From the NCBI RefSeq assembly GCF_009908265.2, contig NZ_JAAATX020000017.1, forward strand, positions 1 through 64,000: a DNA stretch of 64,000 nt, in the 5' to 3' direction. This document shows, piece by piece, positions 1 through 64,000 of the stretch (its first letter is position 1; every line of letters begins with the position of its first letter). The translations under genes and the position numbers were made by a program. The notes beneath the pieces were generated by a model. That model saw only the letters and a list, made by a program, of their open reading frames with translations. It did no database searches and was not told the origin of the DNA. The stretch is from Paragemmobacter amnigenus. GTDB taxonomy: Bacteria; Pseudomonadota; Alphaproteobacteria; Rhodobacterales; Rhodobacteraceae.

Positions 1-120
1 CCGCGCCAAGCCCGCACCCTCCAGGTGATCCATGAAACGCGCCCCTCGCAGCCGTCAACGCCATGATTTATATGCGAAATATCACGATTACGACAGCGAA
101 ATCAGCGACTTACTTGGAGA

Positions 121-1527
121 ATGTGGGATTACTCGTTCTTCGTCTGGATGCTTGAAGTCTACGCTAGGGAGAAGGGAGACACCGACCCCGTCGCCTTCCG
201 GGCGTTCCAGCGACGCTGTGAGACCCTCTTTGCCCTTATTGCTGCGCGGGGCTCGACCGAATTGGGCGTTGCCGGGATAGATTGGGCGCAAAAGCAACTG
301 GGCGACGTTCCGAACGATCCGGAGACGATGATAGACTTTTCAGTCGGGGCCGATCCGGACACGGACGTCGGCCAGCGCTACTTGCGCAACAAGGGCGGTG
401 CATTCGGCGGCATCTATGCCACTCAGATGTTCGAGATGGGCCTGATCACACTTGGCGATGATCGGAACCCGATTGCAGTCTGCACGAACCGCGCACTTCC
501 ATTGGCAGAGGCTTTCGCCGCGGAGATTGGTGAGCTCGGGACTGCATTCCTGCGCTGCGTGAAAGACGGAAAAGTGACGCTAGCCGATCTCGACCGAATG
601 GCGCCGATGCAACCCTCCGATATCGTGGTGGGTAGCGCCGAACATCGGCTGCTCGTCCAAGTGCTGCTTGGCCAAGTATCGCCAGCAATCGCGCCCGACA
701 AGCTGCGAAGATCCACCGCAATCATGCTTCTGCAGCTCATTGGTGCGACGAAGGCGGTGCCGCGCGCCGAGGCCGTGAAATGGGAATGGTTCAGTGCTGG
801 CCATCCGGCATCCGAACCCGCTCCTGCAATCGAGGACGTTCGCGTCTTGTGGGCGCTTTATCAGGCATGTGATCTCGTGCGGCTTGCCTATGAGAACATC
901 CTCGATCTTGCCTTGGACATTCTGCAAGAGGCGGAATTGGGGCGGATGCCGCTCGGTGAGGTGGTGTCGGAATTGGTCGGCCTTGTCGACGTGCCCGATG
1001 GCATGACTTGGCGGGACTACTCCGCGAGCCTGCTCGAAGGGTTAGATCCGGCCAAGGCCGCGAAGTTAGCTGACGAGCGCATGGTCGAGGCCCGGGCTTC
1101 GGGGGATCGGGCAACGCGAATGCAATCTGTCGTGGCGCTTGTCGCGGCGCTATTCGAAAGGGCGGCAGCCTTCGGCCAGTTGCTGGACAGCGCGCTGAAT
1201 GCGCCGGACCACTTCCAGTCGCTGCGGACAGAAGTAAACTACCTGCAGGCGCGAGAGCAGGAGAATGCCCGAACTGTCCTTGTCGCCGTGGTTCGTGAAC
1301 GTGTCCTGAAACGCCATCTCTGGGTGGCGTCGCGTAAGTTCCGCAACCAGAAAGCCTATACCTTCCTGATCGAGCCCGAGGAGGGATTGCTGCGGTTCAG
1401 GGATCGTTTCCGGGTGTCGCCAAGCAGCCCGCGCCTGGATCAAGCCATGCGGTTCCTTCGGGACGTCAAGCTGATTGACGATGAAGGGCTGACCGAGATC
1501 GGCCGCGCGGAGCTTGATGCCGCATGA
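121..1527 (+). CDS. Unknown protein coupled to a PLD-family protein
   Basis: I do not recognise this 468-residue protein. It is mostly helical with no catalytic motif visible. It ends in a 4-base ATGA overlap with the PLD-family gene, so the two are translationally coupled and probably act together. The start is doubtful: the ATG at 121 has GGAGA directly against it with no spacer. The opening residues (YSFFVWMLEVYARE) read like the interior of a helical domain, so an upstream part may be lost by frameshift, or lie in another frame (an ATG at 63 reads in a different frame and stops after about 30 codons). Pairing with a nuclease-like partner next to mobile DNA hints at defence, but that is inference. 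Confidence 0.7.
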   Translation: MWDYSFFVWMLEVYAREKGDTDPVAFRAFQRRCETLFALIAARGSTELGVAGIDWAQKQLGDVPNDPETMIDFSVGADPDTDVGQRYLRNKGGAFGGIYATQMFEMGLITLGDDRNPIAVCTNRALPLAEAFAAEIGELGTAFLRCVKDGKVTLADLDRMAPMQPSDIVVGSAEHRLLVQVLLGQVSPAIAPDKLRRSTAIMLLQLIGATKAVPRAEAVKWEWFSAGHPASEPAPAIEDVRVLWALYQACDLVRLAYENILDLALDILQEAELGRMPLGEVVSELVGLVDVPDGMTWRDYSASLLEGLDPAKAAKLADERMVEARASGDRATRMQSVVALVAALFERAAAFGQLLDSALNAPDHFQSLRTEVNYLQAREQENARTVLVAVVRERVLKRHLWVASRKFRNQKAYTFLIEPEEGLLRFRDRFRVSPSSPRLDQAMRFLRDVKLIDDEGLTEIGRAELDAA

Positions 1528-3887
1528 AGTACTTTGATGTATTCGGCGAAAGCGGTTTTCACTCGGCATTTCTGACAACTTACGCCTTCGGGGCGCAGGC
1601 GTTCGAGGACGTCCCGTTCTCGCGGCTGCGGGGATCTGGCTGTCGTAACATCGTGGTCCTTGCCGATCGGCAGATGGTCAACCAGAGCTTTGCCGAACTG
1701 GGCCCACCGAAATTCGCAGGAAGCAGCTATCACCTTGTCAAGGCCGATGCGCCGGGTGCCTTCCACCCGAAGATCACCTTGCTCATCGGGGCGAAGAAGG
1801 GCCGATTGCTGATCGGCTCGGCCAATCTGACCGCGCTCGGCCTCGGTGGAAATAGGGAACTGGTCGCCAGCCTCTCCTACGGCGATGACGCGACGGGCAC
1901 CGCCCACCATTTCGCTGCGGCACTGAACTACATTCGCAGCAAGGTTCCCTCGGATGACCTTTGGTTTGCGACAGCGATGCAGAGGGCGCTTCGTTCGTCG
2001 CCCTGGCTGCGCGTGGCAATGGAAAACCCTTTCCCAGAGCAGGAGGACAACCTTGAAGTCGCGCTGCTGCATGATCGTCCGGACGTGACAATCCTCGACC
2101 AGATCGCTGCCAGCGTGGGCGATGATCGGATAGAGCGGTTGATTGTCGTGTCGCCCTATTGGGACATGAAACTCGAAGGGCTGGCACGATTGAGGGCCAT
2201 CATGGGCGACCCGCCGACGGATTTGCTGATCGACGCCGCTTCGACTTACTTCCCGAAATCCGAACTGCCGCGGCTCTCGGACATCGAGATTTTCAAGGTC
2301 GACACGTCCGACAGCAAGAGGTTTGTCCACGCTAAGCTCGTGATTGCACAAGGCCAGGCATGGGATCACGTGATCTCGGGCAGCATGAACTGTACCTTGC
2401 CTGCCTTGCTCGGCCCAACGATTGTGCGCGGCAACGCCGAGGCCGGGATCTACAAGCGCGTTCCGCCGCGAACGGCCCTCGCAGCGCTTGGCCTAGAGAG
2501 CTACCGCGATGCGCCGTTGCAGCCGACTGATCTTCACGACCTGGCCTCCGCCACGGCGAAAAGTCCATCGGGCGAGGCGTACACCGATGGTGGGACGATG
2601 ACCTTGCAGTCGGGACGGTTATTCTGGAAGCCGCCAGCCGGTTTTGTGCCTGGCTCGGCCACTGCCATCACCCTGCAGGACCGGGACGAGGTTCAGTTCG
2701 GTAATCGTATTGACCTTGTGCAAGGAGGCGACACGGCTTGGCGCATGGAACTCGAAGCAGGACGTCCCAAGTCCGGCATCGTCCATTTTGCCGATGGCTC
2801 CGTATCCGCGCCGGTCCAGGTCATTGATCTCGATGTCCTCGCCGTCCGCACGCTACCACCCGCGCAAGGTCGCAAGAAGTCACTGACGGATATCCTTGCC
2901 GAGGCGATGAACGAAGACCTGATCCTGATCGAGACCCTGAACCAGCTCGAAGCGCTGGAGCTTGAAGAAACCGGTGCGACTGCAGATCCTTCACCGAAGG
3001 CCTTTGCCCCTCCCTCGGCTGCATCAACAGAGCAGGTTCATGCGATCCTGTCCTATGACGAATTCGTGCGGGCACGCAGCAGTTCAATGGCGCAGGGAAG
3101 CCAGATTTTGGGCGGGTTTTTCGGTCGACACGACAGCCCGGCCAACACCCTGAGCGCGGCGCTCAACCGGATCATTGGCCTCGTCGGGCTGGATCTCGAC
3201 GCTGATGAAGATCGAGAACTGAAGGCGATTGCGGCCATGGATTTCCGCATGACCGAACCTGCGGCACCGAGTGATGCCGCACCAACCACACCGCAAGAAG
3301 GACCGACGAAACCAGCGAAAGCCACGAAGCAGGCCGTGGCCACTGCGAACAAGATGAAAGAGGCAGTCGACGCATTCGAGGCAAGATGCCGATTGCTGAG
3401 AGGCAAGCCGATCAGTACCGCGGAACTTGTGCGGCTTCGTGCTCTCCTCCAAATCCTGCTTTCCCATGCTCAACCGATCCGAGGGGCTGCGCTGCCAACT
3501 CAGATCCTGCCAATCCATACCAAGGACAGCTACGACTGGCCCCGACTGGTCGGACGGTTGCTCAAGCAGCATTTCGGTACCGCTCGGGCATTGCAGACCC
3601 TTCAAGTGGCGCAAGATGAGGGCGAGCAGAAGCGCGTACTTGAATACCTCGCCATGGCAGACTGGGCGGCCAAGGCAGCAGCAACCGCAGCAGCCTCACA
3701 TCCCAAGACTGCTGACCTGCGTGGACCACTGGATAGTCTGGCGAAGGCCCTCGCGGCACAGGTCGCTTCGATCATAGGCGCCATCGACGAGGACAGGAAT
3801 TACTTCGATGACATCACCGCAAAGCTGGACGAACGATTTGCTGACCGCTTGGCGCTGAAGCCCAGTGCGCGCCTCGCATATGCTTGA
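1524..3887 (+). CDS. Phospholipase D-like (HKD) protein, defence-type
   Basis: 787 residues with two PLD half-sites: HPK at residues 81-83 with GSAN at 98-101, and HAK at 269-271 with GSMN at 286-289. Two HxK plus GSxN motifs are the signature of the PLD superfamily, which includes nucleases used in restriction and DISARM-like defence as well as lipid hydrolases. The C-terminal 400 residues are a helical, alanine-rich region of unknown role, with a K/A/T-rich linker around residue 590. No signal peptide is seen, so it is probably cytoplasmic. It overlaps the preceding gene by four bases. A PLD nuclease or nucleic-acid-binding role is likely, with defence inferred from context. Confidence 0.8.
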   Translation: MKYFDVFGESGFHSAFLTTYAFGAQAFEDVPFSRLRGSGCRNIVVLADRQMVNQSFAELGPPKFAGSSYHLVKADAPGAFHPKITLLIGAKKGRLLIGSANLTALGLGGNRELVASLSYGDDATGTAHHFAAALNYIRSKVPSDDLWFATAMQRALRSSPWLRVAMENPFPEQEDNLEVALLHDRPDVTILDQIAASVGDDRIERLIVVSPYWDMKLEGLARLRAIMGDPPTDLLIDAASTYFPKSELPRLSDIEIFKVDTSDSKRFVHAKLVIAQGQAWDHVISGSMNCTLPALLGPTIVRGNAEAGIYKRVPPRTALAALGLESYRDAPLQPTDLHDLASATAKSPSGEAYTDGGTMTLQSGRLFWKPPAGFVPGSATAITLQDRDEVQFGNRIDLVQGGDTAWRMELEAGRPKSGIVHFADGSVSAPVQVIDLDVLAVRTLPPAQGRKKSLTDILAEAMNEDLILIETLNQLEALELEETGATADPSPKAFAPPSAASTEQVHAILSYDEFVRARSSSMAQGSQILGGFFGRHDSPANTLSAALNRIIGLVGLDLDADEDRELKAIAAMDFRMTEPAAPSDAAPTTPQEGPTKPAKATKQAVATANKMKEAVDAFEARCRLLRGKPISTAELVRLRALLQILLSHAQPIRGAALPTQILPIHTKDSYDWPRLVGRLLKQHFGTARALQTLQVAQDEGEQKRVLEYLAMADWAAKAAATAAASHPKTADLRGPLDSLAKALAAQVASIIGAIDEDRNYFDDITAKLDERFADRLALKPSARLAYA

Positions 3888-3891
3888 GGGT

Positions 3892-3903
3892 GCACAATTG
3901 TGC
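3892..3903. promoter_or_regulatory. 12-bp perfect palindrome after the PLD gene
   Basis: GCACAATTGTGC reads identically on both strands and begins 5 bases after the PLD stop codon. It could be a short hairpin ending the transcript or a dimeric-protein operator. No U-tract follows, so an intrinsic terminator is not clear. Confidence 0.35.
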
Positions 3904-3992
3904 CCATCGCCATGCGGGACGGGCATGGCTGCACCTGCCATCATCGACTTGCGACGAATCCCTGCCGCGCGTTGACAGCGTGAATACATGAA

Positions 3993-4061
3993 ACGGGCCG
4001 GGCGATGAGCCGTGGTCGAGGCATTTGGAACTTGCTTCGTAGCAGGCTTCGCCCGGCCCGT
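3993..4061. terminator. 13-bp perfect inverted repeat at the prophage late-operon end
   Basis: ACGGGCCGGGCGA (3993-4005) and TCGCCCGGCCCGT (4049-4061) are perfectly complementary and enclose 43 bases with a smaller GCT/AGC hairpin. The repeat lies three bases beyond the stop of the last late gene and would fold in the leftward late transcript, as a terminator or stabilising 3' structure. The long loop is unusual for a simple terminator, so a small structured RNA is an alternative. Confidence 0.5.
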
Positions 4062-4064
4062 ATT

Positions 4065-4310
4065 TCACCGGCATGCCCGCGCCTGGTCGCGCAACACAGC
4101 GTAGTCGCTGAGCATCCGCACGATCACGGCCCCTTCTGGCAACGCCTCAACTTCGTCTGCCGCTCTGACCTGCTCGACAGTGGTGTAGTCGACCACGGGC
4201 GGGCACGGTGCGCGGGTCTTAGAACCGGCCATCGCGCAGCCGGTCAGCCAGAGCAACGCGATCAGCAGGGCGGCGGGCGGCGGCGTCGAGCATCTGGCGG
4301 TGGACGGCAT
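4065..4310 (-). CDS. o-spanin (Rz1-like outer-membrane lipoprotein)
   Basis: 81 residues starting MPSTARC, with an N-terminal hydrophobic signal ending in the lipobox LTGC, so the cysteine would be lipidated and the protein held in the outer membrane. The rest is a short periplasmic domain. It starts inside the i-spanin gene in another frame and runs past its end, the embedded/overlapping arrangement typical of Rz/Rz1 pairs. With the i-spanin it should fuse inner and outer membranes in the last step of lysis. A TTG codon 21 bases upstream in frame is possible, but the ATG at 4310 has a GAGAG ribosome site and gives a normal signal peptide. Confidence 0.75.
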   Translation of the reverse strand: MPSTARCSTPPPAALLIALLWLTGCAMAGSKTRAPCPPVVDYTTVEQVRAADEVEALPEGAVIVRMLSDYAVLRDQARACR

Positions 4311-4464
4311 CGTTTCTCTCTCGGGTATCAAGCTGCTCGGCGGCGCGCCCGGCGCGTTCCCCGGCGCGGCGGAGGTTCAGCAGAAACAGCAGGATCGCTC
4401 CGGCACCGAGGATCAGGCCCAGCGCTTTCCGCGCCGGGCCATGGGTGAGGAGCCAACCGATCAC
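4219..4464 (-). CDS. i-spanin (Rz-like inner-membrane protein)
   Basis: 81 residues: a transmembrane segment near residues 13-30 (ALGLILGAGAILLFLLNL), then a charged arginine/glutamate-rich helix suited to a periplasmic coiled coil. This is the topology of a phage i-spanin. Its start overlaps the endolysin stop by four bases and its 3' half contains the start of the o-spanin gene. There is no strong sequence signature, so the call rests on topology and position in the lysis cassette. Confidence 0.7.
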   Translation of the reverse strand: MIGWLLTHGPARKALGLILGAGAILLFLLNLRRAGERAGRAAEQLDTRERNDAVHRQMLDAAARRPADRVALADRLRDGRF

Positions 4465-5135
4465 CGCTGGCCCCGTTTCCAGTCATCGAGCCGGGCGTGG
4501 ATGGTAACGGCGATGCCGATCAGAGCGATAGCGATCAACACCCAGCGCAGCGTGTCGAGGTAGGGCACCAGCGGCTGGATCGTGGACTGGGTTTCCGCGA
4601 GGACGTCTTGAAGAACCTCTACCCCTGCCGCGCCGACGGTCGCCGCCCCAGCGGCCCCGCCGCCGCGCAGGGTGCGGCTTTCCGATAGGACTTCTCGGGC
4701 AGGCGGCAGTTCCGGGGCGAAGGGGACGGGCCGCGCCGCGAAGGGATCGCCCCAGGATCGGGCAGGCCCGAGATCGATGTGCATGAAGCCGGAGCGGGGA
4801 TAGTACCCGAACCCAAGGAACCCGACCGCCCGCGCCGCCGCCTCGAAGGCAACCGTATCGTGGTTCGACATCGCGATGTCGAAAGCGGTGCCTTGCATGT
4901 GTTTCGAGGCCGGGGCTCCGCCGACGGCACGGTTGTGTTCCGGGCTGCGATAAGCTGAGCGGATGATCAGCGGCTTGCCCAGCCGGTCGCGCAGGGCCTG
5001 CAGTTTGTCCATGGCCTCGGTGTTGATCTTGATCGCACCGGTGCCGCGGCAGGCGATCTCGGCCGGCGAAAAACTCGGCCAGCGCCACGCCTTCTCGGGA
5101 ACGTCGCGCCAGGTGGGGAAAGACAAGGTCGGCAT
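4461..5135 (-). CDS. Endolysin, peptidase M15A family, with C-terminal membrane anchor
   Basis: 224 residues. The zinc peptidase core shows SAYRS, then SKHMQGTAFD (77-86; H79 and D86 are metal ligands) and FMHID (H119), the SxHxxGxAxD...H pattern of M15A D,D-/L,D-carboxypeptidase endolysins that cut peptidoglycan cross-links. A hydrophobic segment near residues 195-213 lies close to the C-terminus, so the enzyme may be membrane-tethered. The start at 5135 is chosen because AAGGAG lies six bases upstream; an in-frame extension further up is proline-rich and unlikely. It lies between the DUF6127-like gene and the spanins, forming the lysis cassette. Confidence 0.85.
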   Translation of the reverse strand: MPTLSFPTWRDVPEKAWRWPSFSPAEIACRGTGAIKINTEAMDKLQALRDRLGKPLIIRSAYRSPEHNRAVGGAPASKHMQGTAFDIAMSNHDTVAFEAAARAVGFLGFGYYPRSGFMHIDLGPARSWGDPFAARPVPFAPELPPAREVLSESRTLRGGGAAGAATVGAAGVEVLQDVLAETQSTIQPLVPYLDTLRWVLIAIALIGIAVTIHARLDDWKRGQR

Positions 5136-5217
5136 GGTGGCTCCTTCAAATGGAAAAACCCGCCTTGGGGGCGGGCGAGGTGGTGGTTTCAATGATGAAA
5201 TCGGCAGCGCCTCCCCG

Positions 5218-5508
5218 TCAGGGCGCGCTGCCGAAGATCTTCAGCTTGAGCGCGATGCCCGCCAGCAGTGCCAGGATGACGCCGGTCGTGATCAGGTGGA
5301 CCGCGCTCTGCACGGCCGTGCGGCGGACAAACCGGATGGCATCGAGGAGCGCGCGCAGATCGCGGATATCGAGGGCGGCTTCCTTGCCGTCGAGTCCGAC
5401 ATCGGCCAGCGCGCGTTTGGCCCCCTCTTCCGCCGCCCGCGCGAGGAGTTCCTCGAACTCGGCATCCGGCATGCGGACATGGCCCTCTCCGGAACGGCGC
5501 GGGCTCAT
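5218..5508 (-). CDS. DUF6127-like small membrane protein, candidate holin
   Basis: 96 residues: an acidic/arginine-rich amphipathic N-terminal two thirds and one membrane segment near the C-terminus (HLITTGVILALLAGIAL). It resembles the small DUF6127-type proteins found next to lysis genes in rhodobacterial phages. The start at 5508 overlaps the preceding stop by four bases (ATGA). Because it sits between the fibre genes and the endolysin and has a single membrane helix, a holin or holin-associated role is plausible but unproven. Confidence 0.6.
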   Translation of the reverse strand: MSPRRSGEGHVRMPDAEFEELLARAAEEGAKRALADVGLDGKEAALDIRDLRALLDAIRFVRRTAVQSAVHLITTGVILALLAGIALKLKIFGSAP

Positions 5509-6503
5509 GCGGATAGGACCCCGACTTCGGCAGGAAGGTTCAGGCTGGTCCAAGCACTGCTGTCGGCCGGGTTCAGTGCCCAAGTGGAATAGATCGACCG
5601 TGGCATGAGGGACGGCACGGTCACCGGAGCCGCGTCATGATTGACCCCGCCCATCCGCAGGAACCCCGCTGCCGCCTGCGGACCGACTGTCCCCGCCTGT
5701 GCGATCTGCTTCACATGCACGCCCGCGACGGCCGCGACGGCCGCTGGCCCGGTCGGCCCGGTCAGCGAGAAGGACAACCGCTGCCCGGCTGCGTTGCTGG
5801 ACACCCGCGTGCCGACATCCTCGTCCTTGAGCGCATCGATGCTTCCCGCCATCTGGCTGAAGGTCGCGACGGCGTTGGGGGTGCGCCGCACGAAGCGTCG
5901 CCCGATGGTCGACACCCCATCCAGCACCGCGAAATGCGCGTAGTACCAGGTGCGTGTCGTGCTCGTGCCATGCAGACCGGTGTTGGCAAAGACGATCTGC
6001 ACCGGCTTGCCCTTGCCTTGGGTGTTGGCGGCCGTGGCCGAACTTTGCAGCACGCCATCGACATAGAAGTCGATGGTGATGCTTGTTCCGACCGAAACCC
6101 GCACGTCGATCCACTGCGGTTGGCCGTTGGACGCGGTGTAGCTGGACCCACCCTGAACAGTCGTGTCCCCCCTGGCGATGGCGTGGTATCGCTTCGTGCT
6201 GGACAGGGGCTGAACCTGCGCGATGCGGACCAGGTTCGCATCATAGATGTCGAGGAAGTTCGCCGTCGCCTCTGTGATGTTCTCGGAGTCGGCGCTGGGT
6301 GGCACATAGCGAAAGCCCAGCCAAAGATCGCCGACGGGCGGCGAAAATGCGACCGAAAAAGGGGCCGCATATGTGCGCGATCCGATGAAGCGAACACCAT
6401 TGATGTCTAGGTTCGCGTCGAAGCCGCCAGCGACGGTACTGAGCATCCCGGCGATGCCCGAGACGTCGGTCGGCTGGTGGCCGAGATGCAGGATGTAACT
6501 CAT
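5505..6503 (-). CDS. Putative tail fibre/adhesin with beta-sandwich domain
   Basis: 332 residues, starting MSYILHLG at the ATGA overlap with the preceding gene. The first 210 residues are rich in alternating hydrophobic/polar strands (YAAPFSVAF, WLGFRYVPP, TITIDFYVDG), as in concanavalin-like jelly-roll domains of phage receptor-binding proteins. A more helical and glycine/alanine-rich C-terminus follows. Position after the tip protein and before lysis genes is typical for host-recognition proteins. No enzyme motif is visible. Confidence 0.6.
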   Translation of the reverse strand: MSYILHLGHQPTDVSGIAGMLSTVAGGFDANLDINGVRFIGSRTYAAPFSVAFSPPVGDLWLGFRYVPPSADSENITEATANFLDIYDANLVRIAQVQPLSSTKRYHAIARGDTTVQGGSSYTASNGQPQWIDVRVSVGTSITIDFYVDGVLQSSATAANTQGKGKPVQIVFANTGLHGTSTTRTWYYAHFAVLDGVSTIGRRFVRRTPNAVATFSQMAGSIDALKDEDVGTRVSSNAAGQRLSFSLTGPTGPAAVAAVAGVHVKQIAQAGTVGPQAAAGFLRMGGVNHDAAPVTVPSLMPRSIYSTWALNPADSSAWTSLNLPAEVGVLSA

Positions 6504-7366
6504 GGCAGTTCCACTTCGATGTAGATGTTGGCTTGGGTCCAGGTAGCGCCGCGACCCCCACCGTGTTCGAGGAAGAGCGCGGCATCGGCGGCGGTGAGAT
6601 GCGGCCCGCCACCCCGGCTGATCCAGAGGGACGCACCCGCGATGCTGAGACCGCGGTCCCAACCGATCTCGAGGAAAGCTGCGGCGTCGAAGACGCGGAG
6701 GTCGGGTTCGAGGTAACCCAGTGCCGTTACGCCGGGAGGCACCGGGTAGCTGAACTGCGAGGGCAGCGAGCGGATCGTGCCGCCATCGCCGAGATTGCGC
6801 CCGTGGACCTGCGGATAGAAGGCCGCGCTTCCGCCAGCGGTCCAGGTCGCCACCCCGCTCACCGGATCGTCGCGCCAGATGCCGTTCTTGCCGATCCAGA
6901 GGCGGCCGAGGGAAGGATCGAGGACGAACATCAGCACATCATTTGCGCCGAAGGTGGGCAGACCTGTCAGGCTTTGTTGAGCCGTTGTCGTGGCCGAGGA
7001 CCAGAGCGCCCCGGTGCCCCGCCAGCCGATCGAACCCAGCGTGATGGGGTTGAGGCCTGCATTGAACTCCTCGCGCAGCGCGGCCGCGACGACGCCCATG
7101 TAGCCGTCGAAGGTTGCGGCACCAGGGGCGCAAAGGACTTCCCAATAGCGCCGCCCGTCTGTGGGCAGGATCGCCTTTGCGGTCGGCACCCAGCCTCGAT
7201 AATCGCTGCCGCCCGAGATGTTCACGGCGGTCCGGTTGCCGTTGGACAGGGTATAGCCCGCGGGACGGCGGGTGGTGTCCAGCTGCCAGACCGCGCCAAT
7301 ATCGACCGGAGGCCCGGTATCCCCGCCTTGGGCAAGGATGGCGCCGCGCATCATCAGAAGGCTCAT
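6500..7366 (-). CDS. SPRY-like tail protein
   Basis: 288 residues starting MSLLMMRG at an ATGA overlap. The middle carries SPRY/B30.2-like elements: YWEVLCAP, a glycine/alanine strand, and later VLMFVLDPSLGRLWIGKNG, which matches the usual lysed order of WYxE, then D...G.LWFGKNG. SPRY-like domains occur in phage fibre-associated proteins as protein- or glycan-binding modules. The C-terminal 70 residues are short repeats of A-x-L-x-I-x strands. A receptor-binding or fibre-accessory role is inferred. Confidence 0.6.
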   Translation of the reverse strand: MSLLMMRGAILAQGGDTGPPVDIGAVWQLDTTRRPAGYTLSNGNRTAVNISGGSDYRGWVPTAKAILPTDGRRYWEVLCAPGAATFDGYMGVVAAALREEFNAGLNPITLGSIGWRGTGALWSSATTTAQQSLTGLPTFGANDVLMFVLDPSLGRLWIGKNGIWRDDPVSGVATWTAGGSAAFYPQVHGRNLGDGGTIRSLPSQFSYPVPPGVTALGYLEPDLRVFDAAAFLEIGWDRGLSIAGASLWISRGGGPHLTAADAALFLEHGGGRGATWTQANIYIEVELP

Positions 7367-8043
7367 GCGACAGCCCCCGCCAGCAGCGCGCCTTGGATGA
7401 TCCATGCATCGGCCCCGCGCTTTACAAGGGCGGCCCCCGCCCATTGGCCGTCGAGGGCAACGGAACCGCCCAACACGCCATTCAGAGACACTCCGGCCGC
7501 AGCGGCCACCGTCGCGACCCCGGCGCCAACCTGCGTCACGTTGATCAGCGAACCGGTCTCGAAGGGAACGGAGGCCTCGGCGGGAATGGTCACCGTGACA
7601 GCCGAGGAACCGGTGGTCTCAATAATGCTGCCAAGATCGACGGCCTCCAGCGTGTGGCTGGTGGCGGTCAGGGTCCGGATGCGCACGATGCCTGGACGTG
7701 GCACCTCGACCCATGCCCCGGCCGTGAAGCGGACATGCCGCGCCTCATCGGCGATCCAGACCTGCCAGCCCTCCTGCGGGGTGAGATAGACCCAAGCGGC
7801 GGCCCCGGCCGGAGACTGATCCCAAAGCGCCAGCGTATTGGCATTGGCCCCGGCCGTGGCGGGCACGATCAGCATCTGACCGGTGCTGCCTGTAGTGGGC
7901 AGCGGCGTGGTGCGCGATGCGGCGCGGGCCTGCACTAGGGCCGAGAGGCGTCGCAGGTCTTCGCTTAGACTAGTGCCCCAGTTGCGCTGGCCAGGATCAT
8001 AGAAGGCGCGCAGCCCCAATCCCGGCATGATCCGTTCCGGCAT
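7363..8043 (-). CDS. DUF2793-type tail protein
   Basis: 226 residues. The N-terminal part contains the pattern LALWDQSPAGAAAWVYLTP followed by GWQVWIADEA and RFTAGAWVEV, the arrangement seen in the DUF2793 family of phage/GTA tail proteins. Beta-strand-rich glycine/alanine sequence follows. The start at 8043 has a GAGGA purine stretch a few bases upstream; a second ATG at 8028 is possible. It lies directly after the tip protein and is probably part of the fibre or its baseplate attachment. Confidence 0.7.
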   Translation of the reverse strand: MPERIMPGLGLRAFYDPGQRNWGTSLSEDLRRLSALVQARAASRTTPLPTTGSTGQMLIVPATAGANANTLALWDQSPAGAAAWVYLTPQEGWQVWIADEARHVRFTAGAWVEVPRPGIVRIRTLTATSHTLEAVDLGSIIETTGSSAVTVTIPAEASVPFETGSLINVTQVGAGVATVAAAAGVSLNGVLGGSVALDGQWAGAALVKRGADAWIIQGALLAGAVA

Positions 8044-8076
8044 GCTCGTCCTCGCTCGTTATCGTGAATTCAGGGG

Positions 8077-11000
8077 TCAGGTGCCCCAGAGGAACCCCCA
8101 GCCGCGGTCCCATCCGGCGGCAAACGGTGCCGTCAGCCGAAACCAGCGCGCCTCGCGATCGGTGACCCAGCTTCCCTCGACCAGACGCCGCGAGCGGACG
8201 GCCAGTTCGATCTCGGCCGTGCGATCCGGGGCGCCGAGTTCCGGGATGGCCTCCGGCGCGAGGGACCAGCTGGCGTCACTGCCTGCATCGATCACCACGC
8301 CTGCGGGCAGGATGGCCGCCCCCGTATCAGGGTCCACCCAGCGCACCTCGATGATGTAGCCGACCCCGGGCTCCGGCCCGATGGAGCCCCCGGTGTGATC
8401 GACGATGACGGGGCTCGTCTGTGTCAGCCGGTCGCGGTGCGTCCAGGTCATGGCGAGAGGGCCCATGACCAGCGCATCAACATTGAGCTCGTAGCTGCCG
8501 TTGCCTTGCACGCGCCCGGGCGGCAGGGGCCGGATGCCGCGGCGGTCGAGGGTGACGCTGTCCTCGGGGGCGAGGGCGAAGGCCAGCGTGCCGCGCCCGG
8601 TCTCTGGCAGAAGCCGGGCCGCCAGGGTCTCGCCTGCGGCCCAGCTATCCTCGGTGATCCGTGCCACCTCGTCGAAGAAGATGACCGGCGTGCCGGAGGC
8701 ATGCGCGCGCGGGACGGTGTCGAGGCATCCCCGGCCGACGGTGATGCTGGTCGGTGTGATCCCGTCGACGCGGACCAATTCGCCATCGATGCTGGCCAGC
8801 GTGCCGATCTCGACCTCGCCGATATCGCGCCAGCCGGTGACCGGGATCACCCGTGCTTCCGGGCTACCGGTCACGTCCGCGGCAAGCAGCGCCGTCGGGG
8901 CGAAGGCCACCACGCCCTCCGGCGCGGGTCCGGTACCGGGATCGATCCAGAGCTGGGCCGCCAGTGCATCGGCGCTGGGGCGTTCGCCGGTGGCCACTAG
9001 CGCACCTGCATCGGGATCCTCGGCGAGGCGGCGGTCGGCCTCGCTGTGGCCAAGCTCGCGCACCAGAAGCCAGTAGGGAGCTTCCTCGACCATGCGGCGC
9101 GCGAGTGCCCGGGGTGGTGCGGCGACGCCCGTGCCGGTAGGCATGCGCCCGCCCGCGATGGCCGTGGCGCCCAGCGCGAATACATCCTCGGCGATCTTCA
9201 GTCGAATGCCGTTGTCGCGCCCGTCCCCCTGTCCGATCTCGGAAATCCGCATCACGACGTCATCCAGGCCCAGCCGCGTCGAACGCAGCCGGATCACATC
9301 GCCGGGGCCGAGATCGGCCCCCTCGCGGTTGACGACGATCTCGCCGGTCAGGAGGGGGGCGGACAGGGCACGCAGGTCGCGCTCGGCCACGCGCAAGGCG
9401 AGCCCCTGATAGCGGATACCGGGATAGTCGAGCGTGGTGGCCAGAACCTCGCCCATCGCCTGGACGCGAGCAGTGTCGGTCACAGAAACCGCACCGGTGT
9501 CGTCGCTCCAGGCATCGGTGAAACGTACCGTGACGCTGTTGACAAGATCGGAGGGCGACCGGCGACCAAGACGGCCCCAATCCACGACATTGGTCTCGTC
9601 GAAGAGGGGAAGGCTGGCGGCCACATAATCCGCCCGGATCAGCTTCAACTCCCAGAGTCCTGTGCGCCGGTCGATGAAAAGAGTGGCATCGATATGGTCG
9701 AGGACGCTGGCGATAAACTCCTCGATGGAGCTGTCCTTTTGCCAGATCAGTGACAGGCCGAAGCCCTCGGTATAGAGTGCATCCGCCGCCCCCGTGAAAC
9801 TCGGCCCGATCTCGACCGAGGAATATCCCAGGCCCCAATCCCTGTTGGTGAGGCATTCCCGGATGATATGGGCCGGGTTCATGTCCGGGCCGTTGCCGAA
9901 GGCGCCGCGCAGGGAGGCGACCAGCGCTTGCGGGTTGCCGGGCGGAATCACCGGCACGCCATCGACGGGGGTGTTGTCGATCTGGGCGGTGTAGGCGGTG
10001 TTCGCGAGCGAGATGTTGAAGCCGAAGATGTCGGCAGGCGGCAGGGTTCGGATGATCGCCAGCGCCGCATCGACCGAGGAAACGGGTGCGGGCTCACCAT
10101 CGGTCACGAAGATCACGATCCGGCGTTTGGACCCGCCGCCCGCAAAGAAGGTGTTTGCCTCCGCGAAGGCCGCGTTGAAACTCGTGCCGCCATTGGTGAA
10201 GTTCGAGAGCCCCAGCATCCAGGCGTCAAGCGCGGCGTAGTCCGCAGGCTCCATGTTGCGGCGCTCGATCGACCCGGCGACAGAAACGTTCCAGAGGACG
10301 ATGCGGATGTCGTTCGGCCGGTCAGGATCCACACCAGCGGCGATCTCGCGGATAAGCGCCGCCACGCCCGCCTTCTGGGCCGCCATCCGCGTGCCCGACA
10401 TGGAGCCCGAGACATCGAGCGCGATGTAGATTGCGGCATCCGAGATGTTGGCCTCTGGCACGATGGCCGCCTTCTCGGGATACCACTGTGCCGCCCCGGC
10501 CTCACCGGTCAGGACGCGCGTGACACGCACGGCCCAAGGCTTCAGGTAAGGGTTGATGCCGAGATAGACTTGCCGCAGCACGAGGCTGCAGAGACTCCGA
10601 TAGGCAGGCACATCCCCGCCCATGCGCGCGGCGAGATAGTCGTTCGGCCCCTGGCTCGGCCCGCCCATCAGCACATCGACATCGCCGCGGATGCCACCTT
10701 CGCGGCTCTCGCCGCCGAAGAGGTCGGGTTTGTCGATCCGGATGCGGCCGCCACCGGCTCCGGTATTGCTGGCACCGGTCGTGGCCTCGAACACCTCGAC
10801 CGATTGCGTCGGGAAGCTCAGCGCCTCGGGCAGGACTGTCCAGCGTGTGATGTTGGTTGCGGCATCGAAGGTGACGGCCTGCAGGGTGATCGTCTGGCTC
10901 GACCCGTTGGCAAGTGCGAGGCGGTAATCGCGTCCGATTCCCACGCCAGCGCGGGTGCCGGGAAAGTTGAGGGTTGCGCCGCTATCGCCCGCCAGTGCCG

Positions 11001-11211
11001 CGGTGGCGGCCATGCCCGCGACGGTGCCAATCCGCGTCTCGACCGCCGCTCCCCCGCCTCCGGAAGAGCCTCCGCCGGTCGTGACCGACCATGCGGTGCG
11101 GCGGTCGACAAGGATCTCGCGGATGGCGTCGACCGGTCCATGGCAGAGCGCCAGATGCACACCCAGCGAATAGCGATAGCCGACAGTCTGGGCCTTGCTC
11201 CTACCGCCCAT
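8077..11211 (-). CDS. Tail tip / host-specificity protein with inserted VWA domain
   Basis: 1044 residues, the largest structural protein. Around residues 258-425 is a von Willebrand A domain with the metal site DVSGS, a following GGTSF threonine, and IVIFVTDGEPAP. Before it lies a glycine-rich N-terminal region. After it comes phage tail tip sequence (IIRECLTNRDWGLG, FIASVLDHIDATLFIDRRTG) as in GTA/lambda J-like proteins. The C-terminal third is a run of beta-rich domains ending in W-rich sequence. It would form the tail tip and contact the receptor, and the VWA domain may bind a metal-dependent ligand. It overlaps the preceding small gene by 11 bases. Confidence 0.85.
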   Translation of the reverse strand: MGGRSKAQTVGYRYSLGVHLALCHGPVDAIREILVDRRTAWSVTTGGGSSGGGGAAVETRIGTVAGMAATAALAGDSGATLNFPGTRAGVGIGRDYRLALANGSSQTITLQAVTFDAATNITRWTVLPEALSFPTQSVEVFEATTGASNTGAGGGRIRIDKPDLFGGESREGGIRGDVDVLMGGPSQGPNDYLAARMGGDVPAYRSLCSLVLRQVYLGINPYLKPWAVRVTRVLTGEAGAAQWYPEKAAIVPEANISDAAIYIALDVSGSMSGTRMAAQKAGVAALIREIAAGVDPDRPNDIRIVLWNVSVAGSIERRNMEPADYAALDAWMLGLSNFTNGGTSFNAAFAEANTFFAGGGSKRRIVIFVTDGEPAPVSSVDAALAIIRTLPPADIFGFNISLANTAYTAQIDNTPVDGVPVIPPGNPQALVASLRGAFGNGPDMNPAHIIRECLTNRDWGLGYSSVEIGPSFTGAADALYTEGFGLSLIWQKDSSIEEFIASVLDHIDATLFIDRRTGLWELKLIRADYVAASLPLFDETNVVDWGRLGRRSPSDLVNSVTVRFTDAWSDDTGAVSVTDTARVQAMGEVLATTLDYPGIRYQGLALRVAERDLRALSAPLLTGEIVVNREGADLGPGDVIRLRSTRLGLDDVVMRISEIGQGDGRDNGIRLKIAEDVFALGATAIAGGRMPTGTGVAAPPRALARRMVEEAPYWLLVRELGHSEADRRLAEDPDAGALVATGERPSADALAAQLWIDPGTGPAPEGVVAFAPTALLAADVTGSPEARVIPVTGWRDIGEVEIGTLASIDGELVRVDGITPTSITVGRGCLDTVPRAHASGTPVIFFDEVARITEDSWAAGETLAARLLPETGRGTLAFALAPEDSVTLDRRGIRPLPPGRVQGNGSYELNVDALVMGPLAMTWTHRDRLTQTSPVIVDHTGGSIGPEPGVGYIIEVRWVDPDTGAAILPAGVVIDAGSDASWSLAPEAIPELGAPDRTAEIELAVRSRRLVEGSWVTDREARWFRLTAPFAAGWDRGWGFLWGT

Positions 11212-11431
11212 CGTCTGCCTCCGCGTTCGACATTTCTTGAGCAGCCTCTCGCGCTTCAGCCTGCATGATCACTGGTTCCACCAGCGCGTCGCCCGTTGAG
11301 CGGAGCGTTTCGACGTCAATGCCGCCATCGAGAAACGCCTGCCAGTCGAGCCCATGCCGCCGAAACCATGGCCGCACGCCCGCGAGGCAGTAGCGCGCCG
11401 CGCGCAGGTCCTGGATCGTCACGCGGGTCAC
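11201..11431 (-). CDS. Small tail-tip region protein
   Basis: 76 residues, soluble and acidic, with a conserved-looking core (ARYCLAGVRPWFRRHGLDW). Similar small proteins sit just before the tip gene in rhodobacterial siphophages, but I cannot give a precise function. It overlaps both neighbours (4 bases with the upstream gene, 11 with the tip gene), so it belongs to the tail operon and is probably an assembly factor or minor component. Confidence 0.6.
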   Translation of the reverse strand: MTRVTIQDLRAARYCLAGVRPWFRRHGLDWQAFLDGGIDVETLRSTGDALVEPVIMQAEAREAAQEMSNAEADDGR

Positions 11432-11676
11432 TTCTTGCCGCCTTTCTTCTGGATGGGATCAACCCTCAGGTCTCCGGCCCAGACGACGTTCGGACCGGTG
11501 ATTAGGACGGTGCCGAAAACGACCGGGATTGGTCGGCCCTCTTCGGCCGTCGGCAGCGTGAAGTCGTCGAGCCCTGCCGCCTGGGACTTCTCGACCTTGG
11601 GTCGCGGGCTCAGCGCATAGGAAATCGCCGAAAGCACGAGCCCGAGAACGAGCCGCGCAATGAAGGTCCAGACCAT
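11428..11676 (-). CDS. Small membrane-segment tail assembly protein
   Basis: 82 residues: a hydrophobic N-terminal segment (FIARLVLGLVLSAISYAL), then PRPKVEKS, then RPIPVVFGTVLITGPNVVW. The pattern of a short hydrophobic region followed by 'GRPIPVVFGT' resembles the N-terminal module of phage tail tip/hub proteins, here as a separate small gene. Where lambda-like phages and gene transfer agents carry an NlpC/P60-type tail peptidase, only this and the next small gene are present. Lysine-rich C-terminus. Confidence 0.6.
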   Translation of the reverse strand: MVWTFIARLVLGLVLSAISYALSPRPKVEKSQAAGLDDFTLPTAEEGRPIPVVFGTVLITGPNVVWAGDLRVDPIQKKGGKK

Positions 11677-11685
11677 GGGAGATGC

Positions 11686-12546
11686 TCAGACGATGGAACT
11701 GCCGCCGAAGGGATTGCGGCCTGGGATCTCGGGGAAGCCCCCGAAGTTCGCGAGGTTGCCGAACTTGGCCGCACAGGTGGCCGCGCGCAGGTCGCAGCCC
11801 GGGGCGATATCGGCGACGACGGGGATCGGATCACCGGTCTCGGGATCGCTCTCGGGTGCGGCCAGCGCCGCCGCCAGTTCCGGCATCGGCCGCGAAAGCG
11901 TGAGGGTTGTCCCGACATGCCCTGTGATGAACCCAAGCTGGGCGCCGAACCTCAGCACCCCGCCGCGAAACCAACCATCGGGCTGTCCAGCCGCCTCAGG
12001 AATGGTCAGGGCATTCCCCGACGCGGCCGTCACGGTGACGGTCTGCCAGTGGAACCCGATATCGAGCCCGCAGCCGCGCCCGTAGAGCGCATGGCGGCAG
12101 AGGCGCTGGTACTTTGCGCGGACACCTGCCCGGCGCAGGGTGCTGAAGACGGATTCACAGTTCAGCAGGATCCGGACGCCCTCGACCTCGGCACCCACAA
12201 TGCGCCCCTTCCAATGGGCAACCGTCTCGCTCAGCACCTGCTCGTGGCCGCGGAAGATGGTCAGCGTGACAGGCGTGTTGCCCAAGGGCGCGAGGAATCG
12301 CCGCGCGAAAGGATGTGATAGTGGCCAGGTCAGTTCCAGCCGCCCACGCTCGATCTCGCTGGTCTGAACAACATCGCCATGGGAAATGGCAGCTGCTTCC
12401 CAGCTGATCGTATCGCCCTCGCTGGCTGCACTGATCCAGTCCGTGGCCCGGCTGGTGAAGCGCCAGACCTGATCGCCCTCGATGAACTGATAGAGGTAGT
12501 AGGGGCGGCCCTCGGCATGGGAGGACTCGATTGTGGCGTAGGTCAT
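11686..12546 (-). CDS. Tail hub protein, BR0599/DUF2163 family
   Basis: 286 residues. Recognisable features of the DUF2163/BR0599 family are the N-terminal YYLYQFI...WRFTSRATD, a central ARRFLAPLG and WKGRIVG, and a cysteine-rich C-terminal part: RLCRHALYGRGCGLD and later GCDLRAATCAAKFGN ending in GGFPEIPGRNPF. The cysteine spacing matches the metal/iron-sulphur-binding hub of the gene transfer agent tail. It forms the ring between the distal tail protein and the tip. Nine bases separate it from the next gene. Confidence 0.85.
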   Translation of the reverse strand: MTYATIESSHAEGRPYYLYQFIEGDQVWRFTSRATDWISAASEGDTISWEAAAISHGDVVQTSEIERGRLELTWPLSHPFARRFLAPLGNTPVTLTIFRGHEQVLSETVAHWKGRIVGAEVEGVRILLNCESVFSTLRRAGVRAKYQRLCRHALYGRGCGLDIGFHWQTVTVTAASGNALTIPEAAGQPDGWFRGGVLRFGAQLGFITGHVGTTLTLSRPMPELAAALAAPESDPETGDPIPVVADIAPGCDLRAATCAAKFGNLANFGGFPEIPGRNPFGGSSIV

Positions 12547-12620
12547 CTACAAGGCATCCAATGGCCGATTGCCGATCCTCGATCACGAGGTCGGTTCATC
12601 GTATTCATGCTGAACGGAGG

Positions 12621-13118
12621 TCAGATTGCGCGGGGCTTCAGGTTGCGCTTGCACACAACCGGTGGTTCTCCGCCGCGGGAATACCCCTCTGATCCGCAAT
12701 CAGCGCAGATCCATCGAACGAAGCCAGCGTCGTCCGATGGCAGATCATCCACGCGCCATTTGCAGCCTGCAAACCGGGATCGCATCATGCCCCTCCACCG
12801 CCGTCCGGACGGAGCAAGATTTGGTACAGACTGCAGGGATGCAGGTGGTCGCGCGACTTCAGGGCCGGGCGTTGTTCCCCACGGCGACAACGGATCCTTC
12901 GGCAGAGGCGGGAGCGTCGCTACCTCCGTCCTTGGTCGAAAAGTGCGGCGTATCGCTGCAATCAAGATCAGAAAGACCATGCCCAAAAGGACGTCTGCGC
13001 CGTATTCAGCGATCAAGCCATCAAATCGCACCCCCCCAAACCCGATCCCGGATGATTCAGGGGACTGAAATGGCCAGGGAAATTCCGGCCTTGGTGGGGG
13101 CACCGGTGAGCGATCCAT
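12621..13118 (-). CDS. Unknown membrane protein with C-terminal zinc-ribbon-like cysteines
   Basis: 165 residues: proline-rich start, one transmembrane segment (GADVLLGMVFLILIAAI), a proline-rich cytoplasmic linker and a C-terminal cluster C-x(17)-C-x2-C-x(13)-C (CKWR, ICADCGSEG, VVCKR) that could bind zinc. It is in the orientation of the tail operon but is not a usual tail component, so it may be an accessory gene. The start is uncertain: AGGGA abuts the ATG at 13118. I do not recognise the family. Confidence 0.5.
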   Translation of the reverse strand: MDRSPVPPPRPEFPWPFQSPESSGIGFGGVRFDGLIAEYGADVLLGMVFLILIAAIRRTFRPRTEVATLPPLPKDPLSPWGTTPGPEVARPPASLQSVPNLAPSGRRWRGMMRSRFAGCKWRVDDLPSDDAGFVRWICADCGSEGYSRGGEPPVVCKRNLKPRAI

Positions 13119-13303
13119 TCCCTGTTCTCAGCACAAGGCATGGGCGATTTTGTGGCTAGGATCAGGCAGACGGTTGGTACGTATACTCCACTCAAGGACT
13201 AGAAGAAAAGTAAGCTCACTTAACTCAAACTGAGGACCTTGATCGTCAATGGTTTTTGGAGGATGCTTGGCAGTGTGGACCCCTGCAGGGACAAAGATTA
13301 GAT

Positions 13304-13792
13304 ATGAAGAAATTCGCAGTAGGAGCATTTGGTTTTGTTCTGTTTCTATTCTTTGCTTCAATAATTGTTGTGCTTTGCTTAATGCTACTTGAGACATTTC
13401 TTGGCCCTAGAATGGCTCCAAGGTTTCAGTCTTCGGTTTTCTACCAAGGTTTATTGAGCGGCCTAGGATTGGCCACAATAGGATTTTCGGTTTACGGAGC
13501 GCGAGCGAGCATTGATGTGGTGCTTAAGCGTGACAGGTCGGAATCAGTTTGGCTCGCGAATGAGCTCCGTGCTATTGGTAAAGATCTGGATTTTCCAAGT
13601 CGGCTTTCACTGGGTCTGTTTGTTATTTGGAACCCACTCCTTTTTTCATTCTTGTATTATGCCGAAATCAGCCTAAGTGGGCGGTATGCTCAAGTCAACG
13701 CTTTGGAATTTCTATTTATGATGTGCTTCCCAAGCATCATGGTGTTCCTTTCTTTGAAAATCTGGCGATGGGTTTTTAGAGTTGAGAAGTGA
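13304..13792 (+). CDS. Moron-like membrane protein, opposite strand in the tail operon
   Basis: 162 residues, start MKKFAVGAFG. There are two strong hydrophobic segments early (FVLFLFFASIIVVLCLMLLE; YQGLLSGLGLATIGFSVYG) and two later (LGLFVIWNPLLFSFLYY; FLFMMCFPSIMVFLSL), so about four membrane helices. The gene is visibly AT-richer than the tail genes either side and points against them. Such independently transcribed 'moron' genes in prophages often give lysogenic conversion or superinfection exclusion. I do not recognise the family. An in-frame upstream TTG (13256) is less likely because it would add a hydrophilic tail. Confidence 0.7.
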   Translation: MKKFAVGAFGFVLFLFFASIIVVLCLMLLETFLGPRMAPRFQSSVFYQGLLSGLGLATIGFSVYGARASIDVVLKRDRSESVWLANELRAIGKDLDFPSRLSLGLFVIWNPLLFSFLYYAEISLSGRYAQVNALEFLFMMCFPSIMVFLSLKIWRWVFRVEK

Positions 13793-13832
13793 AATGTCCT
13801 GCCTTTGGAGAGTATAATTCTACAAACGTAGT

Positions 13833-14999
13833 TTATTGACCCGTCTGAATTATCGTCACTGAAACCTTACTCGCCACGGCCCCATGCCGGATCTCTACGC
13901 GGTCCGCATCCGACCGCAGCAGCGTCAGGAAATGCACCTTGGTCCCGATGGCCACCGGCTCGCCGAGGCTCGAGGACAGCGTCAGCCGATGATCCGCGCC
14001 ATCCGCCACAGCCGCGTTGATCGTCCGGAAACGCAACCCGCTTGGCATCTCGAGCAGGATCGCGCGCCCGACATAACCCGCCAGGTCCGTGATAGGCGCA
14101 ACGCGCATCAGCGTGGATCCCGAGGTCATGGCCGCGCGCAGTTGCAGCTCGCGCCCCCAGGATGGCAACCAGAAGCTGGTTTGCCTGCCGCGCAGCGACC
14201 ACAGCCAGCGACGCAGTGCCCAACGTTCCGCCGCGCCCTGAGCCTTCAGGGTAATCGCCTCGCCCCTCTCTAACTGATCCCGCAACGGTTCCACCACGAC
14301 CGGCCCGAAGCCGTTGTCGACGTATTCGATGGCGCGGCGCAGACTGGCGGTGATCGGCGAACGGGTCAGGCTCGGGTCGGTCTGAACCGGACGGCCGAGA
14401 TAGGTTGGCATGACCGGTGCGGACAGATCTGGCGCGTCGCGAAGCAGGAAGGTGGCGGTCACAAGGCCATCGTTTTGGCGACGCCGTGCGATCTCGACAG
14501 GGCCTGACAAAATACCCGCCCGCACCGGTGCGATGCTGACGCGAAGGGCCGCCACGATGGCTGCGGGCAGCTGCGCACCCAGCGGTTCCACCAGGATTAG
14601 CCGATCTGCCTCCACAGCGGCGATCTCTGCGATAGATGCCTCGCGTCCATCCACAGCGACAACCACACCATCCCCCGCCCGGAAATCCGCCACTGTCGTA
14701 TCGACGGCGATCTCCGCCGCCCCCTGCACAACATCTGCCGTCGGCTGCACCGCCAAGTGCCAAAGCGGCACCCGCCACTCCCCGACAAACCCGGCCCGCA
14801 CCAGTTCCGCCGCGCGCGCCATTCCCAGCGCATCACAGCGATGCTGGAAGGTGACGATCTCGCGGGGACGGGACCGGAGCGCAATGCGCTGTTCGCCCGC
14901 TCGGGACTGCAGCACATCCGTGCGCCATTCCAGAACCTCGGTGATCTCCTGCGCCGCCGGAAAGGGCCAGGGCGGCGGTCGGCCATCTGGGTTAGGCAT
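13833..14999 (-). CDS. Distal tail / baseplate-type tail protein
   Basis: 388 residues, mostly beta-rich, with no catalytic motif. It follows the tape measure and precedes the hub, the place of the distal tail protein in siphophages and gene transfer agents. It contains REIVTFQHRCDALGMARA early and TSFWLPSWGRELQL in the second half, the latter a pattern common in such tail proteins. The ATG at 14999 overlaps the tape-measure stop by eight bases and has GGGG at good spacing; a GTG nine bases upstream is possible. Function is assigned from position. Confidence 0.65.
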   Translation of the reverse strand: MPNPDGRPPPWPFPAAQEITEVLEWRTDVLQSRAGEQRIALRSRPREIVTFQHRCDALGMARAAELVRAGFVGEWRVPLWHLAVQPTADVVQGAAEIAVDTTVADFRAGDGVVVAVDGREASIAEIAAVEADRLILVEPLGAQLPAAIVAALRVSIAPVRAGILSGPVEIARRRQNDGLVTATFLLRDAPDLSAPVMPTYLGRPVQTDPSLTRSPITASLRRAIEYVDNGFGPVVVEPLRDQLERGEAITLKAQGAAERWALRRWLWSLRGRQTSFWLPSWGRELQLRAAMTSGSTLMRVAPITDLAGYVGRAILLEMPSGLRFRTINAAVADGADHRLTLSSSLGEPVAIGTKVHFLTLLRSDADRVEIRHGAVASKVSVTIIQTGQ

Positions 15000-17469
15000 T
15001 GATGGCACCCCGATTGCGACGGATGACGTTCAGAATCGCTCGCTCGCCCGAGGGCGTGGCGAGATAGTCGCCGACAACGGAGGGGTCCAGCACGTTGATG
15101 ATGCGCGTCGACATCGAAGATGCCGCGGCCGCGCCATCACCATTCATCTCGACCCCAAGCCTGCCGCCCTTGCCACGACGCAGGGGCAGGATGGCCTCTG
15201 GCCCGGCTTCACCCATAAGGCCCACGCCTTTGGCGAAGGGAAACACAGTCGGCCGGTTCACGACACCACCCTGCGCGAAGGCGGTCAGTTCCGCGCCACC
15301 GGCAAAGACCCCACCCTTGGCAAAACCGAAGAGACTGGCGAAGAACCCGCCGCCGCCCCCGGCACCTCCACCAGTGAAGGCGTTGATCAGCGCGTTCTCG
15401 ATTGGCTTGAAGGCCAGATCGATCAGCCGGGTCGCGAGGTTCTGCGCGATCCGCGAGATCGCCCCAGCAAAACTCTCCCAGGTGAACTCGCCCGAGGTCA
15501 GGGCCTCCTTGATCGGGCCGGTGATGTCCTGCGCGAGGCCTTGGGCGATCTCGCGGGACTTCTCCTGCGCCTTGCGGACGGCATCGGCCGTGGCCTCCCA
15601 GGCATTCTTGGCCGCGTCGGCCCCTTCGCGCAGCGCATTGCCCGCGCCTCGCCCCGAACTACCGGCAGCTTCCGCGGCCTCGCCAGCCCCCTGAAGGGCA
15701 GTGCCGAGTCCGCTCGCGGCCGTGCTTGCGTCCTCGAGCCCAGCTGCAGCCTCGCTCCCCGACGCCGAAACTGCATCCCGCAGGGCGGCCACGGATTGCA
15801 GAGGCGCCGTGGCGGCCGTCGCCACCTCGCCCATCATGTCGCGCAGACGTGCGGCCTCGCCCCGCGCTGCCTCAGCTGCAGCGGTGAGGCCCAGATCGGG
15901 GGGCGCGATGGGATCGCTGCTGAAGGCCGCCTCGAAGGCCGCGCGCGCTTCCGCCCCGGCATTGGCCGCAGCCCCTTCAAACGGGTTCTCGATCCCGCCA
16001 AGCTCGATGGTCCCGATGAGCGGCACCCGTTTTTCGATGCCCAGCACATCGAGGCCGGCATTGATGCCTTCGAGGAAGCCGTCAATGCGTGCGGCCACGC
16101 CGTTCAGCATGGCCTCGACCCCGCCGATCAGCGCGTTGGCCGCGCCATAGGCGAACTCGCCGATGGTGGCGGGCAGGGCCGACCAGAGCACCTTCACCGC
16201 CTCCATCGCCCCTTGGAAGGTGTTGAGCGTGGCATTCCCGAAGCCCACCACTGCCTCGAGGCCGGTCTGCAGGGCGGCAGTGATGCCTGCGCTGATCTCG
16301 GCCCAGCCCGCCATGATCGAAAGGCCCAGCGCCACCATGCCAAGCTTCATGCGGTCCCAGACCTCGCGAGCCACGTCGCCCAGAAGGCCCAGCGCGGCTC
16401 CGACGCTGCCCGTACCCTGAACCAGCCGCCCGAACTGGAAGATCAACTCGCCCGCGCCGACGATCAGCGCCCCGATGCCGGTGCGGATCAGCGCGCCGCG
16501 CAGGACGACAAGCGCGGTCGCGAGACCCCGGACGGAGAGGGCGGCGGCCGCCAGCCCTGCCACCCAGCGCGCGGCTATGATTCCCACGAACGCCGCGGCA
16601 TAGGACGCCATGCGCCCCAGGTTCTCGCCGAGCGCATCGAGTGCCGTCCTAAGCGCCCCGCCTTCATAGGCAAGCGCCACGAAAGCCTCGGCGAGCCAGG
16701 TGACGGCGGGCGCAACAGCGACTGCGATCTGGTTGCGGATCCCGTCGAAAACCATGCCGAGACTGCCCAATGCAATCTGGGTCTGGCGCAGCGAGGACAG
16801 TGCCTCGCCGTCGAGAATCGCGCCGACCGAGCGGGCCTGATCGCCGAAGCGGGTCATCTCGGCCCCGCCATCGCGCAGAAGCGGTAGAAGGCGTGTAGCG
16901 TCCGATGCCATGGCCTCCAGATAGAAGGTCATCTCCTGCTGGCTGAGCCCCGCCTTCTCGAGCGAGGTCACATAAAGCTGCAGCGCCTCTGGCCCCGAGA
17001 GGCGCGCGAACTCTTCGGCCGTGACGCCCACGCGTGGGGCGATCTGCTCGAAGAAGTCCTTCATCGGCCCGCCACCGGTCTGCAGGAAATCCCCGACCCG
17101 GTCGTTCACGTCCTTCAGGATGTCGGCGAGCTTCTCCTGTTCGACACCGACCGTGCGCGCGCCTGCCGCCCAGCGCTGGAAGCTCTCGGGTGTGGCATTG
17201 GCGACTTGCGCGAACTGCCGGATCTGGTCGGCGCTCTGGGCCGCGTTGCGCACGATGATGCCAAGCCCTGCCGTGGCAGCAGAGGCAGCCGCAGCCATGG
17301 CGATCCCGGCACGGCGCGCGAAGGCGGCAAGCCGGGTGTTCGCAGCTTCCATCTCGCGCGACAGGCGCCCGAGGCCGCGCGTCCCTGCCTCGCCGATCCC
17401 TTCCAGCTCCGCGCGGACCTGGCGGCCACCGACGGCCGCGAGGCGGACAGAGACCCGTTTCTCAGCCAT
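14992..17469 (-). CDS. Tail tape measure protein
   Basis: 825 residues. An N-terminal coiled region (VRAELEGIGEAGTRGLGRLSREM) is followed by the tape-measure core TPESFQRWAAGARTVGVEQEKLADILKDVNDRVGDF, long alanine/glycine-rich hydrophobic stretches (residues about 270-430) and a glycine-rich end (GGGAGGGGGFFASLFGFAKGG). These sequences match lambda-type tape measure proteins that set tail length and help DNA pass into the cell. It follows the frameshifted tail chaperone genes as expected. Confidence 0.92.
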   Translation of the reverse strand: MAEKRVSVRLAAVGGRQVRAELEGIGEAGTRGLGRLSREMEAANTRLAAFARRAGIAMAAAASAATAGLGIIVRNAAQSADQIRQFAQVANATPESFQRWAAGARTVGVEQEKLADILKDVNDRVGDFLQTGGGPMKDFFEQIAPRVGVTAEEFARLSGPEALQLYVTSLEKAGLSQQEMTFYLEAMASDATRLLPLLRDGGAEMTRFGDQARSVGAILDGEALSSLRQTQIALGSLGMVFDGIRNQIAVAVAPAVTWLAEAFVALAYEGGALRTALDALGENLGRMASYAAAFVGIIAARWVAGLAAAALSVRGLATALVVLRGALIRTGIGALIVGAGELIFQFGRLVQGTGSVGAALGLLGDVAREVWDRMKLGMVALGLSIMAGWAEISAGITAALQTGLEAVVGFGNATLNTFQGAMEAVKVLWSALPATIGEFAYGAANALIGGVEAMLNGVAARIDGFLEGINAGLDVLGIEKRVPLIGTIELGGIENPFEGAAANAGAEARAAFEAAFSSDPIAPPDLGLTAAAEAARGEAARLRDMMGEVATAATAPLQSVAALRDAVSASGSEAAAGLEDASTAASGLGTALQGAGEAAEAAGSSGRGAGNALREGADAAKNAWEATADAVRKAQEKSREIAQGLAQDITGPIKEALTSGEFTWESFAGAISRIAQNLATRLIDLAFKPIENALINAFTGGGAGGGGGFFASLFGFAKGGVFAGGAELTAFAQGGVVNRPTVFPFAKGVGLMGEAGPEAILPLRRGKGGRLGVEMNGDGAAAASSMSTRIINVLDPSVVGDYLATPSGERAILNVIRRNRGAINA

Positions 17470-18129
17470 CGCGGCGACCTTCTCTCTCTTCGTTCAGCTT
17501 GCGAACCATCACGGCCTCGATCACCGGCAGCAGTTCCACCACGGCGCGCGGGGAAATGCCCATGGCAGACGCCATGGCCAGTGCTGCCGTCATGTCCCAG
17601 CCGAGGACGGCGCCTGGGATTCCGCGGATCTGCCCACCCATCCGCTGCGCCAGATCCCAGACCTGCCAGCCCTCGTGGGTCAGGGGTGCGTTCAGGATTT
17701 GCGGGCAGTCCGGGCAGCGCCCTTCGCAGGCCTGGCAGTATCCTTCGCCCCCACCGAAGACCCAGTCAGCGAGGGCGCCGAAGCGTTTTTTTCCGCCTCG
17801 AGCTCCAGACCCTTGGCGACGTAGGCCGTCTGGAACTTTTCGAAGATCGGCCAGAGATCGAGGAGCGCGTCGATGGCCTCGGGGCTGACCGGGATCGGGT
17901 CGCCATCGGCGTCGCCCACACCGTCCCAATCGACGATGGCGCGCGCAGCGATGGCCTTGGCAAAGATGACCGCGATGCTGTCATCCGGCATGCCGGGGGC
18001 GATGGCGCGTACGGCTGGATCGGTGCGGGCGGCGACCATGATCGCGGTGGTCAGGGGTTCGACCTTCACGCGCACGCCCAGCGCAAGGTCGAGCCAGACA
18101 GCTTCACGAGCGAGGTTCAGGCGCAGCAT
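17462..18129 (-). CDS. Tail assembly chaperone, -1 frameshift (G-T-like) product
   Basis: The long form of the tail chaperone is made by slipping back one base at 17785-17791, giving about 222 residues: the first 115 codons of the short gene, then 107 codons in the -1 frame. The extension begins KKRFGALADWVFGGG and contains YCQACEGRCPDCP, a C-x2-C-x4-C-x2-C cluster likely to bind zinc, followed by a helical tail ending against the tape measure start (8-base overlap). In lambda, gpGT recruits the tape measure with gpV; the same role is inferred here. The extension has no start codon of its own at the beginning. Confidence 0.82.
17692..18129 (-). CDS. Tail assembly chaperone, short (G-like) product
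   Basis: 145 residues, start MLRLNLAREAVWLDL two bases after the tail tube gene. N-terminal beta/alpha sequence (GVRVKVEPLTTAIMVAARTD), a helical middle and a charged, alanine/lysine-rich tail. Between the tail tube and tape measure this is the slot of lambda gpG. About residue 114 the reading passes the slippery sequence A AAA AAC, and a fraction of ribosomes should slip to make the longer product. The upstream in-frame extension (to 18171) overlaps the tail tube gene and is not needed. Confidence 0.82.
   Translation of the reverse strand: MLRLNLAREAVWLDLALGVRVKVEPLTTAIMVAARTDPAVRAIAPGMPDDSIAVIFAKAIAARAIVDWDGVGDADGDPIPVSPEAIDALLDLWPIFEKFQTAYVAKGLELEAEKNASAPSLTGSSVGAKDTARPAKGAARTARKS
17785..17791 (-). 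other. Programmed -1 frameshift slippery heptamer
   Basis: On the minus strand the bases read A AAA AAC in the zero frame codons gaA AAA AAC, which is a textbook heptamer for tandem tRNA slippage. It lies within a run of seven adenines. Slippage joins the chaperone short frame to the -1 frame that carries the cysteine-rich extension. Confidence 0.8.
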
Positions 18130-18131
18130 GA

Positions 18132-19076
18132 TCAGTATTCCTCGATGTCGTTGACGAGCGTGGCGGTGCACATCCGGCCCAATGTGGCGTCGCGCGCGGC
18201 CTGCCAGTCGAAGGTGGCCTGGATGCCCTGTGGCCCCGGGATCTCGATCCGCGGTCGCGGGAGGTAGACGGCATGTGCAGTGAAGGTGAAGCTCTCACCG
18301 GAGGGCAGGCTGTAGGCGAAGGTCAGCGCGCATGGATCGCCCGCGATGGCCTGGTTCACCAAGACCTGGTCGGCAAAGCGTACCTCGATCTTGCCGGTGA
18401 GTGCGGCGATGGACGGGTCCGCCCCGTCGATCCTTCCGTCCGAGCGGATCGTCTCCACCCGATCGAGGTTGTTCGCATAGGTGACCTCGGCCGAGATGAT
18501 ATTGCCCAGCGGCTGGTCGTTGCGCGTGATCGCCCCGTTGAAATGGCCGAAGCGCTGGAGGTCGAGGTCGGCCAGCGCGCCCGCGGCAGAAGCACTGGTG
18601 ATGGCTTCCCCTTGGGCGACAAGGCTGGCCGTCGCGGTCAGGAGCCCCGATCGCTGCATTTGCCAGCTCAGGCTGTCGAGGATGCAGCCGGAATACATGG
18701 CAAAGCGCGGCACCTCTGGCATGCCGGTCTCGATGGACATCGACGGCAGGGACCAGGCGCCAGAGCGGAATTCATGCGTGAGGGGCCCCGGTGCAGCGCC
18801 GGTGGTCACCGGCGCCCCGAAGGCGGCCTTCAGCCAGAAGCCAAAGGCCGCGGCATCGATCGGCACGACGACATTGCCGTCGGCTGTCACAGCATCCTTG
18901 ATCGGAGCCGATGGGTCGCGGCCGTAGCCCAGAAGCTCACTGTTCAGGAGCGGTTGTTCCGACCCCAGCGTGGTGCTGGCGAACGGCATCTTCGTGAAGC
19001 CGCCCGCGGGTGGGGTTCCATAGGTGGTCTCGAACGCAAGCGCCATCTGCGCCCGCGCGCCTTGCGCACGTGCCAT
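18132..19076 (-). CDS. Major tail tube protein
   Basis: 314 residues, start MARAQGARAQMALAFETTYG with AAAGGAG eight bases upstream. The opening (ALAFETTYGTPP...FTKMPFAS) and the beta-rich rest (SSGCILDSLSW-like strands, ITSASAAG, NNLDRVETIRSDGRIDGADPSIAALTGKIEVRFAD) are those of phage tail tube proteins that recognise a 'pseudo-immunoglobulin' shell fold in siphophages. It lies between the tail terminator and the chaperone pair. Hexameric rings of this protein would make the flexible tail. Confidence 0.82.
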   Translation of the reverse strand: MARAQGARAQMALAFETTYGTPPAGGFTKMPFASTTLGSEQPLLNSELLGYGRDPSAPIKDAVTADGNVVVPIDAAAFGFWLKAAFGAPVTTGAAPGPLTHEFRSGAWSLPSMSIETGMPEVPRFAMYSGCILDSLSWQMQRSGLLTATASLVAQGEAITSASAAGALADLDLQRFGHFNGAITRNDQPLGNIISAEVTYANNLDRVETIRSDGRIDGADPSIAALTGKIEVRFADQVLVNQAIAGDPCALTFAYSLPSGESFTFTAHAVYLPRPRIEIPGPQGIQATFDWQAARDATLGRMCTATLVNDIEEY

Positions 19077-19102
19077 GGGGGTCTCCTTTGATGTGTGTGG
19101 GG

Positions 19103-19525
19103 TCAGGCCAGGGGGCTGGTGGTGGTGTAGTGCAGGACGACGGTGATCAGCGCCGCCTTCAAGCTGGCCGCACCCTCGACGGGCAGATCGACGGATGACG
19201 GGGCTTCGGGTTCAACCCAGTCGCAGAGGCCGCCCAGTGTCCGGTCAGCTTCCAGCGCCGCGCCGATGGCGGCGACTAGGTCATCGAAGGCGGTGGACCG
19301 GCCATTACCCGCCTGGGCGACAACCTCCAGCTCGGCCCGGTGCAGGTAGTGGTAGCGCAGGGGCGACAGCGTCACCTCCGGCTCGCCCGGCTGTCCGTCG
19401 CGCTGGATGATCAGCCCCGCTGCGGGGATCCGCTCGGGTAGAACCTCGTCACGCAGAGTGAGGGCGGCGAGAGCCTGCAGCCGCGCGTGCAGCGCAGCAA
19501 GGACGGTTTCGCGGGTGGTGGGCAT
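19103..19525 (-). CDS. Tail terminator / tail completion protein
   Basis: 140 residues: N-terminal helix (TRETVLAALHARLQALAAL), then strands with RAELEVVAQAG and AALITVVLHYTTTSPLA at the end, the fold pattern of phage tail terminators (lambda gpU type). It lies between the DUF6441-like connector and the tail tube. The role, capping the tail tube for head joining, is inferred from size, order and secondary structure pattern rather than a sharp motif. No strong ribosome-binding site is visible before 19525. Confidence 0.7.
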   Translation of the reverse strand: MPTTRETVLAALHARLQALAALTLRDEVLPERIPAAGLIIQRDGQPGEPEVTLSPLRYHYLHRAELEVVAQAGNGRSTAFDDLVAAIGAALEADRTLGGLCDWVEPEAPSSVDLPVEGAASLKAALITVVLHYTTTSPLA

Positions 19526-19577
19526 GGATATGCTCTGATATGAGGCGAAATGAGCGATACAGATTCTGGAGAAGGAT

Positions 19578-19946
19578 GTGTGGGATTGGATTTCCGAAAA
19601 GCTTGGTTGGCTTTCAATGATGCCGTTTGTTCGGCCAGCGGTATCTCTGCTTCTGTCAATTGCGGCTGCGGTGATTTCTTATCTGTCTAGCCAAGATAAC
19701 TGGGCCATTGTTTTGCTCTTATTGTCTCTTCTTTTGGCAGTTTGGTCTTTCGCAGAATCATTCAAGGGGGGAATTTCTGCCACAATTGTGGGGATGCTAT
19801 CTGCTTATTATGTAACGGGCTTGGATACAGCACTGACATTGCTCGACCGTGGATCAGTAACAATTTGCGTTGTCTTTGAACATCGAAGTACACAAGACTG
19901 CCTAGATGAGCTCTTGGGCAAGCATGGCGTCCAGCTTATTCAGTGA
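19578..19946 (+). CDS. Moron-like small membrane protein, opposite strand in the tail operon
   Basis: 122 residues, starting at a GTG preceded by GGAGAAGGAT. Hydrophobic segments at about residues 18-38 (PFVRPAVSLLLSIAAAVISYL) and 43-60 (WAIVLLLLSLLLAVWSF), then glycine/leucine segments, give two or three membrane helices and a soluble C-terminal tail containing two cysteines. It is clearly AT-richer than the tail genes and points the other way. An accessory prophage gene, possibly for lysogenic conversion or superinfection exclusion; family not recognised. Confidence 0.65.
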   Translation: MWDWISEKLGWLSMMPFVRPAVSLLLSIAAAVISYLSSQDNWAIVLLLLSLLLAVWSFAESFKGGISATIVGMLSAYYVTGLDTALTLLDRGSVTICVVFEHRSTQDCLDELLGKHGVQLIQ

Positions 19947-19966
19947 CGGCAATAATTGACGTTGAT

Positions 19967-20587
19967 TCAATCGCTCCACCCCGCCACGATCCGTCCCGGC
20001 ACTCCGTCGATAGCCCGCTCGGCATCTCGCGCCAGATCGAGCCGCTTGCGCAGCTTGACCTGAGGCACGAGGAGGAAGATCGGCGCGGTGGTCAGCCCGC
20101 GGCCAGTCTTCGCGCGTGAAGCCACGGCGCGACCCTTGCTGTTCAACCGTCCCTCGGCCACCAGCAAGCTCGGTCCCCGGCGGCGATAGATGAACCGCAG
20201 CCGTAATCCTGTGCGACGTTCCCATTCACCGGGGGTGATGCGACCACCGCGGGTGGATTTGCCAGCGGCGGGGGTCGGGATGGCCAGCCAGAACCCGTTG
20301 CGCGAGCGGATCAGCGGCCCGGTGTCGTGGGCCCCGACGATCACCGGGACGTTCGACCAGATCAGCGCTGCGGCGTTCAGGCTCTCGCCGCCTCTGGGAT
20401 AGGTAGCGAGACGGATCGAATTGCCGAGCCGGGTGCCCAACCCTGCGCCGGTGATCTGGCCGCGCCAAGCGGATTTGAGGCCCGCGCCCGCCTCGCGCAT
20501 GGCGGTGGTGACGGCCTTTTCACCTGCGGCGATTTCCGCCTGCATCATCGCAACGATGTCAGGATCGATGGTGAGCTTCAGTTTCAT
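19967..20587 (-). CDS. Head-tail connector region protein, DUF6441-like
   Basis: 206 residues. An N-terminal helical part (AMMQAEIAAGEKAVTTAMREAGAGLKSAWR) leads into IRSRNGFWLAIPTPAAGKSTRGGRITPGEWERRTG, a sequence seen in DUF6441-type neck proteins of rhodobacterial phages, and then an arginine-rich C-terminus. Its start overlaps the preceding stop by four bases. It lies where tail completion/neck proteins of the HK97 gp10-like class are found. A structural role at the neck is inferred. Confidence 0.75.
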   Translation of the reverse strand: MKLKLTIDPDIVAMMQAEIAAGEKAVTTAMREAGAGLKSAWRGQITGAGLGTRLGNSIRLATYPRGGESLNAAALIWSNVPVIVGAHDTGPLIRSRNGFWLAIPTPAAGKSTRGGRITPGEWERRTGLRLRFIYRRRGPSLLVAEGRLNSKGRAVASRAKTGRGLTTAPIFLLVPQVKLRKRLDLARDAERAIDGVPGRIVAGWSD

Positions 20588-20898
20588 GCTGGCCTAAGGT
20601 CCAGCGTCCAGATCAGCCGATCGCGGTCGCGCAGCGGTTCTCCCTGGATCACATGGCTGTCCGCGCCGATGACGATGACGTCGCCAGTGCGCGGGGCAGG
20701 TAGGTCGGCCACACGCACATCCACCACCGTCGTGTCACTGACGAAGCGGCCCACGCCAAAGTCGGTGACGCGGTCGGGCGCACGGCGGATGATGCGGATC
20801 GGGCGTTCCTCGGAGGTGGTGGCCGAGATCCAGAGGGCCGGGGCCGCCATGGACGCATGGGTGAAAATGCGGTCCATGGCGGCAGCGAAGACGGACAT
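20584..20898 (-). CDS. Head-tail joining protein (ATP-binding sugar transporter-like phage family)
   Basis: 104 residues, mainly beta strands: RPIRIIRRAPDRVTDFGVGRFVSDTTVVDVRVADLP, GDVIVIGADSHVIQGEPLRDRDRLIWTLDL. The pattern of a short N-terminal helix followed by 'G..Y.I...P..D..RL.W.LDL' is that of lambda gpFII-type head-tail joining proteins in many prophages. It begins 11 bases after the capsid gene and overlaps the next gene by four bases. Confidence 0.75.
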   Translation of the reverse strand: MSVFAAAMDRIFTHASMAAPALWISATTSEERPIRIIRRAPDRVTDFGVGRFVSDTTVVDVRVADLPAPRTGDVIVIGADSHVIQGEPLRDRDRLIWTLDLRPA

Positions 20899-20909
20899 GG
20901 GGCTGTCCG

Positions 20910-21935
20910 TCAGTTCGAGCTGTGGATCCGGACGGCCAGCCGGGGCCGCTTGTTGACCGGCAGGATTGAGGCCTCGGTCATGACGTCGATCCAGCGGCCT
21001 TTTTCGTCGAGGTGCTGGCGGGCATAGAGCGGCAGGCCGATGGTGTTGGCAGTCTCCAGCAGGTTCGCTGGGCCGCCATAGGTGGTGAAGGTGTCCATCG
21101 TCCCGAGCGGGAAGGCGATCCCTTCGTTCGCCGGGACCAGCCGTTCTGTCGCTTTGGTCGAGAGGGTGACGGTGCCCGAGTATTCTTCGAACAGGATCCC
21201 GCCGAAGGGGAAGTTGCGGCGGACATCCTCGCGCAGGGGCTGGGCGCCGGTCGAGGCGTAGAACTTGTACGCCTCTTCCGTCTTCGGATGGGCGATCAGC
21301 TTGTCGAAGAACTCCCGGCTGACCAGCGCATGGACGCTGGTCATCGCCTCGCCCAGCAGATTGTCCTCGATGGCGCGCAGCACCTCGCGGACCTTGCCCT
21401 GCACGTTCGTGCCTGCGGTTCCGAGGACGAAGTCGACCGAGATCTGCGCCAGGCCGAATTCCGTGAAGTAGTTGTAGAGGGTCGTCCCGGCCCCGTCCTT
21501 CACGATGCCGCGGAGCGCGTTCATCTCCATGTATTCGCGGGTCTGGGCATGCTTGCGCCGCATCAGCAGGAGCTTGCGGTTCATCACTTCGACGAGGGGA
21601 TCGGCCGCATCGAACGCGCCGCCCAGCGCGGGCTGTCCTTGGATGTCGGCAGGCAGGACCACGTCGTCATGCGGGATCCACGGCAGTGCAAAGCTGCGCA
21701 TGGACCGACCCTCGCGGGTGCCGACGGTGGCAGGGCCGCCGAGGGGTACGGAGGGCAGGAGGCTGAGGACGCCTTCGTATTGCTCAATGATGACAGAGCG
21801 CTGGCTGACACCTTCGAAGCGGAAGAGGCCGATCTGGGCGAGGCGGGTGTAGAGGTTGGGCAGGATGTTGATGGCCTGCGTCATCTCGGCCAGCGAATAG
21901 CCGCCAGCGTCGAAGGGATTGCGGACGAGGGTCAT
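20910..21935 (-). CDS. Major capsid protein, lambda gpE family
   Basis: 341 residues, the same size as lambda gpE, starting MTLVRNPFDAGGYSLAEMT with GGAG seven bases upstream. The family pattern is clear: LAEMTQAINILPNLYTRL, VIIEQYEGVLSLLPSVPLGG, a central MRRKHAQTREYMEMNALRG and near the end FPLGTMDTFTTYGGPAN. It forms the icosahedral shell with HK97 fold. A long in-frame upstream extension exists but runs through the decoration gene in another frame and is not coding. It follows the gpD-like gene as in lambda. Confidence 0.93.
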   Translation of the reverse strand: MTLVRNPFDAGGYSLAEMTQAINILPNLYTRLAQIGLFRFEGVSQRSVIIEQYEGVLSLLPSVPLGGPATVGTREGRSMRSFALPWIPHDDVVLPADIQGQPALGGAFDAADPLVEVMNRKLLLMRRKHAQTREYMEMNALRGIVKDGAGTTLYNYFTEFGLAQISVDFVLGTAGTNVQGKVREVLRAIEDNLLGEAMTSVHALVSREFFDKLIAHPKTEEAYKFYASTGAQPLREDVRRNFPFGGILFEEYSGTVTLSTKATERLVPANEGIAFPLGTMDTFTTYGGPANLLETANTIGLPLYARQHLDEKGRWIDVMTEASILPVNKRPRLAVRIHSSN

Positions 21936-21960
21936 GGGGTGCTCCGAGGGATGAGGGGGA

Positions 21961-22341
21961 TCAGACGCCGTCGCGGGCGATGATGCCTGAGGCGGCCAGC
22001 TGGCCGATCTTGGTGGTGATCTTGGCGGCGTCATCGACGGTGGCGTCGTAGGCAAGCCCAGAACGCGAGACGATTGCGGGGCCGCGGGCGACGACGATGC
22101 CCACGGCATCGGCCAATGTCGCATCGACGGCATAGAGGAGGACAGCCGAGGCGGTCTGCGCGCCGTCGGTGCCGCCGCTGGTCGCGAGCTTGTACTTGCC
22201 GCTGGCGGTGATGCGGCCGAGGACAGCGCCGACGGGATAAGGCATACCCGCGAGCAGCGTTACCACCTCGCGGGTATAGTTCGGGTTGACCTCATATTTG
22301 AGGACATCGCCCATGCTGGGCGGTTCCGTCAGGACGGGCAT
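21961..22341 (-). CDS. Head decoration protein, lambda gpD family
   Basis: 126 residues: an N-terminal tail (LKYEVNPNYTREVVTLLAG) and a compact beta domain (GAVLGRITASGKYKLAT, AVLLYAVDATLADAVGIVVARGPAIV). The sequence order matches HDPD/gpD trimers that bolt onto the capsid at threefold sites after expansion. Lies between the protease/scaffold gene and the capsid gene, in the lambda order C-Nu3-D-E. Confidence 0.9.
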   Translation of the reverse strand: MPVLTEPPSMGDVLKYEVNPNYTREVVTLLAGMPYPVGAVLGRITASGKYKLATSGGTDGAQTASAVLLYAVDATLADAVGIVVARGPAIVSRSGLAYDATVDDAAKITTKIGQLAASGIIARDGV

Positions 22342-22403
22342 CGTTCAGTCTCCAGGATGTTCGGGATGGGGTGCGCCGGGCGCGGCAGTGGTCTGCGCCG
22401 GGA

Positions 22404-22778
22404 TCAGCGCGAGGCGGCGGCCGACTTTTTCGCGGCCGCGACGATGGGGCTTTCCTTCGCGCCCGCCGCCGGGGCGGTCGCGATGATGCCTGCGGCGTCA
22501 CTGCGCGCGGCGAGATCGGCCAGCACCTTGGCGCGCAGCGCTTCCGGCTTCACGCTCTTGGCGACCGCATCGGCGGCATCGATCTGGATGCCGAGGCGCG
22601 CGGCCTGCGCGCATACCTGCGCGACCTCGGCCGCCTCGGCGCGGATGGCTTCCGGCGACATTGCGGCCGCCGCCGTCTGCGCCGGTGCGATTGCCGTGGG
22701 CGCGGCCGGTTCCGGCGGGGTGCTGGCGACGGGCGCGGCCGGAGGCTGCGCATGATCGTCGGGGGCAGTGGTCATCAT
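22404..22778 (-). CDS. Nested internal-start scaffold protein (Nu3-like)
   Basis: Inside the protease gene, in the same frame, two adjacent ATG codons (22778 and 22775) follow a strong purine-rich site (GAGGAAAGG about six to ten bases upstream). Translation from here gives 124 residues (MMTTAPDDHA...), helical and alanine-rich, the capsid scaffold. Lambda uses the same nested arrangement (C and Nu3). Not experimentally shown here; supported by the site and by the domain boundary lying exactly there. Confidence 0.7.
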   Translation of the reverse strand: MMTTAPDDHAQPPAAPVASTPPEPAAPTAIAPAQTAAAAMSPEAIRAEAAEVAQVCAQAARLGIQIDAADAVAKSVKPEALRAKVLADLAARSDAAGIIATAPAAGAKESPIVAAAKKSAAASR

Positions 22779-23717
22779 CGGGCCCTTTCCTCTGGGGGTG
22801 GATGTGCCGCGGGGTGCGGCGGCGAAAGCGCGGAAAGCGGTGACGGGATCGGCCACCTCGTCGGCGAGTCCGGCGAAGATGGCCGCCTCACCGCGGAAGA
22901 CGGCGGCCTCGGTGCCCAGTGCCTGAAGCGTGTCGAGGCGTCGGCCACGACCTTCGGCGACGGTTTCGGCGAAGAGCTGGCGCAGGTCTTCCAACTCGCC
23001 TGCGATCCGGTCGCGGACGGCCTTGGGAAGCGGCTGATAGGGGTTCGCATCGACCTTGCGGGCGCCTGCATGGATCAGCGTGACGGCGATGCCCTTCTGG
23101 TCCAGCGCCCCGCTCATGTCGCTGTGCATGGCCACGACACCGATGCTGCCGACAGCCCCGGTGCGCGGCAGGATGATCCGGTCGGCCTGGGAGGCCAGCG
23201 CATAGGCTGCGGACAGCGCGTGATCCGCGACGAAGGCACGGACTGGCTTCTGCGTCCGAGCGGCCCGGATACGATCCGCGAGGTCAAAGGCCCCCGCGAC
23301 CTCGCCACCGAAGCTGTCGATATCGAGCGCAATGCCGCGGATGGCAGGATCGGCCAGCGCCGCCTGCAGCTGGGCGGCGATCCCCTCGTAGGAGGTCAGG
23401 CCGGAGGATTGCCCGATCCAGGCCCCGCGATGCACCAGCGTGCCCGCGATCTTGATGACCGCGATCCCGTCCACGACGGCAAAAGGTTGGCCGCCGTTTC
23501 GCGTCTGGCGGTTGGTCAGGTCGTCGCCGAACAGCGAGCCCCGAGCGGGCAGGGTGGCTGCATACTGATCATCGGCCATGATCTCCAGCCCCTCGACGCT
23601 GATTTCCCTGCCGGTGATCCGGGGGCCAAGACCGGTCAGGAAAGTCAGCGCCTTGGCGGGATCGACCATCAGGGGCGTGTTGAAGACGCGCTGGGCGATC
23701 TGGGTGTGGTGCATCAT
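22404..23717 (-). CDS. Prohead protease (S49 / ClpP-fold) with C-terminal scaffold
   Basis: 437 residues. The protease part (residues about 70-290) shows VDGIAVIKIAGTLVHRG, GIALDIDSFGGEVAGAFDLADRI, DHALSAAYALASQADRIILP and GSIGVVAMHSDMSGAL, as in lambda gpC and SppA-like S49 peptidases; the serine lies in SAAY with a downstream lysine in the region. The last 124 residues are an alanine/proline-rich helical scaffold. Start overlaps the portal stop by four bases. It cleaves the scaffold and portal during maturation. Confidence 0.88.
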   Translation of the reverse strand: MMHHTQIAQRVFNTPLMVDPAKALTFLTGLGPRITGREISVEGLEIMADDQYAATLPARGSLFGDDLTNRQTRNGGQPFAVVDGIAVIKIAGTLVHRGAWIGQSSGLTSYEGIAAQLQAALADPAIRGIALDIDSFGGEVAGAFDLADRIRAARTQKPVRAFVADHALSAAYALASQADRIILPRTGAVGSIGVVAMHSDMSGALDQKGIAVTLIHAGARKVDANPYQPLPKAVRDRIAGELEDLRQLFAETVAEGRGRRLDTLQALGTEAAVFRGEAAIFAGLADEVADPVTAFRAFAAAPRGTSTPRGKGPMMTTAPDDHAQPPAAPVASTPPEPAAPTAIAPAQTAAAAMSPEAIRAEAAEVAQVCAQAARLGIQIDAADAVAKSVKPEALRAKVLADLAARSDAAGIIATAPAAGAKESPIVAAAKKSAAASR

Positions 23718-25231
23718 CCTTCCTCCGCGGGCCGGGGTGCCCGGTTCTCGCCGTCGTCATCCTGATCGTCGCTGTCCTGCTGTTCCTGCCGCTGGCCCTC
23801 GGCATCACCCGGCGCAGCGCCGCCACCCGCCGCCTGTGCGGGCGATCCGGGCCGCCGGAAGTCGAGACCCAGTTCCGCCTCGCGCTTGCGTTCGGCCGCG
23901 ATTTCCCGGTCGACCTGTTCAGCGTCGTAGCCGCGTTCGGCGATGGCCTGCGTGCGGGATTTCAGGCCTGCTTCGATCTGCAGGATTTCCGCCGCAGCAT
24001 CCTTGGCCGGGTCGATCCAGTCCCATTTCGTTGGAAGCCAGTCACAGGCGAGGTATTGGCGCCGGTCGGTGGCATATCCCGGCAGGTCGATGGCACCCGC
24101 AAAAACCGCGATGTCCATCCAGCGTGTCCAGACAGCGCGGCAGAGCTGATAGACCATGACCGAATGCTGGATGGCCGAGATGCGACGTCGGAAGTCGACG
24201 AGGGCAATGCGAGTGTTCGAGAAGTTGCCCTTGGCCGTGTCGCCCGTCAGGTAGCCATAGGGCACGCCCAGCGCCGCGCCGATCTGCAACAGCGTGCGGT
24301 ACTGAAACGGTTCATATGTCGATCCGGAATCCGGCGTCGATGGCGTGGTCACATCCTCGCCGGGATCGAGCCGCACCACCTGGCCCGGCTCTACTTCGAG
24401 ATCGTCCTCGGCCGGATCGAGGGCGGTTTCCGGCGCGGGGGAGGTTATGAACATCGCGAACATCGCCGCGGTCTTCTTCCGCTCCAATTCCGCATCGTCG
24501 TAGAGATCGAGGGTGAAGAGCTTCACCACGGCCGCGGCAAAACGCGACACCCCGCGCAACTGGCCCGCTTCGACCGGGTCGAGGATGTGGATGACCTCGG
24601 ACGCGGGCACGCGCACGGTTTCACCCACCAGCCCCGGATCAGTCATGTCGCCCGGATGGCGGCGCAGGAAGTGATACGCCACGCGCCGCCCGATCCCGTC
24701 GAACTCGATGCCTTGGCGGATTGATCCGGAACCCGGCAGAACGCGGGTCATGTCCTGGGGCAGCATTTCCGAGGGCAGCATCTGCAGCTGCATTGGCACG
24801 GTCAGCCCATCCTCGGGACGCCGGGTGCGGATGCGCAGGAAGACCTCACCCGCCAGAAACACCTCGCGGGCTGCCCTGCGCTGGAGGCCGAAAAAGTCGG
24901 TCAGCCCCTCTGCGTCCGCCTCGTCGGTCCAGGCAAGCCATAGCTTCTGCAGCTCCTCTTTCTTGCCGGGATCGGCGATTTTCGACGAGGGCTTGATCCC
25001 GTCGCCAACGACATGGTTGGCAAAGGCGTCGACGGCGTTCGCCGCATAGCCGTTGTTGCGCACGAGCCAGCGCGCCCGGGCGGTGATGGTCTCGCCCGAG
25101 GCGGCGATCAGCGTGTTCACATGCGCCCGGGTGGCCCGGAACCCGCGCATGCGGCGGTGCGACTGCGCCGCGTCAAACCCGCCGATGATCGAGCCGAGGC
25201 GCGCGCGGAAGGCGTCGAGCACCATGGTCAC
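23714..25231 (-). CDS. Portal protein, lambda gpB family
   Basis: 505 residues. Lambda-type portal features are YDLIAASGETITARARWLVRNNGYAANAVDAFANHVVG-like early sequence, GDGIKPSSK, AREVFLAGEVFLRI, a central GVSRFAAAVVKLFTLDLYDDAELERKKTAAMFAMFI and GVPYGYLTGD followed by NFSNTRIALVDFRR. A dodecamer of this protein forms the DNA entry vertex. The C-terminus is rich in Q/D/E repeats. The start overlaps the gpW gene by four bases. Confidence 0.93.
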   Translation of the reverse strand: MTMVLDAFRARLGSIIGGFDAAQSHRRMRGFRATRAHVNTLIAASGETITARARWLVRNNGYAANAVDAFANHVVGDGIKPSSKIADPGKKEELQKLWLAWTDEADAEGLTDFFGLQRRAAREVFLAGEVFLRIRTRRPEDGLTVPMQLQMLPSEMLPQDMTRVLPGSGSIRQGIEFDGIGRRVAYHFLRRHPGDMTDPGLVGETVRVPASEVIHILDPVEAGQLRGVSRFAAAVVKLFTLDLYDDAELERKKTAAMFAMFITSPAPETALDPAEDDLEVEPGQVVRLDPGEDVTTPSTPDSGSTYEPFQYRTLLQIGAALGVPYGYLTGDTAKGNFSNTRIALVDFRRRISAIQHSVMVYQLCRAVWTRWMDIAVFAGAIDLPGYATDRRQYLACDWLPTKWDWIDPAKDAAAEILQIEAGLKSRTQAIAERGYDAEQVDREIAAERKREAELGLDFRRPGSPAQAAGGGAAPGDAEGQRQEQQDSDDQDDDGENRAPRPAEEG

Positions 25232-25443
25232 AGACCCTTGGTGGCCACGGTGCCCCAGCGACGGCGGCGGGCAGACGTGCCGCTGGTGGTGGCAATGCGG
25301 GCTTCCAGATCGCGAATGGCCGCGGCCAGTTCGGCATCCGAGCCATAGGTCACCGTCTTGCCGTCATAGCTGAGGCTGCGCAGCCCTGCGAAGCGGGCTT
25401 CCTGCAGCGCGGTCAGCAGGGCCTGCATGCGTTCCAGGTCCAT
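25228..25443 (-). CDS. Head-tail joining protein, gpW family
   Basis: 71 residues, MDLERMQALLTALQEARFAGLRSLSYDGKTVTYGSDAELAAAI...: helix, beta hairpin, helix, the compact gpW fold that lambda uses to connect portal and tail, and which sits between terminase and portal in lambda (A-W-B). It is embedded in a much longer open frame, but the ATG at 25443 overlaps the terminase stop by one base in the ATGA pattern and defines the gene. The C-terminus is arginine-rich. Confidence 0.85.
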   Translation of the reverse strand: MDLERMQALLTALQEARFAGLRSLSYDGKTVTYGSDAELAAAIRDLEARIATTSGTSARRRRWGTVATKGL

Positions 25444-27509
25444 CAGTCCCTCATGAAGTTCGGGGTGTAGGCCCGCCGTCTCCGGCGTGGCGTGGTCAGG
25501 GTTCCGGCCTTGGGTTGGGCCGGGTCTTGTTTGGCGATGTCGGTTGCGGTGGCCGTGGGCATGCGCGTTTCCACGCCCGCCTGCGCCTCGAGCCGCCGCC
25601 AGGTGGCGTCGTCCCACCGGTCGGCACCAAGGATCCACGCCGCGGCACGGGCATAGACCCGGCAGTCCAGCGCCTCGTTCCGCTCGCGCATCTTCTGCCA
25701 TTCCTGATGGGCATAGCCGCGCTTGTTGCGGATCGTGACCAGCTGCTCGGCCACCAGCTGTTTCAGCCATTCGGTGTCGGCCCAGCTTGGGATGTGCACG
25801 GTTCCTGGCGCATCGAGAACGCCCAGCGCGCGATCCTCGTCACTCGGCCGTTCGATCCGCAGGAACCGGTAGGTCTCCGTCTTGAAGGTCGCTGTCGCCA
25901 CCGACCAGAGCCGCGCGCCGCGGCGCAGGCGTTTCCCGCCGATCGTGGCATCGACATAGGTCGGGCCAGACACGGGTGCCGAACGGTTGAACCCTTCGAG
26001 GCCCTTCAGCGGCGCCACCTGTTCGAAGCCGACCTTGCGCGACCAGGCATAGACGGCCGCCGCCTCATAGCCGGTGTCGATGCCAAGCCGTGCCACGGTC
26101 ATGAAGGCGCCGTTGGCATGTTGCCACGACCGGCCGAGCAGCTCCGTCAACTTGTCCCAGGCGGCCGGATCGTCAGGCCCGCCGGGAATGACGATGTGAT
26201 CGACAAGCCAGCTTTCCATGCCCCGGCCCCAGGCCCAGATGTCGACCTCGATCCGGTCCTTCTGGACGTCGGCCCCGGCCGTCAGGAACAGCCCGGCCAT
26301 TGGCACGGTGCCGGGCTTCCAGGATTCCCGCCTATCTGCCAGCCGCTGCCAATCCGGCGCATCGCCGCTTTCGACCCATGTCTCGCCCAAGAGCGTGTTG
26401 CGCGCGGCGCGCAACGTCTCGTCCGACCCCTGGGCCGCCAGCCATTCCCGCGCCACGTCGGACCAGCTTTTCCACCCGAGCGGCGAATAGAGCGCCGAGA
26501 GGTGGAAGCCGATGGCCTTCGGATCCCTGGAAACCGCTGTCGGTCGCCATTCGCCGCGGGCTAGCATCTCGGTCTTGTGATGCTCGGCGATGGTACGTTC
26601 GCAGCCTTCGCAGTGATAGGCGGCGGTTTCCGGCTTTCCCTTCGCCCAGCGCAGTCGGTCGAACTGAAGCCATTGCATCGCCCCGCAATGCGGGCATGGG
26701 ACGAAGTAGCGCCTCTGGTCCGATGCCTCGAACTCGCGCTCGATCCGCGACAGCCCCCGGATCGTGGGCGTCGAGACCATGAACACCTTGCGCCGGTGCG
26801 AGAAGGTCGTGGTCCGCGCCTCGGCCAGCGTGACCGGATCGCCTTCCTCGTCGGCCGAGGCCGGATAGGCGTCGACCTCGTCAAGGAACACATAGCGCGC
26901 GGGCATCGACCGTAGGCCGGTGGCCGAATTAGCGCCGGTCAGCACCAGGATGCCGCCTGGGAATTCCTTCGACAGCATCGAGTTGCCCGCATCGCGGGAT
27001 CGGGCGGGGTTGACCCGTTCGCGCAGAGCCGGACTATCCGCGATCAGCGGATCAAGACGGCCCCGCGAGGTGCGCTTCGCCAGTTCCAGGCTCGGCAGCA
27101 CCGCCAGCATCGGCCCCGGCGCGTGGTGGATGACAAAGCCTATCCAGTTGTTCCCGGCCTCTGTCGCCCCCACCTGCGCGGCTTTCATGAAGGTGATGCG
27201 CTGCGCCGGATGGCCGGGCGATAGCGCATCCATGATCTCGCGCAGGTACGGCGCACGGGCCGTGCGATAGCGCCCCGGCTCGGCCGCGCCGCGCGAGGAC
27301 AGCCAGCGATGCTGATCCGCCCATTCCGAGACCGTCAGGTTCGGATCGGGCCGCATCCCCTGCCGCCAGACCCTCAGCAGGTCCTCGGCGCCGTCGAAGC
27401 CGAGGTCGAGACCTGCGGTCAGGTCGATTGGCGTCAGATCGTTTTCATCATCCTCATCATGCAAGCGAGACCCGGAGGTCGGCGAGGGCGTCGAGCTGTT
27501 CGCGGACAT
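25443..27509 (-). CDS. Terminase large subunit, lambda gpA family
   Basis: 688 residues. The ATPase has a Walker A variant KAAQVGATE near residue 110, a Walker B/hydrolysis segment YVFLDEVDAYPAS near 200, and the motif III-like FMVSTPTIRG. Between ATPase and nuclease is a zinc-finger-like CPHCG...CEGC typical of the gpA (GpA/TerL_ATPase-nuclease) group. The C-terminal half shows GVDVQKDRIEVDIWAWG-like nuclease core residues (AGADVQKDRIEVDIWAW). It cuts concatemeric phage DNA, presumably at cos, and pumps it into the prohead. It overlaps the small subunit by 53 bases. Confidence 0.94.
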   Translation of the reverse strand: MSANSSTPSPTSGSRLHDEDDENDLTPIDLTAGLDLGFDGAEDLLRVWRQGMRPDPNLTVSEWADQHRWLSSRGAAEPGRYRTARAPYLREIMDALSPGHPAQRITFMKAAQVGATEAGNNWIGFVIHHAPGPMLAVLPSLELAKRTSRGRLDPLIADSPALRERVNPARSRDAGNSMLSKEFPGGILVLTGANSATGLRSMPARYVFLDEVDAYPASADEEGDPVTLAEARTTTFSHRRKVFMVSTPTIRGLSRIEREFEASDQRRYFVPCPHCGAMQWLQFDRLRWAKGKPETAAYHCEGCERTIAEHHKTEMLARGEWRPTAVSRDPKAIGFHLSALYSPLGWKSWSDVAREWLAAQGSDETLRAARNTLLGETWVESGDAPDWQRLADRRESWKPGTVPMAGLFLTAGADVQKDRIEVDIWAWGRGMESWLVDHIVIPGGPDDPAAWDKLTELLGRSWQHANGAFMTVARLGIDTGYEAAAVYAWSRKVGFEQVAPLKGLEGFNRSAPVSGPTYVDATIGGKRLRRGARLWSVATATFKTETYRFLRIERPSDEDRALGVLDAPGTVHIPSWADTEWLKQLVAEQLVTIRNKRGYAHQEWQKMRERNEALDCRVYARAAAWILGADRWDDATWRRLEAQAGVETRMPTATATDIAKQDPAQPKAGTLTTPRRRRRAYTPNFMRD

Positions 27510-27993
27510 GGGCTTCCAGCACCCTCTGCATGATCGCGGTCTCGATCGTCACCGATGCCCCGGGTTGCCGTTCCACCTCCGCCATGATCTGCGCCGCCAT
27601 CAGTGCGGCCACCCGTCCGGGCCAGGTCACCCAGACATCCCGCGCCTCGCGCGCCAGGCGAAATACCAGCGTTTCCGCCCGCGCGCGGTCGACCATCGTG
27701 CCCTTCTTTTTCTGGACGGCCAGCTGGCGTTCTTGCGCCGCATAGACCGTGAGCGCCGTTCGGGCCTTGATGTAGGAAGTCGTCTCGCCAGGGCTGCTGG
27801 ACAATCCGTCACCGCCCAAAGATCGGCGCTGCTGGTCGGGGTCCGTCATCTCGGCCCGCCGCACATCCGAGGCCGCGGCGTTGATCGATCCGTCGTCATG
27901 GACCACCAACCGCCCGTTCTTGCGCGCCTTCTGCACCCCGCCGCGGGACAGGCCGGAATGCGCCGCATACTCGCGTTCGCTCATACCTTTCAT
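27457..27993 (-). CDS. Terminase small subunit-like DNA-binding protein
   Basis: 178 residues. The N-terminus (MSEREYAAHSGLSRGGVQKARKNGRLVVHDDGSINAAASD) is a winged helix-turn-helix like lambda Nu1 and other TerS proteins, followed by a helical oligomerisation region (YIKARTALTVYAAQERQLAVQKKKGTMVDRARAETLVFRLAREARD) that matches the usual small subunit pattern. It precedes the large subunit and should bind the packaging site. Start is 27993 or the ATG nine bases downstream; neither has an ideal ribosome site. Confidence 0.82.
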   Translation of the reverse strand: MKGMSEREYAAHSGLSRGGVQKARKNGRLVVHDDGSINAAASDVRRAEMTDPDQQRRSLGGDGLSSSPGETTSYIKARTALTVYAAQERQLAVQKKKGTMVDRARAETLVFRLAREARDVWVTWPGRVAALMAAQIMAEVERQPGASVTIETAIMQRVLEAHVREQLDALADLRVSLA

Positions 27994-28005
27994 AGCGCAA
28001 ATAAT

Positions 28006-28046
28006 CCAATCAAGCCAATGATATCGCTTGGTATTCAGTTGATTGG
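28006..28046. promoter_or_regulatory. Nested dyad symmetry between TerS and the divergent early genes
   Basis: CCAATCAA (28006-28013) pairs with TTGATTGG (28039-28046) and, inside it, CCAA (28015-28018) with TTGG (28028-28031), with GATATC at the centre. It lies in the AT-rich gap between the leftward terminase genes and rightward early genes. This is the usual location of a promoter operator or the cos/TerS-binding region. Confidence 0.5.
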
Positions 28047-28109
28047 AGGGCGCGACAGAGCGAGTCTGATCGTAAGGAAACGATGCAACTCACCAAAGGA
28101 TGCCCCGCC

Positions 28110-28337
28110 ATGACCCGCCGCACCGCCCGGCCGAACGACAAAGCCCTCGACGCCTTCATCGCTGCCAAGGCCGAGATCGACATCATGCTGGAGCGCCTGA
28201 AGGCCCTGAGCGATGACCATTTCGAGACCCACCCCGACGAGATCAACTGGGGCAATGTCGGCACCCTGAAGCACTACGCGGGCCTGCTACGCCAGATCAC
28301 CGACAGCGCTTTCAAGGAAGGCGAACACGCCGACTGA
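28110..28337 (+). CDS. Small unknown phage protein
   Basis: 75 residues, start MTRRTARPNDKALDAFIAAKAE, with AAAGGA nine bases upstream. Helical, acidic, with no motif I recognise (DEINWGNVGTLKHYAGLLRQITDSAF). Such short helical proteins commonly precede the terminase genes in rhodobacterial phages. It is rightward, divergent from TerS. Upstream in-frame ATG at 28083 would lengthen it by nine residues but lies outside the ribosome site. Confidence 0.65.
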   Translation: MTRRTARPNDKALDAFIAAKAEIDIMLERLKALSDDHFETHPDEINWGNVGTLKHYAGLLRQITDSAFKEGEHAD

Positions 28338-28432
28338 CGCGCCCACCCGGCGCAACGGCCGCCCCGTCCGACGACGGGGCTTGCCTCCGTAGACGGCGCG
28401 CACACCGCGCGCCACAGCGCCCGGAGGCCCCG

Positions 28433-28993
28433 ATGACCACCCCGTCCGACACTCAATCCCTGATCCTGTCCCGCGCCGCGAACCGGCCCGGCAACCTCGC
28501 CCTGCCGCTGCCCGAAGGGCTGGTCGGCGCCGCCGCCAAGATGGTCGTCGGCAAGATGATCGCCCGCGGCTGGCTCGAAGAGGTCGAGGCGAACCTGCGC
28601 CGCAATGAGCCGATGTGGCGCGAGACCGGCGACGGCCACGGCACCACGCTGATCGCGACAGAGGCCGGGCTGGAGGCCGTCGGGATCGAGCCGCTGGCGG
28701 CCAGCGCCGTCACCAGTGCGCGGAAGGCGAAGGCAAAGGCGGCACCCGCGGAATCGCCTGACGACACCGCCACCGCGAAACCCGTCGCCATCCGCGCAGG
28801 CACCAAGCAGGCCCAGATCATCGCCATGCTCCAGCGTCCCGAGGGGGCATCCATCGCCGAGATCGTCGCAGCGACGTCTTGGCAAGCTCACACCGCGAGA
28901 GGGGCCATTTCCGGGGCGCTGAAGAAGAAACTCGGCCTGCCGATTACCGCCGAGAAGGTCGAGGGCAGGGGGACCGTGTATCGGCTCCCCTGA
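28433..28993 (+). CDS. DUF3489-type phage protein with winged-helix C-terminus
   Basis: 186 residues. An N-terminal helical domain (LSRAANRPGNLALPLPEGLVGAAAKMVVGKMIARGWLEEVEAN) looks like a winged-helix/MarR-type start, a lysine/alanine linker follows, and the C-terminal 70 residues (GTKQAQIIAMLQRPEGASIAEIVAATSWQAHTARGAISGALKKKLGLPI) fit DUF3489, a small winged-helix domain common in alphaproteobacterial prophages. Such tandem HTH proteins are probably DNA-binding regulators. It is transcribed rightward, 95 bases after the smaller gene, with which it likely forms an operon. Confidence 0.8.
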   Translation: MTTPSDTQSLILSRAANRPGNLALPLPEGLVGAAAKMVVGKMIARGWLEEVEANLRRNEPMWRETGDGHGTTLIATEAGLEAVGIEPLAASAVTSARKAKAKAAPAESPDDTATAKPVAIRAGTKQAQIIAMLQRPEGASIAEIVAATSWQAHTARGAISGALKKKLGLPITAEKVEGRGTVYRLP

Positions 28994-29039
28994 CTGCGGT
29001 TGGAGTTTCGAATGGATCGAACGCGATTGGATTTCTTGA

Positions 29040-30218
29040 TTATTTCAAAGGTCGATAGAGCGAAAAAGAGGCCCGCCCATCAGCTTGGATATTTGGAACG
29101 AGATGAAAGTCATTCAGACTGTTGTGAAGGCCGCACAAAGCTGAGAACTCGGTTTCAGAAAGTGTAAAAATCGCTTGTGTCGTGATTCCGTTAAGTGAAC
29201 CCGAGCAGGCCTCGATCACAATCTTCATGGGCCAAGACGGGTCGAAGCAACCTCGCAGGAAGTTATCTCCAAGCTCCTTGAACTTTTTAGCTATTCTGTC
29301 TGTAGTCAGGAACTTTGCTAGATCTGCATGGAAGGTCCGAATGCCAAAATCGCGAGCGCGATCATGTAGCGGCATGAAATCTTGATCCGAAGAAACTACG
29401 CAAACTGAATCCGCCTCGTAGTTATAGAGTGCGTCCATGGCTCGAATGACTATTCGAGTGTCGACCTCCTTCTCGTCAAAGAACATCAATCCTTTTGGCC
29501 CAACATAGTAATTGAAGAAGCCTTGCTCTGACTTGGAATACTCCGGATTCGCCTTCAATTTCTCTACAAAGTCGTCGTACGCAGAGTAATCGCGTTCAAA
29601 AAGATGATTCGCTAAGACGCCCGTCTCAGCTTTCTTCAACTGCTGCATCGCCAATGTGCTGCCCGCCTTCGCCTCCTTACGCAGTTGCCACTCAATTTGA
29701 TCGAGCGGTGCGGGGGCGTAAAAGATCTCGAACTGTGGGATGAACTTCACATAGGTCGATTTTGGTTGCAGTGGTATTGACCCGCCGGGCTCCGCTTGCC
29801 CGATGCTCTGCAAGACGCTTTCGAAGTCCTTGAATGGTCCGTCTGTGGACTGAAGGATGCGCTGCTTAATGCGGTCGAATACATCAAGAATTTGAAAAGT
29901 AGCAAAGCGGCTGAGAACAAGCCCACCTTCGATAGGGAATTCCTGGCTGCGGAGCCATTTATGGAGCCCGAGGTACATGCCCTGAAGATCAACCAGAACC
30001 AGCACTCTGTGAGTCTCAAGCTTGGCGCCCACATGCTTGATCGCCTGTTCCGCGAATACTTCCTGTGCCGCGCGATGTTTTGTCCAGTTTTCCGGTGTAA
30101 TTTTCTCAGCCGGAAAGTCCATCCGCTCTGGGTTTCGGTCGCCAAAATTGCCAATCATCGCGTCATCCGGTCTTTCTTCTTCTTGCCCATAGCTCGCCCT
30201 GATGAGATCAACCGGCAT
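29040..30218 (-). CDS. NYN (PIN-like) domain protein, putative RNase
   Basis: 392 residues, start MPVDLIRASYGQ. NYN/LabA-type elements: RVLVLVDLQGMYLGL (acidic residue about 77), later KEVDTRIVIRAMDALYNY and VCVVSSDQDFMPLHDRARDFGIRTF. These carry the conserved aspartates of NYN nucleases that degrade RNA or modify tRNA. The middle has long helical sequence not in small NYN proteins, so it is a larger variant. The gene is AT-richer than the phage structural genes and is isolated, with about 46 bases from DUF3489 and no strong ribosome site at 30218 (an internal ATG at 30161 is possible). Probably accessory or defence cargo. Confidence 0.7.
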   Translation of the reverse strand: MPVDLIRASYGQEEERPDDAMIGNFGDRNPERMDFPAEKITPENWTKHRAAQEVFAEQAIKHVGAKLETHRVLVLVDLQGMYLGLHKWLRSQEFPIEGGLVLSRFATFQILDVFDRIKQRILQSTDGPFKDFESVLQSIGQAEPGGSIPLQPKSTYVKFIPQFEIFYAPAPLDQIEWQLRKEAKAGSTLAMQQLKKAETGVLANHLFERDYSAYDDFVEKLKANPEYSKSEQGFFNYYVGPKGLMFFDEKEVDTRIVIRAMDALYNYEADSVCVVSSDQDFMPLHDRARDFGIRTFHADLAKFLTTDRIAKKFKELGDNFLRGCFDPSWPMKIVIEACSGSLNGITTQAIFTLSETEFSALCGLHNSLNDFHLVPNIQADGRASFSLYRPLK

Positions 30219-30334
30219 CTTGGCGCATGGGATTCGTAAGATCAACGAACGCAAGCACTTTTCCGTTGATCTTGATACCGATGAGTTGCTCAACAACAGG
30301 GATAGGGAAAGCGTGCGGCTCATGCGCCACTAGT

Positions 30335-31663
30335 TCAGCTGACCACAATCTCGGCCTTCCGCCCCGTCGCCATCTCCCACCGCCGCACCGCGACGTCACA
30401 ATAGACCGGGTCCAGTTCCACCGCGCAGCAGCGCCGCCCGGTGCGTTCCGCGGCGATCAATTGGGTTCCGGAGCCGCAGAAAGGTTCGAAAACCAGGTCG
30501 CCGGGATCGGAGAAGGCCTCCAGCACGGCCTCGACCAGCGCCACGGGGAACACGGCCGGGTGCGATCCGGCGGCGCCCAGCCCGCCCTTGTGGCGCATGA
30601 TACGGAAGACGCTGTCCGGGATGCGGTGGCTCTGGATCGCGTTGCCGGTGCCGGTCTTGCGATGAACCGTGCCGTCCGCCCCGCGCAGGCCACCACCGCC
30701 CAGCGTTTCGCCCGCGTGCTTGCTTTCGACCGTCTTGTTCGGCTTTCGCGGGTGGCGGTTGAAGTGGAAGATGAACTCGTGCGACGGCGCCAGGCGGCCG
30801 TTCCAGTCACCGGGCAGGCCGGGCCCCTGGTCCCAGATGTACCAGCCGAAGCGCCGCCAGCCCTGCGCGCGCATCCAGTCAACCCAGCGCTCCCAATAGG
30901 GGAGCCATTCACCGTCGCGGTGGACGAGGCCGAGGTTCACCAGCAGCTGGGCATCGGCAGTGACCGGCGCTGCGGCAAGTATGCCCTGCATCAGTGCATC
31001 CCAATCGCCGACCTTTTCCTTAGCCGCGCCATAGTCGCGCTGCTGCGCGTAGGGCGGTGAGGTGAACAGAAGCGAGGCCTGCGCGCCATCCATCAGCCGC
31101 GCCACCACACCCGGGTCGGTCGCATCGCCGCATATCAGCCGGTGATCGCCCAGCGCCCAGATATCGCCGGGGCGGGTGATCGGGTCAGCCGGAGCGTCAG
31201 GGATGGTGTCGGCGGTGTCATCGTCGATGGACGTACGGTCGTCGGTATCGTGCAGCAGCGCGTCCAGTTCGTCCTCGGGGATGCCGATCAGCCCGAGGTC
31301 GAAATCCTCGGCCAGCAGCCCACGCAGTTCCTCGAGGAGGAGCGACTCGTCCCACCCGCCCAGTTCGGTCAGTTTGTTGTCGGCGATGCGATAGGCGCGC
31401 CGCTGTGCCTCGGTCAGATGGCCGAGCACGATCACCGGCGCCTCGGCCAGCCCTAGCTTGGCCGCGGCCAGGACCCGGCCATGGCCTGCGATCAGCTCGC
31501 CGTCGCCTGCGACGAGGCAAGGGACGGTCCAGCCGAATTCGGCCATGCTGGCGGCAATCTTTGCCACTTGATCGGCATCGTGGGTCTTGGCGTTGCGGGC
31601 ATAGGGACGGAGGCGGGACAGCGGCCAATGTTCGATCCGGCCGGGCAGGAGGGGCGCGGTCAT
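30335..31663 (-). CDS. ParB-N domain fused to beta-class DNA methyltransferase (TSPPY)
   Basis: 442 residues. Residues about 8-110 are a ParB/Srx-like nuclease fold (VPCLVAGDGELIAGHGRVLAAAKLG). Residues about 165-440 are a methyltransferase with motif IV TSPPY before motif I (VFEPFCGSGTQLIAAERTGRRCCAVELDP), the beta-class order. SPPY is usual for N4-cytosine methylation, although the group also contains N6-adenine enzymes. The start overlaps the next gene upstream by four bases. Such fusions are common in alphaproteobacterial prophages, probably to protect phage DNA from host restriction. Confidence 0.85.
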   Translation of the reverse strand: MTAPLLPGRIEHWPLSRLRPYARNAKTHDADQVAKIAASMAEFGWTVPCLVAGDGELIAGHGRVLAAAKLGLAEAPVIVLGHLTEAQRRAYRIADNKLTELGGWDESLLLEELRGLLAEDFDLGLIGIPEDELDALLHDTDDRTSIDDDTADTIPDAPADPITRPGDIWALGDHRLICGDATDPGVVARLMDGAQASLLFTSPPYAQQRDYGAAKEKVGDWDALMQGILAAAPVTADAQLLVNLGLVHRDGEWLPYWERWVDWMRAQGWRRFGWYIWDQGPGLPGDWNGRLAPSHEFIFHFNRHPRKPNKTVESKHAGETLGGGGLRGADGTVHRKTGTGNAIQSHRIPDSVFRIMRHKGGLGAAGSHPAVFPVALVEAVLEAFSDPGDLVFEPFCGSGTQLIAAERTGRRCCAVELDPVYCDVAVRRWEMATGRKAEIVVS

Positions 31664-32922
31664 GCTGCGAGCCGCTTCGCCTTCAGCGCGGCGAAACTCT
31701 CGCCGGTTTCCGTCAGCACCGCCTCCTGGCCGGTGAAGGACTGCCAGCGCTCGATGGCGACATCGACATAGGCCGGGTTCAACTCGACTCCGAGGCAGAT
31801 CCGGCCCGTGGTTTCCGCCGCGATCAGGGTGGTGCCGGATCCCATGAATGGTTCATAGACCGCCTGACCTGGGCTGGAATTGTTCAGGATCGGCCGTCGC
31901 ATGCATTCGACCGGCTTCTGGGTGCCGTGCACGGTGTCGGCGTCCTGATCCCGGTTGGCGATCTGCCACAGCGTGGTCTGCTTGCGGTCCCCGGCCCAGT
32001 GCCCCTTGCCCTTGGCGCGCACCGCATACCAGCAGGGTTCGTGCTGCCAGTGGTAGTCGCCGCGGCTGAGAACCAGGCGGTCCTTCGCCCAGATGATCTG
32101 CGACCGGATGGCGAAGCCCGCGGCCGCCAGGCTATCGGCAACGGTCGCCGCATGCAGGGCACCGTGCCAGACATAGGCAACGTCGCCGGGGAATAGCGCC
32201 CATGCCTCGCGCCAGTCGGCACGGTCGTCGTTCAGCACCTTGCCGGTGCGTTTCGTCTTCGCGGCCCCGGCGGCATTGCGCCAGGAGGGATCGTATTCGA
32301 CGCCATAGGGCGGGTCGGTGACCATCAGCAGGGGGCGCACATCACCGAGCAGCCGCCCCACGACATCGGCCGCGGTGCTGTCGCCGCAGATCAGCCGATG
32401 CGCGCCCAGCTGCCAAACGTCGCCCAGCACGGACACCGGTGTGACCGTCAATTCCGGAACGTCGTCCTCGCCCTCGACCGGACCATCGCCGCCCAGCGCC
32501 TCCGGATCCCGCAGCAGTGCTTCGAGGTCATCATCGCTGATGCCGAGCAGGGTCAGGTCGAAATCCTCGGCCAACAGCCCCGCGATCTCGTCGCGCAGCA
32601 GGGCCTCGTCCCATTCGCCCAGCTCCGTCAGCTTGTTGTCGGCGATGCGGTAGGCCCGGCGTTCCGCCTCGTCGAGATGGCTGAGCCGGATCACCGGCAC
32701 TTCCGTCAGGCCGAGCATGGTCGCAGCCAGCACCCGGCCATGGCCCGCGATCAGTTCGCCGTCGTCGGCCACCATGCAAGGCACGGTCCAGCCGAACTTG
32801 GCCATGCTGGCGGCGATCTTCGCCACCTGATCGTCGCCATGCATCTTGGCATTGCGGGCATAGGGGCGCAGCCGGGCAATCGGCCAGGACTCTACCTGGC
32901 TCGGCGCGAAGACGAGGTCCAT
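31660..32922 (-). CDS. ParB-N domain fused to beta-class DNA methyltransferase (TDPPY)
   Basis: 420 residues, paralogous to the next gene. N-terminal ParB-N (VPCMVADDGELIAGHGRVLAATMLG), then methyltransferase with TDPPYG, a target-recognition region, and YEPFMGSGTTLIAAETTGRICLGVELNP. DPPY is typical of N6-adenine (CcrM-like) beta methylases, so the pair may differ in specificity. Both N-terminal domains share close sequence (ARNAK..H..DQVAKIAASMA.FGWTVPC). The ATG at 32922 precedes a repeat-rich gap. Likely DNA modification of phage DNA. Confidence 0.85.
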   Translation of the reverse strand: MDLVFAPSQVESWPIARLRPYARNAKMHGDDQVAKIAASMAKFGWTVPCMVADDGELIAGHGRVLAATMLGLTEVPVIRLSHLDEAERRAYRIADNKLTELGEWDEALLRDEIAGLLAEDFDLTLLGISDDDLEALLRDPEALGGDGPVEGEDDVPELTVTPVSVLGDVWQLGAHRLICGDSTAADVVGRLLGDVRPLLMVTDPPYGVEYDPSWRNAAGAAKTKRTGKVLNDDRADWREAWALFPGDVAYVWHGALHAATVADSLAAAGFAIRSQIIWAKDRLVLSRGDYHWQHEPCWYAVRAKGKGHWAGDRKQTTLWQIANRDQDADTVHGTQKPVECMRRPILNNSSPGQAVYEPFMGSGTTLIAAETTGRICLGVELNPAYVDVAIERWQSFTGQEAVLTETGESFAALKAKRLAA

Positions 32923-33599
32923 GGGATGGGGCTCGGGATGTGGGGGAGGGGAAACGAAAAGCGCCCGAAAGGGGGTTCCTCCGGGCGCAATTCTTCGATG
33001 ATCAAGGGGTAGGTCAATGGGGGCAGGTCTGTCAACCCGAAAAGTGAAGCGGTTTCAACAGCTTCTGATGAATTGGCTTTCCGGGGTGGCTTCCCGCCAC
33101 CCGGCTTCCCCAGAGGTGGCTTCCCTGGCTTCCCGCCGGGAATCCACCCCGGCCAGATCGTGATTCCGCAAGCCGCTGATCTGACTCAGGAATTCCGGCA
33201 TCAGCGCGCAAGGTGGCTTCCGCCTGGCTTCCCCGGTGAAAATGCCTCACGCAAGCGAACCGCCGCGCTGCGCCCCCCCGTATACGAAGGGGCTCTGGGA
33301 GGAACCATGCCGGGGGGGCGAGCCGAAGAACACATGAAGTAAGCGTTCGCCCGCCCGGTGGGATCAAGAGGAAGTGGGTTCAAGTGATGTGCCGGCTGCC
33401 GATCATCTTGACGTATTTCATGCCTGACCGCGATCGTTCGTTGCTCTACCACTCATGGCCCTGAGTCATGCTGTGACCGCTCAGATGTCTACCGCTGCTG
33501 TTTTGGGCGGGGTTAGACGCGGAACTCTAGGACTTGGTGGTCGATTTTGCTGGACGACCGCATTAGCATTCCAAGATCTAAAGCAGTCAAACAGACATC
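32923..33599. other. Gap with GGCTTCC short repeats; no confident gene
   Basis: About 680 bases between the methylases and a rightward ORF. From 33075 to 33232 it carries seven copies of GGCTT(T)CC (33075, 33088, 33103, 33118, 33127, 33215, 33226) in G/C-rich flanks, mostly 9-15 bases apart. Several overlapping open frames exist on both strands (one encodes a glycine/proline/phenylalanine repeat), none with a convincing start or homologue-like pattern. It might be a non-coding control or structured region, perhaps DNA looping or an antitermination site. Confidence 0.6.
33075..33232. repeat. Seven short GGCTTYCC repeats
   Basis: Copies begin at 33075 (GGCTTTCC), 33088, 33103, 33118, 33127, 33215 and 33226, several preceded by GGT or CC. 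Four start-to-start spacings are 13, 15, 15 and 9 bases, so copies lie on various faces of the helix. A DNA-level purpose is suggested because the copies fall in different reading frames of any one open frame. Confidence 0.6.
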
Positions 33600-34013
33600 A
33601 TGCCGCCTCAGCTCATCAGTTTTCAGCAGGTCCGTGGGTCATGGATCGCCATGGCTGCCACTGACCGTGATGCCAAGCTCGTGGGCCACACTCGTCTGCC
33701 CGTCATCAGGGATTTCGAAAACGGGGATTTCGCCTGGTCGCGAGTGGGAGTGGTGGTGCGCGTGACGCCTGAAACTTCCAAGGACCAGAAGTCGCCAAGC
33801 TGGTGGATGCTCGACCGTAACACCGAATGGCGTTCACTTCTTGAAGCGGCAACGCCCACGCTGATCCGCAAAGGAACAGGCAGCGATAGCGGCTTCGGTG
33901 ACAACTCGGTGGGTCGGAAAATCGGGCTGTTCGTGCCTGCGCTCGTCACTATCACGCCCGCGTTGCTGGAGCTGCGCTTCGAAACACGGCTGCCATTTGT
34001 TCTGAGCCAGTGA
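33600..34013 (+). CDS. Hypothetical protein
   Basis: 137 residues. The second half looks protein-like (PSWWMLDRNTEWRSLLEAATPTLIRKG, DNSVGRKIGLFVPALVTITPALLELRFETRLPFVLSQ), with alternating hydrophobic strands and helices, but I do not recognise it and no ribosome-binding site is visible before the ATG at 33600. It may be the surviving part of a longer gene. It lies between two leftward transcripts, alone on the plus strand, in the accessory part of the prophage. Confidence 0.45.
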   Translation: MPPQLISFQQVRGSWIAMAATDRDAKLVGHTRLPVIRDFENGDFAWSRVGVVVRVTPETSKDQKSPSWWMLDRNTEWRSLLEAATPTLIRKGTGSDSGFGDNSVGRKIGLFVPALVTITPALLELRFETRLPFVLSQ

Positions 34014-34052
34014 GGCCAAACAGCGGTAGTGGTTGTAAGCGCAGGTCGCAGT

Positions 34053-34850
34053 TTACGACGTCATCTCATAGGCCTTTTGGAAGGCGCGCTCATACTCATC
34101 GTTGAGCCTCTGCAGATCGGTCAGTATTGCCCGCATGCTGGTAACGGCTTCGATGCTTTCGGTTATCTGGTCGAGCCGGGCATTGATTGAATCACCGTCG
34201 CTCTTCAGCCGAAGCCATGCGTTCGCATAGCTTGCCTCGAGAGCAGTGACATCCTCTTTTGCGGCTTTGAGTTCCTCCATGCGCTCGATGAACTCATCGT
34301 TTTCCTTTTCCAACGCCGATTTTTTTTCGAGTGCGCCTTCCCGCAGTTGATCTTGGTAGGCTCGATATCCGGCGATAGCCTCACTGATCTTAGTCAACGC
34401 GTCCCGAGACTTGTAGAGCGCGCTGAGGCTTGCAGGGTCCAAGCCTCCGACCCTGTGTTTCTCGACCAGGCGCGTTAGCTCTTTTTCGTATGTCTCGCTG
34501 AGCAGTGGGATCAGGTGCATCTTGCTCTCGACGCTCTTCCACGCATTTTCCCGTTCGAGATTCTCTAGGGTCGCAGCAACTTCCTGTTTGTAGAGATTGT
34601 TCGTCTCGACCTGCTCGTGAAGCTGTTGGGCCTGCATGAAGATCGCTACCACAATTGCTGCCAAGGCAACTCCCGTGAACAAGCTGTTCAAAATGCCGAA
34701 GGTGTCGCCGACCGACGCCAGGGTGTTCAGCTCTCCTGGCAGAATGCTGCCGGGCATCAATCCAGTCACGACAGCAAGTAGGAAGCCTGTCCAGATTGCA
34801 AAGATCACTGCGATTGCCACGCAGAGCGCCAAAATGTGTCCTTTTTGCAT
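34053..34850 (-). CDS. Abi-like membrane protein with coiled coil
   Basis: 265 residues from MQKGHILALCVAI. Two membrane segments: LALCVAIAVIFAIWTGFLLAVV and, after GDTFGILNSLFTGVALAAIVVAIFMQ, a second. That GDxFG.xN.LF.G.A..A...A...Q pattern is shared by membrane proteins annotated as putative phage abortive infection (AbiC-like), and is the basis for this call. The rest is a long charged coiled coil (QVETNNLYKQEVAATLENLERE...). A longer in-frame open region upstream is not used; the start at 34850 begins at the membrane segment. A defence role is inferred only from the motif and accessory location. Confidence 0.65.
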   Translation of the reverse strand: MQKGHILALCVAIAVIFAIWTGFLLAVVTGLMPGSILPGELNTLASVGDTFGILNSLFTGVALAAIVVAIFMQAQQLHEQVETNNLYKQEVAATLENLERENAWKSVESKMHLIPLLSETYEKELTRLVEKHRVGGLDPASLSALYKSRDALTKISEAIAGYRAYQDQLREGALEKKSALEKENDEFIERMEELKAAKEDVTALEASYANAWLRLKSDGDSINARLDQITESIEAVTSMRAILTDLQRLNDEYERAFQKAYEMTS

Positions 34851-34986
34851 TCGCGATCTACCCTGTTCCCCCGCTTCGACATTTACTACCGATTTCCTCT
34901 GATTTGGTCGAGCGCATCGAGTGCGACGCGCTCTCGGGCGAGAATGTCCGCGATGGTCTCGTTCCAGATGACAGGCTTCGAAGTGA

Positions 34987-35655
34987 TCAACGCCAGGGCC
35001 GTGTTTTTGGCATCGTCGGCATGACTTCGAGATCTCGCAGCATTGCGCCACTGCGCAAACCGTCCCGTACCCAGTCCAGCGCCCGCCACCAGTCGTCATA
35101 TGCCCGCCGTGCAGCTTCAATTTGCTGAGGATGGGGTGAGAACGTCACCTGGCACGCCAGCACCTCCACCGTTCGCCACTTTCCACGCGACAAGACGCGC
35201 TCTGTCCCGACGACAATGGTGGTAGCCCGCTCCCCGTGCTGGTTCCGCTTCGTCTCAACCGGCACGCAACGTGGCGCCGCCCCCGGCATCCAGTCCGGCG
35301 TCAGCCCAGCGCGCGCGAGCTCAGCCACGCGGATAGCCATGCGTTTGCCACCGAGGCTGTCTGGCATTCCAGCGACTGTTGCAGCAATGACCTCTGCATC
35401 CTCATGGGTGTAGCTACCGATCTTGTACTGGCCGCCGTCGATCTTGCAGCCAAGGATGGCGCGCTGCAGCAAGACGTATTCGAGGCCAAAGCCAAACCCT
35501 TGCTCGCGCTCGGGATCGGGCGGCTCGGGCAGCTCAAGCTGGGCATGTTCAATGCGAAATGCCCATTCCAGTGCCTGTTGAACCGACATGGACCGCTTTG
35601 GGCGCCCCGACCCAAGATGCCCCGTGCGGGAATGCAAATTCCGATCGTGTTTCAT
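34987..35655 (-). CDS. Phage replication-operon protein, unknown
   Basis: 222 residues, start overlapping the initiator-like gene stop by four bases. Early helical segment (SVQQALEWAFRIEHAQLEL), then GFGFGLEYVLLQRAILGCKIDGG and later sequences of mixed strands with conserved-looking RAGLTPDWMPG and a basic/aromatic C-terminus (AYDDWWRALDWVRDGLRSGAMLRDL). Similar proteins follow replication initiators in rhodobacterial phages but I cannot assign a function. It could be a recombination or replication accessory protein. Confidence 0.6.
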   Translation of the reverse strand: MKHDRNLHSRTGHLGSGRPKRSMSVQQALEWAFRIEHAQLELPEPPDPEREQGFGFGLEYVLLQRAILGCKIDGGQYKIGSYTHEDAEVIAATVAGMPDSLGGKRMAIRVAELARAGLTPDWMPGAAPRCVPVETKRNQHGERATTIVVGTERVLSRGKWRTVEVLACQVTFSPHPQQIEAARRAYDDWWRALDWVRDGLRSGAMLRDLEVMPTMPKTRPWR

Positions 35656-36662
35656 CGGATGCCCCGCTCACGGAGGCGCTCCGCCGTCACCAGCCCGCGG
35701 GCAAGCATGGCGTCGCGCATGGAATTCGAGATCGCGCTGACTGGCACGTAGCGATCGGAGTTCACCATCTCGGCATAGAAGACCGGCAGATCCGTGATTG
35801 GTCGGGGTTCCTGCGCCGTGGCCGCTTTCGGCTTGCGCCGTATTCGCGAGGCCGCATCCGTCTTGCGCTGGGCGGCGCGCTGCATGACGCGGTCCAAAGC
35901 CTTCGGACCGTCGGGGGGCTCGGGGTGTTCCTGCCGCGATGCTTCCGCCGCCTCGAGGATTTCAGCCTCGCTCAGCCTGAGCTCATCCCGCCAGCGCCGG
36001 ACATGCTCCCGCGGCGGCCAGCCCTGCCACCAGCCGGGCAGGGGGCCGTCAGGATCGAACCCCAGCGCCGTGAGCAGCGATCCGAACAACCCCTCATCGA
36101 GGCCGTCACGCGCCTGCGCTCCCTCCTCCTCCTTTACTGGTTTACTTACTGGTTCTCTTACAAGGTTACTGTCCGGATTTCGGACACGGCTCGGGGCATT
36201 TTCCGGACACGGCTCGTGGTCAAAATCGGACACGGCTCCGCGTCCGGTTTTCGGACACGGGGTCCGGTTATCCACATGCGATGCCAAAATTTCGGCAGCG
36301 TTTTCGGGGATCGCGAAGGGCAGGTCGTCTTGCACGTTGTGGCCATGTCCGGTTTCCGGACACGGGTTTGGCCGATCTTGGGCAAAGCCCGGCTCAAAGG
36401 CCAAGATGTAGCGGGTGGGCATCTGCCGCTTGTTGCCAGGATTGAGGCGCTGCACGCGGCGGATCAGGCCCGCCGTCTCGAGCAGGGCGAGATGCTCGTT
36501 CAGGGTCGATCGGCTGATTTCGCAGTCCTCAGCCAATTGCTCTTGGGAGGGGAAGCAGCCGAAATCCGGATTGAACCGATCGCAGAGGTGCCAGAGCACG
36601 ATCTTGGTCGTGGGCTTCAGCCCGCGCTGCTGGATGGCCCAGTTGGTGGCGGCATGGCTCAT
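35652..36662 (-). CDS. Replication initiator-like protein with winged HTH and internal iterons
   Basis: 336 residues. The N-terminal 90 residues are a winged helix-turn-helix (TTKIVLWHLCDRFNPDFGCFPSQEQLAEDCEISRSTLNEHLALLETAGLIRR), typical of phage replication initiators. The central part is low-complexity and encodes five copies of a 12-13 bp DNA motif, TTTCGGACACGG, at 23-25 bp spacing, reading in different frames; the C-terminal helical part is arginine-rich. Position just downstream of VRR-NUC and in a set of five overlapping genes suits lambda O-like initiator with an origin in its own gene. DNA-binding is inferred from HTH and iterons. Confidence 0.75.
   Translation of the reverse strand: MSHAATNWAIQQRGLKPTTKIVLWHLCDRFNPDFGCFPSQEQLAEDCEISRSTLNEHLALLETAGLIRRVQRLNPGNKRQMPTRYILAFEPGFAQDRPNPCPETGHGHNVQDDLPFAIPENAAEILASHVDNRTPCPKTGRGAVSDFDHEPCPENAPSRVRNPDSNLVREPVSKPVKEEEGAQARDGLDEGLFGSLLTALGFDPDGPLPGWWQGWPPREHVRRWRDELRLSEAEILEAAEASRQEHPEPPDGPKALDRVMQRAAQRKTDAASRIRRKPKAATAQEPRPITDLPVFYAEMVNSDRYVPVSAISNSMRDAMLARGLVTAERLRERGIR
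36133..36170. other. AT-rich element next to the iterons
   Basis: An AT-richer stretch (repeats of TTACTGG and TTACTTAC) lies directly beside the iterons within the initiator gene. It fits the DNA-unwinding element of a replication origin, but the assignment is by position and base composition only. Confidence 0.45.
36178..36365. repeat. Iterons inside the initiator gene (candidate replication origin)
   Basis: The plus strand carries five copies of a TTTYCGGACACGG motif, with GGACACGG ending at 36189, 36212, 36235, 36260 and 36365. The first four are 23, 23 and 25 bases apart, about two helical turns, and are not in one reading frame. Next to them at 36133-36170 is an AT-richer stretch (TTTACTGG/TTTACTTACTGG), a possible unwinding element. 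Together this is the classical origin layout of lambda O-type initiators. Confidence 0.75.
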
Positions 36663-37054
36663 GGCGCTGGCCTCCTGACAGGAGGCGTCACGCGCGTGGT
36701 GAAGCCATGATCCGCCAATGCGCCCAGCGCATCGTCCAGTGATCGTACCAGCGCCCAGCCAAAGCCCTGCGCTGTCACCTCATCACGAAACGCCTCCTGC
36801 GCTGGGCTCAGCCGACCCTTGAGGGACTTCAATTCGAGGAAGAGGACGCGCCCAGCGGAAAGCAACATCAGATCGGCAAAGCCAGGATGGACGCCCATGC
36901 CGACGAGGATCGCCTGCCGCTTTGCGCCCCGCGGGCCAGCCTCGGTGATCTCGTTTGGGCAATGGTGAATGATCGCGCCTTTGGGCAGCGCAAAACGCAG
37001 TGCCGTGACCACGGCACGCTGCAGGTCTGCCTCGGGTGTGCCGCGCCGCTTCAT
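36659..37054 (-). CDS. VRR-NUC domain nuclease
   Basis: 131 residues. The core PD-(D/E)XK-type VRR-NUC pattern is present: ADLQRAVVTALRFALPKGAIIHHCPNE early, then GFADLMLLSAGRVLFLELKSLKGRLSPAQEAF, with the D of GFADLM and the E-x-K of FLELK as active-site candidates. Phage VRR-NUC enzymes are structure-specific or Holliday-type nucleases used in recombination or replication. It overlaps both neighbours by four bases (ATGA), and is part of the replication operon. Confidence 0.85.
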   Translation of the reverse strand: MKRRGTPEADLQRAVVTALRFALPKGAIIHHCPNEITEAGPRGAKRQAILVGMGVHPGFADLMLLSAGRVLFLELKSLKGRLSPAQEAFRDEVTAQGFGWALVRSLDDALGALADHGFTTRVTPPVRRPAP

Positions 37055-37320
37055 TTGTGGTCCTCCCGCTCGGGTCGGTGACGTTCCACGCGCCCAGGCG
37101 ACTTGGCATCAAGGACGACCAGCAGGATCCGGGCATCCTCGCGCTCCTCAGGCGTTTCGCCATGCTGGACCAAGACATTGCAGGCCAGCCGGATCAGGTG
37201 ATCGGAATGGTTCACGACATCGGCCACGACGATGCGTGCCTCGCGCCGTCGATCATCGATCCATTCCTGGCGGGCGCGGTCGCGCGCGCTGGGCTTGCGG
37301 AAGGGCAGGGGGATGCTCAT
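37051..37320 (-). CDS. Small unknown replication-operon protein
   Basis: 89 residues, basic and helical (SARDRARQEWIDDRRREARIVVADVVNHSDHLIRLACNVL), no family recognised. The strict four-base overlaps with both neighbours place it in the same leftward operon as the Xis-like, VRR-NUC and initiator-like genes. A DNA-binding or accessory role is likely but not shown. Confidence 0.6.
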   Translation of the reverse strand: MSIPLPFRKPSARDRARQEWIDDRRREARIVVADVVNHSDHLIRLACNVLVQHGETPEEREDARILLVVLDAKSPGRVERHRPEREDHK

Positions 37321-37583
37321 CGATGCCCACCCGAGCGCGAGCGGCGCGGCTCACGTACCTCTTGGGCTTCCAACCAGTCGAGGACGGCTGTCCTGCGATA
37401 GAGGATCTTCCGTCCAGCCTTCACGAAAGCCGGCCCGCGCCGGGCATCCGCCCAGCGCCGCAGGGTTTCCTCACATACCCCAAGTTCCTGGGCGAGGTCG
37501 GTGCGGCTGATCCAGTCCTGCAACAGCGCGCCGTCGCTCCCCCTCGTCTTCGGGGCCTCAGCACTCGTTTCAAGTTGCGTCAT
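37317..37583 (-). CDS. Excisionase-like HTH protein
   Basis: 88 residues, starting MTQLETSAEAPKTRG with GGGAGA upstream. The C-terminal half is a MerR/Xis-type winged helix: SRTDLAQELGVCEETLRRWADARRGPAFVKAGRKILYRRTAVLDWLEA. It is the first gene of the leftward replication operon, and its upstream region holds the repeat-rich control region next to the integrase, so it is probably the excisionase or an early regulator. A longer open frame upstream has no ribosome site and crosses the repeats, so it is not used. Confidence 0.8.
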   Translation of the reverse strand: MTQLETSAEAPKTRGSDGALLQDWISRTDLAQELGVCEETLRRWADARRGPAFVKAGRKILYRRTAVLDWLEAQEVREPRRSRSGGHR

Positions 37584-37656
37584 CTGCGTTCTCCCGATTG
37601 TCGCCCGCTGTGGGCGAATGTCGTGAGCCAGCAGAAACACAGAGGCAGGGGTGGCA

Positions 37657-37676
37657 GGGTGGCAGTGACCGGCAGT
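37657..37676 (+). repeat. 20-bp repeat copy 1
   Basis: Perfect copy of GGGTGGCAGTGACCGGCAGT, direct orientation. Together with the preceding GGCA it is identical over 24 bp to the inverted copy at 38093-38116. Confidence 0.85.
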
Positions 37677-37760
37677 CAAATTGCGGTTGCTGCCACCCCC
37701 CGTGCCACCCCCTATTTTATTGATCGGAGCGAAATCCTCGCTGCGGTGCAGCGTGATTTG

Positions 37761-37777
37761 CAGGTTTTGCAAACCTG
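37761..37777. promoter_or_regulatory. Palindrome, candidate operator
   Basis: CAGGTTTTGCAAACCTG has 7-bp perfect arms around a 3-base centre, the size of a repressor operator. It lies upstream of the Xis-like gene. No matching repressor gene could be recognised. Confidence 0.4.
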
Positions 37778-37877
37778 GCTGCCCACCATCCTCCACGCCC
37801 TATACAAGCCTGATCGATGGAATTTCCCCTCATTCGCCAACATTGGCGGAGTTTCGGCGACATTCAGGGGTGGCAAT

Positions 37878-37897
37878 GGGTGGCAGTGACCGGCAGT
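37878..37897 (+). repeat. 20-bp repeat copy 2
   Basis: Perfect second copy of the 20-bp sequence, direct orientation, 221 bp after the first. A shorter GGGTGGCA element is adjacent. Confidence 0.85.
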
Positions 37898-38092
37898 GGC
37901 TTGCCGGTTTCCGCGCCGGTCTCTGATTTTCTTGGGAAATTGATGCCCAACGCATCCGAGATCGCGCGGTGAAGCGCGCATTGGCCAACTGTCGCCAGCG
38001 GGTTGCGCGCGCTCGGTGCGATAATTCTCCCGCAAGGCAGCGGCAGGTGGGTGGCAGCGACGCGGCACAGGGGTGGCACGCCCTCCAGTGTC

Positions 38093-38112
38093 ACTGCCGG
38101 TCACTGCCACCC
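38093..38112 (-). repeat. 20-bp repeat copy 3, inverted
   Basis: Exact reverse complement of the 20-bp repeat, about 77 bp before the integrase start. With the extended match it reaches 24 bp identity with copy 1 in opposite orientation. Confidence 0.85.
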
Positions 38113-38188
38113 TGCCGGTCAGGGCGCCATGATTACCTTGATAGAGCCGCGAATCTACGCGTCATGAACGGGGAAAGGAGGTGCGTCG

Positions 38189-39448
38189 ATGCCAACACGA
38201 GAACGCCTGACTGAGAAACTGGTCCGGGATGCCATCCCCGCCGAGGGACGGGATTACCAGATCTTCGATGACGATATCCGCGGCTTTGCGGTCTGCATAT
38301 ATCGGGGTGGCGGGCGCGCCTTCACCTTCGACTATCGCGTGGCTGGACGCCAGCGCCGGATGACTTTCGGGCGCTGGCCGGAATGGACCGTGACAGCTGC
38401 GCGCGACCGCGCACGCGCCTTGCGCCGAGAGGTCGACCTTGGTGGCGACCCGCTTGGCGAACGCGATCAGATCCGCGAGGCGGCACGCGTCAATGACTTG
38501 ATCGATCGCTATCTCAAGGAGCACTGCGTCCGGCTCGCACCGACGAACGCGTCCGACCAGAAATCCATGATGATGAAACTGGTCGCGCCGCACTGGGGCA
38601 AGAAGCTCGTCACAGAAATCACCAAGGCCGATGTCGAGAAGCTCCTCGCGAAGGTCGCGGAGGGCAGGGCGCGGCCCCATAAAGAAAAGCCGAACAATCG
38701 CGCTCGCAAGCTTCAACCCGCGCGACCCACGCCCGTGCGGGCAAACCGATTGGGGGAGGCGTTACGGAAGATGTTCAACCTTGCGGTCGAGTGGGAGATG
38801 CGCGCCGACAATCCGGCCAGCAGCTTCTATCGTCGGATCGAGAATGCCCGCGAACGCTTCCTGACCAAGGAGGAGATCGATCGGCTGGCCAAGGCGCTGG
38901 AGTCCGACGAGGATCAGCGTGCCGCGGGCATCATCCGGATGTGCCTCTTGACCGGTGCTCGAGTTGGCGAGGTCCGCCAGTCGCGCTTTGAGCAGTTCAA
39001 CCTTGAACTCGGCGTCTGGGCCAAGCCGGCCGCTACCACCAAGCAGCGCAAGGTCCACCGCGTACCGATCTCGGACGAGGTCGCGGCGATTGTGCGCCAG
39101 CGCCAGTTGCTGGTGCCAAAGGGCAATCCCTGGCTCTTTCCGGGCGACGTGCCGGGGCAGCCCGTGAAGGAAATCCGGCGGTTCTGGCGGCGCATGCAGG
39201 CGACCGCAGAGATTGGGGATGCGCGGATCCACGACCTGCGCCACACCTTCGCCTCGCTCCTCGTCAGCGGTGGGGCGTCGCTCGAGATGATCAGCAAGCT
39301 CTTGGGGCACACCCAGATGCAGACGACGCAGCGATACGCCCATTTGCTCGACGCCCCCCTGCGGGCCGGGCTCGATGCCGTGGCCAGTGCAGTCCGCCCA
39401 CGGCTGAAGGTGGTCCATGATCAGGATGCTGATAGGAAGAGCGCCTGA
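38189..39448 (+). CDS. Tyrosine integrase, P4-like with DUF4102 N-terminus
   Basis: 419 residues starting MPTRERLTEKLVRDAIP with AAAGGAGG at good spacing. N-terminal DUF4102-like domain (YQIFDDDIRGFAVCIYRGGGRAFTFDYRVAGRQRRMTFGRW), a core-binding helical part, then the catalytic domain: R in LTGARVGEVRQS, K in TTKQRKVHRVPIS, HDLRHTFASLL, GHTQMQTTQRYAHL with the catalytic tyrosine in the last. This is the P4-type integrase family, which commonly uses tRNA 3' ends. Followed by a terminator hairpin. It is probably the integrase of the prophage. Confidence 0.93.
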   Translation: MPTRERLTEKLVRDAIPAEGRDYQIFDDDIRGFAVCIYRGGGRAFTFDYRVAGRQRRMTFGRWPEWTVTAARDRARALRREVDLGGDPLGERDQIREAARVNDLIDRYLKEHCVRLAPTNASDQKSMMMKLVAPHWGKKLVTEITKADVEKLLAKVAEGRARPHKEKPNNRARKLQPARPTPVRANRLGEALRKMFNLAVEWEMRADNPASSFYRRIENARERFLTKEEIDRLAKALESDEDQRAAGIIRMCLLTGARVGEVRQSRFEQFNLELGVWAKPAATTKQRKVHRVPISDEVAAIVRQRQLLVPKGNPWLFPGDVPGQPVKEIRRFWRRMQATAEIGDARIHDLRHTFASLLVSGGASLEMISKLLGHTQMQTTQRYAHLLDAPLRAGLDAVASAVRPRLKVVHDQDADRKSA

Positions 39449-39475
39449 GGGGCCTTTGCCCTCAGGGCTTTTCTG
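39444..39475 (+). terminator. Intrinsic terminator after the integrase
   Basis: CCTGAGGG (39444-39451), a seven-base loop, CCCTCAGG (39459-39466), then GCTTTTCT. The stem starts at the stop codon of the integrase. It also faces the next, leftward gene and may act in both directions. Confidence 0.7.
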
Positions 39476-40067
39476 GCGTCTTAGTCAGTTCCCGCCAGAT
39501 GGGCGTGATCCGGCGACGGATTGACCGTTCATCTGGCACGTCGTTGCCATCGGAATGTTCCACGAACCATTCCTGCATTTCCGCGACGAGCTCGCCCTGC
39601 GACGCGGGGATACCCCGCTCGTGAATGCGCAGCGCAAGGGCCTGCAACATACCCTCCCAATCGTAAGGCGACACCGAGCCCGTGCCGCCGCTTACGCGCC
39701 GAAATAGTTCGTTCTTTTCCTCGAAGCGGTGAACATGCTGACCAGAGATCAGCAGGTCTGCCACCGAGACCTCCACGCCTGCGACGGGATCGGTGATTAG
39801 CTGCCAGTCTGCTTCGCCTTTCGTGCGGACGCGGCGCAGCCAGGCGGTCTGGGGTCCGGTTCCGCAGCGACGAAACATCGGTAGAATGTCGAAGGCAGAA
39901 ATGATGACCTCGCCGGCTACGACCTTCTCGCCACACATGGCGGGTGGGATCCCAGTCAGGATGTCGAAATGACCTGCAGCGGACCAGCCGGCGACATCGG
40001 CGATGGTGTAGCCCCACCGCGCAGCAACTTCATGGACGGTGTAGAATTCGCGTTTTGGCAGCTTCAT
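39462..40067 (-). CDS. Unknown protein with N-terminal HTH-like segment
   Basis: 201 residues, MKLPKREFYTVHEVAARWGYTIADVAGWSAAGHFDILTGIPPAM: the EVAARWGYTIADV part resembles a MerR/Xis-type helix-turn-helix. The middle contains VSVADLLISGQHVHRFEEKNELFRR, and the C-terminus is helical, ending in SIRRRITPIWRELTK. Similar HTH proteins are commonly found beside integrases in alphaproteobacterial islands. Its stop abuts the integrase terminator. A DNA-binding regulator is plausible. Confidence 0.65.
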   Translation of the reverse strand: MKLPKREFYTVHEVAARWGYTIADVAGWSAAGHFDILTGIPPAMCGEKVVAGEVIISAFDILPMFRRCGTGPQTAWLRRVRTKGEADWQLITDPVAGVEVSVADLLISGQHVHRFEEKNELFRRVSGGTGSVSPYDWEGMLQALALRIHERGIPASQGELVAEMQEWFVEHSDGNDVPDERSIRRRITPIWRELTKTPEKP

Positions 40068-40214
40068 GCTTGCTCCTGTTCTGATGCATGTGCCGCCCGC
40101 TCAAACGACCGGCACCGGGTTCTATGGAGTGCAAGCGGCCGTCAGCATTCCCCGGAGCCGATTCCGACTCGCTTGCAAAGCGATCCTGCACTAGCGTGGG
40201 CGTAAGGACGCTAC

Positions 40215-41219
40215 GTGGAGCCGACTATGGCCTTCCGAAAAGCACAGGAGCTGATCCGGCTGGCCGAGATGGCCGGCTCGCGATACCGCGGCGTATGCTT
40301 GAACGACGTCAGTGACGCTTTCGGTGTCAATCAGCGGACCGCCCAGCGCATGATGCGCGAGTTCGAGGAGGCGTTTCCGTCCTACATCTGCTCAACCGAC
40401 CGCGATCGGCGGCGGTGGTGGAAGCTGAGCGATACGACCTTGATGCACATGCAAGGTGTTCGCGCGAGCGAGCTTTCGGCCCTCGATATGGCCATCAAAC
40501 GTGCGCAGCACGAAGGCGCAGTCATGGATCTGCGGGGGCTGGTTTCTCTACGCGATCGGCTGCTGGCCAGCATGCCGTCCATTCATGCGCGAAAAACGGA
40601 GACTGATGCAGCCGCGATCCTCGAGGCGCAAGGTTTGGCATGTCGGCCCGGGCCGCAGGCAAAGCTTGCCCCCAACATTCTTGGGGCCATCGCCGAGGGC
40701 ATCAAGGCCCCATTCTCGATGGACATTGTCTATCAAGCCGCTCGAGATCCCGAGCCGCGCGTGCGGAAGGTTGAACCCTATGGACTTCTTCTGGGGACTC
40801 GGCAGTATCTGATCGCCAGGGACATCGAGAATGGCCGTGTTTACCGGCGGTACCGCATGGATCGGATCAGCAGCGCCAAGATCACAGGACAGTCCTTCCC
40901 CAGGGATCCCGACTTCGACCTCGACGCCTTTGCTGTCCAGGCCTTCGGGTCATACCATTCGGACGACGAGTACGGGCGCGTCGTGTGGAGGTTTGCGCCC
41001 AGCGCCGCCGCGGTTGCGCGGGAGTTTGAATTCCATCCGACGCAGCATGTGACCGATGAACCTGATGGCAGCTTGCGAGTCGAGTTCATGGCGTCAGGTT
41101 GGATTGAGATGGTTTGGCACCTCTACCAATGGGGCGATCAGGTCGAGGTAGTGGAACCTACAGCCCTCAGAAACCTAACAAAAGATTATGTGCGACGCGA
41201 CATAACGATACTACCCTGA
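40215..41219 (+). CDS. WYL-domain transcriptional regulator
   Basis: 334 residues. Winged HTH at residues about 15-75 (RYRGVCLNDVSDAFGVNQRTAQRMMREFEEAFP), then a WYL core around 165-230 (PRVRKVEPYGLLLGTRQYLIARDIENGRVYRRYRMDRIS, with QYL in place of WYL) and a C-terminal WCX-type extension (EFMASGWIEMVWHLYQWGDQVEVVEP). WYL regulators such as BrxR and CapW sit upstream of, and repress, antiphage operons. The gene precedes the Hsp70 operon in the same direction. Start is the GTG with AAGGA upstream; an ATG 12 bases later is also possible. Confidence 0.85.
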   Translation: MEPTMAFRKAQELIRLAEMAGSRYRGVCLNDVSDAFGVNQRTAQRMMREFEEAFPSYICSTDRDRRRWWKLSDTTLMHMQGVRASELSALDMAIKRAQHEGAVMDLRGLVSLRDRLLASMPSIHARKTETDAAAILEAQGLACRPGPQAKLAPNILGAIAEGIKAPFSMDIVYQAARDPEPRVRKVEPYGLLLGTRQYLIARDIENGRVYRRYRMDRISSAKITGQSFPRDPDFDLDAFAVQAFGSYHSDDEYGRVVWRFAPSAAAVAREFEFHPTQHVTDEPDGSLRVEFMASGWIEMVWHLYQWGDQVEVVEPTALRNLTKDYVRRDITILP

Positions 41220-41297
41220 TGCGCAATCGCTTGTGAGGTCCCAAGCTGTGATCGACCGGTCCAGAAATGCCGAAGTAACACGGAAAAATCCTGAGAT

Positions 41298-41321
41298 CCT
41301 GAGGCCAACATAGGCTTCAGG
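41298..41321 (+). promoter_or_regulatory. Leader hairpin before the Hsp70 operon
   Basis: CCTGAGGCC (41298-41306), loop AACATA, GGCTTCAGG (41313-41321) forms a 9-bp stem with one G-U pair, seven bases before an AAGGAGG ribosome site. It may be an operator for the WYL protein or an mRNA structure controlling the leader ORF. Confidence 0.45.
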
Positions 41322-41340
41322 GATGCAAGGAGGTACAAAG

Positions 41341-41376
41341 ATGTCATATAGCTACAGTCAGTCCGAATCTGACTAG
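41341..41376 (+). CDS. 11-codon leader ORF ending in amber, in frame with the GrpE-like gene
   Basis: ATG at 41341 with the best ribosome site of the operon (AAGGAGG at 41328-41334) reads MSYSYSQSESD and then TAG. The frame continues directly into the GrpE-like protein (TTG CAC AAA...). Either this is a short regulatory leader peptide, or the 5' end of the GrpE-like gene with a nonsense or recoded amber. The downstream ATG at 41401 has its own GAGG site. Confidence 0.55.
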   Translation: MSYSYSQSESD

Positions 41377-41400
41377 TTGCACAAAGCAGTCGAGGTCCGA

Positions 41401-41772
41401 ATGTCCGCAGGCGAAGAGAGTGTCGAAAAGTATAGATCCGCACTAATAGATGCGGCGGTCGAAGGGTGGCGTTTTTCAAGATTATTTTCGCGCCTTATTT
41501 CAAAATTGGATGCCGGTGAAAGCTCACGGTATCTAAGCCAGCAACGATACTTTCAGAAAAAGATCTCAGAGAGCCTCGAGGACGTAGGGTTAAAATTGGT
41601 CAATGTCGAAGGTCAGGTTTATGACCCTGGCATGGCAGCTACAGCATTGAACTTGGAGGACTTTGCTCCTCAAGACGTGTTGATGGTAGAGCAGATGGTC
41701 GAGCCCATCATAATGGATGCGAATGGACTGTGTCGATCCGGCACTGTGATGCTGATGCGGGTGGAAAAATGA
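41401..41772 (+). CDS. GrpE-like small protein
   Basis: 123 residues from MSAGEESVEKYRSALID with GAGG six bases upstream. A helical N-terminal half, then a beta-rich end: VNVEGQVYDPGMAATALNLEDF, VEQMVEPIIMDANGLCRSGTVMLMRVEK, which follows the order of the GrpE beta-domain (G-x-x-Y/F-D-P, then ...G.V.R...V). GrpE is the nucleotide exchange factor of Hsp70, and the next gene is an Hsp70, which supports the call. It is much shorter than true GrpE. The stop overlaps the Hsp70 start in ATGA. Confidence 0.6.
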   Translation: MSAGEESVEKYRSALIDAAVEGWRFSRLFSRLISKLDAGESSRYLSQQRYFQKKISESLEDVGLKLVNVEGQVYDPGMAATALNLEDFAPQDVLMVEQMVEPIIMDANGLCRSGTVMLMRVEK

Positions 41773-44261
41773 AGTATATTGGAATTGATCTAGGAACGAC
41801 AAACAGTGCCATTTGTTCGTATGATGGCGAGTCGGTTCGTCTCTATAAGAGCCCAGAGCAGCAGGATGTGACGCCATCCGCAATTTTCATCGATCGTCGA
41901 GGCAATAAGTACGTTGGCTCGCGTGCATATAATAATGCCGCAAGAAACCCAGACAATGCGGCAATATTATTTAAGCGCTTAATGGGTACAAGCACACCAG
42001 TAAAACTGCCCGCAGTTGATCTCGTGCTGACACCTGAAGAATGCTCGGCTGAGATACTGCGTGTTCTGTTTGGATATTTGCCGGAAGACATCCGGTCGAG
42101 CGGTGAAACTGGAACTGTAATTACAGTCCCAGCTGCATTTAACCAGATGCAGAAAGACGCCACCATGTCTGCCGCTGATGCTGCCGGCATTGGTCGAGTT
42201 GCACTCATGCAAGAACCCGTCGCTGCTGTGATGAGTGTAATGCAACAAAGAAAATCGGACGGTATCTTCCTTGTCTATGACATTGGTGGCGGGACGCTGG
42301 ATGTTGCTATCGCAGAGAGCATCGCTGGACGGGTAAATTTGTTGGCCCACGGTGGCATTGCTATGTGTGGCGGACGCGACTTTGATCGTATGCTCTTTGA
42401 TAACCTGGTCAAGCCATGGCTATTTGAAAATTTTGACCTACCGGAGGATCTATCGTCCAATCCAAACTATCGCCCATTATTGCGCATGGCTACATGGGCT
42501 GCGGAGAAGGCGAAGATCGAGCTGTCGCAACGCGACGATGTTACCATAAGTCTTCCGGAGACGGAGCTGGGTGTGCGTGACGCCTCCGGTGCCGAAGTCT
42601 ACATCGACATTTCGATAAAGCGTGGGCAATACGATAGTCTCATTTCGTCCAAAGTTGACGAGTCAATAGAAGCAACTAGGGAAGCTTTGGAGAAGGCTGG
42701 TCTCAGTCCACATGATGTTGAGCGCATTGTCTTCGTCGGGGGCCCCGCTCAATATAAGCCGCTTCGTGATAAGGTGTCCTTTGAGCTTGGGATTTCCGCT
42801 TCGACAGAAGTAAATCCAATGACTGCAGTCGCTGAGGGTGCGGCGGTCTTTGCGGAATCAATTGATTGGGCATCAAAGGGACGAGGCCGAAAGACCGCCA
42901 AGGGAGCTCTAAAGGCCGGAACGCAACTTGATTTGGCCTTCAATTATATCGCCAGAACACCAGAGTCTCGGACAAGGATCATTGCGAAATTGGGCGGTCC
43001 CGCACCCGCTGGTGTTGAGTTTCAAGTCGACAGCCTGGATACTGGGTGGTCTTCAGGAAGGTTGGCGCTTTCTGACGGAACCACGGTGGATCTCTTGCTG
43101 AGCAAGCCGGGGGAGAATCTGTTTAAGGTATTCCTGTTCGACTCCAATGGTGCTCCCCTTGTGCTTGAGGATAGCAAGATAATCATCACTCGTACGGCGG
43201 CGAGCATTGATGCCATACCTGCGTCACACTCTATTGGAGTAGAAGTACGGGAGAAAATGGGCGGAAGGCCCGTTCTGGCCTATTTGGTACGCGAAGGGGA
43301 TCAGCTGCCAAAAGCAGGAAGATTGAAGTTCAAAGCAGAAGAGTCACTGCGTTCGGGCAGCGCTGGTTCGATCAAGTTCAAAATCTGGGAAGGCGATATA
43401 CAGGATCCGATCAACGATAATCGATTTGTGGGTATGTTCGAGATTAAAGGTTCCGATTTCGACGAGGGGGTAATCGCTGCTGGGGCAGAGTTGATTTGCG
43501 ATTATGAAATACTCGATTCCGGAGCCGTCCGCCTTGAGGTAGAAGTTCCGTCAATCGGCGCCTCCTTTGAGAACAAAAGAAACTTCTACTCGAGCCAAGA
43601 AGGCAAAGTCGATTATTCCACCCAAGCCAAGCATATCATGGAGCAAACTGAACAGGCTCTCAATCGTGTTGACGAAATATCGGCCACGGTCCACGATGAA
43701 CGACTTGACCAAGCTCGCAGCCGGCTCGAGCGAGCTGCCACAATAAACCCAGATCACTCTGATCCCGAGAGTGCAAAGCAGGCGATGGATGATGTGCAAG
43801 AAGCAAAGCGCCTGCTTGCGCTCGCCCGAAGCAGCAATAAGAAACAAATTAGACAACTTGACCTCGGAAAAATAGTTTCAATATTTGACTCGATTGCTCG
43901 TCCAGTGGCACGTGCTACAGAGCTGCAAAGCTTTGAAAATTTGGCAAGAACTGCACAGCGCGCGATCGATAACAATTCAAACGATTTTGAAAGCCTGCTC
44001 GACGACATGCGTGGACGCTTTATGGCAATCCTTTGGCGTCAAGATGGCTTTGTTATTGATCGTTTTAGATGGCTTAGCGAAGACTATCACCAATTTCCTG
44101 ACCAACTCGAACACAAACAACTCGTCGCTGAGGGGGAGGCGGCACTCAAGAGCGATGATATTGAGAGGCTGAGAAACGTAGTGGCTCGGATGGACTCTGT
44201 TCGGCTCGGATCGGGTTCTGAGGATGACTTAATCGCTACGACTAACATTGTGCTGGGATAG
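41769..44261 (+). CDS. Hsp70 (DnaK-like) chaperone, extended
   Basis: 830 residues. Phosphate 1 motif IDLGTTNS (6-13), phosphate 2 VYDIGGGTLDV (169-179), adenosine motif IVFVGGPAQY (320-329) and the AEKAKIELS segment give a complete nucleotide-binding domain. An SBD-beta-like region follows around 500-650 (HSIGVEVREK, RLKFKAEESL, VGMFEIKG), then a long helical C-terminus with coiled-coil sequence. It is longer than DnaK (about 640) and is not the housekeeping copy: it lies in a mobile island between a GrpE-like and an AAA+ gene. Confidence 0.9.
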   Translation: MKYIGIDLGTTNSAICSYDGESVRLYKSPEQQDVTPSAIFIDRRGNKYVGSRAYNNAARNPDNAAILFKRLMGTSTPVKLPAVDLVLTPEECSAEILRVLFGYLPEDIRSSGETGTVITVPAAFNQMQKDATMSAADAAGIGRVALMQEPVAAVMSVMQQRKSDGIFLVYDIGGGTLDVAIAESIAGRVNLLAHGGIAMCGGRDFDRMLFDNLVKPWLFENFDLPEDLSSNPNYRPLLRMATWAAEKAKIELSQRDDVTISLPETELGVRDASGAEVYIDISIKRGQYDSLISSKVDESIEATREALEKAGLSPHDVERIVFVGGPAQYKPLRDKVSFELGISASTEVNPMTAVAEGAAVFAESIDWASKGRGRKTAKGALKAGTQLDLAFNYIARTPESRTRIIAKLGGPAPAGVEFQVDSLDTGWSSGRLALSDGTTVDLLLSKPGENLFKVFLFDSNGAPLVLEDSKIIITRTAASIDAIPASHSIGVEVREKMGGRPVLAYLVREGDQLPKAGRLKFKAEESLRSGSAGSIKFKIWEGDIQDPINDNRFVGMFEIKGSDFDEGVIAAGAELICDYEILDSGAVRLEVEVPSIGASFENKRNFYSSQEGKVDYSTQAKHIMEQTEQALNRVDEISATVHDERLDQARSRLERAATINPDHSDPESAKQAMDDVQEAKRLLALARSSNKKQIRQLDLGKIVSIFDSIARPVARATELQSFENLARTAQRAIDNNSNDFESLLDDMRGRFMAILWRQDGFVIDRFRWLSEDYHQFPDQLEHKQLVAEGEAALKSDDIERLRNVVARMDSVRLGSGSEDDLIATTNIVLG

Positions 44262-44265
44262 ACCC

Positions 44266-45702
44266 ATGGGGATGGATCCTTGGCTGCCGTTCGGATTTCG
44301 TGTCGGGCAGGGTGACAGTTCGCAGTCGCTTGAGTTGGCTGGTGCCAACTGGCAGATAATCAGGCTCAAGAGCAAGGATCGATGTTTGCTTGTGAAGCGT
44401 GACCTGCTCTCGAAATGGCAAGATGATGGACTTGTTGAGGATGGTATTTTCTTCGAGCTTGAGAACACGAGCCACGAGATTTGGTATGCGCTGAGCAGTT
44501 GGGATCGAACTCTATGTTCTGTCCAAGACGGAAAGGTCGTGAAGTCCAAATCCGTCGCGGCAGCTTTTGCGGTAGCATTGAAGGAGACACGCCAACTTGG
44601 TAGCCAATTCGGCTTTCAAGACGCCATATACTTTGAAAGGATAAGCAGGCTGTTGCCGACTTACACGGTCTCAGAGCGCGCGTCGGATGAGGATGTTCTC
44701 GGGCGTTGGCTGACTGGAGGAGTTCACATCTCTGCTTCAGCCGTTCGGCGTATGGATCAGGCTATGGCTTGGCTTAACGAGCGTGAGATCCGACAGGTTT
44801 TGGCGTACGCAGGGATTGCGCCATCAGAAGTGCTGCCAGGCACATCTCCTTCTGATATTGAACTGACGACCAACGAGGTTGTTGCTTCGGAGGCCGCCAT
44901 CTCGAGCGATGTCACGCGCGCGCGCCTGGACACATTTGAGCTGCCAGGCCGGCCACAATTGGCGGCTTTTTTCAATGAGCATGTCATTGATATTGTGAGA
45001 AATCAGGAACGGTATCGCGCTGTAGGGATCGACTTTCCGTCGGCTATGATTTTGCATGGGCCTCCCGGGTGCGGAAAGACCTTTGCTGTTCATAAGCTGA
45101 TCGATTTTCTGGGCTGGCCAAGCTTCGAGATCGATGCATCTAGCGTTGCTAGCCCATATATTCATGAGACGAGCAAGAAGGTCGCTCAGGTATTCACTGC
45201 TGCGATAGAAAAGTCACCTTCGGTTCTGGTGATCGACGAGATGGAGGCCTTCCTTGCCGATCGAGATATGGGGTCAGGTCACCATCGGGTTGAGGAGGTT
45301 GCAGAGTTTTTACGACGCATTCCTGAAGCCATTGAGAACAATGTTTTGATCATCGCAATGACTAACAGAATCGATTTGATTGACCCAGCGATTCAAAGGC
45401 GCGGTCGTTTCGACCACATAATCGAAGTCGATTTTGCAAACGCGGAAGAAATAACGTCTCTTCTCAAGAACTTGCTGAAGTCGTTGCCAACGGCTGACGA
45501 TGTTAACGTCGAACTGCTTGCGGACGAGCTGTCAGGGCGCCCGCTTTCCGATGTATCCTTTGTGGTACGTGAGGCGGCTCGACTTACGGCGCGTGAGGCG
45601 CTTCCTCTAATCGACCATGCGATGCTCATGTCTGCTCTACGTGTAGTTCCGGCTAGGGACCGAGAAGGCGGTAAGAGAAAGCACAAGATCGGCTTCATCT
45701 GA
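44266..45702 (+). CDS. AAA+ ATPase with unknown N-terminal domain
   Basis: 478 residues. The N-terminal 220 residues are an uncharacterised beta/alpha region. The AAA+ core has Walker A GPPGCGKT (265-272), Walker B SVLVIDEMEAF (about 319-329), sensor-like IAMTNRIDLIDPAIQRRGRFDHI with the arginine-finger box RRGRFDH (378-384), and a C-terminal alpha-lid. It resembles Cdc48/FtsH/FIGNL-type AAA proteins acting on protein substrates. Four bases separate it from the Hsp70 stop. The gene is AT-richer than the phage genes. It may unfold or remodel a substrate together with the Hsp70. Confidence 0.88.
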   Translation: MGMDPWLPFGFRVGQGDSSQSLELAGANWQIIRLKSKDRCLLVKRDLLSKWQDDGLVEDGIFFELENTSHEIWYALSSWDRTLCSVQDGKVVKSKSVAAAFAVALKETRQLGSQFGFQDAIYFERISRLLPTYTVSERASDEDVLGRWLTGGVHISASAVRRMDQAMAWLNEREIRQVLAYAGIAPSEVLPGTSPSDIELTTNEVVASEAAISSDVTRARLDTFELPGRPQLAAFFNEHVIDIVRNQERYRAVGIDFPSAMILHGPPGCGKTFAVHKLIDFLGWPSFEIDASSVASPYIHETSKKVAQVFTAAIEKSPSVLVIDEMEAFLADRDMGSGHHRVEEVAEFLRRIPEAIENNVLIIAMTNRIDLIDPAIQRRGRFDHIIEVDFANAEEITSLLKNLLKSLPTADDVNVELLADELSGRPLSDVSFVVREAARLTAREALPLIDHAMLMSALRVVPARDREGGKRKHKIGFI

Positions 45703-45714
45703 GGGTTCTTAAAT

Positions 45715-46359
45715 ATGAGTGGGTCTGAGAATCAGAATGAGACGCCCAAGGGCTTTGCGGGTCTTGGATCATTAGTCTCAAAGATTGACGCCGGTCAGGC
45801 AGAAAGAGAAAAGTCACCAGCAAAGTCGAGCGAGCCTGTGGCTGCCTCTGGTGGCGCAGGGTCCGAACCTGCTTCCCAGTCCAGACCTCATCCTATTCCT
45901 CTGCGGCAGACCTCTGAGCCTGTACGACCTAGAGAGGCAGCTCCTAATTCATCCGCTACGAAAAAATGGCTCCTCGCCGCAGTATGTTTTGGCGGCGTGG
46001 TTTGGTGGCTCAACGAGAACCCGGGCTCATCCGGAACACAGACTCGCCCCTCTGGTTCATCAACGACCACCGCGATTCCAACGAGGCCAGCAGAGGTTCG
46101 CCCGCCAATTGGTGACAATAACGTGCTGTCGATGACCCAGTTGCATTACTGTTTAGCAGAGGACATTCGGCTTGATGGAGCCAGGTCTTCGCTGAACAAC
46201 TACAGTGGTGCGGATGTGGATCGTTTTAATGTGATGATTTCTGACTACAACAGCCGGTGCGGCAGTTTTAGGTATCGGAGCGGCGACCTCGAGCGCGCTC
46301 GCAGAGCTGTTGAGGCATTCAGAAGCACAATTTTGGCTGAGGGAAGAAGTAGGTTCTGA
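45715..46359 (+). CDS. Single-pass membrane protein with conserved DYNSRC domain
   Basis: 214 residues. A disordered, proline/serine-rich N-terminal tail (residues 1-83), one membrane segment (84-99, WLLAAVCFGGVVWWLN), another proline/serine/threonine linker, then a globular end: LSMTQLHYCLAEDIRLDGARSSLNNYS, VDRFNVMISDYNSRCGSF, a pattern of conserved cysteines and aromatic residues. I recognise the fold only as a small periplasmic-type domain of unknown function. It is fourth in the Hsp70 operon, 12 bases after the AAA+ gene, and could anchor the complex in the membrane. Confidence 0.7.
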   Translation: MSGSENQNETPKGFAGLGSLVSKIDAGQAEREKSPAKSSEPVAASGGAGSEPASQSRPHPIPLRQTSEPVRPREAAPNSSATKKWLLAAVCFGGVVWWLNENPGSSGTQTRPSGSSTTTAIPTRPAEVRPPIGDNNVLSMTQLHYCLAEDIRLDGARSSLNNYSGADVDRFNVMISDYNSRCGSFRYRSGDLERARRAVEAFRSTILAEGRSRF

Positions 46360-46377
46360 TGGGAGCGAGGTGCTGGA

Positions 46378-48381
46378 ATGGCTAAGGCAGTGTGTTTCAA
46401 ATGTGGCTCTCAAAAGCATGGAGCGCTTCTTAACTGTCCTTCTTGCCAAGCAATGCCTCGAGATAATCAAGAGGTGACGCTGTCTTTGGCGCTCTCTGAG
46501 CCACTGTCGAATGCATCTGAACTTGAAAAGTACTCGACAGCTATTCGAAACTCAGGCCGCCCCGCGGTTCCTGGTGCGGTCCTAGCAGCGGCGGCGGAAG
46601 CCCTTTCGGACCCCCAATTGCGAGAGCTATTGGCTGAGCGAAGGGCTGCAAGTTCCAGCCCCCTGGGTGCGGCGTCTCACCAAGAGCCCAAGCGGGTAAA
46701 CGCTGCAGCCCCAACCATTCAGCACCAACGACACGTTTACAGGCTTCAGTCGTCGGCGCTTCATCGTTCGCCGTTTGCTGTACTTGGTGCAACTATTCGA
46801 GATGACCGACGGGCTATAGTCGAGTTAGCTGAGAACAAGTCGCTGGAGTTGGATCACGACGAATGCCAAAGGGCTAGGTCGGAGCTCACTAATACACGAA
46901 CGCGCCTTCTAACAGAGATTGCTTGGCTTCCCGGCGTTTCGCCGCGCAGAGCAACGGAATGTTTGCGGCTTCTTTCAAGTGATGCGCTCGCTGTACGTGA
47001 TGAAACAAACCTCCCGACTCTTGCTAAAGCCAACCTTTGGTCCTCAGCTTTGAGCGCGGTATCTGTTGATCATGATGACTCAGATTTAACTGAGTTCATC
47101 GTTGATTTCGCATTTTTGGTTGATGAGCTTGATGCGGACGAGGTGCTGCGTGACATCAATGAAGATAGACAAGTGTCGGGCTTTCCGATCATCCAGAGCA
47201 TAGAGCATATCGAAAGTGCTCTCGGTGAGCGCCGCAAGTGCTATCGTGAAGCTATCAAGGATTGTCTTGATAAATTCCCACCAGCAAGACTGGTGAATTT
47301 GATGACTGAATTGGTTGATACCACAACATACAGTGGTGAAGAGAGCGCCCCAAGTCTTGTTGACGACTTGGTCGATAGCTATGAAACCGAGACTCGAGTG
47401 GTTCTTCAATCAGAGCTCGAGAACATTAACGCTTTGGTCGGAAAGGTTAGAGCTGTCGCTGGGAGAGGCGAGAGTACAGTAAATTCAAACATCGATGAGT
47501 TGATTGCAGTCGCAAGAAATTGGGACAAGATTGCGCAGCCGATCCAGCTTAGCGCAAAGGCTCGAGGTACAACCCATGCCGCGAGCTTCGAAACGGCTCG
47601 TGTCCTCCGAGATCTGGCGATCGATCTTTTCAACGACAATGGATTGCTTGAGCAGTCAAAAAGATTGACTGAACTGTCACAGGAGCTTTTCGCTGAATTG
47701 CCGGAGTTTGCAGAGCATCTTGAGCGCGATGCAGAAGCACTGTCGAACCTTGCTTTGCAAAAGGCTCAAGCCGAGGCGGACCATGCACAATGGGAACGTG
47801 ATATCCGTTATGAAGTAGATGTTGGTGCAGTATTCAAGGAGACGCTTAAGATCTCGTCGGCAGGCGTTTCCTGGAAAGGGAAGAACTATCCTCTTGACGC
47901 GATCACTCGTGTTCGATGGGGTGGGGTGAGCCACTCAGTTAATGGAATTCCTACCGGCACGAACTTTACCGTGGCGTTTGGCGATAGGAACTCAGAGGCC
48001 GTTGTCCACATTAAACGGAAAGAGACCTACCAAACTTTTGTTGATAAGCTTTGGCGGGCCGTTGGGGTCAGGCTCATCTCCGAAATGCTTCAAACGCTGA
48101 AAGCTGGTCGCAGCTTGAGTTTTGGTCGTGCCACCGTCTTTGACGATAAAATTCAGTTAGAGCGCCATAGATTTCTTGGTGCGAATGAGCCTGTGATTCG
48201 GACTTGGTCTCAGGTGCAGATTTGGAATGCGGATGGTTCCTTTTTCGTTGGCGATAAAGACGACAAGAAAGTGTACGTGGGTCTCTCATACATCGATGTA
48301 GCGAACACACATCTTTTGGAGCAAATAATTCGGATGAAATTCAAGAAGGCTGGAAGCAGATTAAGCGATCTAATTGCGTAG
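46378..48381 (+). CDS. Zinc-ribbon and degenerate J-domain protein with PH-like C-terminus
   Basis: 667 residues. An N-terminal zinc ribbon (C6, C9, C20, C23) is followed by a disordered stretch, then residues 129-190: SPFAVLGATIRDDRRAIVELAENKSLELDH...LLTEIAWLPG, the helical plan of a J domain but without the HPD motif. A long helical middle (about 190-480) follows and then beta-rich sequence (KGKNYPLDAITRVRWGG, TGTNFTVAFG, VHIKRKETYQTFVDKLWRAVG) reminiscent of PH-like domains. It likely scaffolds the Hsp70 and AAA+ proteins. Classical J function is unlikely because HPD is absent. Confidence 0.65.
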   Translation: MAKAVCFKCGSQKHGALLNCPSCQAMPRDNQEVTLSLALSEPLSNASELEKYSTAIRNSGRPAVPGAVLAAAAEALSDPQLRELLAERRAASSSPLGAASHQEPKRVNAAAPTIQHQRHVYRLQSSALHRSPFAVLGATIRDDRRAIVELAENKSLELDHDECQRARSELTNTRTRLLTEIAWLPGVSPRRATECLRLLSSDALAVRDETNLPTLAKANLWSSALSAVSVDHDDSDLTEFIVDFAFLVDELDADEVLRDINEDRQVSGFPIIQSIEHIESALGERRKCYREAIKDCLDKFPPARLVNLMTELVDTTTYSGEESAPSLVDDLVDSYETETRVVLQSELENINALVGKVRAVAGRGESTVNSNIDELIAVARNWDKIAQPIQLSAKARGTTHAASFETARVLRDLAIDLFNDNGLLEQSKRLTELSQELFAELPEFAEHLERDAEALSNLALQKAQAEADHAQWERDIRYEVDVGAVFKETLKISSAGVSWKGKNYPLDAITRVRWGGVSHSVNGIPTGTNFTVAFGDRNSEAVVHIKRKETYQTFVDKLWRAVGVRLISEMLQTLKAGRSLSFGRATVFDDKIQLERHRFLGANEPVIRTWSQVQIWNADGSFFVGDKDDKKVYVGLSYIDVANTHLLEQIIRMKFKKAGSRLSDLIA

Positions 48382-48403
48382 CACTCATGGCGCGGAGGAC
48401 TAA

Positions 48404-49057
48404 ATGAAGTTTCTGTCGAAAATCTTCGGATCGGGGTCACAAAACAAACCTGATGCCGTGCTAAGAGAGGCGTTTGGAAAGATCCAAAAAATTATTGACG
48501 ACGAAGATTTCCAGCTTGAGTTGGTAAACCCTGCTATCCGAGATGTCTTGAAATCTTCGCCTGCATACGATCGTAAACCAGATGGCGTAGGTGCTTTTGG
48601 TTTTGTTGAGACGAACCCTGTTCCTGTCAATGGTCCAATTGGCGAGATCGCCTACCTTTCTCGACTCGAGGCGGGACCAGGGAAGCGCTTGATGTTCCAT
48701 CGCCTTGGGTCGATACAGATGGTCGATGTATTTGAAGCGGTTACTTTCGACGGAAGCCAGTGGTTTATTCTTTATCTGGATATGTATCACTCTCGGAGAT
48801 CAAAGCTAGCACCGGATGGCTTGCGCTTCACGCAGGAGGTTGCGCAGTTTTCCGGTTTCAGTCAGCACTGTAAAAATTTCCCATATGATTTTGTGGAAAT
48901 GAAGACGGCGCAGCAGCAGTCTGGTTTAAGCTTGGCATACATTCCTATCAGTAAGGTGGCAGATGCTCTCGAGAAACGTGTTTTCAAGAGGCCAATTGCG
49001 CACAACGCAAAACTTGAAATCCTTAGCCAGCGACTGACCCGCTTCGGCCAACTGTGA
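48404..49057 (+). CDS. Unknown protein, last gene of the Hsp70 operon
   Basis: 217 residues, MKFLSKIFGSGSQNKPDAVLREAFGKIQKIIDDEDFQLELVNPAIRDVLKSS. Alternating helices and strands (WFILYLDMYHSRRSKLAPDGLRFTQEVAQFSGFSQHCKNFPYDF) but no catalytic motif I recognise. It starts 22 bases after the zinc-ribbon gene and is followed by the 190-base gap that ends at the tRNA fragment, so it closes the operon. The operon's final gene may be the effector, but nothing in its sequence shows how. Confidence 0.55.
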   Translation: MKFLSKIFGSGSQNKPDAVLREAFGKIQKIIDDEDFQLELVNPAIRDVLKSSPAYDRKPDGVGAFGFVETNPVPVNGPIGEIAYLSRLEAGPGKRLMFHRLGSIQMVDVFEAVTFDGSQWFILYLDMYHSRRSKLAPDGLRFTQEVAQFSGFSQHCKNFPYDFVEMKTAQQQSGLSLAYIPISKVADALEKRVFKRPIAHNAKLEILSQRLTRFGQL

Positions 49058-49243
49058 TGGTGTCGCTTGTACTTCTGTCTTCTACATCAACGCCACATCA
49101 ACAGTCGGAAGTGGTTTAAAAACAATTGCCTGTGGTCCGCTTCCCGTTAGAGTGGCCCAATGTTGGGGAGGAAAATTCGGGAAATCAAAGAGTTGTCGGC
49201 TAAGCCGCTGATTTTTATAAGCTATTGGAATCGAGGGGGTTTC

Positions 49244-49290
49244 GGCTCATAACCTGAAGGCCGCAGGTTCAAATCCTGCCCCCGCAACCA
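49244..49290 (+). other. 3' fragment of initiator tRNA-fMet, attachment-site footprint
   Basis: From the anticodon loop CTCATAACC on, the sequence matches the 3' half of bacterial tRNA-fMet, including the T arm (GCAGG TTCAAAT CCTGC) and the CCCCGCAACCA end. The 5' half is missing: preceding bases are unrelated and the 5' anticodon strand does not pair. It is therefore the distal attachment copy left by integration into a tRNA-fMet gene. The terminator follows at 49305. Confidence 0.8.
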
Positions 49291-50890
49291 TCAAAACCCT
49301 ACACAAGCCACCGTTCGCGGTGGCTTTTGCATTCGTAGCCCCCAGTGCAAATTCCAGCACCGATGCCAGCGCGCCATAAAGCGTCACGCTGGCCGGTCCC
49401 CGCTTCGCTCCTGCCGCGACCTCAATACGCTGCACGAGGCTGCGGATGATCTCCATCGCCTGCAAGCGGGTCGCTTCATCAAGGAGCAGACGGTTCATCT
49501 CTTGCACTTTGCGGCGATAGAGCTCGCCGAGGTTCGGGTGGATCTCTAGAGTTGGGGTTGGGCTCGCCATGCTGAGCTGGCGCTCCAGATCGCGTTTGCG
49601 CGCCTCGAGCTCTTTGAGCTTATGGCGCACGCTCCCCGGATCGCCGTCGCCCTCGAGGATGAAGGCCAGCGCGCGCTCGATGCTGCGCGAGACTTTCTCC
49701 AACTCCTTTTGCAGGACAGGGCGGTTGTCTGTTCTGCTGCGACGCTGCCGTTCCACTTCCGCCCGGAAGCTTGCCGCGAACTCGGCGATCAGATCGTCGC
49801 GGCCAAGGAGGATCTGCTCCAAGGCGGTGAGAATGCGCGTCTCAAGCTCGGCCGCGCTGATGCTGACGGGACAAGAGCAGGTGCCGCGCTCGCGCCTCGC
49901 CGAGCAGGAATACCGTTCGCGGTTGATGATCGTCATGGCCCCTCCGCAGCCGGCGCAGCGCACGAGGCCGGACAAGAGGCGCTTCTTCGTCTGGCGCTTG
50001 TTCCCGGCGCGGGAGGAATAGCGGGCGCGAAGCGCTTGGGCAGCATCCCAGGTCGCGTCGTCGATGATGCGGAGCTCTGGCACCTCCTTGGTGATCCAGA
50101 GATGTTCAGGGTTGGGCCGTGAGACTCGTTTTGCGGTATCCGGGTCTTTGACGAAGCGCTGGCGGTTATAGGTGATGCGGCCAAGGTAGAGCGCGTTGTT
50201 CAGGATGCCGTTCTGGCGCTGCCGGCTGCCGTTGATCGTGGAGGCGTTCCACAGGCCGCCGCGGGGGCTCGGGATGCCTTGCTGGTTCAAGCTGGCGGCA
50301 ATGGCGCGCGGCGTTTGGCCTGCGACGTAATCGTCGAAGATCTGGCGAATAACCTTGGCTTCATTGGGATCGAGTTCCCGTTCACCTCTGACGAGGTCGC
50401 CGTCAGTGCCGATGCGCCGAACCATGCGGTAGCCGTAGCTATTGCCCCCGGGGATGCGACCGGCTTCGACCCGACCCCGTTGGCCCCGACGTGTCTTCTC
50501 GGCAAGGTCCTTCAGGAAGAGAGCGTTCATCGTGCCTTTAAGCCCGACGTGAAGCTCGTTGATCTCGCCTTCGGCCAGAGTGATCAGTTTGACTTCTGCG
50601 TGGGTGAGCCGCTTGTAGATGGCGGCCACGTCTTCCTGGTCCCGGCTTATCCGGTCGAGCGCCTCGGCGATCACCACATCGAAGCTGCCCGCGCGGGCAG
50701 CGTCCATCAGCGCGAGCATCCCGGGCCGCGTGCGCAGGCTGCTGGCGCTGATCGCATAGTCGCTGAAGACCTCCACCACCTCGTGTCCGAGCGCTGTCGC
50801 ACGCTCCCGGCAGAGGCGCACCTGGTCATCGATCGACGCGGCCGACTGAAGGTCCGATGAATAACGAGCGTAGATCGCAGCACGGGTCAT
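49247..50890 (-). CDS. Large serine recombinase
   Basis: 547 residues. N-terminal catalytic domain YARYSSDLQSAASIDDQ (catalytic serine at about 11), RTRPGMLALMDAARAGSFDVVIAEALDRISRDQED, the recombinase domain (GQTPRAIAASLNQQGIPSP), a zinc ribbon (RCAGCGGA, ...CSCPVS) and a coiled-coil tail, all typical of large serine integrases and related recombinases. The last 30 residues (ANGGLCRVLMVAGAGFEPAAFRL) are encoded by the tRNA terminator and tRNA fragment, so the gene reads into the attachment site. It overlaps the upstream tyrosine recombinase by four bases. Confidence 0.9.
   Translation of the reverse strand: MTRAAIYARYSSDLQSAASIDDQVRLCRERATALGHEVVEVFSDYAISASSLRTRPGMLALMDAARAGSFDVVIAEALDRISRDQEDVAAIYKRLTHAEVKLITLAEGEINELHVGLKGTMNALFLKDLAEKTRRGQRGRVEAGRIPGGNSYGYRMVRRIGTDGDLVRGERELDPNEAKVIRQIFDDYVAGQTPRAIAASLNQQGIPSPRGGLWNASTINGSRQRQNGILNNALYLGRITYNRQRFVKDPDTAKRVSRPNPEHLWITKEVPELRIIDDATWDAAQALRARYSSRAGNKRQTKKRLLSGLVRCAGCGGAMTIINRERYSCSARRERGTCSCPVSISAAELETRILTALEQILLGRDDLIAEFAASFRAEVERQRRSRTDNRPVLQKELEKVSRSIERALAFILEGDGDPGSVRHKLKELEARKRDLERQLSMASPTPTLEIHPNLGELYRRKVQEMNRLLLDEATRLQAMEIIRSLVQRIEVAAGAKRGPASVTLYGALASVLEFALGATNAKATANGGLCRVLMVAGAGFEPAAFRL
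49305..49328 (+). terminator. Terminator of the tRNA fragment
   Basis: AAGCCACCG, loop TTCG, CGGTGGCTT followed by TT gives a 9-bp stem with a stable tetraloop, the classic 3' terminator of a tRNA gene. It still belongs to the tRNA-fMet copy and lies inside the antisense recombinase reading frame. Confidence 0.7.
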
Positions 50891-51984
50891 GCGGGTCTCC
50901 CATCTGTCTTATGGCGAAGTATCTTGCGGGCTTGAGCTACGGATGTGCGCAACCGGCGGCCGGCGACTATTTGGTTAGCTTGGATGTAGTGGGACTCAGA
51001 TGTCCGCGGATCAACGTGGCCGAGTAGGGGCGACACGATCCCAATGTGCTCGGGATCTTCAAGAGCGACAAATGTGGCTGCACAATCGCGGAACAGGTGC
51101 GGATTGATCGAGCGTCCAAAGGCGCGCTCGGTTGTCCTTGTGATCGCCAAGTGCATCGCCTTTGCGTTCATCGGTTCACCATAGCGCGTAATCCAAAGTC
51201 GTGAGCTGCTTCGGCCAACCAAAAGATCAGAGCGAACAATACTGGTGTAATGCTCGATGTAGGGGGTGAGGCCGGCCGATACGGGCGCTGAGAAGGGGTG
51301 CCCGGTCTTCATCTCCATGGCGGCGAAGCGCAAGAAGTACACCGTACCTTGCCTAACCAAATGCCGATCGAGTTGGATCATGGTCAGGTTGGACAGCCGC
51401 ACTGGGCAGCAAGCGAGGATGCCAATCATGAGGGCATCCCGATAAGCGCCTGGCGCATCCCTTTTGGGCGGGTTCTCGATAATGTCGCGCATGCGGTTCA
51501 AAGCCCAGTCGAGCAAATGATGTGCCGGCTGCAACCGGCTCAGCTTGTGGCGCCGGTCGACCACTTGCCGCTCTTGGTATCGCACAGCACGTTGCAGCCA
51601 CTTGAAATCTTTGCCAGGCGCCATGGCCTGAGCAACGGCCAGCAGCTCTGCAAGGCGACCCCAAAGCGTCCAGCTGCCAACCTCCTGCGATTGCAGCTCC
51701 TCGATATAGGGCCGGATCGCGTCGGGATCGATGCGGTCCGTAGGATCATCGACCGTGGCTCGCAGCCTGCCACTTCGGGCGAGGAAGGTTAGCCACCGGC
51801 CATAACCCTTACGGTACTTCGAACGCGTCTCATCCCGCCAATGAAAGCCTGGTCCGACGGTGCCATCCAACACATCTCCAGGCGACAGGGCTGCCTCCCA
51901 CGCAGCTCTATCCTCGGATGGCCAAAGATGGAGTGGAAGGCAACGTCGTGCTGGATCCTCGAATGGGTGGAGTTTGTCAGCCAT
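50887..51984 (-). CDS. Tyrosine recombinase (second of pair)
   Basis: 365 residues from MADKLHPF. Catalytic-type residues: R in CCPVRLSNL, HLFRDCAATF (H-x-x-R), GHVDPRTSESHYI with the tyrosine. The N-terminal 110 residues (DETRSKYRKGYGRWLTFLARSGRL) are a core-binding-like domain. It overlaps both neighbours (eight bases with the upstream gene, four with the serine recombinase), so it is made with them. The gene belongs to a class of paired/triple recombinases found in integrative elements rather than phage integrases. Confidence 0.85.
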   Translation of the reverse strand: MADKLHPFEDPARRCLPLHLWPSEDRAAWEAALSPGDVLDGTVGPGFHWRDETRSKYRKGYGRWLTFLARSGRLRATVDDPTDRIDPDAIRPYIEELQSQEVGSWTLWGRLAELLAVAQAMAPGKDFKWLQRAVRYQERQVVDRRHKLSRLQPAHHLLDWALNRMRDIIENPPKRDAPGAYRDALMIGILACCPVRLSNLTMIQLDRHLVRQGTVYFLRFAAMEMKTGHPFSAPVSAGLTPYIEHYTSIVRSDLLVGRSSSRLWITRYGEPMNAKAMHLAITRTTERAFGRSINPHLFRDCAATFVALEDPEHIGIVSPLLGHVDPRTSESHYIQANQIVAGRRLRTSVAQARKILRHKTDGRPA

Positions 51985-53695
51985 GCTTGCCCGCACGGTC
52001 CTTGAGGCGGTCGCGCGCCGCTGCGACTGAGGCTTGATAGTGACGGACCGCATTCTTTTGTTCAAACTGCGCATAGGACTTCATCGCGGTTTGCAGTGTG
52101 TCTCCGATCGCGTGGCCCAAGGTCACGAAGTCGCCAGGGTGAATCATGCAGTGGATTTTGCCGGCGATGCTCCGGAACAGATGCGCGTGTACGACTAGCC
52201 CCGTGTGCTCGTAGATCATCTCCTTGATAAGAGCGGACAGATTGGCTGCGAACTTGGGGCCACCCGATCGGTTGGGAAAGACATACTCCGAAGGGCTTTC
52301 GATCAGCCAAGGCCGATAGTCCCTCATGTACAGGTCGTACAGGCGCAGAGTCTCGCCCGTAAGCTCATATGAAAGGCTCCTGTTGTTCTTGACCTCCTCG
52401 CCGGGGATGGACAGCAACAAACAAGACTGTCCCTTCACCTCGGTACGCCGCACATGGCGTTCGAAGCTGAGACGGCTCAGGTTCCCAATGCGCATCGGAG
52501 CATGCAGTAGGATCTCGATGGCAAGCGCCGCCTGCAACAGGAGCGCGCGCCGTTGTGGGCGGAGAGCCTTGTTCGCTGCCAATTGAACCAGACGACTTGG
52601 CAGTTGGAGCAGGTTTGCGAGGTTGCGGTCGTCGTCAAGTTGTTCGAGACGTTCCTGGTTCTTAGCGCGGACCACGGTCGTCCCATTGGCCAGACGAGTG
52701 CAAAGCGATCGAATCTCTTCAAGATGCGCCGCATCGACCTTCACGCCATATCGCGCGATGGTCTTCACGCAGGTTGCGAGCTTATGCGTACTCTCGGTTG
52801 GTTTGCCGCCGAAGCGGCTCATGTAGAAACGCAGACCTGCCTTCAGCTTCGTCAAATCCACAAGGCAGGCGAGCTCGGTTATCTCTTCGATTGGAGTTCC
52901 GCTCCGCACGATCGCCGAAGCCACCTGTTGGATGTTGAAGCGCTGGTGCTTTAGTGTCGCCGGCCGAAGTGGCTTAGCTGGACCTTCGCCAGTCAGTGGG
53001 TCCGGTTGGGCCAGCCGGTCGATCCAACGAGCAACGTCCGCTTGGAAAGAGGCCGGAAAAGCTTCGATCGGGAAGGTCCATCGATCTCGTCTGTACGGAA
53101 ACCCCAGCGGCCGTTGTGGCCAATCAGCCCTGGTACGGCAGAGCCTGTTCCAGGTCGCAACGGTTGCGCTTACTTTGGCATCCGGCCTGTCGGTAAAGGT
53201 CTCGTTGGCGATGGCGTCCCTAAGTGCTCTTGCATGCTCGTCGCGGACTTGATCCGGCGAAACGTTCAGCGCGCTGCAGTACTGTGCCAGTTGTGTCAGC
53301 TTCCATACGTCATGTCTGTCTGGTAACCGAGCGAGAATATCCGCCCAAGCGGGCGACGGCGGGCTAAGCCAATCGGACCGGGCCCGAGATGCACCACAAA
53401 GCTCCAAAGCCTTAATGACACCAGCGCGGATGTTCTTTAACCGCTTCTCCGACAGTCCAGCCTGCGCAGGATGTACCCGGCGAAAGCGCACGTGCACCCA
53501 GTTGATGTTGGCCGGGACGCCGCTCGGATCCTGCCCGATTAGACGGCACAGCGACTGAACGGCGGACTTCAAGTCTCGTCGTTGGGTAGGCGTGACATTG
53601 ACCGCTTCGAGTTGGTCGAGAACCTTGTCCATCATCATCGCATCCGCCTTGATGAATGGGCTCAATTCCAGCGATGGTTTAGATGCTGCTGTCAT
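51977..53695 (-). CDS. Tyrosine recombinase (first of pair), long
   Basis: 572 residues from MTAASKPSLELSP with GGAG at good spacing. A long N-terminal region (about 270 residues) precedes a core-binding domain and a catalytic domain containing R (APMRIGNLSRL), HAHLFRSIAGKIH and GHAIGDTLQTAMKSYAQF with the tyrosine. The order and the tandem arrangement with the next recombinase are reminiscent of RIT or Tn554 elements. It is the first of the overlapping recombinases. The upstream ORF extension to 53854 is not used because it has no ribosome site. Confidence 0.85.
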   Translation of the reverse strand: MTAASKPSLELSPFIKADAMMMDKVLDQLEAVNVTPTQRRDLKSAVQSLCRLIGQDPSGVPANINWVHVRFRRVHPAQAGLSEKRLKNIRAGVIKALELCGASRARSDWLSPPSPAWADILARLPDRHDVWKLTQLAQYCSALNVSPDQVRDEHARALRDAIANETFTDRPDAKVSATVATWNRLCRTRADWPQRPLGFPYRRDRWTFPIEAFPASFQADVARWIDRLAQPDPLTGEGPAKPLRPATLKHQRFNIQQVASAIVRSGTPIEEITELACLVDLTKLKAGLRFYMSRFGGKPTESTHKLATCVKTIARYGVKVDAAHLEEIRSLCTRLANGTTVVRAKNQERLEQLDDDRNLANLLQLPSRLVQLAANKALRPQRRALLLQAALAIEILLHAPMRIGNLSRLSFERHVRRTEVKGQSCLLLSIPGEEVKNNRSLSYELTGETLRLYDLYMRDYRPWLIESPSEYVFPNRSGGPKFAANLSALIKEMIYEHTGLVVHAHLFRSIAGKIHCMIHPGDFVTLGHAIGDTLQTAMKSYAQFEQKNAVRHYQASVAAARDRLKDRAGKHG

Positions 53696-53861
53696 CAGGT
53701 GGGCTCCAAATTGGACATCAGTTGCATCGGGTGGACAGGGCTGGTCAGGGTGACTGCTTCGGGACAGCGTAACACAATAATCGGGCAGTGATTGCAGCGC
53801 ACCGTTGTCCCGACGGGAACGCAACCCATTGCCATCATTGGACAATCTGGCCATCGGCTGG

Positions 53862-54065
53862 TCATCCTTCCAGCCGGTCGCGCACGAAGCGCGTGAGGTC
53901 CTGCGGGCGGATCCGCCACTGAAATCCGAGCTTCGCGGCGGGCAACTCGCCCCCCGAAATCCACCGCCGGATCGTCTTCGTCGAAACGCGCACGCATTCC
54001 GCCGCGTCAGGAATCGTCATGAGCCGCTCGGGGCTCGTCTGGGGGCGTTCGGCTGCTTTGGACAT
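53862..54065 (-). CDS. Excisionase-like HTH protein of the recombinase module
   Basis: 67 residues, MSKAAERPQTSPERLMTIPDAAECVRVSTKTIRRWISGGELPAAKLGFQWRIRPQDLTRFVRDRLEG, a MerR/Xis winged helix (TIPDAAECVRVSTKTIRRWI). GGAGAGG lies just upstream of the ATG. It leads the leftward set of recombinases and may direct excision or regulate them. Confidence 0.8.
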   Translation of the reverse strand: MSKAAERPQTSPERLMTIPDAAECVRVSTKTIRRWISGGELPAAKLGFQWRIRPQDLTRFVRDRLEG

Positions 54066-54237
54066 GGACCTCTCCTGGCTGTTCCGTCAGGCCAGAGGCG
54101 ACAAACTCACGTGCCGCTTGCACCGCGAGCAGGCGGACCAGCGCGCGCAGGTCACCCTGCGCTGCACTCGTTCTGATCTCCTGCTTGGGGGAAGCCCTGC
54201 GCACCTGACACGTCCTCTGCTGACCTATAGAGGACAT
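54007..54237 (-). CDS. Small unknown protein upstream of the Xis-like gene
   Basis: 76 residues starting MSSIGQQRTC, with a helical stretch GDLRALVRLLAVQAAREFVASGLTEQ. It overlaps the Xis-like gene by 59 bases in another frame. I do not recognise it and no strong ribosome site is visible; the helical part and placement at the head of the recombinase operon are the only support. Confidence 0.45.
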   Translation of the reverse strand: MSSIGQQRTCQVRRASPKQEIRTSAAQGDLRALVRLLAVQAAREFVASGLTEQPGEVHVQSSRTPPDEPRAAHDDS

Positions 54238-54306
54238 GCTTGACCACGAGCCGGCCCGTCAGCCCGCCTTTGGCCTACACACAATGGGCCGGATGCGGGC
54301 CAGTCG

Positions 54307-54879
54307 TTAAAGGCCCTTTAGATAGCGCTGTATAGTCGTCCGCGACGGCGGCTCACGTTTGGTCTCATCTTGGAACTGCTCCTGCAACTCACCTATAAGC
54401 TCGTTCTCTGACAGAGACGGCTGATTGTCCTTTAGCAGTCGGTACTGGTCCAGAAACCAGCCCCTCTGAAACTTGGTTCGTCCTTCGACCTCACTTTGGC
54501 GACGCCACAGACGTTCGACATCAGCGCGGCGCACGAGAATATCCAGCCAAGGCTCTGCCTTAGTGCAGTCAGGCAGCCTTCGATAGGGCCCGCGCACGTC
54601 AGGCTTTAAATCTGCCCATTCTTCTGCAGGGATACTCTCTCGACGGGCATTTGGTGCTCCACTCCGGCCTGTCGCAGTAAGTCGGCCTTGCGCAAGAGCA
54701 GTAAAAATCTCGAGTTGTTGACCGACCTGCGGCGCTGTCCAATGCGACGGATACATCATGTAGGCCGCCCAACTCTCTGGATCAGGTGGGCCGAAAAGAG
54801 CAACAATCGAGGTATCCCGAAACACGACCCACGCGGAAGCTTCGGCCAAGGTCCAGTAATCTCGATCTGTCTCGGACAT
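54307..54879 (-). CDS. Unknown protein of the mobile module
   Basis: 190 residues from MSETDRDYWTLAEASAWVVFRDTSIVALFGPPDPESW. Acidic and aromatic early sequence, then PYRRLPDCTKAEPWLDILVRRADVERLWRRQ and a C-terminal GELQEQFQDETKREPPSRTTIQRYLKGL, which has an HTH-like end (SRTTIQRYL). Function unknown; a regulatory or accessory protein is plausible. An upstream ATG at 54954 is possible but its ribosome site is far away. The 373 bases after it, to 55252, separate the island from the metabolic operon. Confidence 0.55.
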   Translation of the reverse strand: MSETDRDYWTLAEASAWVVFRDTSIVALFGPPDPESWAAYMMYPSHWTAPQVGQQLEIFTALAQGRLTATGRSGAPNARRESIPAEEWADLKPDVRGPYRRLPDCTKAEPWLDILVRRADVERLWRRQSEVEGRTKFQRGWFLDQYRLLKDNQPSLSENELIGELQEQFQDETKREPPSRTTIQRYLKGL

Positions 54880-55252
54880 TTGCTTGGGCTCGCTAGCGAA
54901 GACACACACACGGCCGTTTCTGGGGCCTTTTGCAGGCGCCGTCCAGAAGCTCATGTCGACGAGTACTGATCCTCCGCAACGGTAACCTCCCCTTTGTAGA
55001 CGTTCGTATCGGGTGCATAGCGGCAACACCATTACAGGCGCGGAACGCCGCGTTCGGCCCATACCTGGCGCTCGCATGCTTTGCGTTCGTATGCGGCCTC
55101 CTTTCTGCGGCATTAGTTTTACTGATGTGCAGCCGCAGATCATTCTCCTTTGCGCGATTTCTGCTGCGGGTCTAGCCCTTGGTGAGAAACCCGTCCGGAG
55201 GGAATTTCCCCACGGCACAGGGCACCGCTGGATCGCGAAAGGAGGGCCGCCG
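54880..55252. promoter_or_regulatory. Gap between the mobile module and the metabolic operon
   Basis: No convincing gene in these 373 bases. It must hold the promoter of the rightward dapA-like operon, which begins at a clean AAAGGAGG site at 55241-55248, and the divergent leftward promoter of the unknown gene. I see no matching tRNA fragment here, so the right end of the mobile element is not resolved. Confidence 0.5.
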
Positions 55253-56170
55253 ATGAGCGTCCGTTTCAAGCTCGAGGGCATCTATACCCCCGTCATCACG
55301 CCCTTCCATTCCGATGGGGAAATCGACTTCGATGCTCTTGCCGATCTGGTCGAGCGTCTTGTGGGCGCGGGTGTCCATGGTTTGATCTCTGGCGGATCGA
55401 CGGGCGAGAATTATGCCGAGACAATCGAAGAGAGGCTGACCATCGCGCGTTTCATCGTGGATCGGGTGAAGGGCCGGATACCGGTCGTCATCGGAACGGG
55501 TGCCATGCGGACACCGGACTCCATCGCCCTTGCCACCGGCGCGCGGGAGATGGGGGCGGATGCGATCCTGCTTGGCACGCCGCCCTATTCAGTGCCAACG
55601 GAGCGGGAGAATGCGCTGAATGCGCTGGCCATTGATCGCGCAGCCGATCTGCCGATCATCCTCTACAACTATCCGGGCCGGATGAGCGTCGAGATGGGCC
55701 GCGAGTTTCTGGACCGTGTTGGTCGGTCGCGGAACGTGATCGGCATCAAGGAAAGCAGTGGCGACATCAACCGCGTGCATCTGCTGGCGCGGGATTACCC
55801 TCATATTCAGATGTCCTGCGGAATGGACGATCAGGCGCTGGAATTCTTCGCCTGGGGTGCTCGGAGCTGGATCTGCGGAGGGTCGAACTTCCTGCCCGAA
55901 GAACACATCGCGCTTTACGAGACCTGCGCGGTCAAGGGTGACTTCGCCAAAGGCCGCCGCATCATGTCGGCGATGCTGCCCTTGATGGCAGTGCTCGAAC
56001 AGGGTGGCAAGTTCATCCAGTGCATCAAGCACGGGGTCGAGGTGACGGGTGTGCGGGCAGGCCCGATGCGCCCACCGCTGAAGGGCCTGAGCAAGGAAGA
56101 GAAGCGCGAGCTTGAGCAGGTCATCCGCACGCTCAAGACCACTGTCAAAGCGATCATCGAGGGGAACTGA
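55253..56170 (+). CDS. DapA-family aldolase/lyase (N-acetylneuraminate/4-hydroxy-tetrahydrodipicolinate type)
   Basis: 305 residues. DHDPS/NAL superfamily signatures: GIYTPVITPF, GSTGENYAET (the catalytic GTTGE-like site), ILYNYPGR with the catalytic tyrosine, VIGIKESSGD with the Schiff-base lysine. Not necessarily a lysine-biosynthesis DapA: it is clustered with ALDH and an FAD oxidase, as in catabolic clusters where a DapA-like enzyme deaminates or cleaves an oxo or imino acid (for example in hydroxyproline degradation). AAAGGAGG precedes the ATG. Two bases before the next gene. Confidence 0.88.
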   Translation: MSVRFKLEGIYTPVITPFHSDGEIDFDALADLVERLVGAGVHGLISGGSTGENYAETIEERLTIARFIVDRVKGRIPVVIGTGAMRTPDSIALATGAREMGADAILLGTPPYSVPTERENALNALAIDRAADLPIILYNYPGRMSVEMGREFLDRVGRSRNVIGIKESSGDINRVHLLARDYPHIQMSCGMDDQALEFFAWGARSWICGGSNFLPEEHIALYETCAVKGDFAKGRRIMSAMLPLMAVLEQGGKFIQCIKHGVEVTGVRAGPMRPPLKGLSKEEKRELEQVIRTLKTTVKAIIEGN

Positions 56171-56172
56171 AC

Positions 56173-57681
56173 ATGGCCGACCTGCTGACCCATGAAGAAT
56201 ACAAGGCCCTCGCCGCCGCGCTGGACCTGCCGCAGAACGCCTGGATCGACGGGGCCTACCGTCCGGCAATTTCTGGCAAGACGTTTGAGACGGTGAACCC
56301 CGCCACGGGTGTCGTTCTGGGCACGGTCGCGGCCTGTGGCGCTGCGGATGTGGATTTCGCGGTCGCCAAGGCACGCGAGGCCTTCGAGGATGGGCGCTGG
56401 TCGCGGCTGCATCCTGCGGCGCGGAAGGACGTTCTGGTGCGTCTGGCCAAGCTGATGGAACGCAACGCGCGCGAATTGGCGGTCATGGAAAGCCTCGATT
56501 CCGGCAAGACGATCTATGATTGCGAAAGCGTGGACATTCCGGAGTCCATCCACGTGATCAAGTGGCATGGCGAGTTGATCGACAAGATCTACGATCAGGT
56601 CAGTCCCGCCTCTGCCGACCACATCGCAATGGTCGTTCGTGAGCCTGTCGGCGTGGTCGGGCTGGTCCTGCCGTGGAACTTCCCCTTGCTGATGCTGGCG
56701 TGGAAGATTGGCCCGGCATTGGCGGCGGGGTGTTCGGTCGTGGTCAAGCCTGCGGCAGAAACCTCGCTCACCGCGCTGCGGCTGGCTGAACTGGCGGCCG
56801 AGGCGGGCCTGCCGCGCGGTGTCCTGAACGTGGTGACGGGCAGCGGGGCGGATGTGGGCGAACCGCTGGGGCGTCATCCGGACGTGGATATGGTCTCGTT
56901 CACCGGATCGACAGTCACTGGGCGGCGCTTCCTGAATTATTCGGCGGACAGCAATCTGAAGGAAGTCGTCCTGGAACTCGGCGGAAAGAACCCCTGCATC
57001 GTGCTGGACGATGCCGAGGATCTGGATGCGGTCGCGGCGCATGTCGTCAACGGGGCGTTCTGGAACATGGGCCAGAATTGCTCTGCCGCATCGCGACTGA
57101 TCGTGCAGTCAGGCATCAAGGATCGGCTCTTGAAGAAGGTTGAGGAACATTCCCGCGAATGGGTGGTGGGCGATCCGCTGAACCCAGAAGTGCGCGTAGG
57201 TGCGCTGGTGTCCAAGGCGCATTTCGGCAAGGTCGCGGGCTATCTGAAGGCGGCGGCCGGTGAGAAGATCGTGATGGGTGGCAAGGTCGTCGCCGAAGGC
57301 TTCATCGAGCCCACGGTGGTCGAGGTTGCCTCGAACGATGCCACGCTGGCGCGGGAAGAAATCTTCGGTCCGATCCTGACGGTGATCACCGTCGGCAGCT
57401 TCGAGGAGGCCATTGCGGTGGCCAATGACACCGATTACGGCCTTGCCGCGTCGATCTTCACTGCGAATGGAAAGCGGGCTTTGCGCGGGGCGCGGACGCT
57501 GCGGGCGGGGACAGTGACGGTGAACAGCTTTGGCGAGGGCGACATCACCACGCCTTTCGGGGGCTACAAGCAGTCGGGATTTGGCGGGCGCGACAACTCG
57601 ATCCACGCGCATGACCAATACACCCAGCTGAAAACGATCTGGCTGGACCTGACGGACACCGCCGATACCGCGATCGACTGA
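56173..57681 (+). CDS. Aldehyde dehydrogenase
   Basis: 502 residues. ALDH signatures: LPWNFPLLMLAWK (N near 170), ELGGKNPCIVLDDA (catalytic E), GQNCSAASR (catalytic C near 300) and EEIFGPILTV. Similar to aldehyde dehydrogenases of the PuuC/betaine aldehyde/semialdehyde group. It follows the lyase by two bases and precedes the FAD oxidase, so it probably oxidises the aldehyde released earlier in the pathway, in the cytoplasm, with NAD(P)+. Confidence 0.93.
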   Translation: MADLLTHEEYKALAAALDLPQNAWIDGAYRPAISGKTFETVNPATGVVLGTVAACGAADVDFAVAKAREAFEDGRWSRLHPAARKDVLVRLAKLMERNARELAVMESLDSGKTIYDCESVDIPESIHVIKWHGELIDKIYDQVSPASADHIAMVVREPVGVVGLVLPWNFPLLMLAWKIGPALAAGCSVVVKPAAETSLTALRLAELAAEAGLPRGVLNVVTGSGADVGEPLGRHPDVDMVSFTGSTVTGRRFLNYSADSNLKEVVLELGGKNPCIVLDDAEDLDAVAAHVVNGAFWNMGQNCSAASRLIVQSGIKDRLLKKVEEHSREWVVGDPLNPEVRVGALVSKAHFGKVAGYLKAAAGEKIVMGGKVVAEGFIEPTVVEVASNDATLAREEIFGPILTVITVGSFEEAIAVANDTDYGLAASIFTANGKRALRGARTLRAGTVTVNSFGEGDITTPFGGYKQSGFGGRDNSIHAHDQYTQLKTIWLDLTDTADTAID

Positions 57682-57689
57682 GGGACATC

Positions 57690-59036
57690 ATGGCCTTGCG
57701 CAAGGTAAGCCGCCTGCCCGTGCATACGGGGCCTGCAGGGTGGAATTCCATCCTGCCGCCCGCTGTGCCGCTGCCTATTCAGCAGGGCGATACGAGATGT
57801 GACATCGCGATCGTCGGTGCGGGCTTCGCCGGTCTGTCGGCAGCGCGGCATCTGCGGCTGTCCGATCCATCGCTGTCGGTCGTGGTGCTGGATGCGGGGC
57901 GGATCGCGGAAAGCTCGGCAGGCCGTAATTCCGGCTTCATGATCGACCTGCCCCATGAGTTGACCAGTTCGGACTACGCCGGGTCTGGGGAGGCGCGGGA
58001 CAAGACGCTGACCCGCCTGAACCGTCAGGCTATCGATTTCGCCGAAGCCGTGCAGCGCGATTTCGCCCTGCCTGCCGGGTATTTCCAACGTTGGGGCAAG
58101 ATCAACGGCGCTGCGTCGGCGGTGGGTGAACAGGCCAACCGCACCTATGCCGCGCATCTGGCGGCACTCGGCGAGCCGCACGAGATCTACGACGCCAAGA
58201 CCATGCGCGAGGTGACTGGATCGGTCTATTACGCGAGCGGCCTATACACGCCGGGAACGGCACTGATCCAGCCTGCGGGATACATCCGCGGATTGGCGGC
58301 GGGGCTGGTCGGTGAAGGCGTGCGGATATTCGAATCCTCGCCCGTGACGGGCTTTGAGAGCAAGGGCAGTGGCTGGGTCTTGTTCACGCCGAAGGGGCAG
58401 GTGCGGACGGCCAAGGTGATCCTTGCTAACAACGGCCATCTGGAAAGCTTCGGCTTCCGGCGCGGGCAGCTGATGCACATCATGCTGAATGCCTGCATGA
58501 CCGAGGAAATCCCCGCCGACCTGCTACAAGGCCTTGGCGGGCAGGAGGTCTGGGGGCTGACACCATCGGACCCGATGGGATCGACCGTGCGCCGCATCTC
58601 GACTGCGCAGGGCGGCAACCGGATCGTTATCCGGCAGGGCGGCTATTACCGCCCAAACATGGAAACGAGCGGGGCCGATCTGGCCCGCGTGACAGCGAAG
58701 ATGCGGCAGAAATTCGATGCGCGTTTCCCGACCTTGCGTGGCGTGAAATTCGAAACCGCATGGTCCGGCCACCTATGCCTGTCGAAGAACGGGGTTTCAG
58801 TGATGCGCGAGTTGGAGCCGGGGCTTTACTCGGCCTGTGTGCAGAACGGCCTGGGAACCACGCGCGGCACGTTGACGGGAATCGCGGCGGCAACGTTGGC
58901 CCTCGGCGAAACCAGCGATGTGACCCGCTTTTTTCTGGAAGAAGCCGAACCTTCGCGCTTGCCCCCGCATCCGTTCGACACCATCGGCGCAAACGCCTAT
59001 CTTCGCTGGAAGGAATGGCAGGCGAGGGCCGAATAG
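57690..59036 (+). CDS. FAD-dependent amine/D-amino-acid oxidase-like protein
   Basis: 448 residues. Rossmann FAD motif DIAIVGAGFAGLSAARHL near residue 33, then SAGRNSGFMIDL (FAD-binding), ILANNGHLESFGF, and C-terminal GHLCLSKNGVSVM. This is the DadA/PuuB-like superfamily of oxidases of amines, D-amino acids or N-methyl amino acids such as hydroxyproline. Substrate cannot be read from sequence. It lies between ALDH and LysR in the operon. Eight bases after ALDH, and it abuts the LysR gene. Confidence 0.88.
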   Translation: MALRKVSRLPVHTGPAGWNSILPPAVPLPIQQGDTRCDIAIVGAGFAGLSAARHLRLSDPSLSVVVLDAGRIAESSAGRNSGFMIDLPHELTSSDYAGSGEARDKTLTRLNRQAIDFAEAVQRDFALPAGYFQRWGKINGAASAVGEQANRTYAAHLAALGEPHEIYDAKTMREVTGSVYYASGLYTPGTALIQPAGYIRGLAAGLVGEGVRIFESSPVTGFESKGSGWVLFTPKGQVRTAKVILANNGHLESFGFRRGQLMHIMLNACMTEEIPADLLQGLGGQEVWGLTPSDPMGSTVRRISTAQGGNRIVIRQGGYYRPNMETSGADLARVTAKMRQKFDARFPTLRGVKFETAWSGHLCLSKNGVSVMRELEPGLYSACVQNGLGTTRGTLTGIAAATLALGETSDVTRFFLEEAEPSRLPPHPFDTIGANAYLRWKEWQARAE

Positions 59037-59972
59037 ATGAGACCGGTGCGCCGCAGGCATCTACCGTCACTGGGCGCACTGGCGACCTTCGAGGTGGCGG
59101 CGAAGCACCTGAGCTTCACGCTTGCGGCGAAAGAGTTGAACATCACGCAAGGAGCCGTGAGCCAGCAGATTAGGCTCCTGGAAAAGGCGCTGGATGTCGC
59201 GCTGTTCGTCCGCAAGCACAATGCTTTGGAGCTGACGCCTGCGGGAAGCGACCTCTTCGCTGCCGTCGCGGCGGGGCTGGACACGATCAGCGCGGGCGTG
59301 GGCCTGTTGCAACCAGATGGTCTGCCCGAGACTGTGACCGTCTCGGCGACCGATGGAATGGCGACATGGTGGCTGAAGCCGCTGATTGAGTCTTTCCGTG
59401 CCGAACATCCTTCCGTCGGGTTCGTGATCCTTGCTTCTGACGAGGACGACACGCTGCGAAATTACTCCGGCGTGGATATCGCGCTTCTCTGCGGGAATGA
59501 GCGCAGCGAGGTAGGCGAGGAGCTGCATTTCCTGTTCCCGGAAGCCGCGCAGCCGGTCTGTGCGCCTGCCTTTCTGGCGAAGCACGGGCCGTTTGAGGAT
59601 GCCCAGAGCCTGAACCGCGCGAACCTTCTGCATCTTCACGAACGGCATTGGAGCGCCGATGCCATCGGCTGGCAACCCCTGGGCTGGGAGGAATGGTTCC
59701 GCGCGCAAGGCGCGCGGTGGGAGCGAGGCGGGTCAAGTCTTTCGACCAACAAGGTCTCGATTTTGATCGAGGCCGCGTTGGCGGGCGAGGGGATCATCTT
59801 GGGCTGGCAGCACATGGTGGACCGCCTGATCCGCGAGGGGCGGCTGGTCTATGCCCATCCTGCGCCGATCACGGCGGGGCGGGGGAATTTCCTGCGCTGT
59901 CCCCAATCTTCGATGCAACGCCCCGCCGTGGCGCGGTTCGTTGATCATCTTCTTAACTCATTGAAATCCTGA
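59037..59972 (+). CDS. LysR-family regulator, GcvA-like
   Basis: 311 residues. N-terminal winged HTH (LPSLGALATFEVAAKHLSFTLAAKELNITQGAVSQQIRLLEKALDVALF), then effector-binding domain (VSATDGMATWWLKPLIESFRAEHPSVG). It is last in the catabolic operon, starting immediately after the oxidase stop, in the same direction, and probably senses a pathway intermediate. Its stop is followed by the palindrome 60001-60023. Confidence 0.9.
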   Translation: MRPVRRRHLPSLGALATFEVAAKHLSFTLAAKELNITQGAVSQQIRLLEKALDVALFVRKHNALELTPAGSDLFAAVAAGLDTISAGVGLLQPDGLPETVTVSATDGMATWWLKPLIESFRAEHPSVGFVILASDEDDTLRNYSGVDIALLCGNERSEVGEELHFLFPEAAQPVCAPAFLAKHGPFEDAQSLNRANLLHLHERHWSADAIGWQPLGWEEWFRAQGARWERGGSSLSTNKVSILIEAALAGEGIILGWQHMVDRLIREGRLVYAHPAPITAGRGNFLRCPQSSMQRPAVARFVDHLLNSLKS

Positions 59973-60000
59973 AATTATCGGTCCCAAGTAAAGGCCGCGG

Positions 60001-60023
60001 GTGCATTATCTCAGCTAATGCAC
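60001..60023. promoter_or_regulatory. 8-bp inverted repeat upstream of the ABC operon
   Basis: GTGCATTA (60001-60008), seven bases, TAATGCAC (60016-60023), perfect arms. The arrangement is that of an operator or weak hairpin 30 bases after the LysR gene and 238 before the substrate-binding protein gene. It could be a LysR-family box controlling the ABC operon. Confidence 0.5.
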
Positions 60024-60261
60024 AACCCTGCAAAATTCTCGTTTGCAGCAGGTGGGGCTGATGCAGGATAGGATGGGACAGGAAGGCCGCGAATGGTCTC
60101 GCCTGACGGGCCGCCCGCCGACTGCGGCCTGACCGAACCGGAGGCCGTGCGCGGCGCACACTCCCAACCAAAGATCGCCGGACATCCGGCGGGTGGCGCA
60201 CCTGCGCCATCTGCCCGGCTGCGCGCACGGTGGCCCATCACGTCCCACATGGAGGATCAAC

Positions 60262-61116
60262 ATGAACACGCTTCTCAAGACGCTTGCGACCACTGCCGTC
60301 GTCGCGACCCTTGCCGTTCCGGCGTTGGCGCAAGATGACAAGACCATCACCATCGGCACGATGGGCTGGGAAGACCTGACGCCCATCGCCGGCATCACCA
60401 AAACGGTGCTTGAATCGAAGGGCTATACCGTCGAGGTCGAGGAATTCTCGGAATGGGGCATCGCCTTCGCAGCCCTGACCAACGGCGACATCGACATCAT
60501 GGCGTCGCAGACCGATTATGTCGCCCATGACTACTGGACCAAGAACATGGACAAGCTGGAGAAGATCTCTCCGGTGTCGCACGGTCTCTATCAGGCGATT
60601 GCTGTTCCGTCTTACGTTGGCATCAACTCGATGGAAGAGCTGGCCACGCACAAGGACGAATTCGGGGGCAAGATCATCGGGATCGAGCCGGGTTCGGGCC
60701 TGATGCGCGACGCGGCCGCCGCGAACGAGGCCTATGCTACCGGCATGGAACTGGTCGAAGGCTCGACCGCCGCCATGACCGCCGCGCTGGACGCCGCAAT
60801 GTCGCGCCAGGAACCGATCGCTGTGACGATCTGGGAGCCGTCGTGGATGATGCAGAAGTATGACGTGAAGTTCCTGGCCGATCCGAAAGGCGTGTTCCCG
60901 GCTGCGCAATCCTATTACTTCATTGGCACCAAGGGCTTCTCTGAAGCCAACCCTGCCGTGCGAGAGCAACTCGCCAGCATCTACGTGCCGCTCGCCGACA
61001 TCACCGCGATCAATGGCGCGATGAACGAAGGCAAGACGATGGAAGACGCTGTTGCGGACTGGGTTGCCGCTCATGGCGACCTGATCGGCCGCTGGACGGC
61101 AATTAAGTCGGAATGA
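60262..61116 (+). CDS. Glycine-betaine/proline-type periplasmic binding protein
   Basis: 284 residues, starting MNTLLKTLATTAVVATLAVPALAQ, a Sec signal peptide with AxA site near residue 24. GGAGG precedes the ATG. The mature part shows the OpuAC/ProX pattern: GWEDLTPIAGITKTVLESKGY, WGIAFAALTNGDIDIMASQTDYVAHDYW, AVTIWEPSWMMQKYDVKFL with tryptophans that form an aromatic cage for a quaternary ammonium. It starts the ABC operon. Substrate inferred as a betaine or imino acid. Confidence 0.93.
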   Translation: MNTLLKTLATTAVVATLAVPALAQDDKTITIGTMGWEDLTPIAGITKTVLESKGYTVEVEEFSEWGIAFAALTNGDIDIMASQTDYVAHDYWTKNMDKLEKISPVSHGLYQAIAVPSYVGINSMEELATHKDEFGGKIIGIEPGSGLMRDAAAANEAYATGMELVEGSTAAMTAALDAAMSRQEPIAVTIWEPSWMMQKYDVKFLADPKGVFPAAQSYYFIGTKGFSEANPAVREQLASIYVPLADITAINGAMNEGKTMEDAVADWVAAHGDLIGRWTAIKSE

Positions 61117-61124
61117 TCTGACCG

Positions 61125-61151
61125 GGCCGGTCCGCAACATGCGGGCCGGCC
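61125..61151 (+). terminator. Intercistronic hairpin after the binding-protein gene
   Basis: GGCCGGTCCGCA and TGCGGGCCGGCC (one G-U pair) form a 12-bp stem with an ACA loop between the binding-protein and ATPase genes. It can halt or stabilise mRNA, typically leaving more binding protein than transport components. Confidence 0.6.
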
Positions 61152-61180
61152 ATTTCCTTGCAGGATGGGGAGCGCATCAC

Positions 61181-62263
61181 ATGACCCGCACCGACACCGC
61201 CGCCGCAGATGCACCGCTGATCGAATGCCGTTCGGTCTGGAAGGTCTTCGGCGACCGTTCCCGGGATGCCATCGCCGCCATCAAGTCCAAGGGGCTGGGC
61301 AAACGCGAGGTTCTGTCGGAATTCGGCTGCGTCGTCGGCGTGCATGATGCGAGCTTTACCGTCGACAAGGGCGAGATCTTCTGCATCATGGGCCTGTCGG
61401 GAAGCGGGAAATCAACGTTGATCCGCCTTCTCAACCGCCTGATCGACCCAAGCCTGGGCGAGGTCCTGGTCAAGGGTCGCATGATCAACGACATGCCCGC
61501 GCCCGAACTGCGCGAATTACGTGCCCATACGATCGGTATGGTGTTCCAGAACGTGGCGTTGATCCCGACGCGGACGGTCCTAGAAAACGCGGCCTTCGGA
61601 CTTGAGGTGCAGGGAATTGCCCCTGCCGAACGCCGACGTATCGCTACCGACGCATTGACCCGCGTGGGCCTGGCGGATTGGCTGCACCGATACCCACGTG
61701 AATTGTCGGGTGGCATGCAGCAGCGCGTGGGGTTGGCACGTGCCATCGCTGCCGATCCCGAGATTATCCTGATGGATGAACCCTTCTCAGCGCTCGACCC
61801 GCTGATCCGTCGGCAGTTGCAGGACGAATTCCGCCAGCTCACGAAGCAGCTCGGCAAATCCGCCGTCTTCATCACCCATGACTTGGACGAGGCGATCCGC
61901 ATCGGCGACCGCATCGCGATCATGAAGGATGGCGCGATGGTGCAGACCGGCACCGCAGAAGAGATCGTGATGAACCCCGCCGACCAATATGTGGCGGATT
62001 TCGTGGCGGGCATCTCGCGCATTCATCTGGTCAAGGCCGGGTCGGTTATGATGCCCATCGGCGATTTCAATGTAGCCGCCGTGGGTGCGCTGCCGACGAC
62101 CGGCCTAGATGCCGATATTGACGCGCTGATCCATATGGTTCTCGCCTCGCCTCAGCAGGCGGTCGCGGTGGTGGAGGGCGGGAATGTGCGCGGTATCGTC
62201 ACCGCACGGACTCTTCTGGAAGGGCTGAAGGGCGACCACGCCCCGCCTGCGAAGGTGGCCTGA
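61181..62263 (+). CDS. ABC transporter ATPase, ProV/OpuAA family
   Basis: 360 residues, start MTRTDTAAADAP with GGGGAG at good spacing. Walker A MGLSGSGKST, signature LSGGMQQRVG, Walker B IILMDEPFSALDP, H-loop VFITHDLDEA, and a C-terminal CBS-like segment (AVAVVEGGNVRGIVTARTLLEGL). This is the ATP-driving subunit of a glycine betaine/proline importer (ProV type). One base separates the stop from the permease start. Confidence 0.94.
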   Translation: MTRTDTAAADAPLIECRSVWKVFGDRSRDAIAAIKSKGLGKREVLSEFGCVVGVHDASFTVDKGEIFCIMGLSGSGKSTLIRLLNRLIDPSLGEVLVKGRMINDMPAPELRELRAHTIGMVFQNVALIPTRTVLENAAFGLEVQGIAPAERRRIATDALTRVGLADWLHRYPRELSGGMQQRVGLARAIAADPEIILMDEPFSALDPLIRRQLQDEFRQLTKQLGKSAVFITHDLDEAIRIGDRIAIMKDGAMVQTGTAEEIVMNPADQYVADFVAGISRIHLVKAGSVMMPIGDFNVAAVGALPTTGLDADIDALIHMVLASPQQAVAVVEGGNVRGIVTARTLLEGLKGDHAPPAKVA

Positions 62264-62264
62264 A

Positions 62265-63107
62265 ATGGATCTGACCCCTTGGGTGGAGGGCTTTGACGCG
62301 GCGGTTGATCGTGGCATGGTATGGGCTACGGATCACGGCGGGGTGGTCTTCGACCTGATCCGCGCCGCGCTGGAAGGCTTGTTCGATCTGATGGTCGATG
62401 GGCTGCTGCTGGTTCCTTTCTGGCTGGTCGCCATCGCGATCGGGGCGGTAGCTGGCCGCGTTCTGGGTTGGAAGGCCGGTTTGGCGACGGCGGCGGGGCT
62501 GGCGCTTTGCCGCGTGATGGGACTATGGGGCGCGACGGTCGAGACGGCCTGTCTTGTCCTGATCTCTGTCCTTCTGGCGGTTGTGGTGGGGGTTCCGGTC
62601 GGTGTCCTTGCGGGCTACAGCCCGCGTCTGACCCGTTTCCTTGACCCTGTGCTGGACCTGATCCAGACGCTGCCCCCATACATCTATCTTCTGCCCGCCA
62701 TCGCCTTCCTCGGCTACGGACCCGCCACAGCGATCGTCGCGACTTTCGTCGTGGCACTGCCGCCCGTGATCAGGCTGTCAGCGCACGGCTTCCGGATGAC
62801 GCCAGTCGAGTTCATCGAACTCGGGCAGGCGACGGGGGCGAAGCCCGTCGATGCCTTCCTCAAGATCCGGGTTCCCTTTGCCCTGCCCAGTGTGATGGCC
62901 GGCATCAACCAGAGCCTGATGATGGCCTTTGGCATGGTCGTGATCGCTGGCATCGTCGGTTCGGGAGGACTTGGCGAGACGATCTACGGCGCGGTCCGCA
63001 AGCTCGACATCGCACTTTCGGTGAATGCCGCCATCGCCATCGTGATCCTGACCATCATCATCGACCGCATGAGCCAGGCGGCGAGCAGCAACGGGGGCAA
63101 GCCATGA
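62265..63107 (+). CDS. ABC transporter permease, ProW/OpuAB-like (first)
   Basis: 280 residues, about six membrane helices, with the EAA-type cytoplasmic loop ATGAKPVDAFLKIRVPFALPSVMAGINQ. Carries a long N-terminal segment before the helices (residues about 1-40), as in ProW-type proteins. It overlaps the next permease by four bases. Confidence 0.9.
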   Translation: MDLTPWVEGFDAAVDRGMVWATDHGGVVFDLIRAALEGLFDLMVDGLLLVPFWLVAIAIGAVAGRVLGWKAGLATAAGLALCRVMGLWGATVETACLVLISVLLAVVVGVPVGVLAGYSPRLTRFLDPVLDLIQTLPPYIYLLPAIAFLGYGPATAIVATFVVALPPVIRLSAHGFRMTPVEFIELGQATGAKPVDAFLKIRVPFALPSVMAGINQSLMMAFGMVVIAGIVGSGGLGETIYGAVRKLDIALSVNAAIAIVILTIIIDRMSQAASSNGGKP

Positions 63108-63928
63108 AGGAAAAGGCGCTTCTCTCGCCCGGTGAATTCGTCGCCCCTGTTATTTCGTGGCTCAACACCAACGCGCATGGGCTGTTCAAGGCAATCAGCA
63201 CCGGGGTGGAGGCCGTGCTCGGCCTGACCGAGGCGGCGCTGCTCGCCGTCCCCGGGCCCATCCTTGCGCCAGTGATAGTGCTGCTCATCCTGTGGCGTCA
63301 GGGCGTTAGCATGGCGCTACTGGCGGCCGGATGCATGGCCGTCGCCGGATTGTCGGGGCTCTGGGTCGAAACGATGCAGACTGTTGCATTGGTCACGATC
63401 TCGGTCCTTGTCGCGGTGGTGATTGCGTTTCCGCTCGGCTTCCTCGCCGCCAAACGCTCAGGGCTGGAGTCGGCGCTGCGTCCGATCCTTGACCTTATGC
63501 AGACCGTGCCGCCGTGGGTCTATCTGATCCCTGCGGTGATGATCTTCAGCCTCGGCAAGGTGCCTGCACTGTTGGCGACCGTGATCTACGGCGTGCCACC
63601 CATGCTGCGTCTTACGACACTCGCCTTCAAGCAGGTGCCGAAGGAATTACGCGAACTCGGCGCGGCGTCGGGTGCTACCGGATGGCAGACCTTGACGCGG
63701 ATCGAGATCCCATCCGCCCGCAAAACGCTGCTGATCGGGCTGAACCAGTGCATCCTTCTGTCTCTTGCCATGGTGGTTCTGGCGGGCCTCGTCGGTGCGG
63801 GTGGTCTGGGAGCTGAAGTGACGCGCGGGTTGACGCGGATGGAGATGGGACTGGGGTTGCGGTCGGGTCTATCGATCGTCGCGGTGGCGATCTTCATGGA
63901 TCGCCTGTCGCGCCGCGCCTTGGGCTGA
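63104..63928 (+). CDS. ABC transporter permease, ProW/OpuAB-like (second)
   Basis: 274 residues, several membrane helices, loop GAASGATGWQTLTRIEIPSARKTLLIGLNQ. It pairs with the previous permease to form a heterodimer. Two permeases plus ATPase and binding protein make a complete importer. No further gene is visible before the window end. Confidence 0.9.
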   Translation: MKEKALLSPGEFVAPVISWLNTNAHGLFKAISTGVEAVLGLTEAALLAVPGPILAPVIVLLILWRQGVSMALLAAGCMAVAGLSGLWVETMQTVALVTISVLVAVVIAFPLGFLAAKRSGLESALRPILDLMQTVPPWVYLIPAVMIFSLGKVPALLATVIYGVPPMLRLTTLAFKQVPKELRELGAASGATGWQTLTRIEIPSARKTLLIGLNQCILLSLAMVVLAGLVGAGGLGAEVTRGLTRMEMGLGLRSGLSIVAVAIFMDRLSRRALG

Positions 63929-64000
63929 TTGGTCAGCACATTAGGCGTTCTCTTTTCGCCGGTCTGCTTGGGCCTGGTAGACCGGCGAGACGAAGGTCCG

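What the first reader, a model, noticed from the sequence alone, without database searches (positions are those of the whole stretch)
40215..49057. Hsp70-centred operon with GrpE-like, AAA+, membrane and J-like parts behind a WYL regulator
The operon encodes, in order, a GrpE-like protein, an 830-residue Hsp70, an AAA+ ATPase, a membrane-anchored protein, a zinc-ribbon/degenerate-J protein and an unknown protein, all rightward with small spacings (four-base overlap to 22 bases). A WYL regulator (the type that guards BREX and CBASS) precedes it. It lies between a prophage integrase and a tRNA-fMet attachment footprint and is AT-richer than its surroundings. I know no described defence system with this composition. 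Chaperone disassembly of phage proteins, or sensing of misfolded or phage proteins by the Hsp70, is possible. Known: domain families. Inferred: function.
Basis: partly seen in the sequence, partly recalled or inferred. Interest (0 to 1): 0.88.

Follow-up and report, generated by a model that had tools for sequence, protein, structure and literature searches.

The report
Mobile envelope-tethered Hsp70–AAA+ defence candidate
The operon is a travelling set of protein-remodelling machines, built on its own Hsp70 chaperone and apparently tied to the cell envelope, that recurs in many bacteria beside known anti-virus genes and so is probably an undescribed defence system.

Summary
Six rightward genes (41401-49057) encode a GrpE-fold protein, an 830-aa Hsp70, a Cdc48-type AAA+ ATPase, a single-pass membrane protein, a zinc-ribbon adaptor and an unknown protein. 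GrpE is supported by fold. The "degenerate J" is not shown: HPD in 0 of 45 homologues, no profile match. The Hsp70 keeps its catalytic residues but lost the HPD-contact residue (DnaK R167) in 35 of 35: a private, rewired chaperone cycle. The WYL gene is not conserved.

The set is a real unit: G-H-A lies upstream of the adaptor in 34 of 35 loci, mostly proteobacterial, on plasmids, in Tn7-like cargo, and in E. coli HeN100 near RADAR. Each of 28 carriers checked also has one canonical GrpE. Among 114 neighbour proteins, 26 PADLOC models match at E<=1e-50 (Shango, Lamassu, type I RM, AbiE and others); 108 proteins from random regions of 20 carrier genomes show none. Eight capped literature searches showed no description.

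Best reading: an envelope-anchored Hsp70/AAA+ machine that defends against phages or plasmids. Function is inferred; no assay was available.

The parts
40215..41219 (+). WYL/WCX regulator; local, not conserved with the system
   Evidence: Pfam WYL 3e-10, WCX 6e-13; no homologue in the DNA held of the other 48 loci
41401..41772 (+). G: short GrpE-fold protein (123 aa), presumed nucleotide-exchange factor
41769..44261 (+). H: Hsp70 (830 aa): ATPase domain 1-376, extra region about 380-480, SBDbeta-like about 480-591, C-terminal part
   Evidence: Pfam HSP70 2e-57; DnaK NBD E 4.6e-81; SBDbeta hhalign prob 62%, E 7.7e-5; catalytic residues kept, J-contact residues lost
44266..45702 (+). A: classical (Cdc48/NVL-type) AAA+ ATPase with N-terminal domain of unknown family and C-terminal IGF tail
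   Evidence: Pfam AAA 7e-31; best PDB match NVL 4.5e-63; IGF invariant in 39 rows
45715..46359 (+). M: probable single-pass membrane protein; cytosolic KGFAGLGSLVS motif, one hydrophobic segment near residue 80, FNVMISDYNSRC stretch; short form without the peptidoglycan-binding tail
   Evidence: 43 homologues; hydropathy of the window copy 1.2, most homologues 1.5-2.4; Pfam PG_binding_1 in a relative
46378..48381 (+). J: zinc ribbon (3-30), J-like region without HPD (about 132-181), helical region (189-476), two beta domains, the first PH-like (478-575, 580-656)
48404..49057 (+). U: 217-aa protein of unknown family, an optional part (22 of 42 loci with room)
49244..49290 (+). 3' half of tRNA-Met(CAT), attachment-site footprint overlapping the end of a serine recombinase gene
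   Evidence: exact copies in two intact tRNA genes of the same genome
38189..39448 (+). tyrosine integrase at the left of the operon
   Evidence: Pfam Phage_integrase 2e-25

Best explanation
It is a mobile, self-contained protein-remodelling system that most likely defends its host against phages or plasmids. Shown: a conserved G-H-A-M-J operon, extra to the housekeeping chaperones, carried by plasmids, a transposon and islands, and found among defence genes. Inferred mechanism: the adaptor J, together with the membrane protein M, holds the machine at the inner face of the envelope. When a phage or plasmid enters, Hsp70 (H) binds an exposed or incoming foreign protein, or the conserved cytosolic motif of M. 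ATP hydrolysis is triggered by J through a contact that does not use HPD. G resets the nucleotide, and the Cdc48-type ring A, perhaps with the host peptidase ClpP through its C-terminal IGF tail, pulls the bound complex apart. The result would be that entry, replication or assembly of the invader fails. M, whose outer part is the variable piece, is the likely sensor or anchor.
For: Unit: G-H-A upstream of J in 34 of 35 loci (32 of the 33 with 6 kb or more upstream, plus two shorter ones); G and H overlap by 4 bases in 29 of 34. Extra to housekeeping: one canonical GrpE in each of 28 carriers; canonical DnaK besides the cassette Hsp70 in the 10 carriers checked. Mobile: Tn7-like cargo, plasmids; cassette Hsp70 more alike than native DnaK in 20 of 36 genome pairs, for example Comamonas v Pseudomonas paracarnis 95% v 71%. 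Defence context: 26 PADLOC models at E<=1e-50 among 114 neighbours, none seen among 108 control proteins; near RADAR rdrB in E. coli; Zorya genes on one side and BREX-annotated genes on the other in Polaromonas. Envelope: M, PG-binding domain, J fused to M-type domains in Aminobacter. Rewiring.
Against: No activity was measured. No nuclease or toxin is recognisable in the operon, so the effector step is a guess. The control was random genome sequence, not other genomic islands, so part of the enrichment may reflect island location. In 16 of 36 pairs the native DnaK is the more alike. Aminobacter, P. hygromyciniae and Sinorhizobium forms have no gene like A beside J-G-H, so A is not always needed. 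Nothing directly shows that J activates H or that M binds H; the IGF-ClpP link is recalled, not tested.
Confidence: 0.6

Rival explanations
1. [quoted passage not shown]
For: Hsp70, exchange factor and AAA+ are the kind of parts that make a disaggregase; tLST shows that such loci travel (PMC8290217, PMC8407380: search listing with start of abstract only).
Against: None of 15 HSP20 genes found in 10 carriers lies near the cassette (against the Hsp70 places); the neighbours include many defence genes; the J-contact site of the Hsp70 is lost, unlike the native DnaK and HscA compared.
Confidence: 0.17
2. A chaperone-guarded abortive system: H, G and A keep M (or U) folded, inserted or turned over; phage proteins that occupy the chaperone release M, which harms the membrane and kills the cell, in the way CmdC releases CmdT.
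For: Phage capsid protein triggers release of the chaperone in CmdTAC (PMC11618068, abstract); DnaJ is needed for bNACHT25 sensing (PMC12169576, abstract); M has a conserved cytosolic motif before its membrane segment.
Against: M looks like an anchor or sensor (PG-binding tails) rather than a toxin; M-type domains are fused to J in one lineage; no toxin domain was found in the window's operon proteins or the relatives scanned.
Confidence: 0.15
3. A maintenance or transfer helper of the elements that carry it (plasmids and Tn7-like elements), with the defence neighbours as fellow passengers.
For: Found on plasmids and in transposon cargo and beside several recombinases here.
Against: The carriers differ in kind: Tn7-like elements, MOBH, MOBP and MOBQ plasmids, chromosomal islands; no recombinase cluster is shared by more than four loci.
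Confidence: 0.08

Closest known systems
DnaK-DnaJ-GrpE plus ClpB (housekeeping Hsp70/disaggregase)
   Same: Hsp70, GrpE-fold exchange factor and an AAA+ ATPase together
   Different: AAA+ is Cdc48-type, not ClpB; no HPD in the adaptor; Hsp70 lost R167, N170, Y145 and T173; extra region before the SBD; membrane partner; mobile
GAP1-N2 GTPase conflict systems with HSP70, GrpE and a DnaJ-fused protein (PMC7159879, passages)
   Same: Hsp70 and GrpE in a predicted conflict operon
   Different: no Pfam hit to a GTPase, vWA or FNIII part in the window proteins; Cdc48-type AAA+ and an envelope protein instead
CoCoNuT type III and NxD McrB systems with Hsp70-like CnuD (PMC11090510, passages)
   Same: Hsp70-like protein in a restriction context
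   Different: CnuD Walker-A-like motifs are described as degenerate; here the catalytic residues are intact, and no McrB/McrC hit is present
IetAS (IetA AAA+ ATPase with IetS protease)
   Same: related AAA domain (PADLOC IetA 2e-28)
   Different: scores 95 bits against a cut-off of 510 for NCBIfam IteA; no protease hit in the operon
CmdTAC and bNACHT25 (chaperone-dependent phage sensing; abstracts)
   Same: a chaperone takes part in sensing phage protein
   Different: the chaperone CmdC or the host DnaJ, not a dedicated Hsp70 cycle
[quoted passage not shown]
   Same: mobile proteostasis genes
   Different: no HSP20 nearby; defence neighbours

Membership tests
Hsp70 | actin-like ATPase domain with intact catalytic residues (D8, T11, K70, E171 of DnaK) | tested here: met
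   35 of 35 family members; DnaK NBD E 4.6e-81
Hsp70 | substrate-binding beta domain | tested here: inconclusive
   hhalign prob 62%, E 7.7e-5 over 97 columns; three unrelated profiles against the same target at most 0.7%; weak second stretch
GrpE | GrpE fold (helices plus beta head) | tested here: met
GrpE | score over Pfam's cut-off | tested here: not met
   no hit at E<=1 for the window protein; 12 of 34 members at E<=1, best 0.005
J-domain proteins | HPD motif | tested here: not met
   0 of 45; absent in the E. coli HeN100 protein too
J-domain proteins | profile similarity to J domains | tested here: inconclusive
   hhalign 1.0%, five unrelated profiles against the same J profile 0.04-0.87%; Pfam DnaJ not among the 25 of 51 families shown
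Classical AAA / Cdc48 type | AAA domain of the NVL/VCP clade | tested here: met
   PF00004 7e-31; best PDB match NVL 4.5e-63
IetAS | IetA over cut-off, with IetS protease | tested here: not met
   95 of 510 bits; no protease hit at E<=1 among the operon proteins
CoCoNuT | McrB GTPase and McrC homologue | tested here: not met
   no such Pfam hit in the seven window proteins at E<=1
GAP1-N2 conflict system | GAP1-N2 GTPase gene | tested here: not met
   no such Pfam hit in the seven window proteins at E<=1
tLST | HSP20 in the locus (composition recalled) | tested here: not met
   0 of 15 HSP20 genes near the cassette in 10 genomes; ClpG not tested
Anti-phage defence system | location among defence genes beyond random genome regions | tested here: met
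   not tested against other islands
Anti-phage defence system | protects against phage | not testable with these tools
   needs plaque assays

The most novel reading that the evidence does not exclude
A new class of prokaryotic immunity: a dedicated Hsp70 machine with its own exchange factor, its own HPD-independent activator and a Cdc48-type unfoldase, tethered to the envelope, that recognises invaders by protein state (unfolded or incoming proteins) rather than by nucleic acid, and disassembles them.
Probability: 0.35. Interest if true: 0.93.

Novelty: categorically new. Interest (0 to 1): 0.83.

Why it matters
Known prokaryotic defences mostly sense DNA, RNA or specific phage proteins; here a whole Hsp70 cycle with an unfoldase appears to have been captured for conflict. 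It would also be a natural Hsp70 whose activation has moved off the HPD-R167 contact, which makes the question 'is HPD the only way to trigger an Hsp70?' testable. A complete copy in E. coli HeN100 means that the test can be run in a laboratory E. coli.

Tried and rejected
J domain: the pattern by eye (PF.VLG..RDDRR.I.E.AE..SL) is suggestive, but HPD is absent and hhalign gave 1%; left as unproven. Two PH domains in J: the first has modest PH-type matches; the two beta domains are not alike by profile (hhalign 0.2%), so the second is unnamed. WYL as part of the system: rejected. tLST: HSP20 test negative. RNA families in 34-60 kb: none at E<=1. att repeats of 18 bases or more around the operon in 32-60 kb: none that brackets it convincingly; the partner copies of the footprint lie on other contigs that end at or just past the tRNA. 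PDB sequence search for G, J and U: no row better than E 0.28. Foldseek for the whole J model: no row at E<=0.001; its helical part matches designed and repeat proteins and is not named. Phage records: no J homologue. The viral structure library was not searched.

Row drops: the broken Hsp70 gene of Aeromonas pKAM471_1 (L003) was left out of the Hsp70 counts; 1 of 15 native DnaK/HscA loci was not picked up by the motif used, leaving 14; L006 and L007 adaptors were left out of A5, A7 and A11; L047 was left out of A7; identical rows were removed. The neighbours of the window itself, L003, L048 and L049 were left out of the PADLOC set. PADLOC got 114 of 273 neighbour proteins of 200 aa or more (the nearest, within 2.6 kb; some are genes of the longer operon) and 108 of 226 control proteins.
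Full report
1. The observation. The stretch is AT-richer than its surroundings. The tRNA-fMet footprint is real although ARAGORN and Rfam list no tRNA there: 49244-49290 equals, base for base, the 3' half of two intact tRNA-Met(CAT) genes on other contigs of this genome. Three same-genus genomes match on the left up to about 33.33 kb; on the right one matches from 55.24 kb, and a second from 55.06 kb, where its contig begins. About 22 kb thus looks accessory, though no genome with the two flanks joined was found. The adaptor J was found in 1 of 195 genomes of the relatives search, the window's own.

2. A conserved unit. A tblastn of J against 72,556 plasmid records hit 7; 50,697 phage records gave none. 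A pattern-limited scan of 84,980 species genomes gave 40 loci and the viral contigs gave 2; these are lower bounds. An AAA+ profile search hit 2 of 385 genomes drawn from the window's class at E<=1e-120, the window's own included. With my own HMMs, 47 loci held J, the window among them; some are near copies of each other. G, H and A lie upstream of J in 34 of the 35 counted: 32 of 33 with 6 kb or more upstream, plus two shorter ones in which G was found. The miss is L018, with A only. M is near J in 31 of 35, and U follows J in 22 of 42 with room. G and H overlap by four bases in 29 of 34. In Vibrio, Burkholderia, Marinobacter and an uncultured gammaproteobacterium (L005, L033, L044, L045) M follows J. 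Most hosts are Proteobacteria; two are Nitrospira-type, and a few are MAGs titled as other phyla. A smaller form, J-G-H with no gene like A beside it, sits on Aminobacter, Pseudomonas hygromyciniae and Sinorhizobium plasmids. In Aminobacter the J protein carries the membrane segment, the YNSRC-type stretch and PG-binding domains that elsewhere form M: its tblastn covers both the J and the M gene in Shewanella, Aeromonas and Vibrio.

3. It is extra and it moves. Each of 28 carrier genomes has exactly one canonical GrpE over the Pfam cut-off. The ten checked for Hsp70 have canonical DnaK besides the cassette protein (the Marinobacter DnaK frame there shows one TGA). The cassette rides in Tn7-like elements annotated with Tns proteins on Shewanella and Aeromonas plasmids, on an IncP/MOBH plasmid of Polaromonas and on others. 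In 20 of 36 genome pairs the cassette Hsp70s are more alike than the native DnaKs: Comamonas v Pseudomonas paracarnis 95% v 71%, Sinimarinibacterium v P. paracarnis 90% v 70%, Aeromonas v Comamonas 87% v 72%. In 16 pairs it is the other way (Comamonas v Burkholderia 69% v 82%; two Pseudomonas 77% v 90%), which for near relatives also departs from descent with the host.

4. Defence surroundings. I took 114 of 273 neighbour proteins (200 aa or more, the nearest ones) and scanned PADLOC: 159 models at E<=1e-10 and 26 at E<=1e-50 (25 shown, under 12 names), among them PDC-S37 (3 proteins), SngC of Shango (2), Hhe (2), type I restriction and methylation subunits, TmtA, LmuB, GajB, AbiEii and PDC-M65B. 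The control, 108 of 226 proteins from one 18-kb region, picked by position, in each of 20 carrier genomes, gave 42 models at 1e-10. The best of the 25 rows shown is 6e-39; the rows come by number of members and then E-value, so none should reach 1e-50. The names are generic (UvrD-type, IetA/AAA, WYL, DolB, BrxL). I estimate at least 10 distinct proteins on the test side from the family rows, assuming that these do not share proteins; 10 of 114 against 0 of 108 gives p about 0.001. Checked one by one, SngC lies in L033 and L044, LmuB in L018, REase_I in L028 and MTase_I in L016; of the ten proteins looked at, five were such strong members, two gave only weaker hits and three none. Annotated records agree: ZorA, OmpA, EH-signature and SNF2 genes on one side and BREX-annotated genes on the other in Polaromonas; RADAR rdrB, an IS between, and a dptF remnant next to an open G-H-A-M-J in E. 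coli HeN100. By near-identity search the E. coli cassette is in 2 of 5,426 genomes, one complete, one truncated beside IS1. Limits: the control is random sequence, not other islands; integrase (5) and ResIII (5) proteins are also among the 114 neighbours.

6. A rewired chaperone cycle. Aligned with 14 native DnaK/HscA proteins, the family keeps D8, T11, K70 and E171 in 35 of 35, but R167 is A or V in 35 of 35, N170 is Q in 35 of 35, Y145 is A or S in 35 of 35 and T173 is V or I in 35 of 35; all 14 natives keep the DnaK residues (numbering set on the NEPTAA motif). In DnaK, D35 of the HPD motif bonds to R167 and Q378 (PMC8215388, passages), and R167 changes disturb J-domain action (PMC7289447, passages). 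The role of Y145, N170 and T173 in DnaJ binding is recalled. HPD occurs in 0 of 45 J proteins. The two losses fit each other: if J activates H, it does so in another way.

7. Mechanism and rivals. Best reading: J and M place an Hsp70-AAA+ machine at the envelope, and an invader's proteins, or a change in M, become its clients and are pulled apart. Shown: parts, order, mobility, defence context, conserved catalytic sites, probable membrane anchor, lost HPD/R167 pair. Inferred: every interaction between parts, the trigger and the outcome. Rivals are a mobile stress-tolerance locus (HSP20 test negative), a chaperone-guarded abortive system (precedent CmdTAC; bNACHT25) and an element-maintenance function.

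8. Novelty. PADLOC has no hit at E<=1 for M, J or U, chance-level hits for G and H, and only generic ones for A and WYL. NCBIfam gives no over-cut-off name to any of the six operon proteins. Literature searches showed no paper that describes the set in the rows listed; several lists were capped (15 of 1,464, 15 of 76, 20 of 37, 10 of 21). The Tn7-like cargo paper PMC8649781 and, by the listing, DefensePredictor (PMC13092281) do not contain the word Hsp70. Nearest in print are GAP1-N2 GTPase systems with HSP70, GrpE and a DnaJ-fused protein and CoCoNuT Hsp70-like parts. The paper library holds few subscription papers and PADLOC here is of 2023, so a recent description under another name is possible (I put this at about one in five).

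Noticed in passing
window 49247-53854 (-): A serine recombinase and two divergent tyrosine recombinases in a row; the serine recombinase gene ends inside the tRNA-Met footprint, and a stretch with 65% DNA identity to it lies near an intact tRNA-Met(CAT) at the end of contig C18.
   Followed up: partly
window 33381-33399 and 51514-51532: A 19-base near-repeat (95%) whose left copy lies just inside the left limit of the accessory stretch; may be chance.
   Followed up: no
window 36659-37054 (-): Small VRR-NUC nuclease-like protein in the phage-like genes left of the integrase, just under the Pfam cut-off.
   Followed up: no
L002:16048-19855, also L010, L012, L014, L016, L025, L038: Longer operon after U: a 164-aa secreted-looking protein, an M-like protein, a 217-aa protein, an RDD membrane protein and a small membrane protein.
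   Followed up: partly
L181 (E. coli HeN100, NZ_CP044443.1 4115537-4122320): Complete G-H-A-M-J cassette in E. coli near RADAR rdrB; a 3' half of it in strain NH-21 is cut off beside an IS1.
   Followed up: yes
L033, L044 and Polaromonas L004: In three distant loci the cassette lies near related helicase and BrxD-like ATPase genes; the helicase scores as Shango SngC in L033 and L044.
   Followed up: partly
L031:8584-16793: A second J and further M copies follow the first set, so adaptor and membrane parts can be duplicated.
   Followed up: no
L003 (Aeromonas pKAM471_1): The Hsp70 gene is broken into two annotated pieces while the rest of the cassette is open.
   Followed up: no
L012, L013, L016, L027 just upstream of G: A small protein that looks DNA-binding by eye, 13-28 bases before G, recurs in four loci, a possible local regulator in place of WYL.
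   Followed up: no
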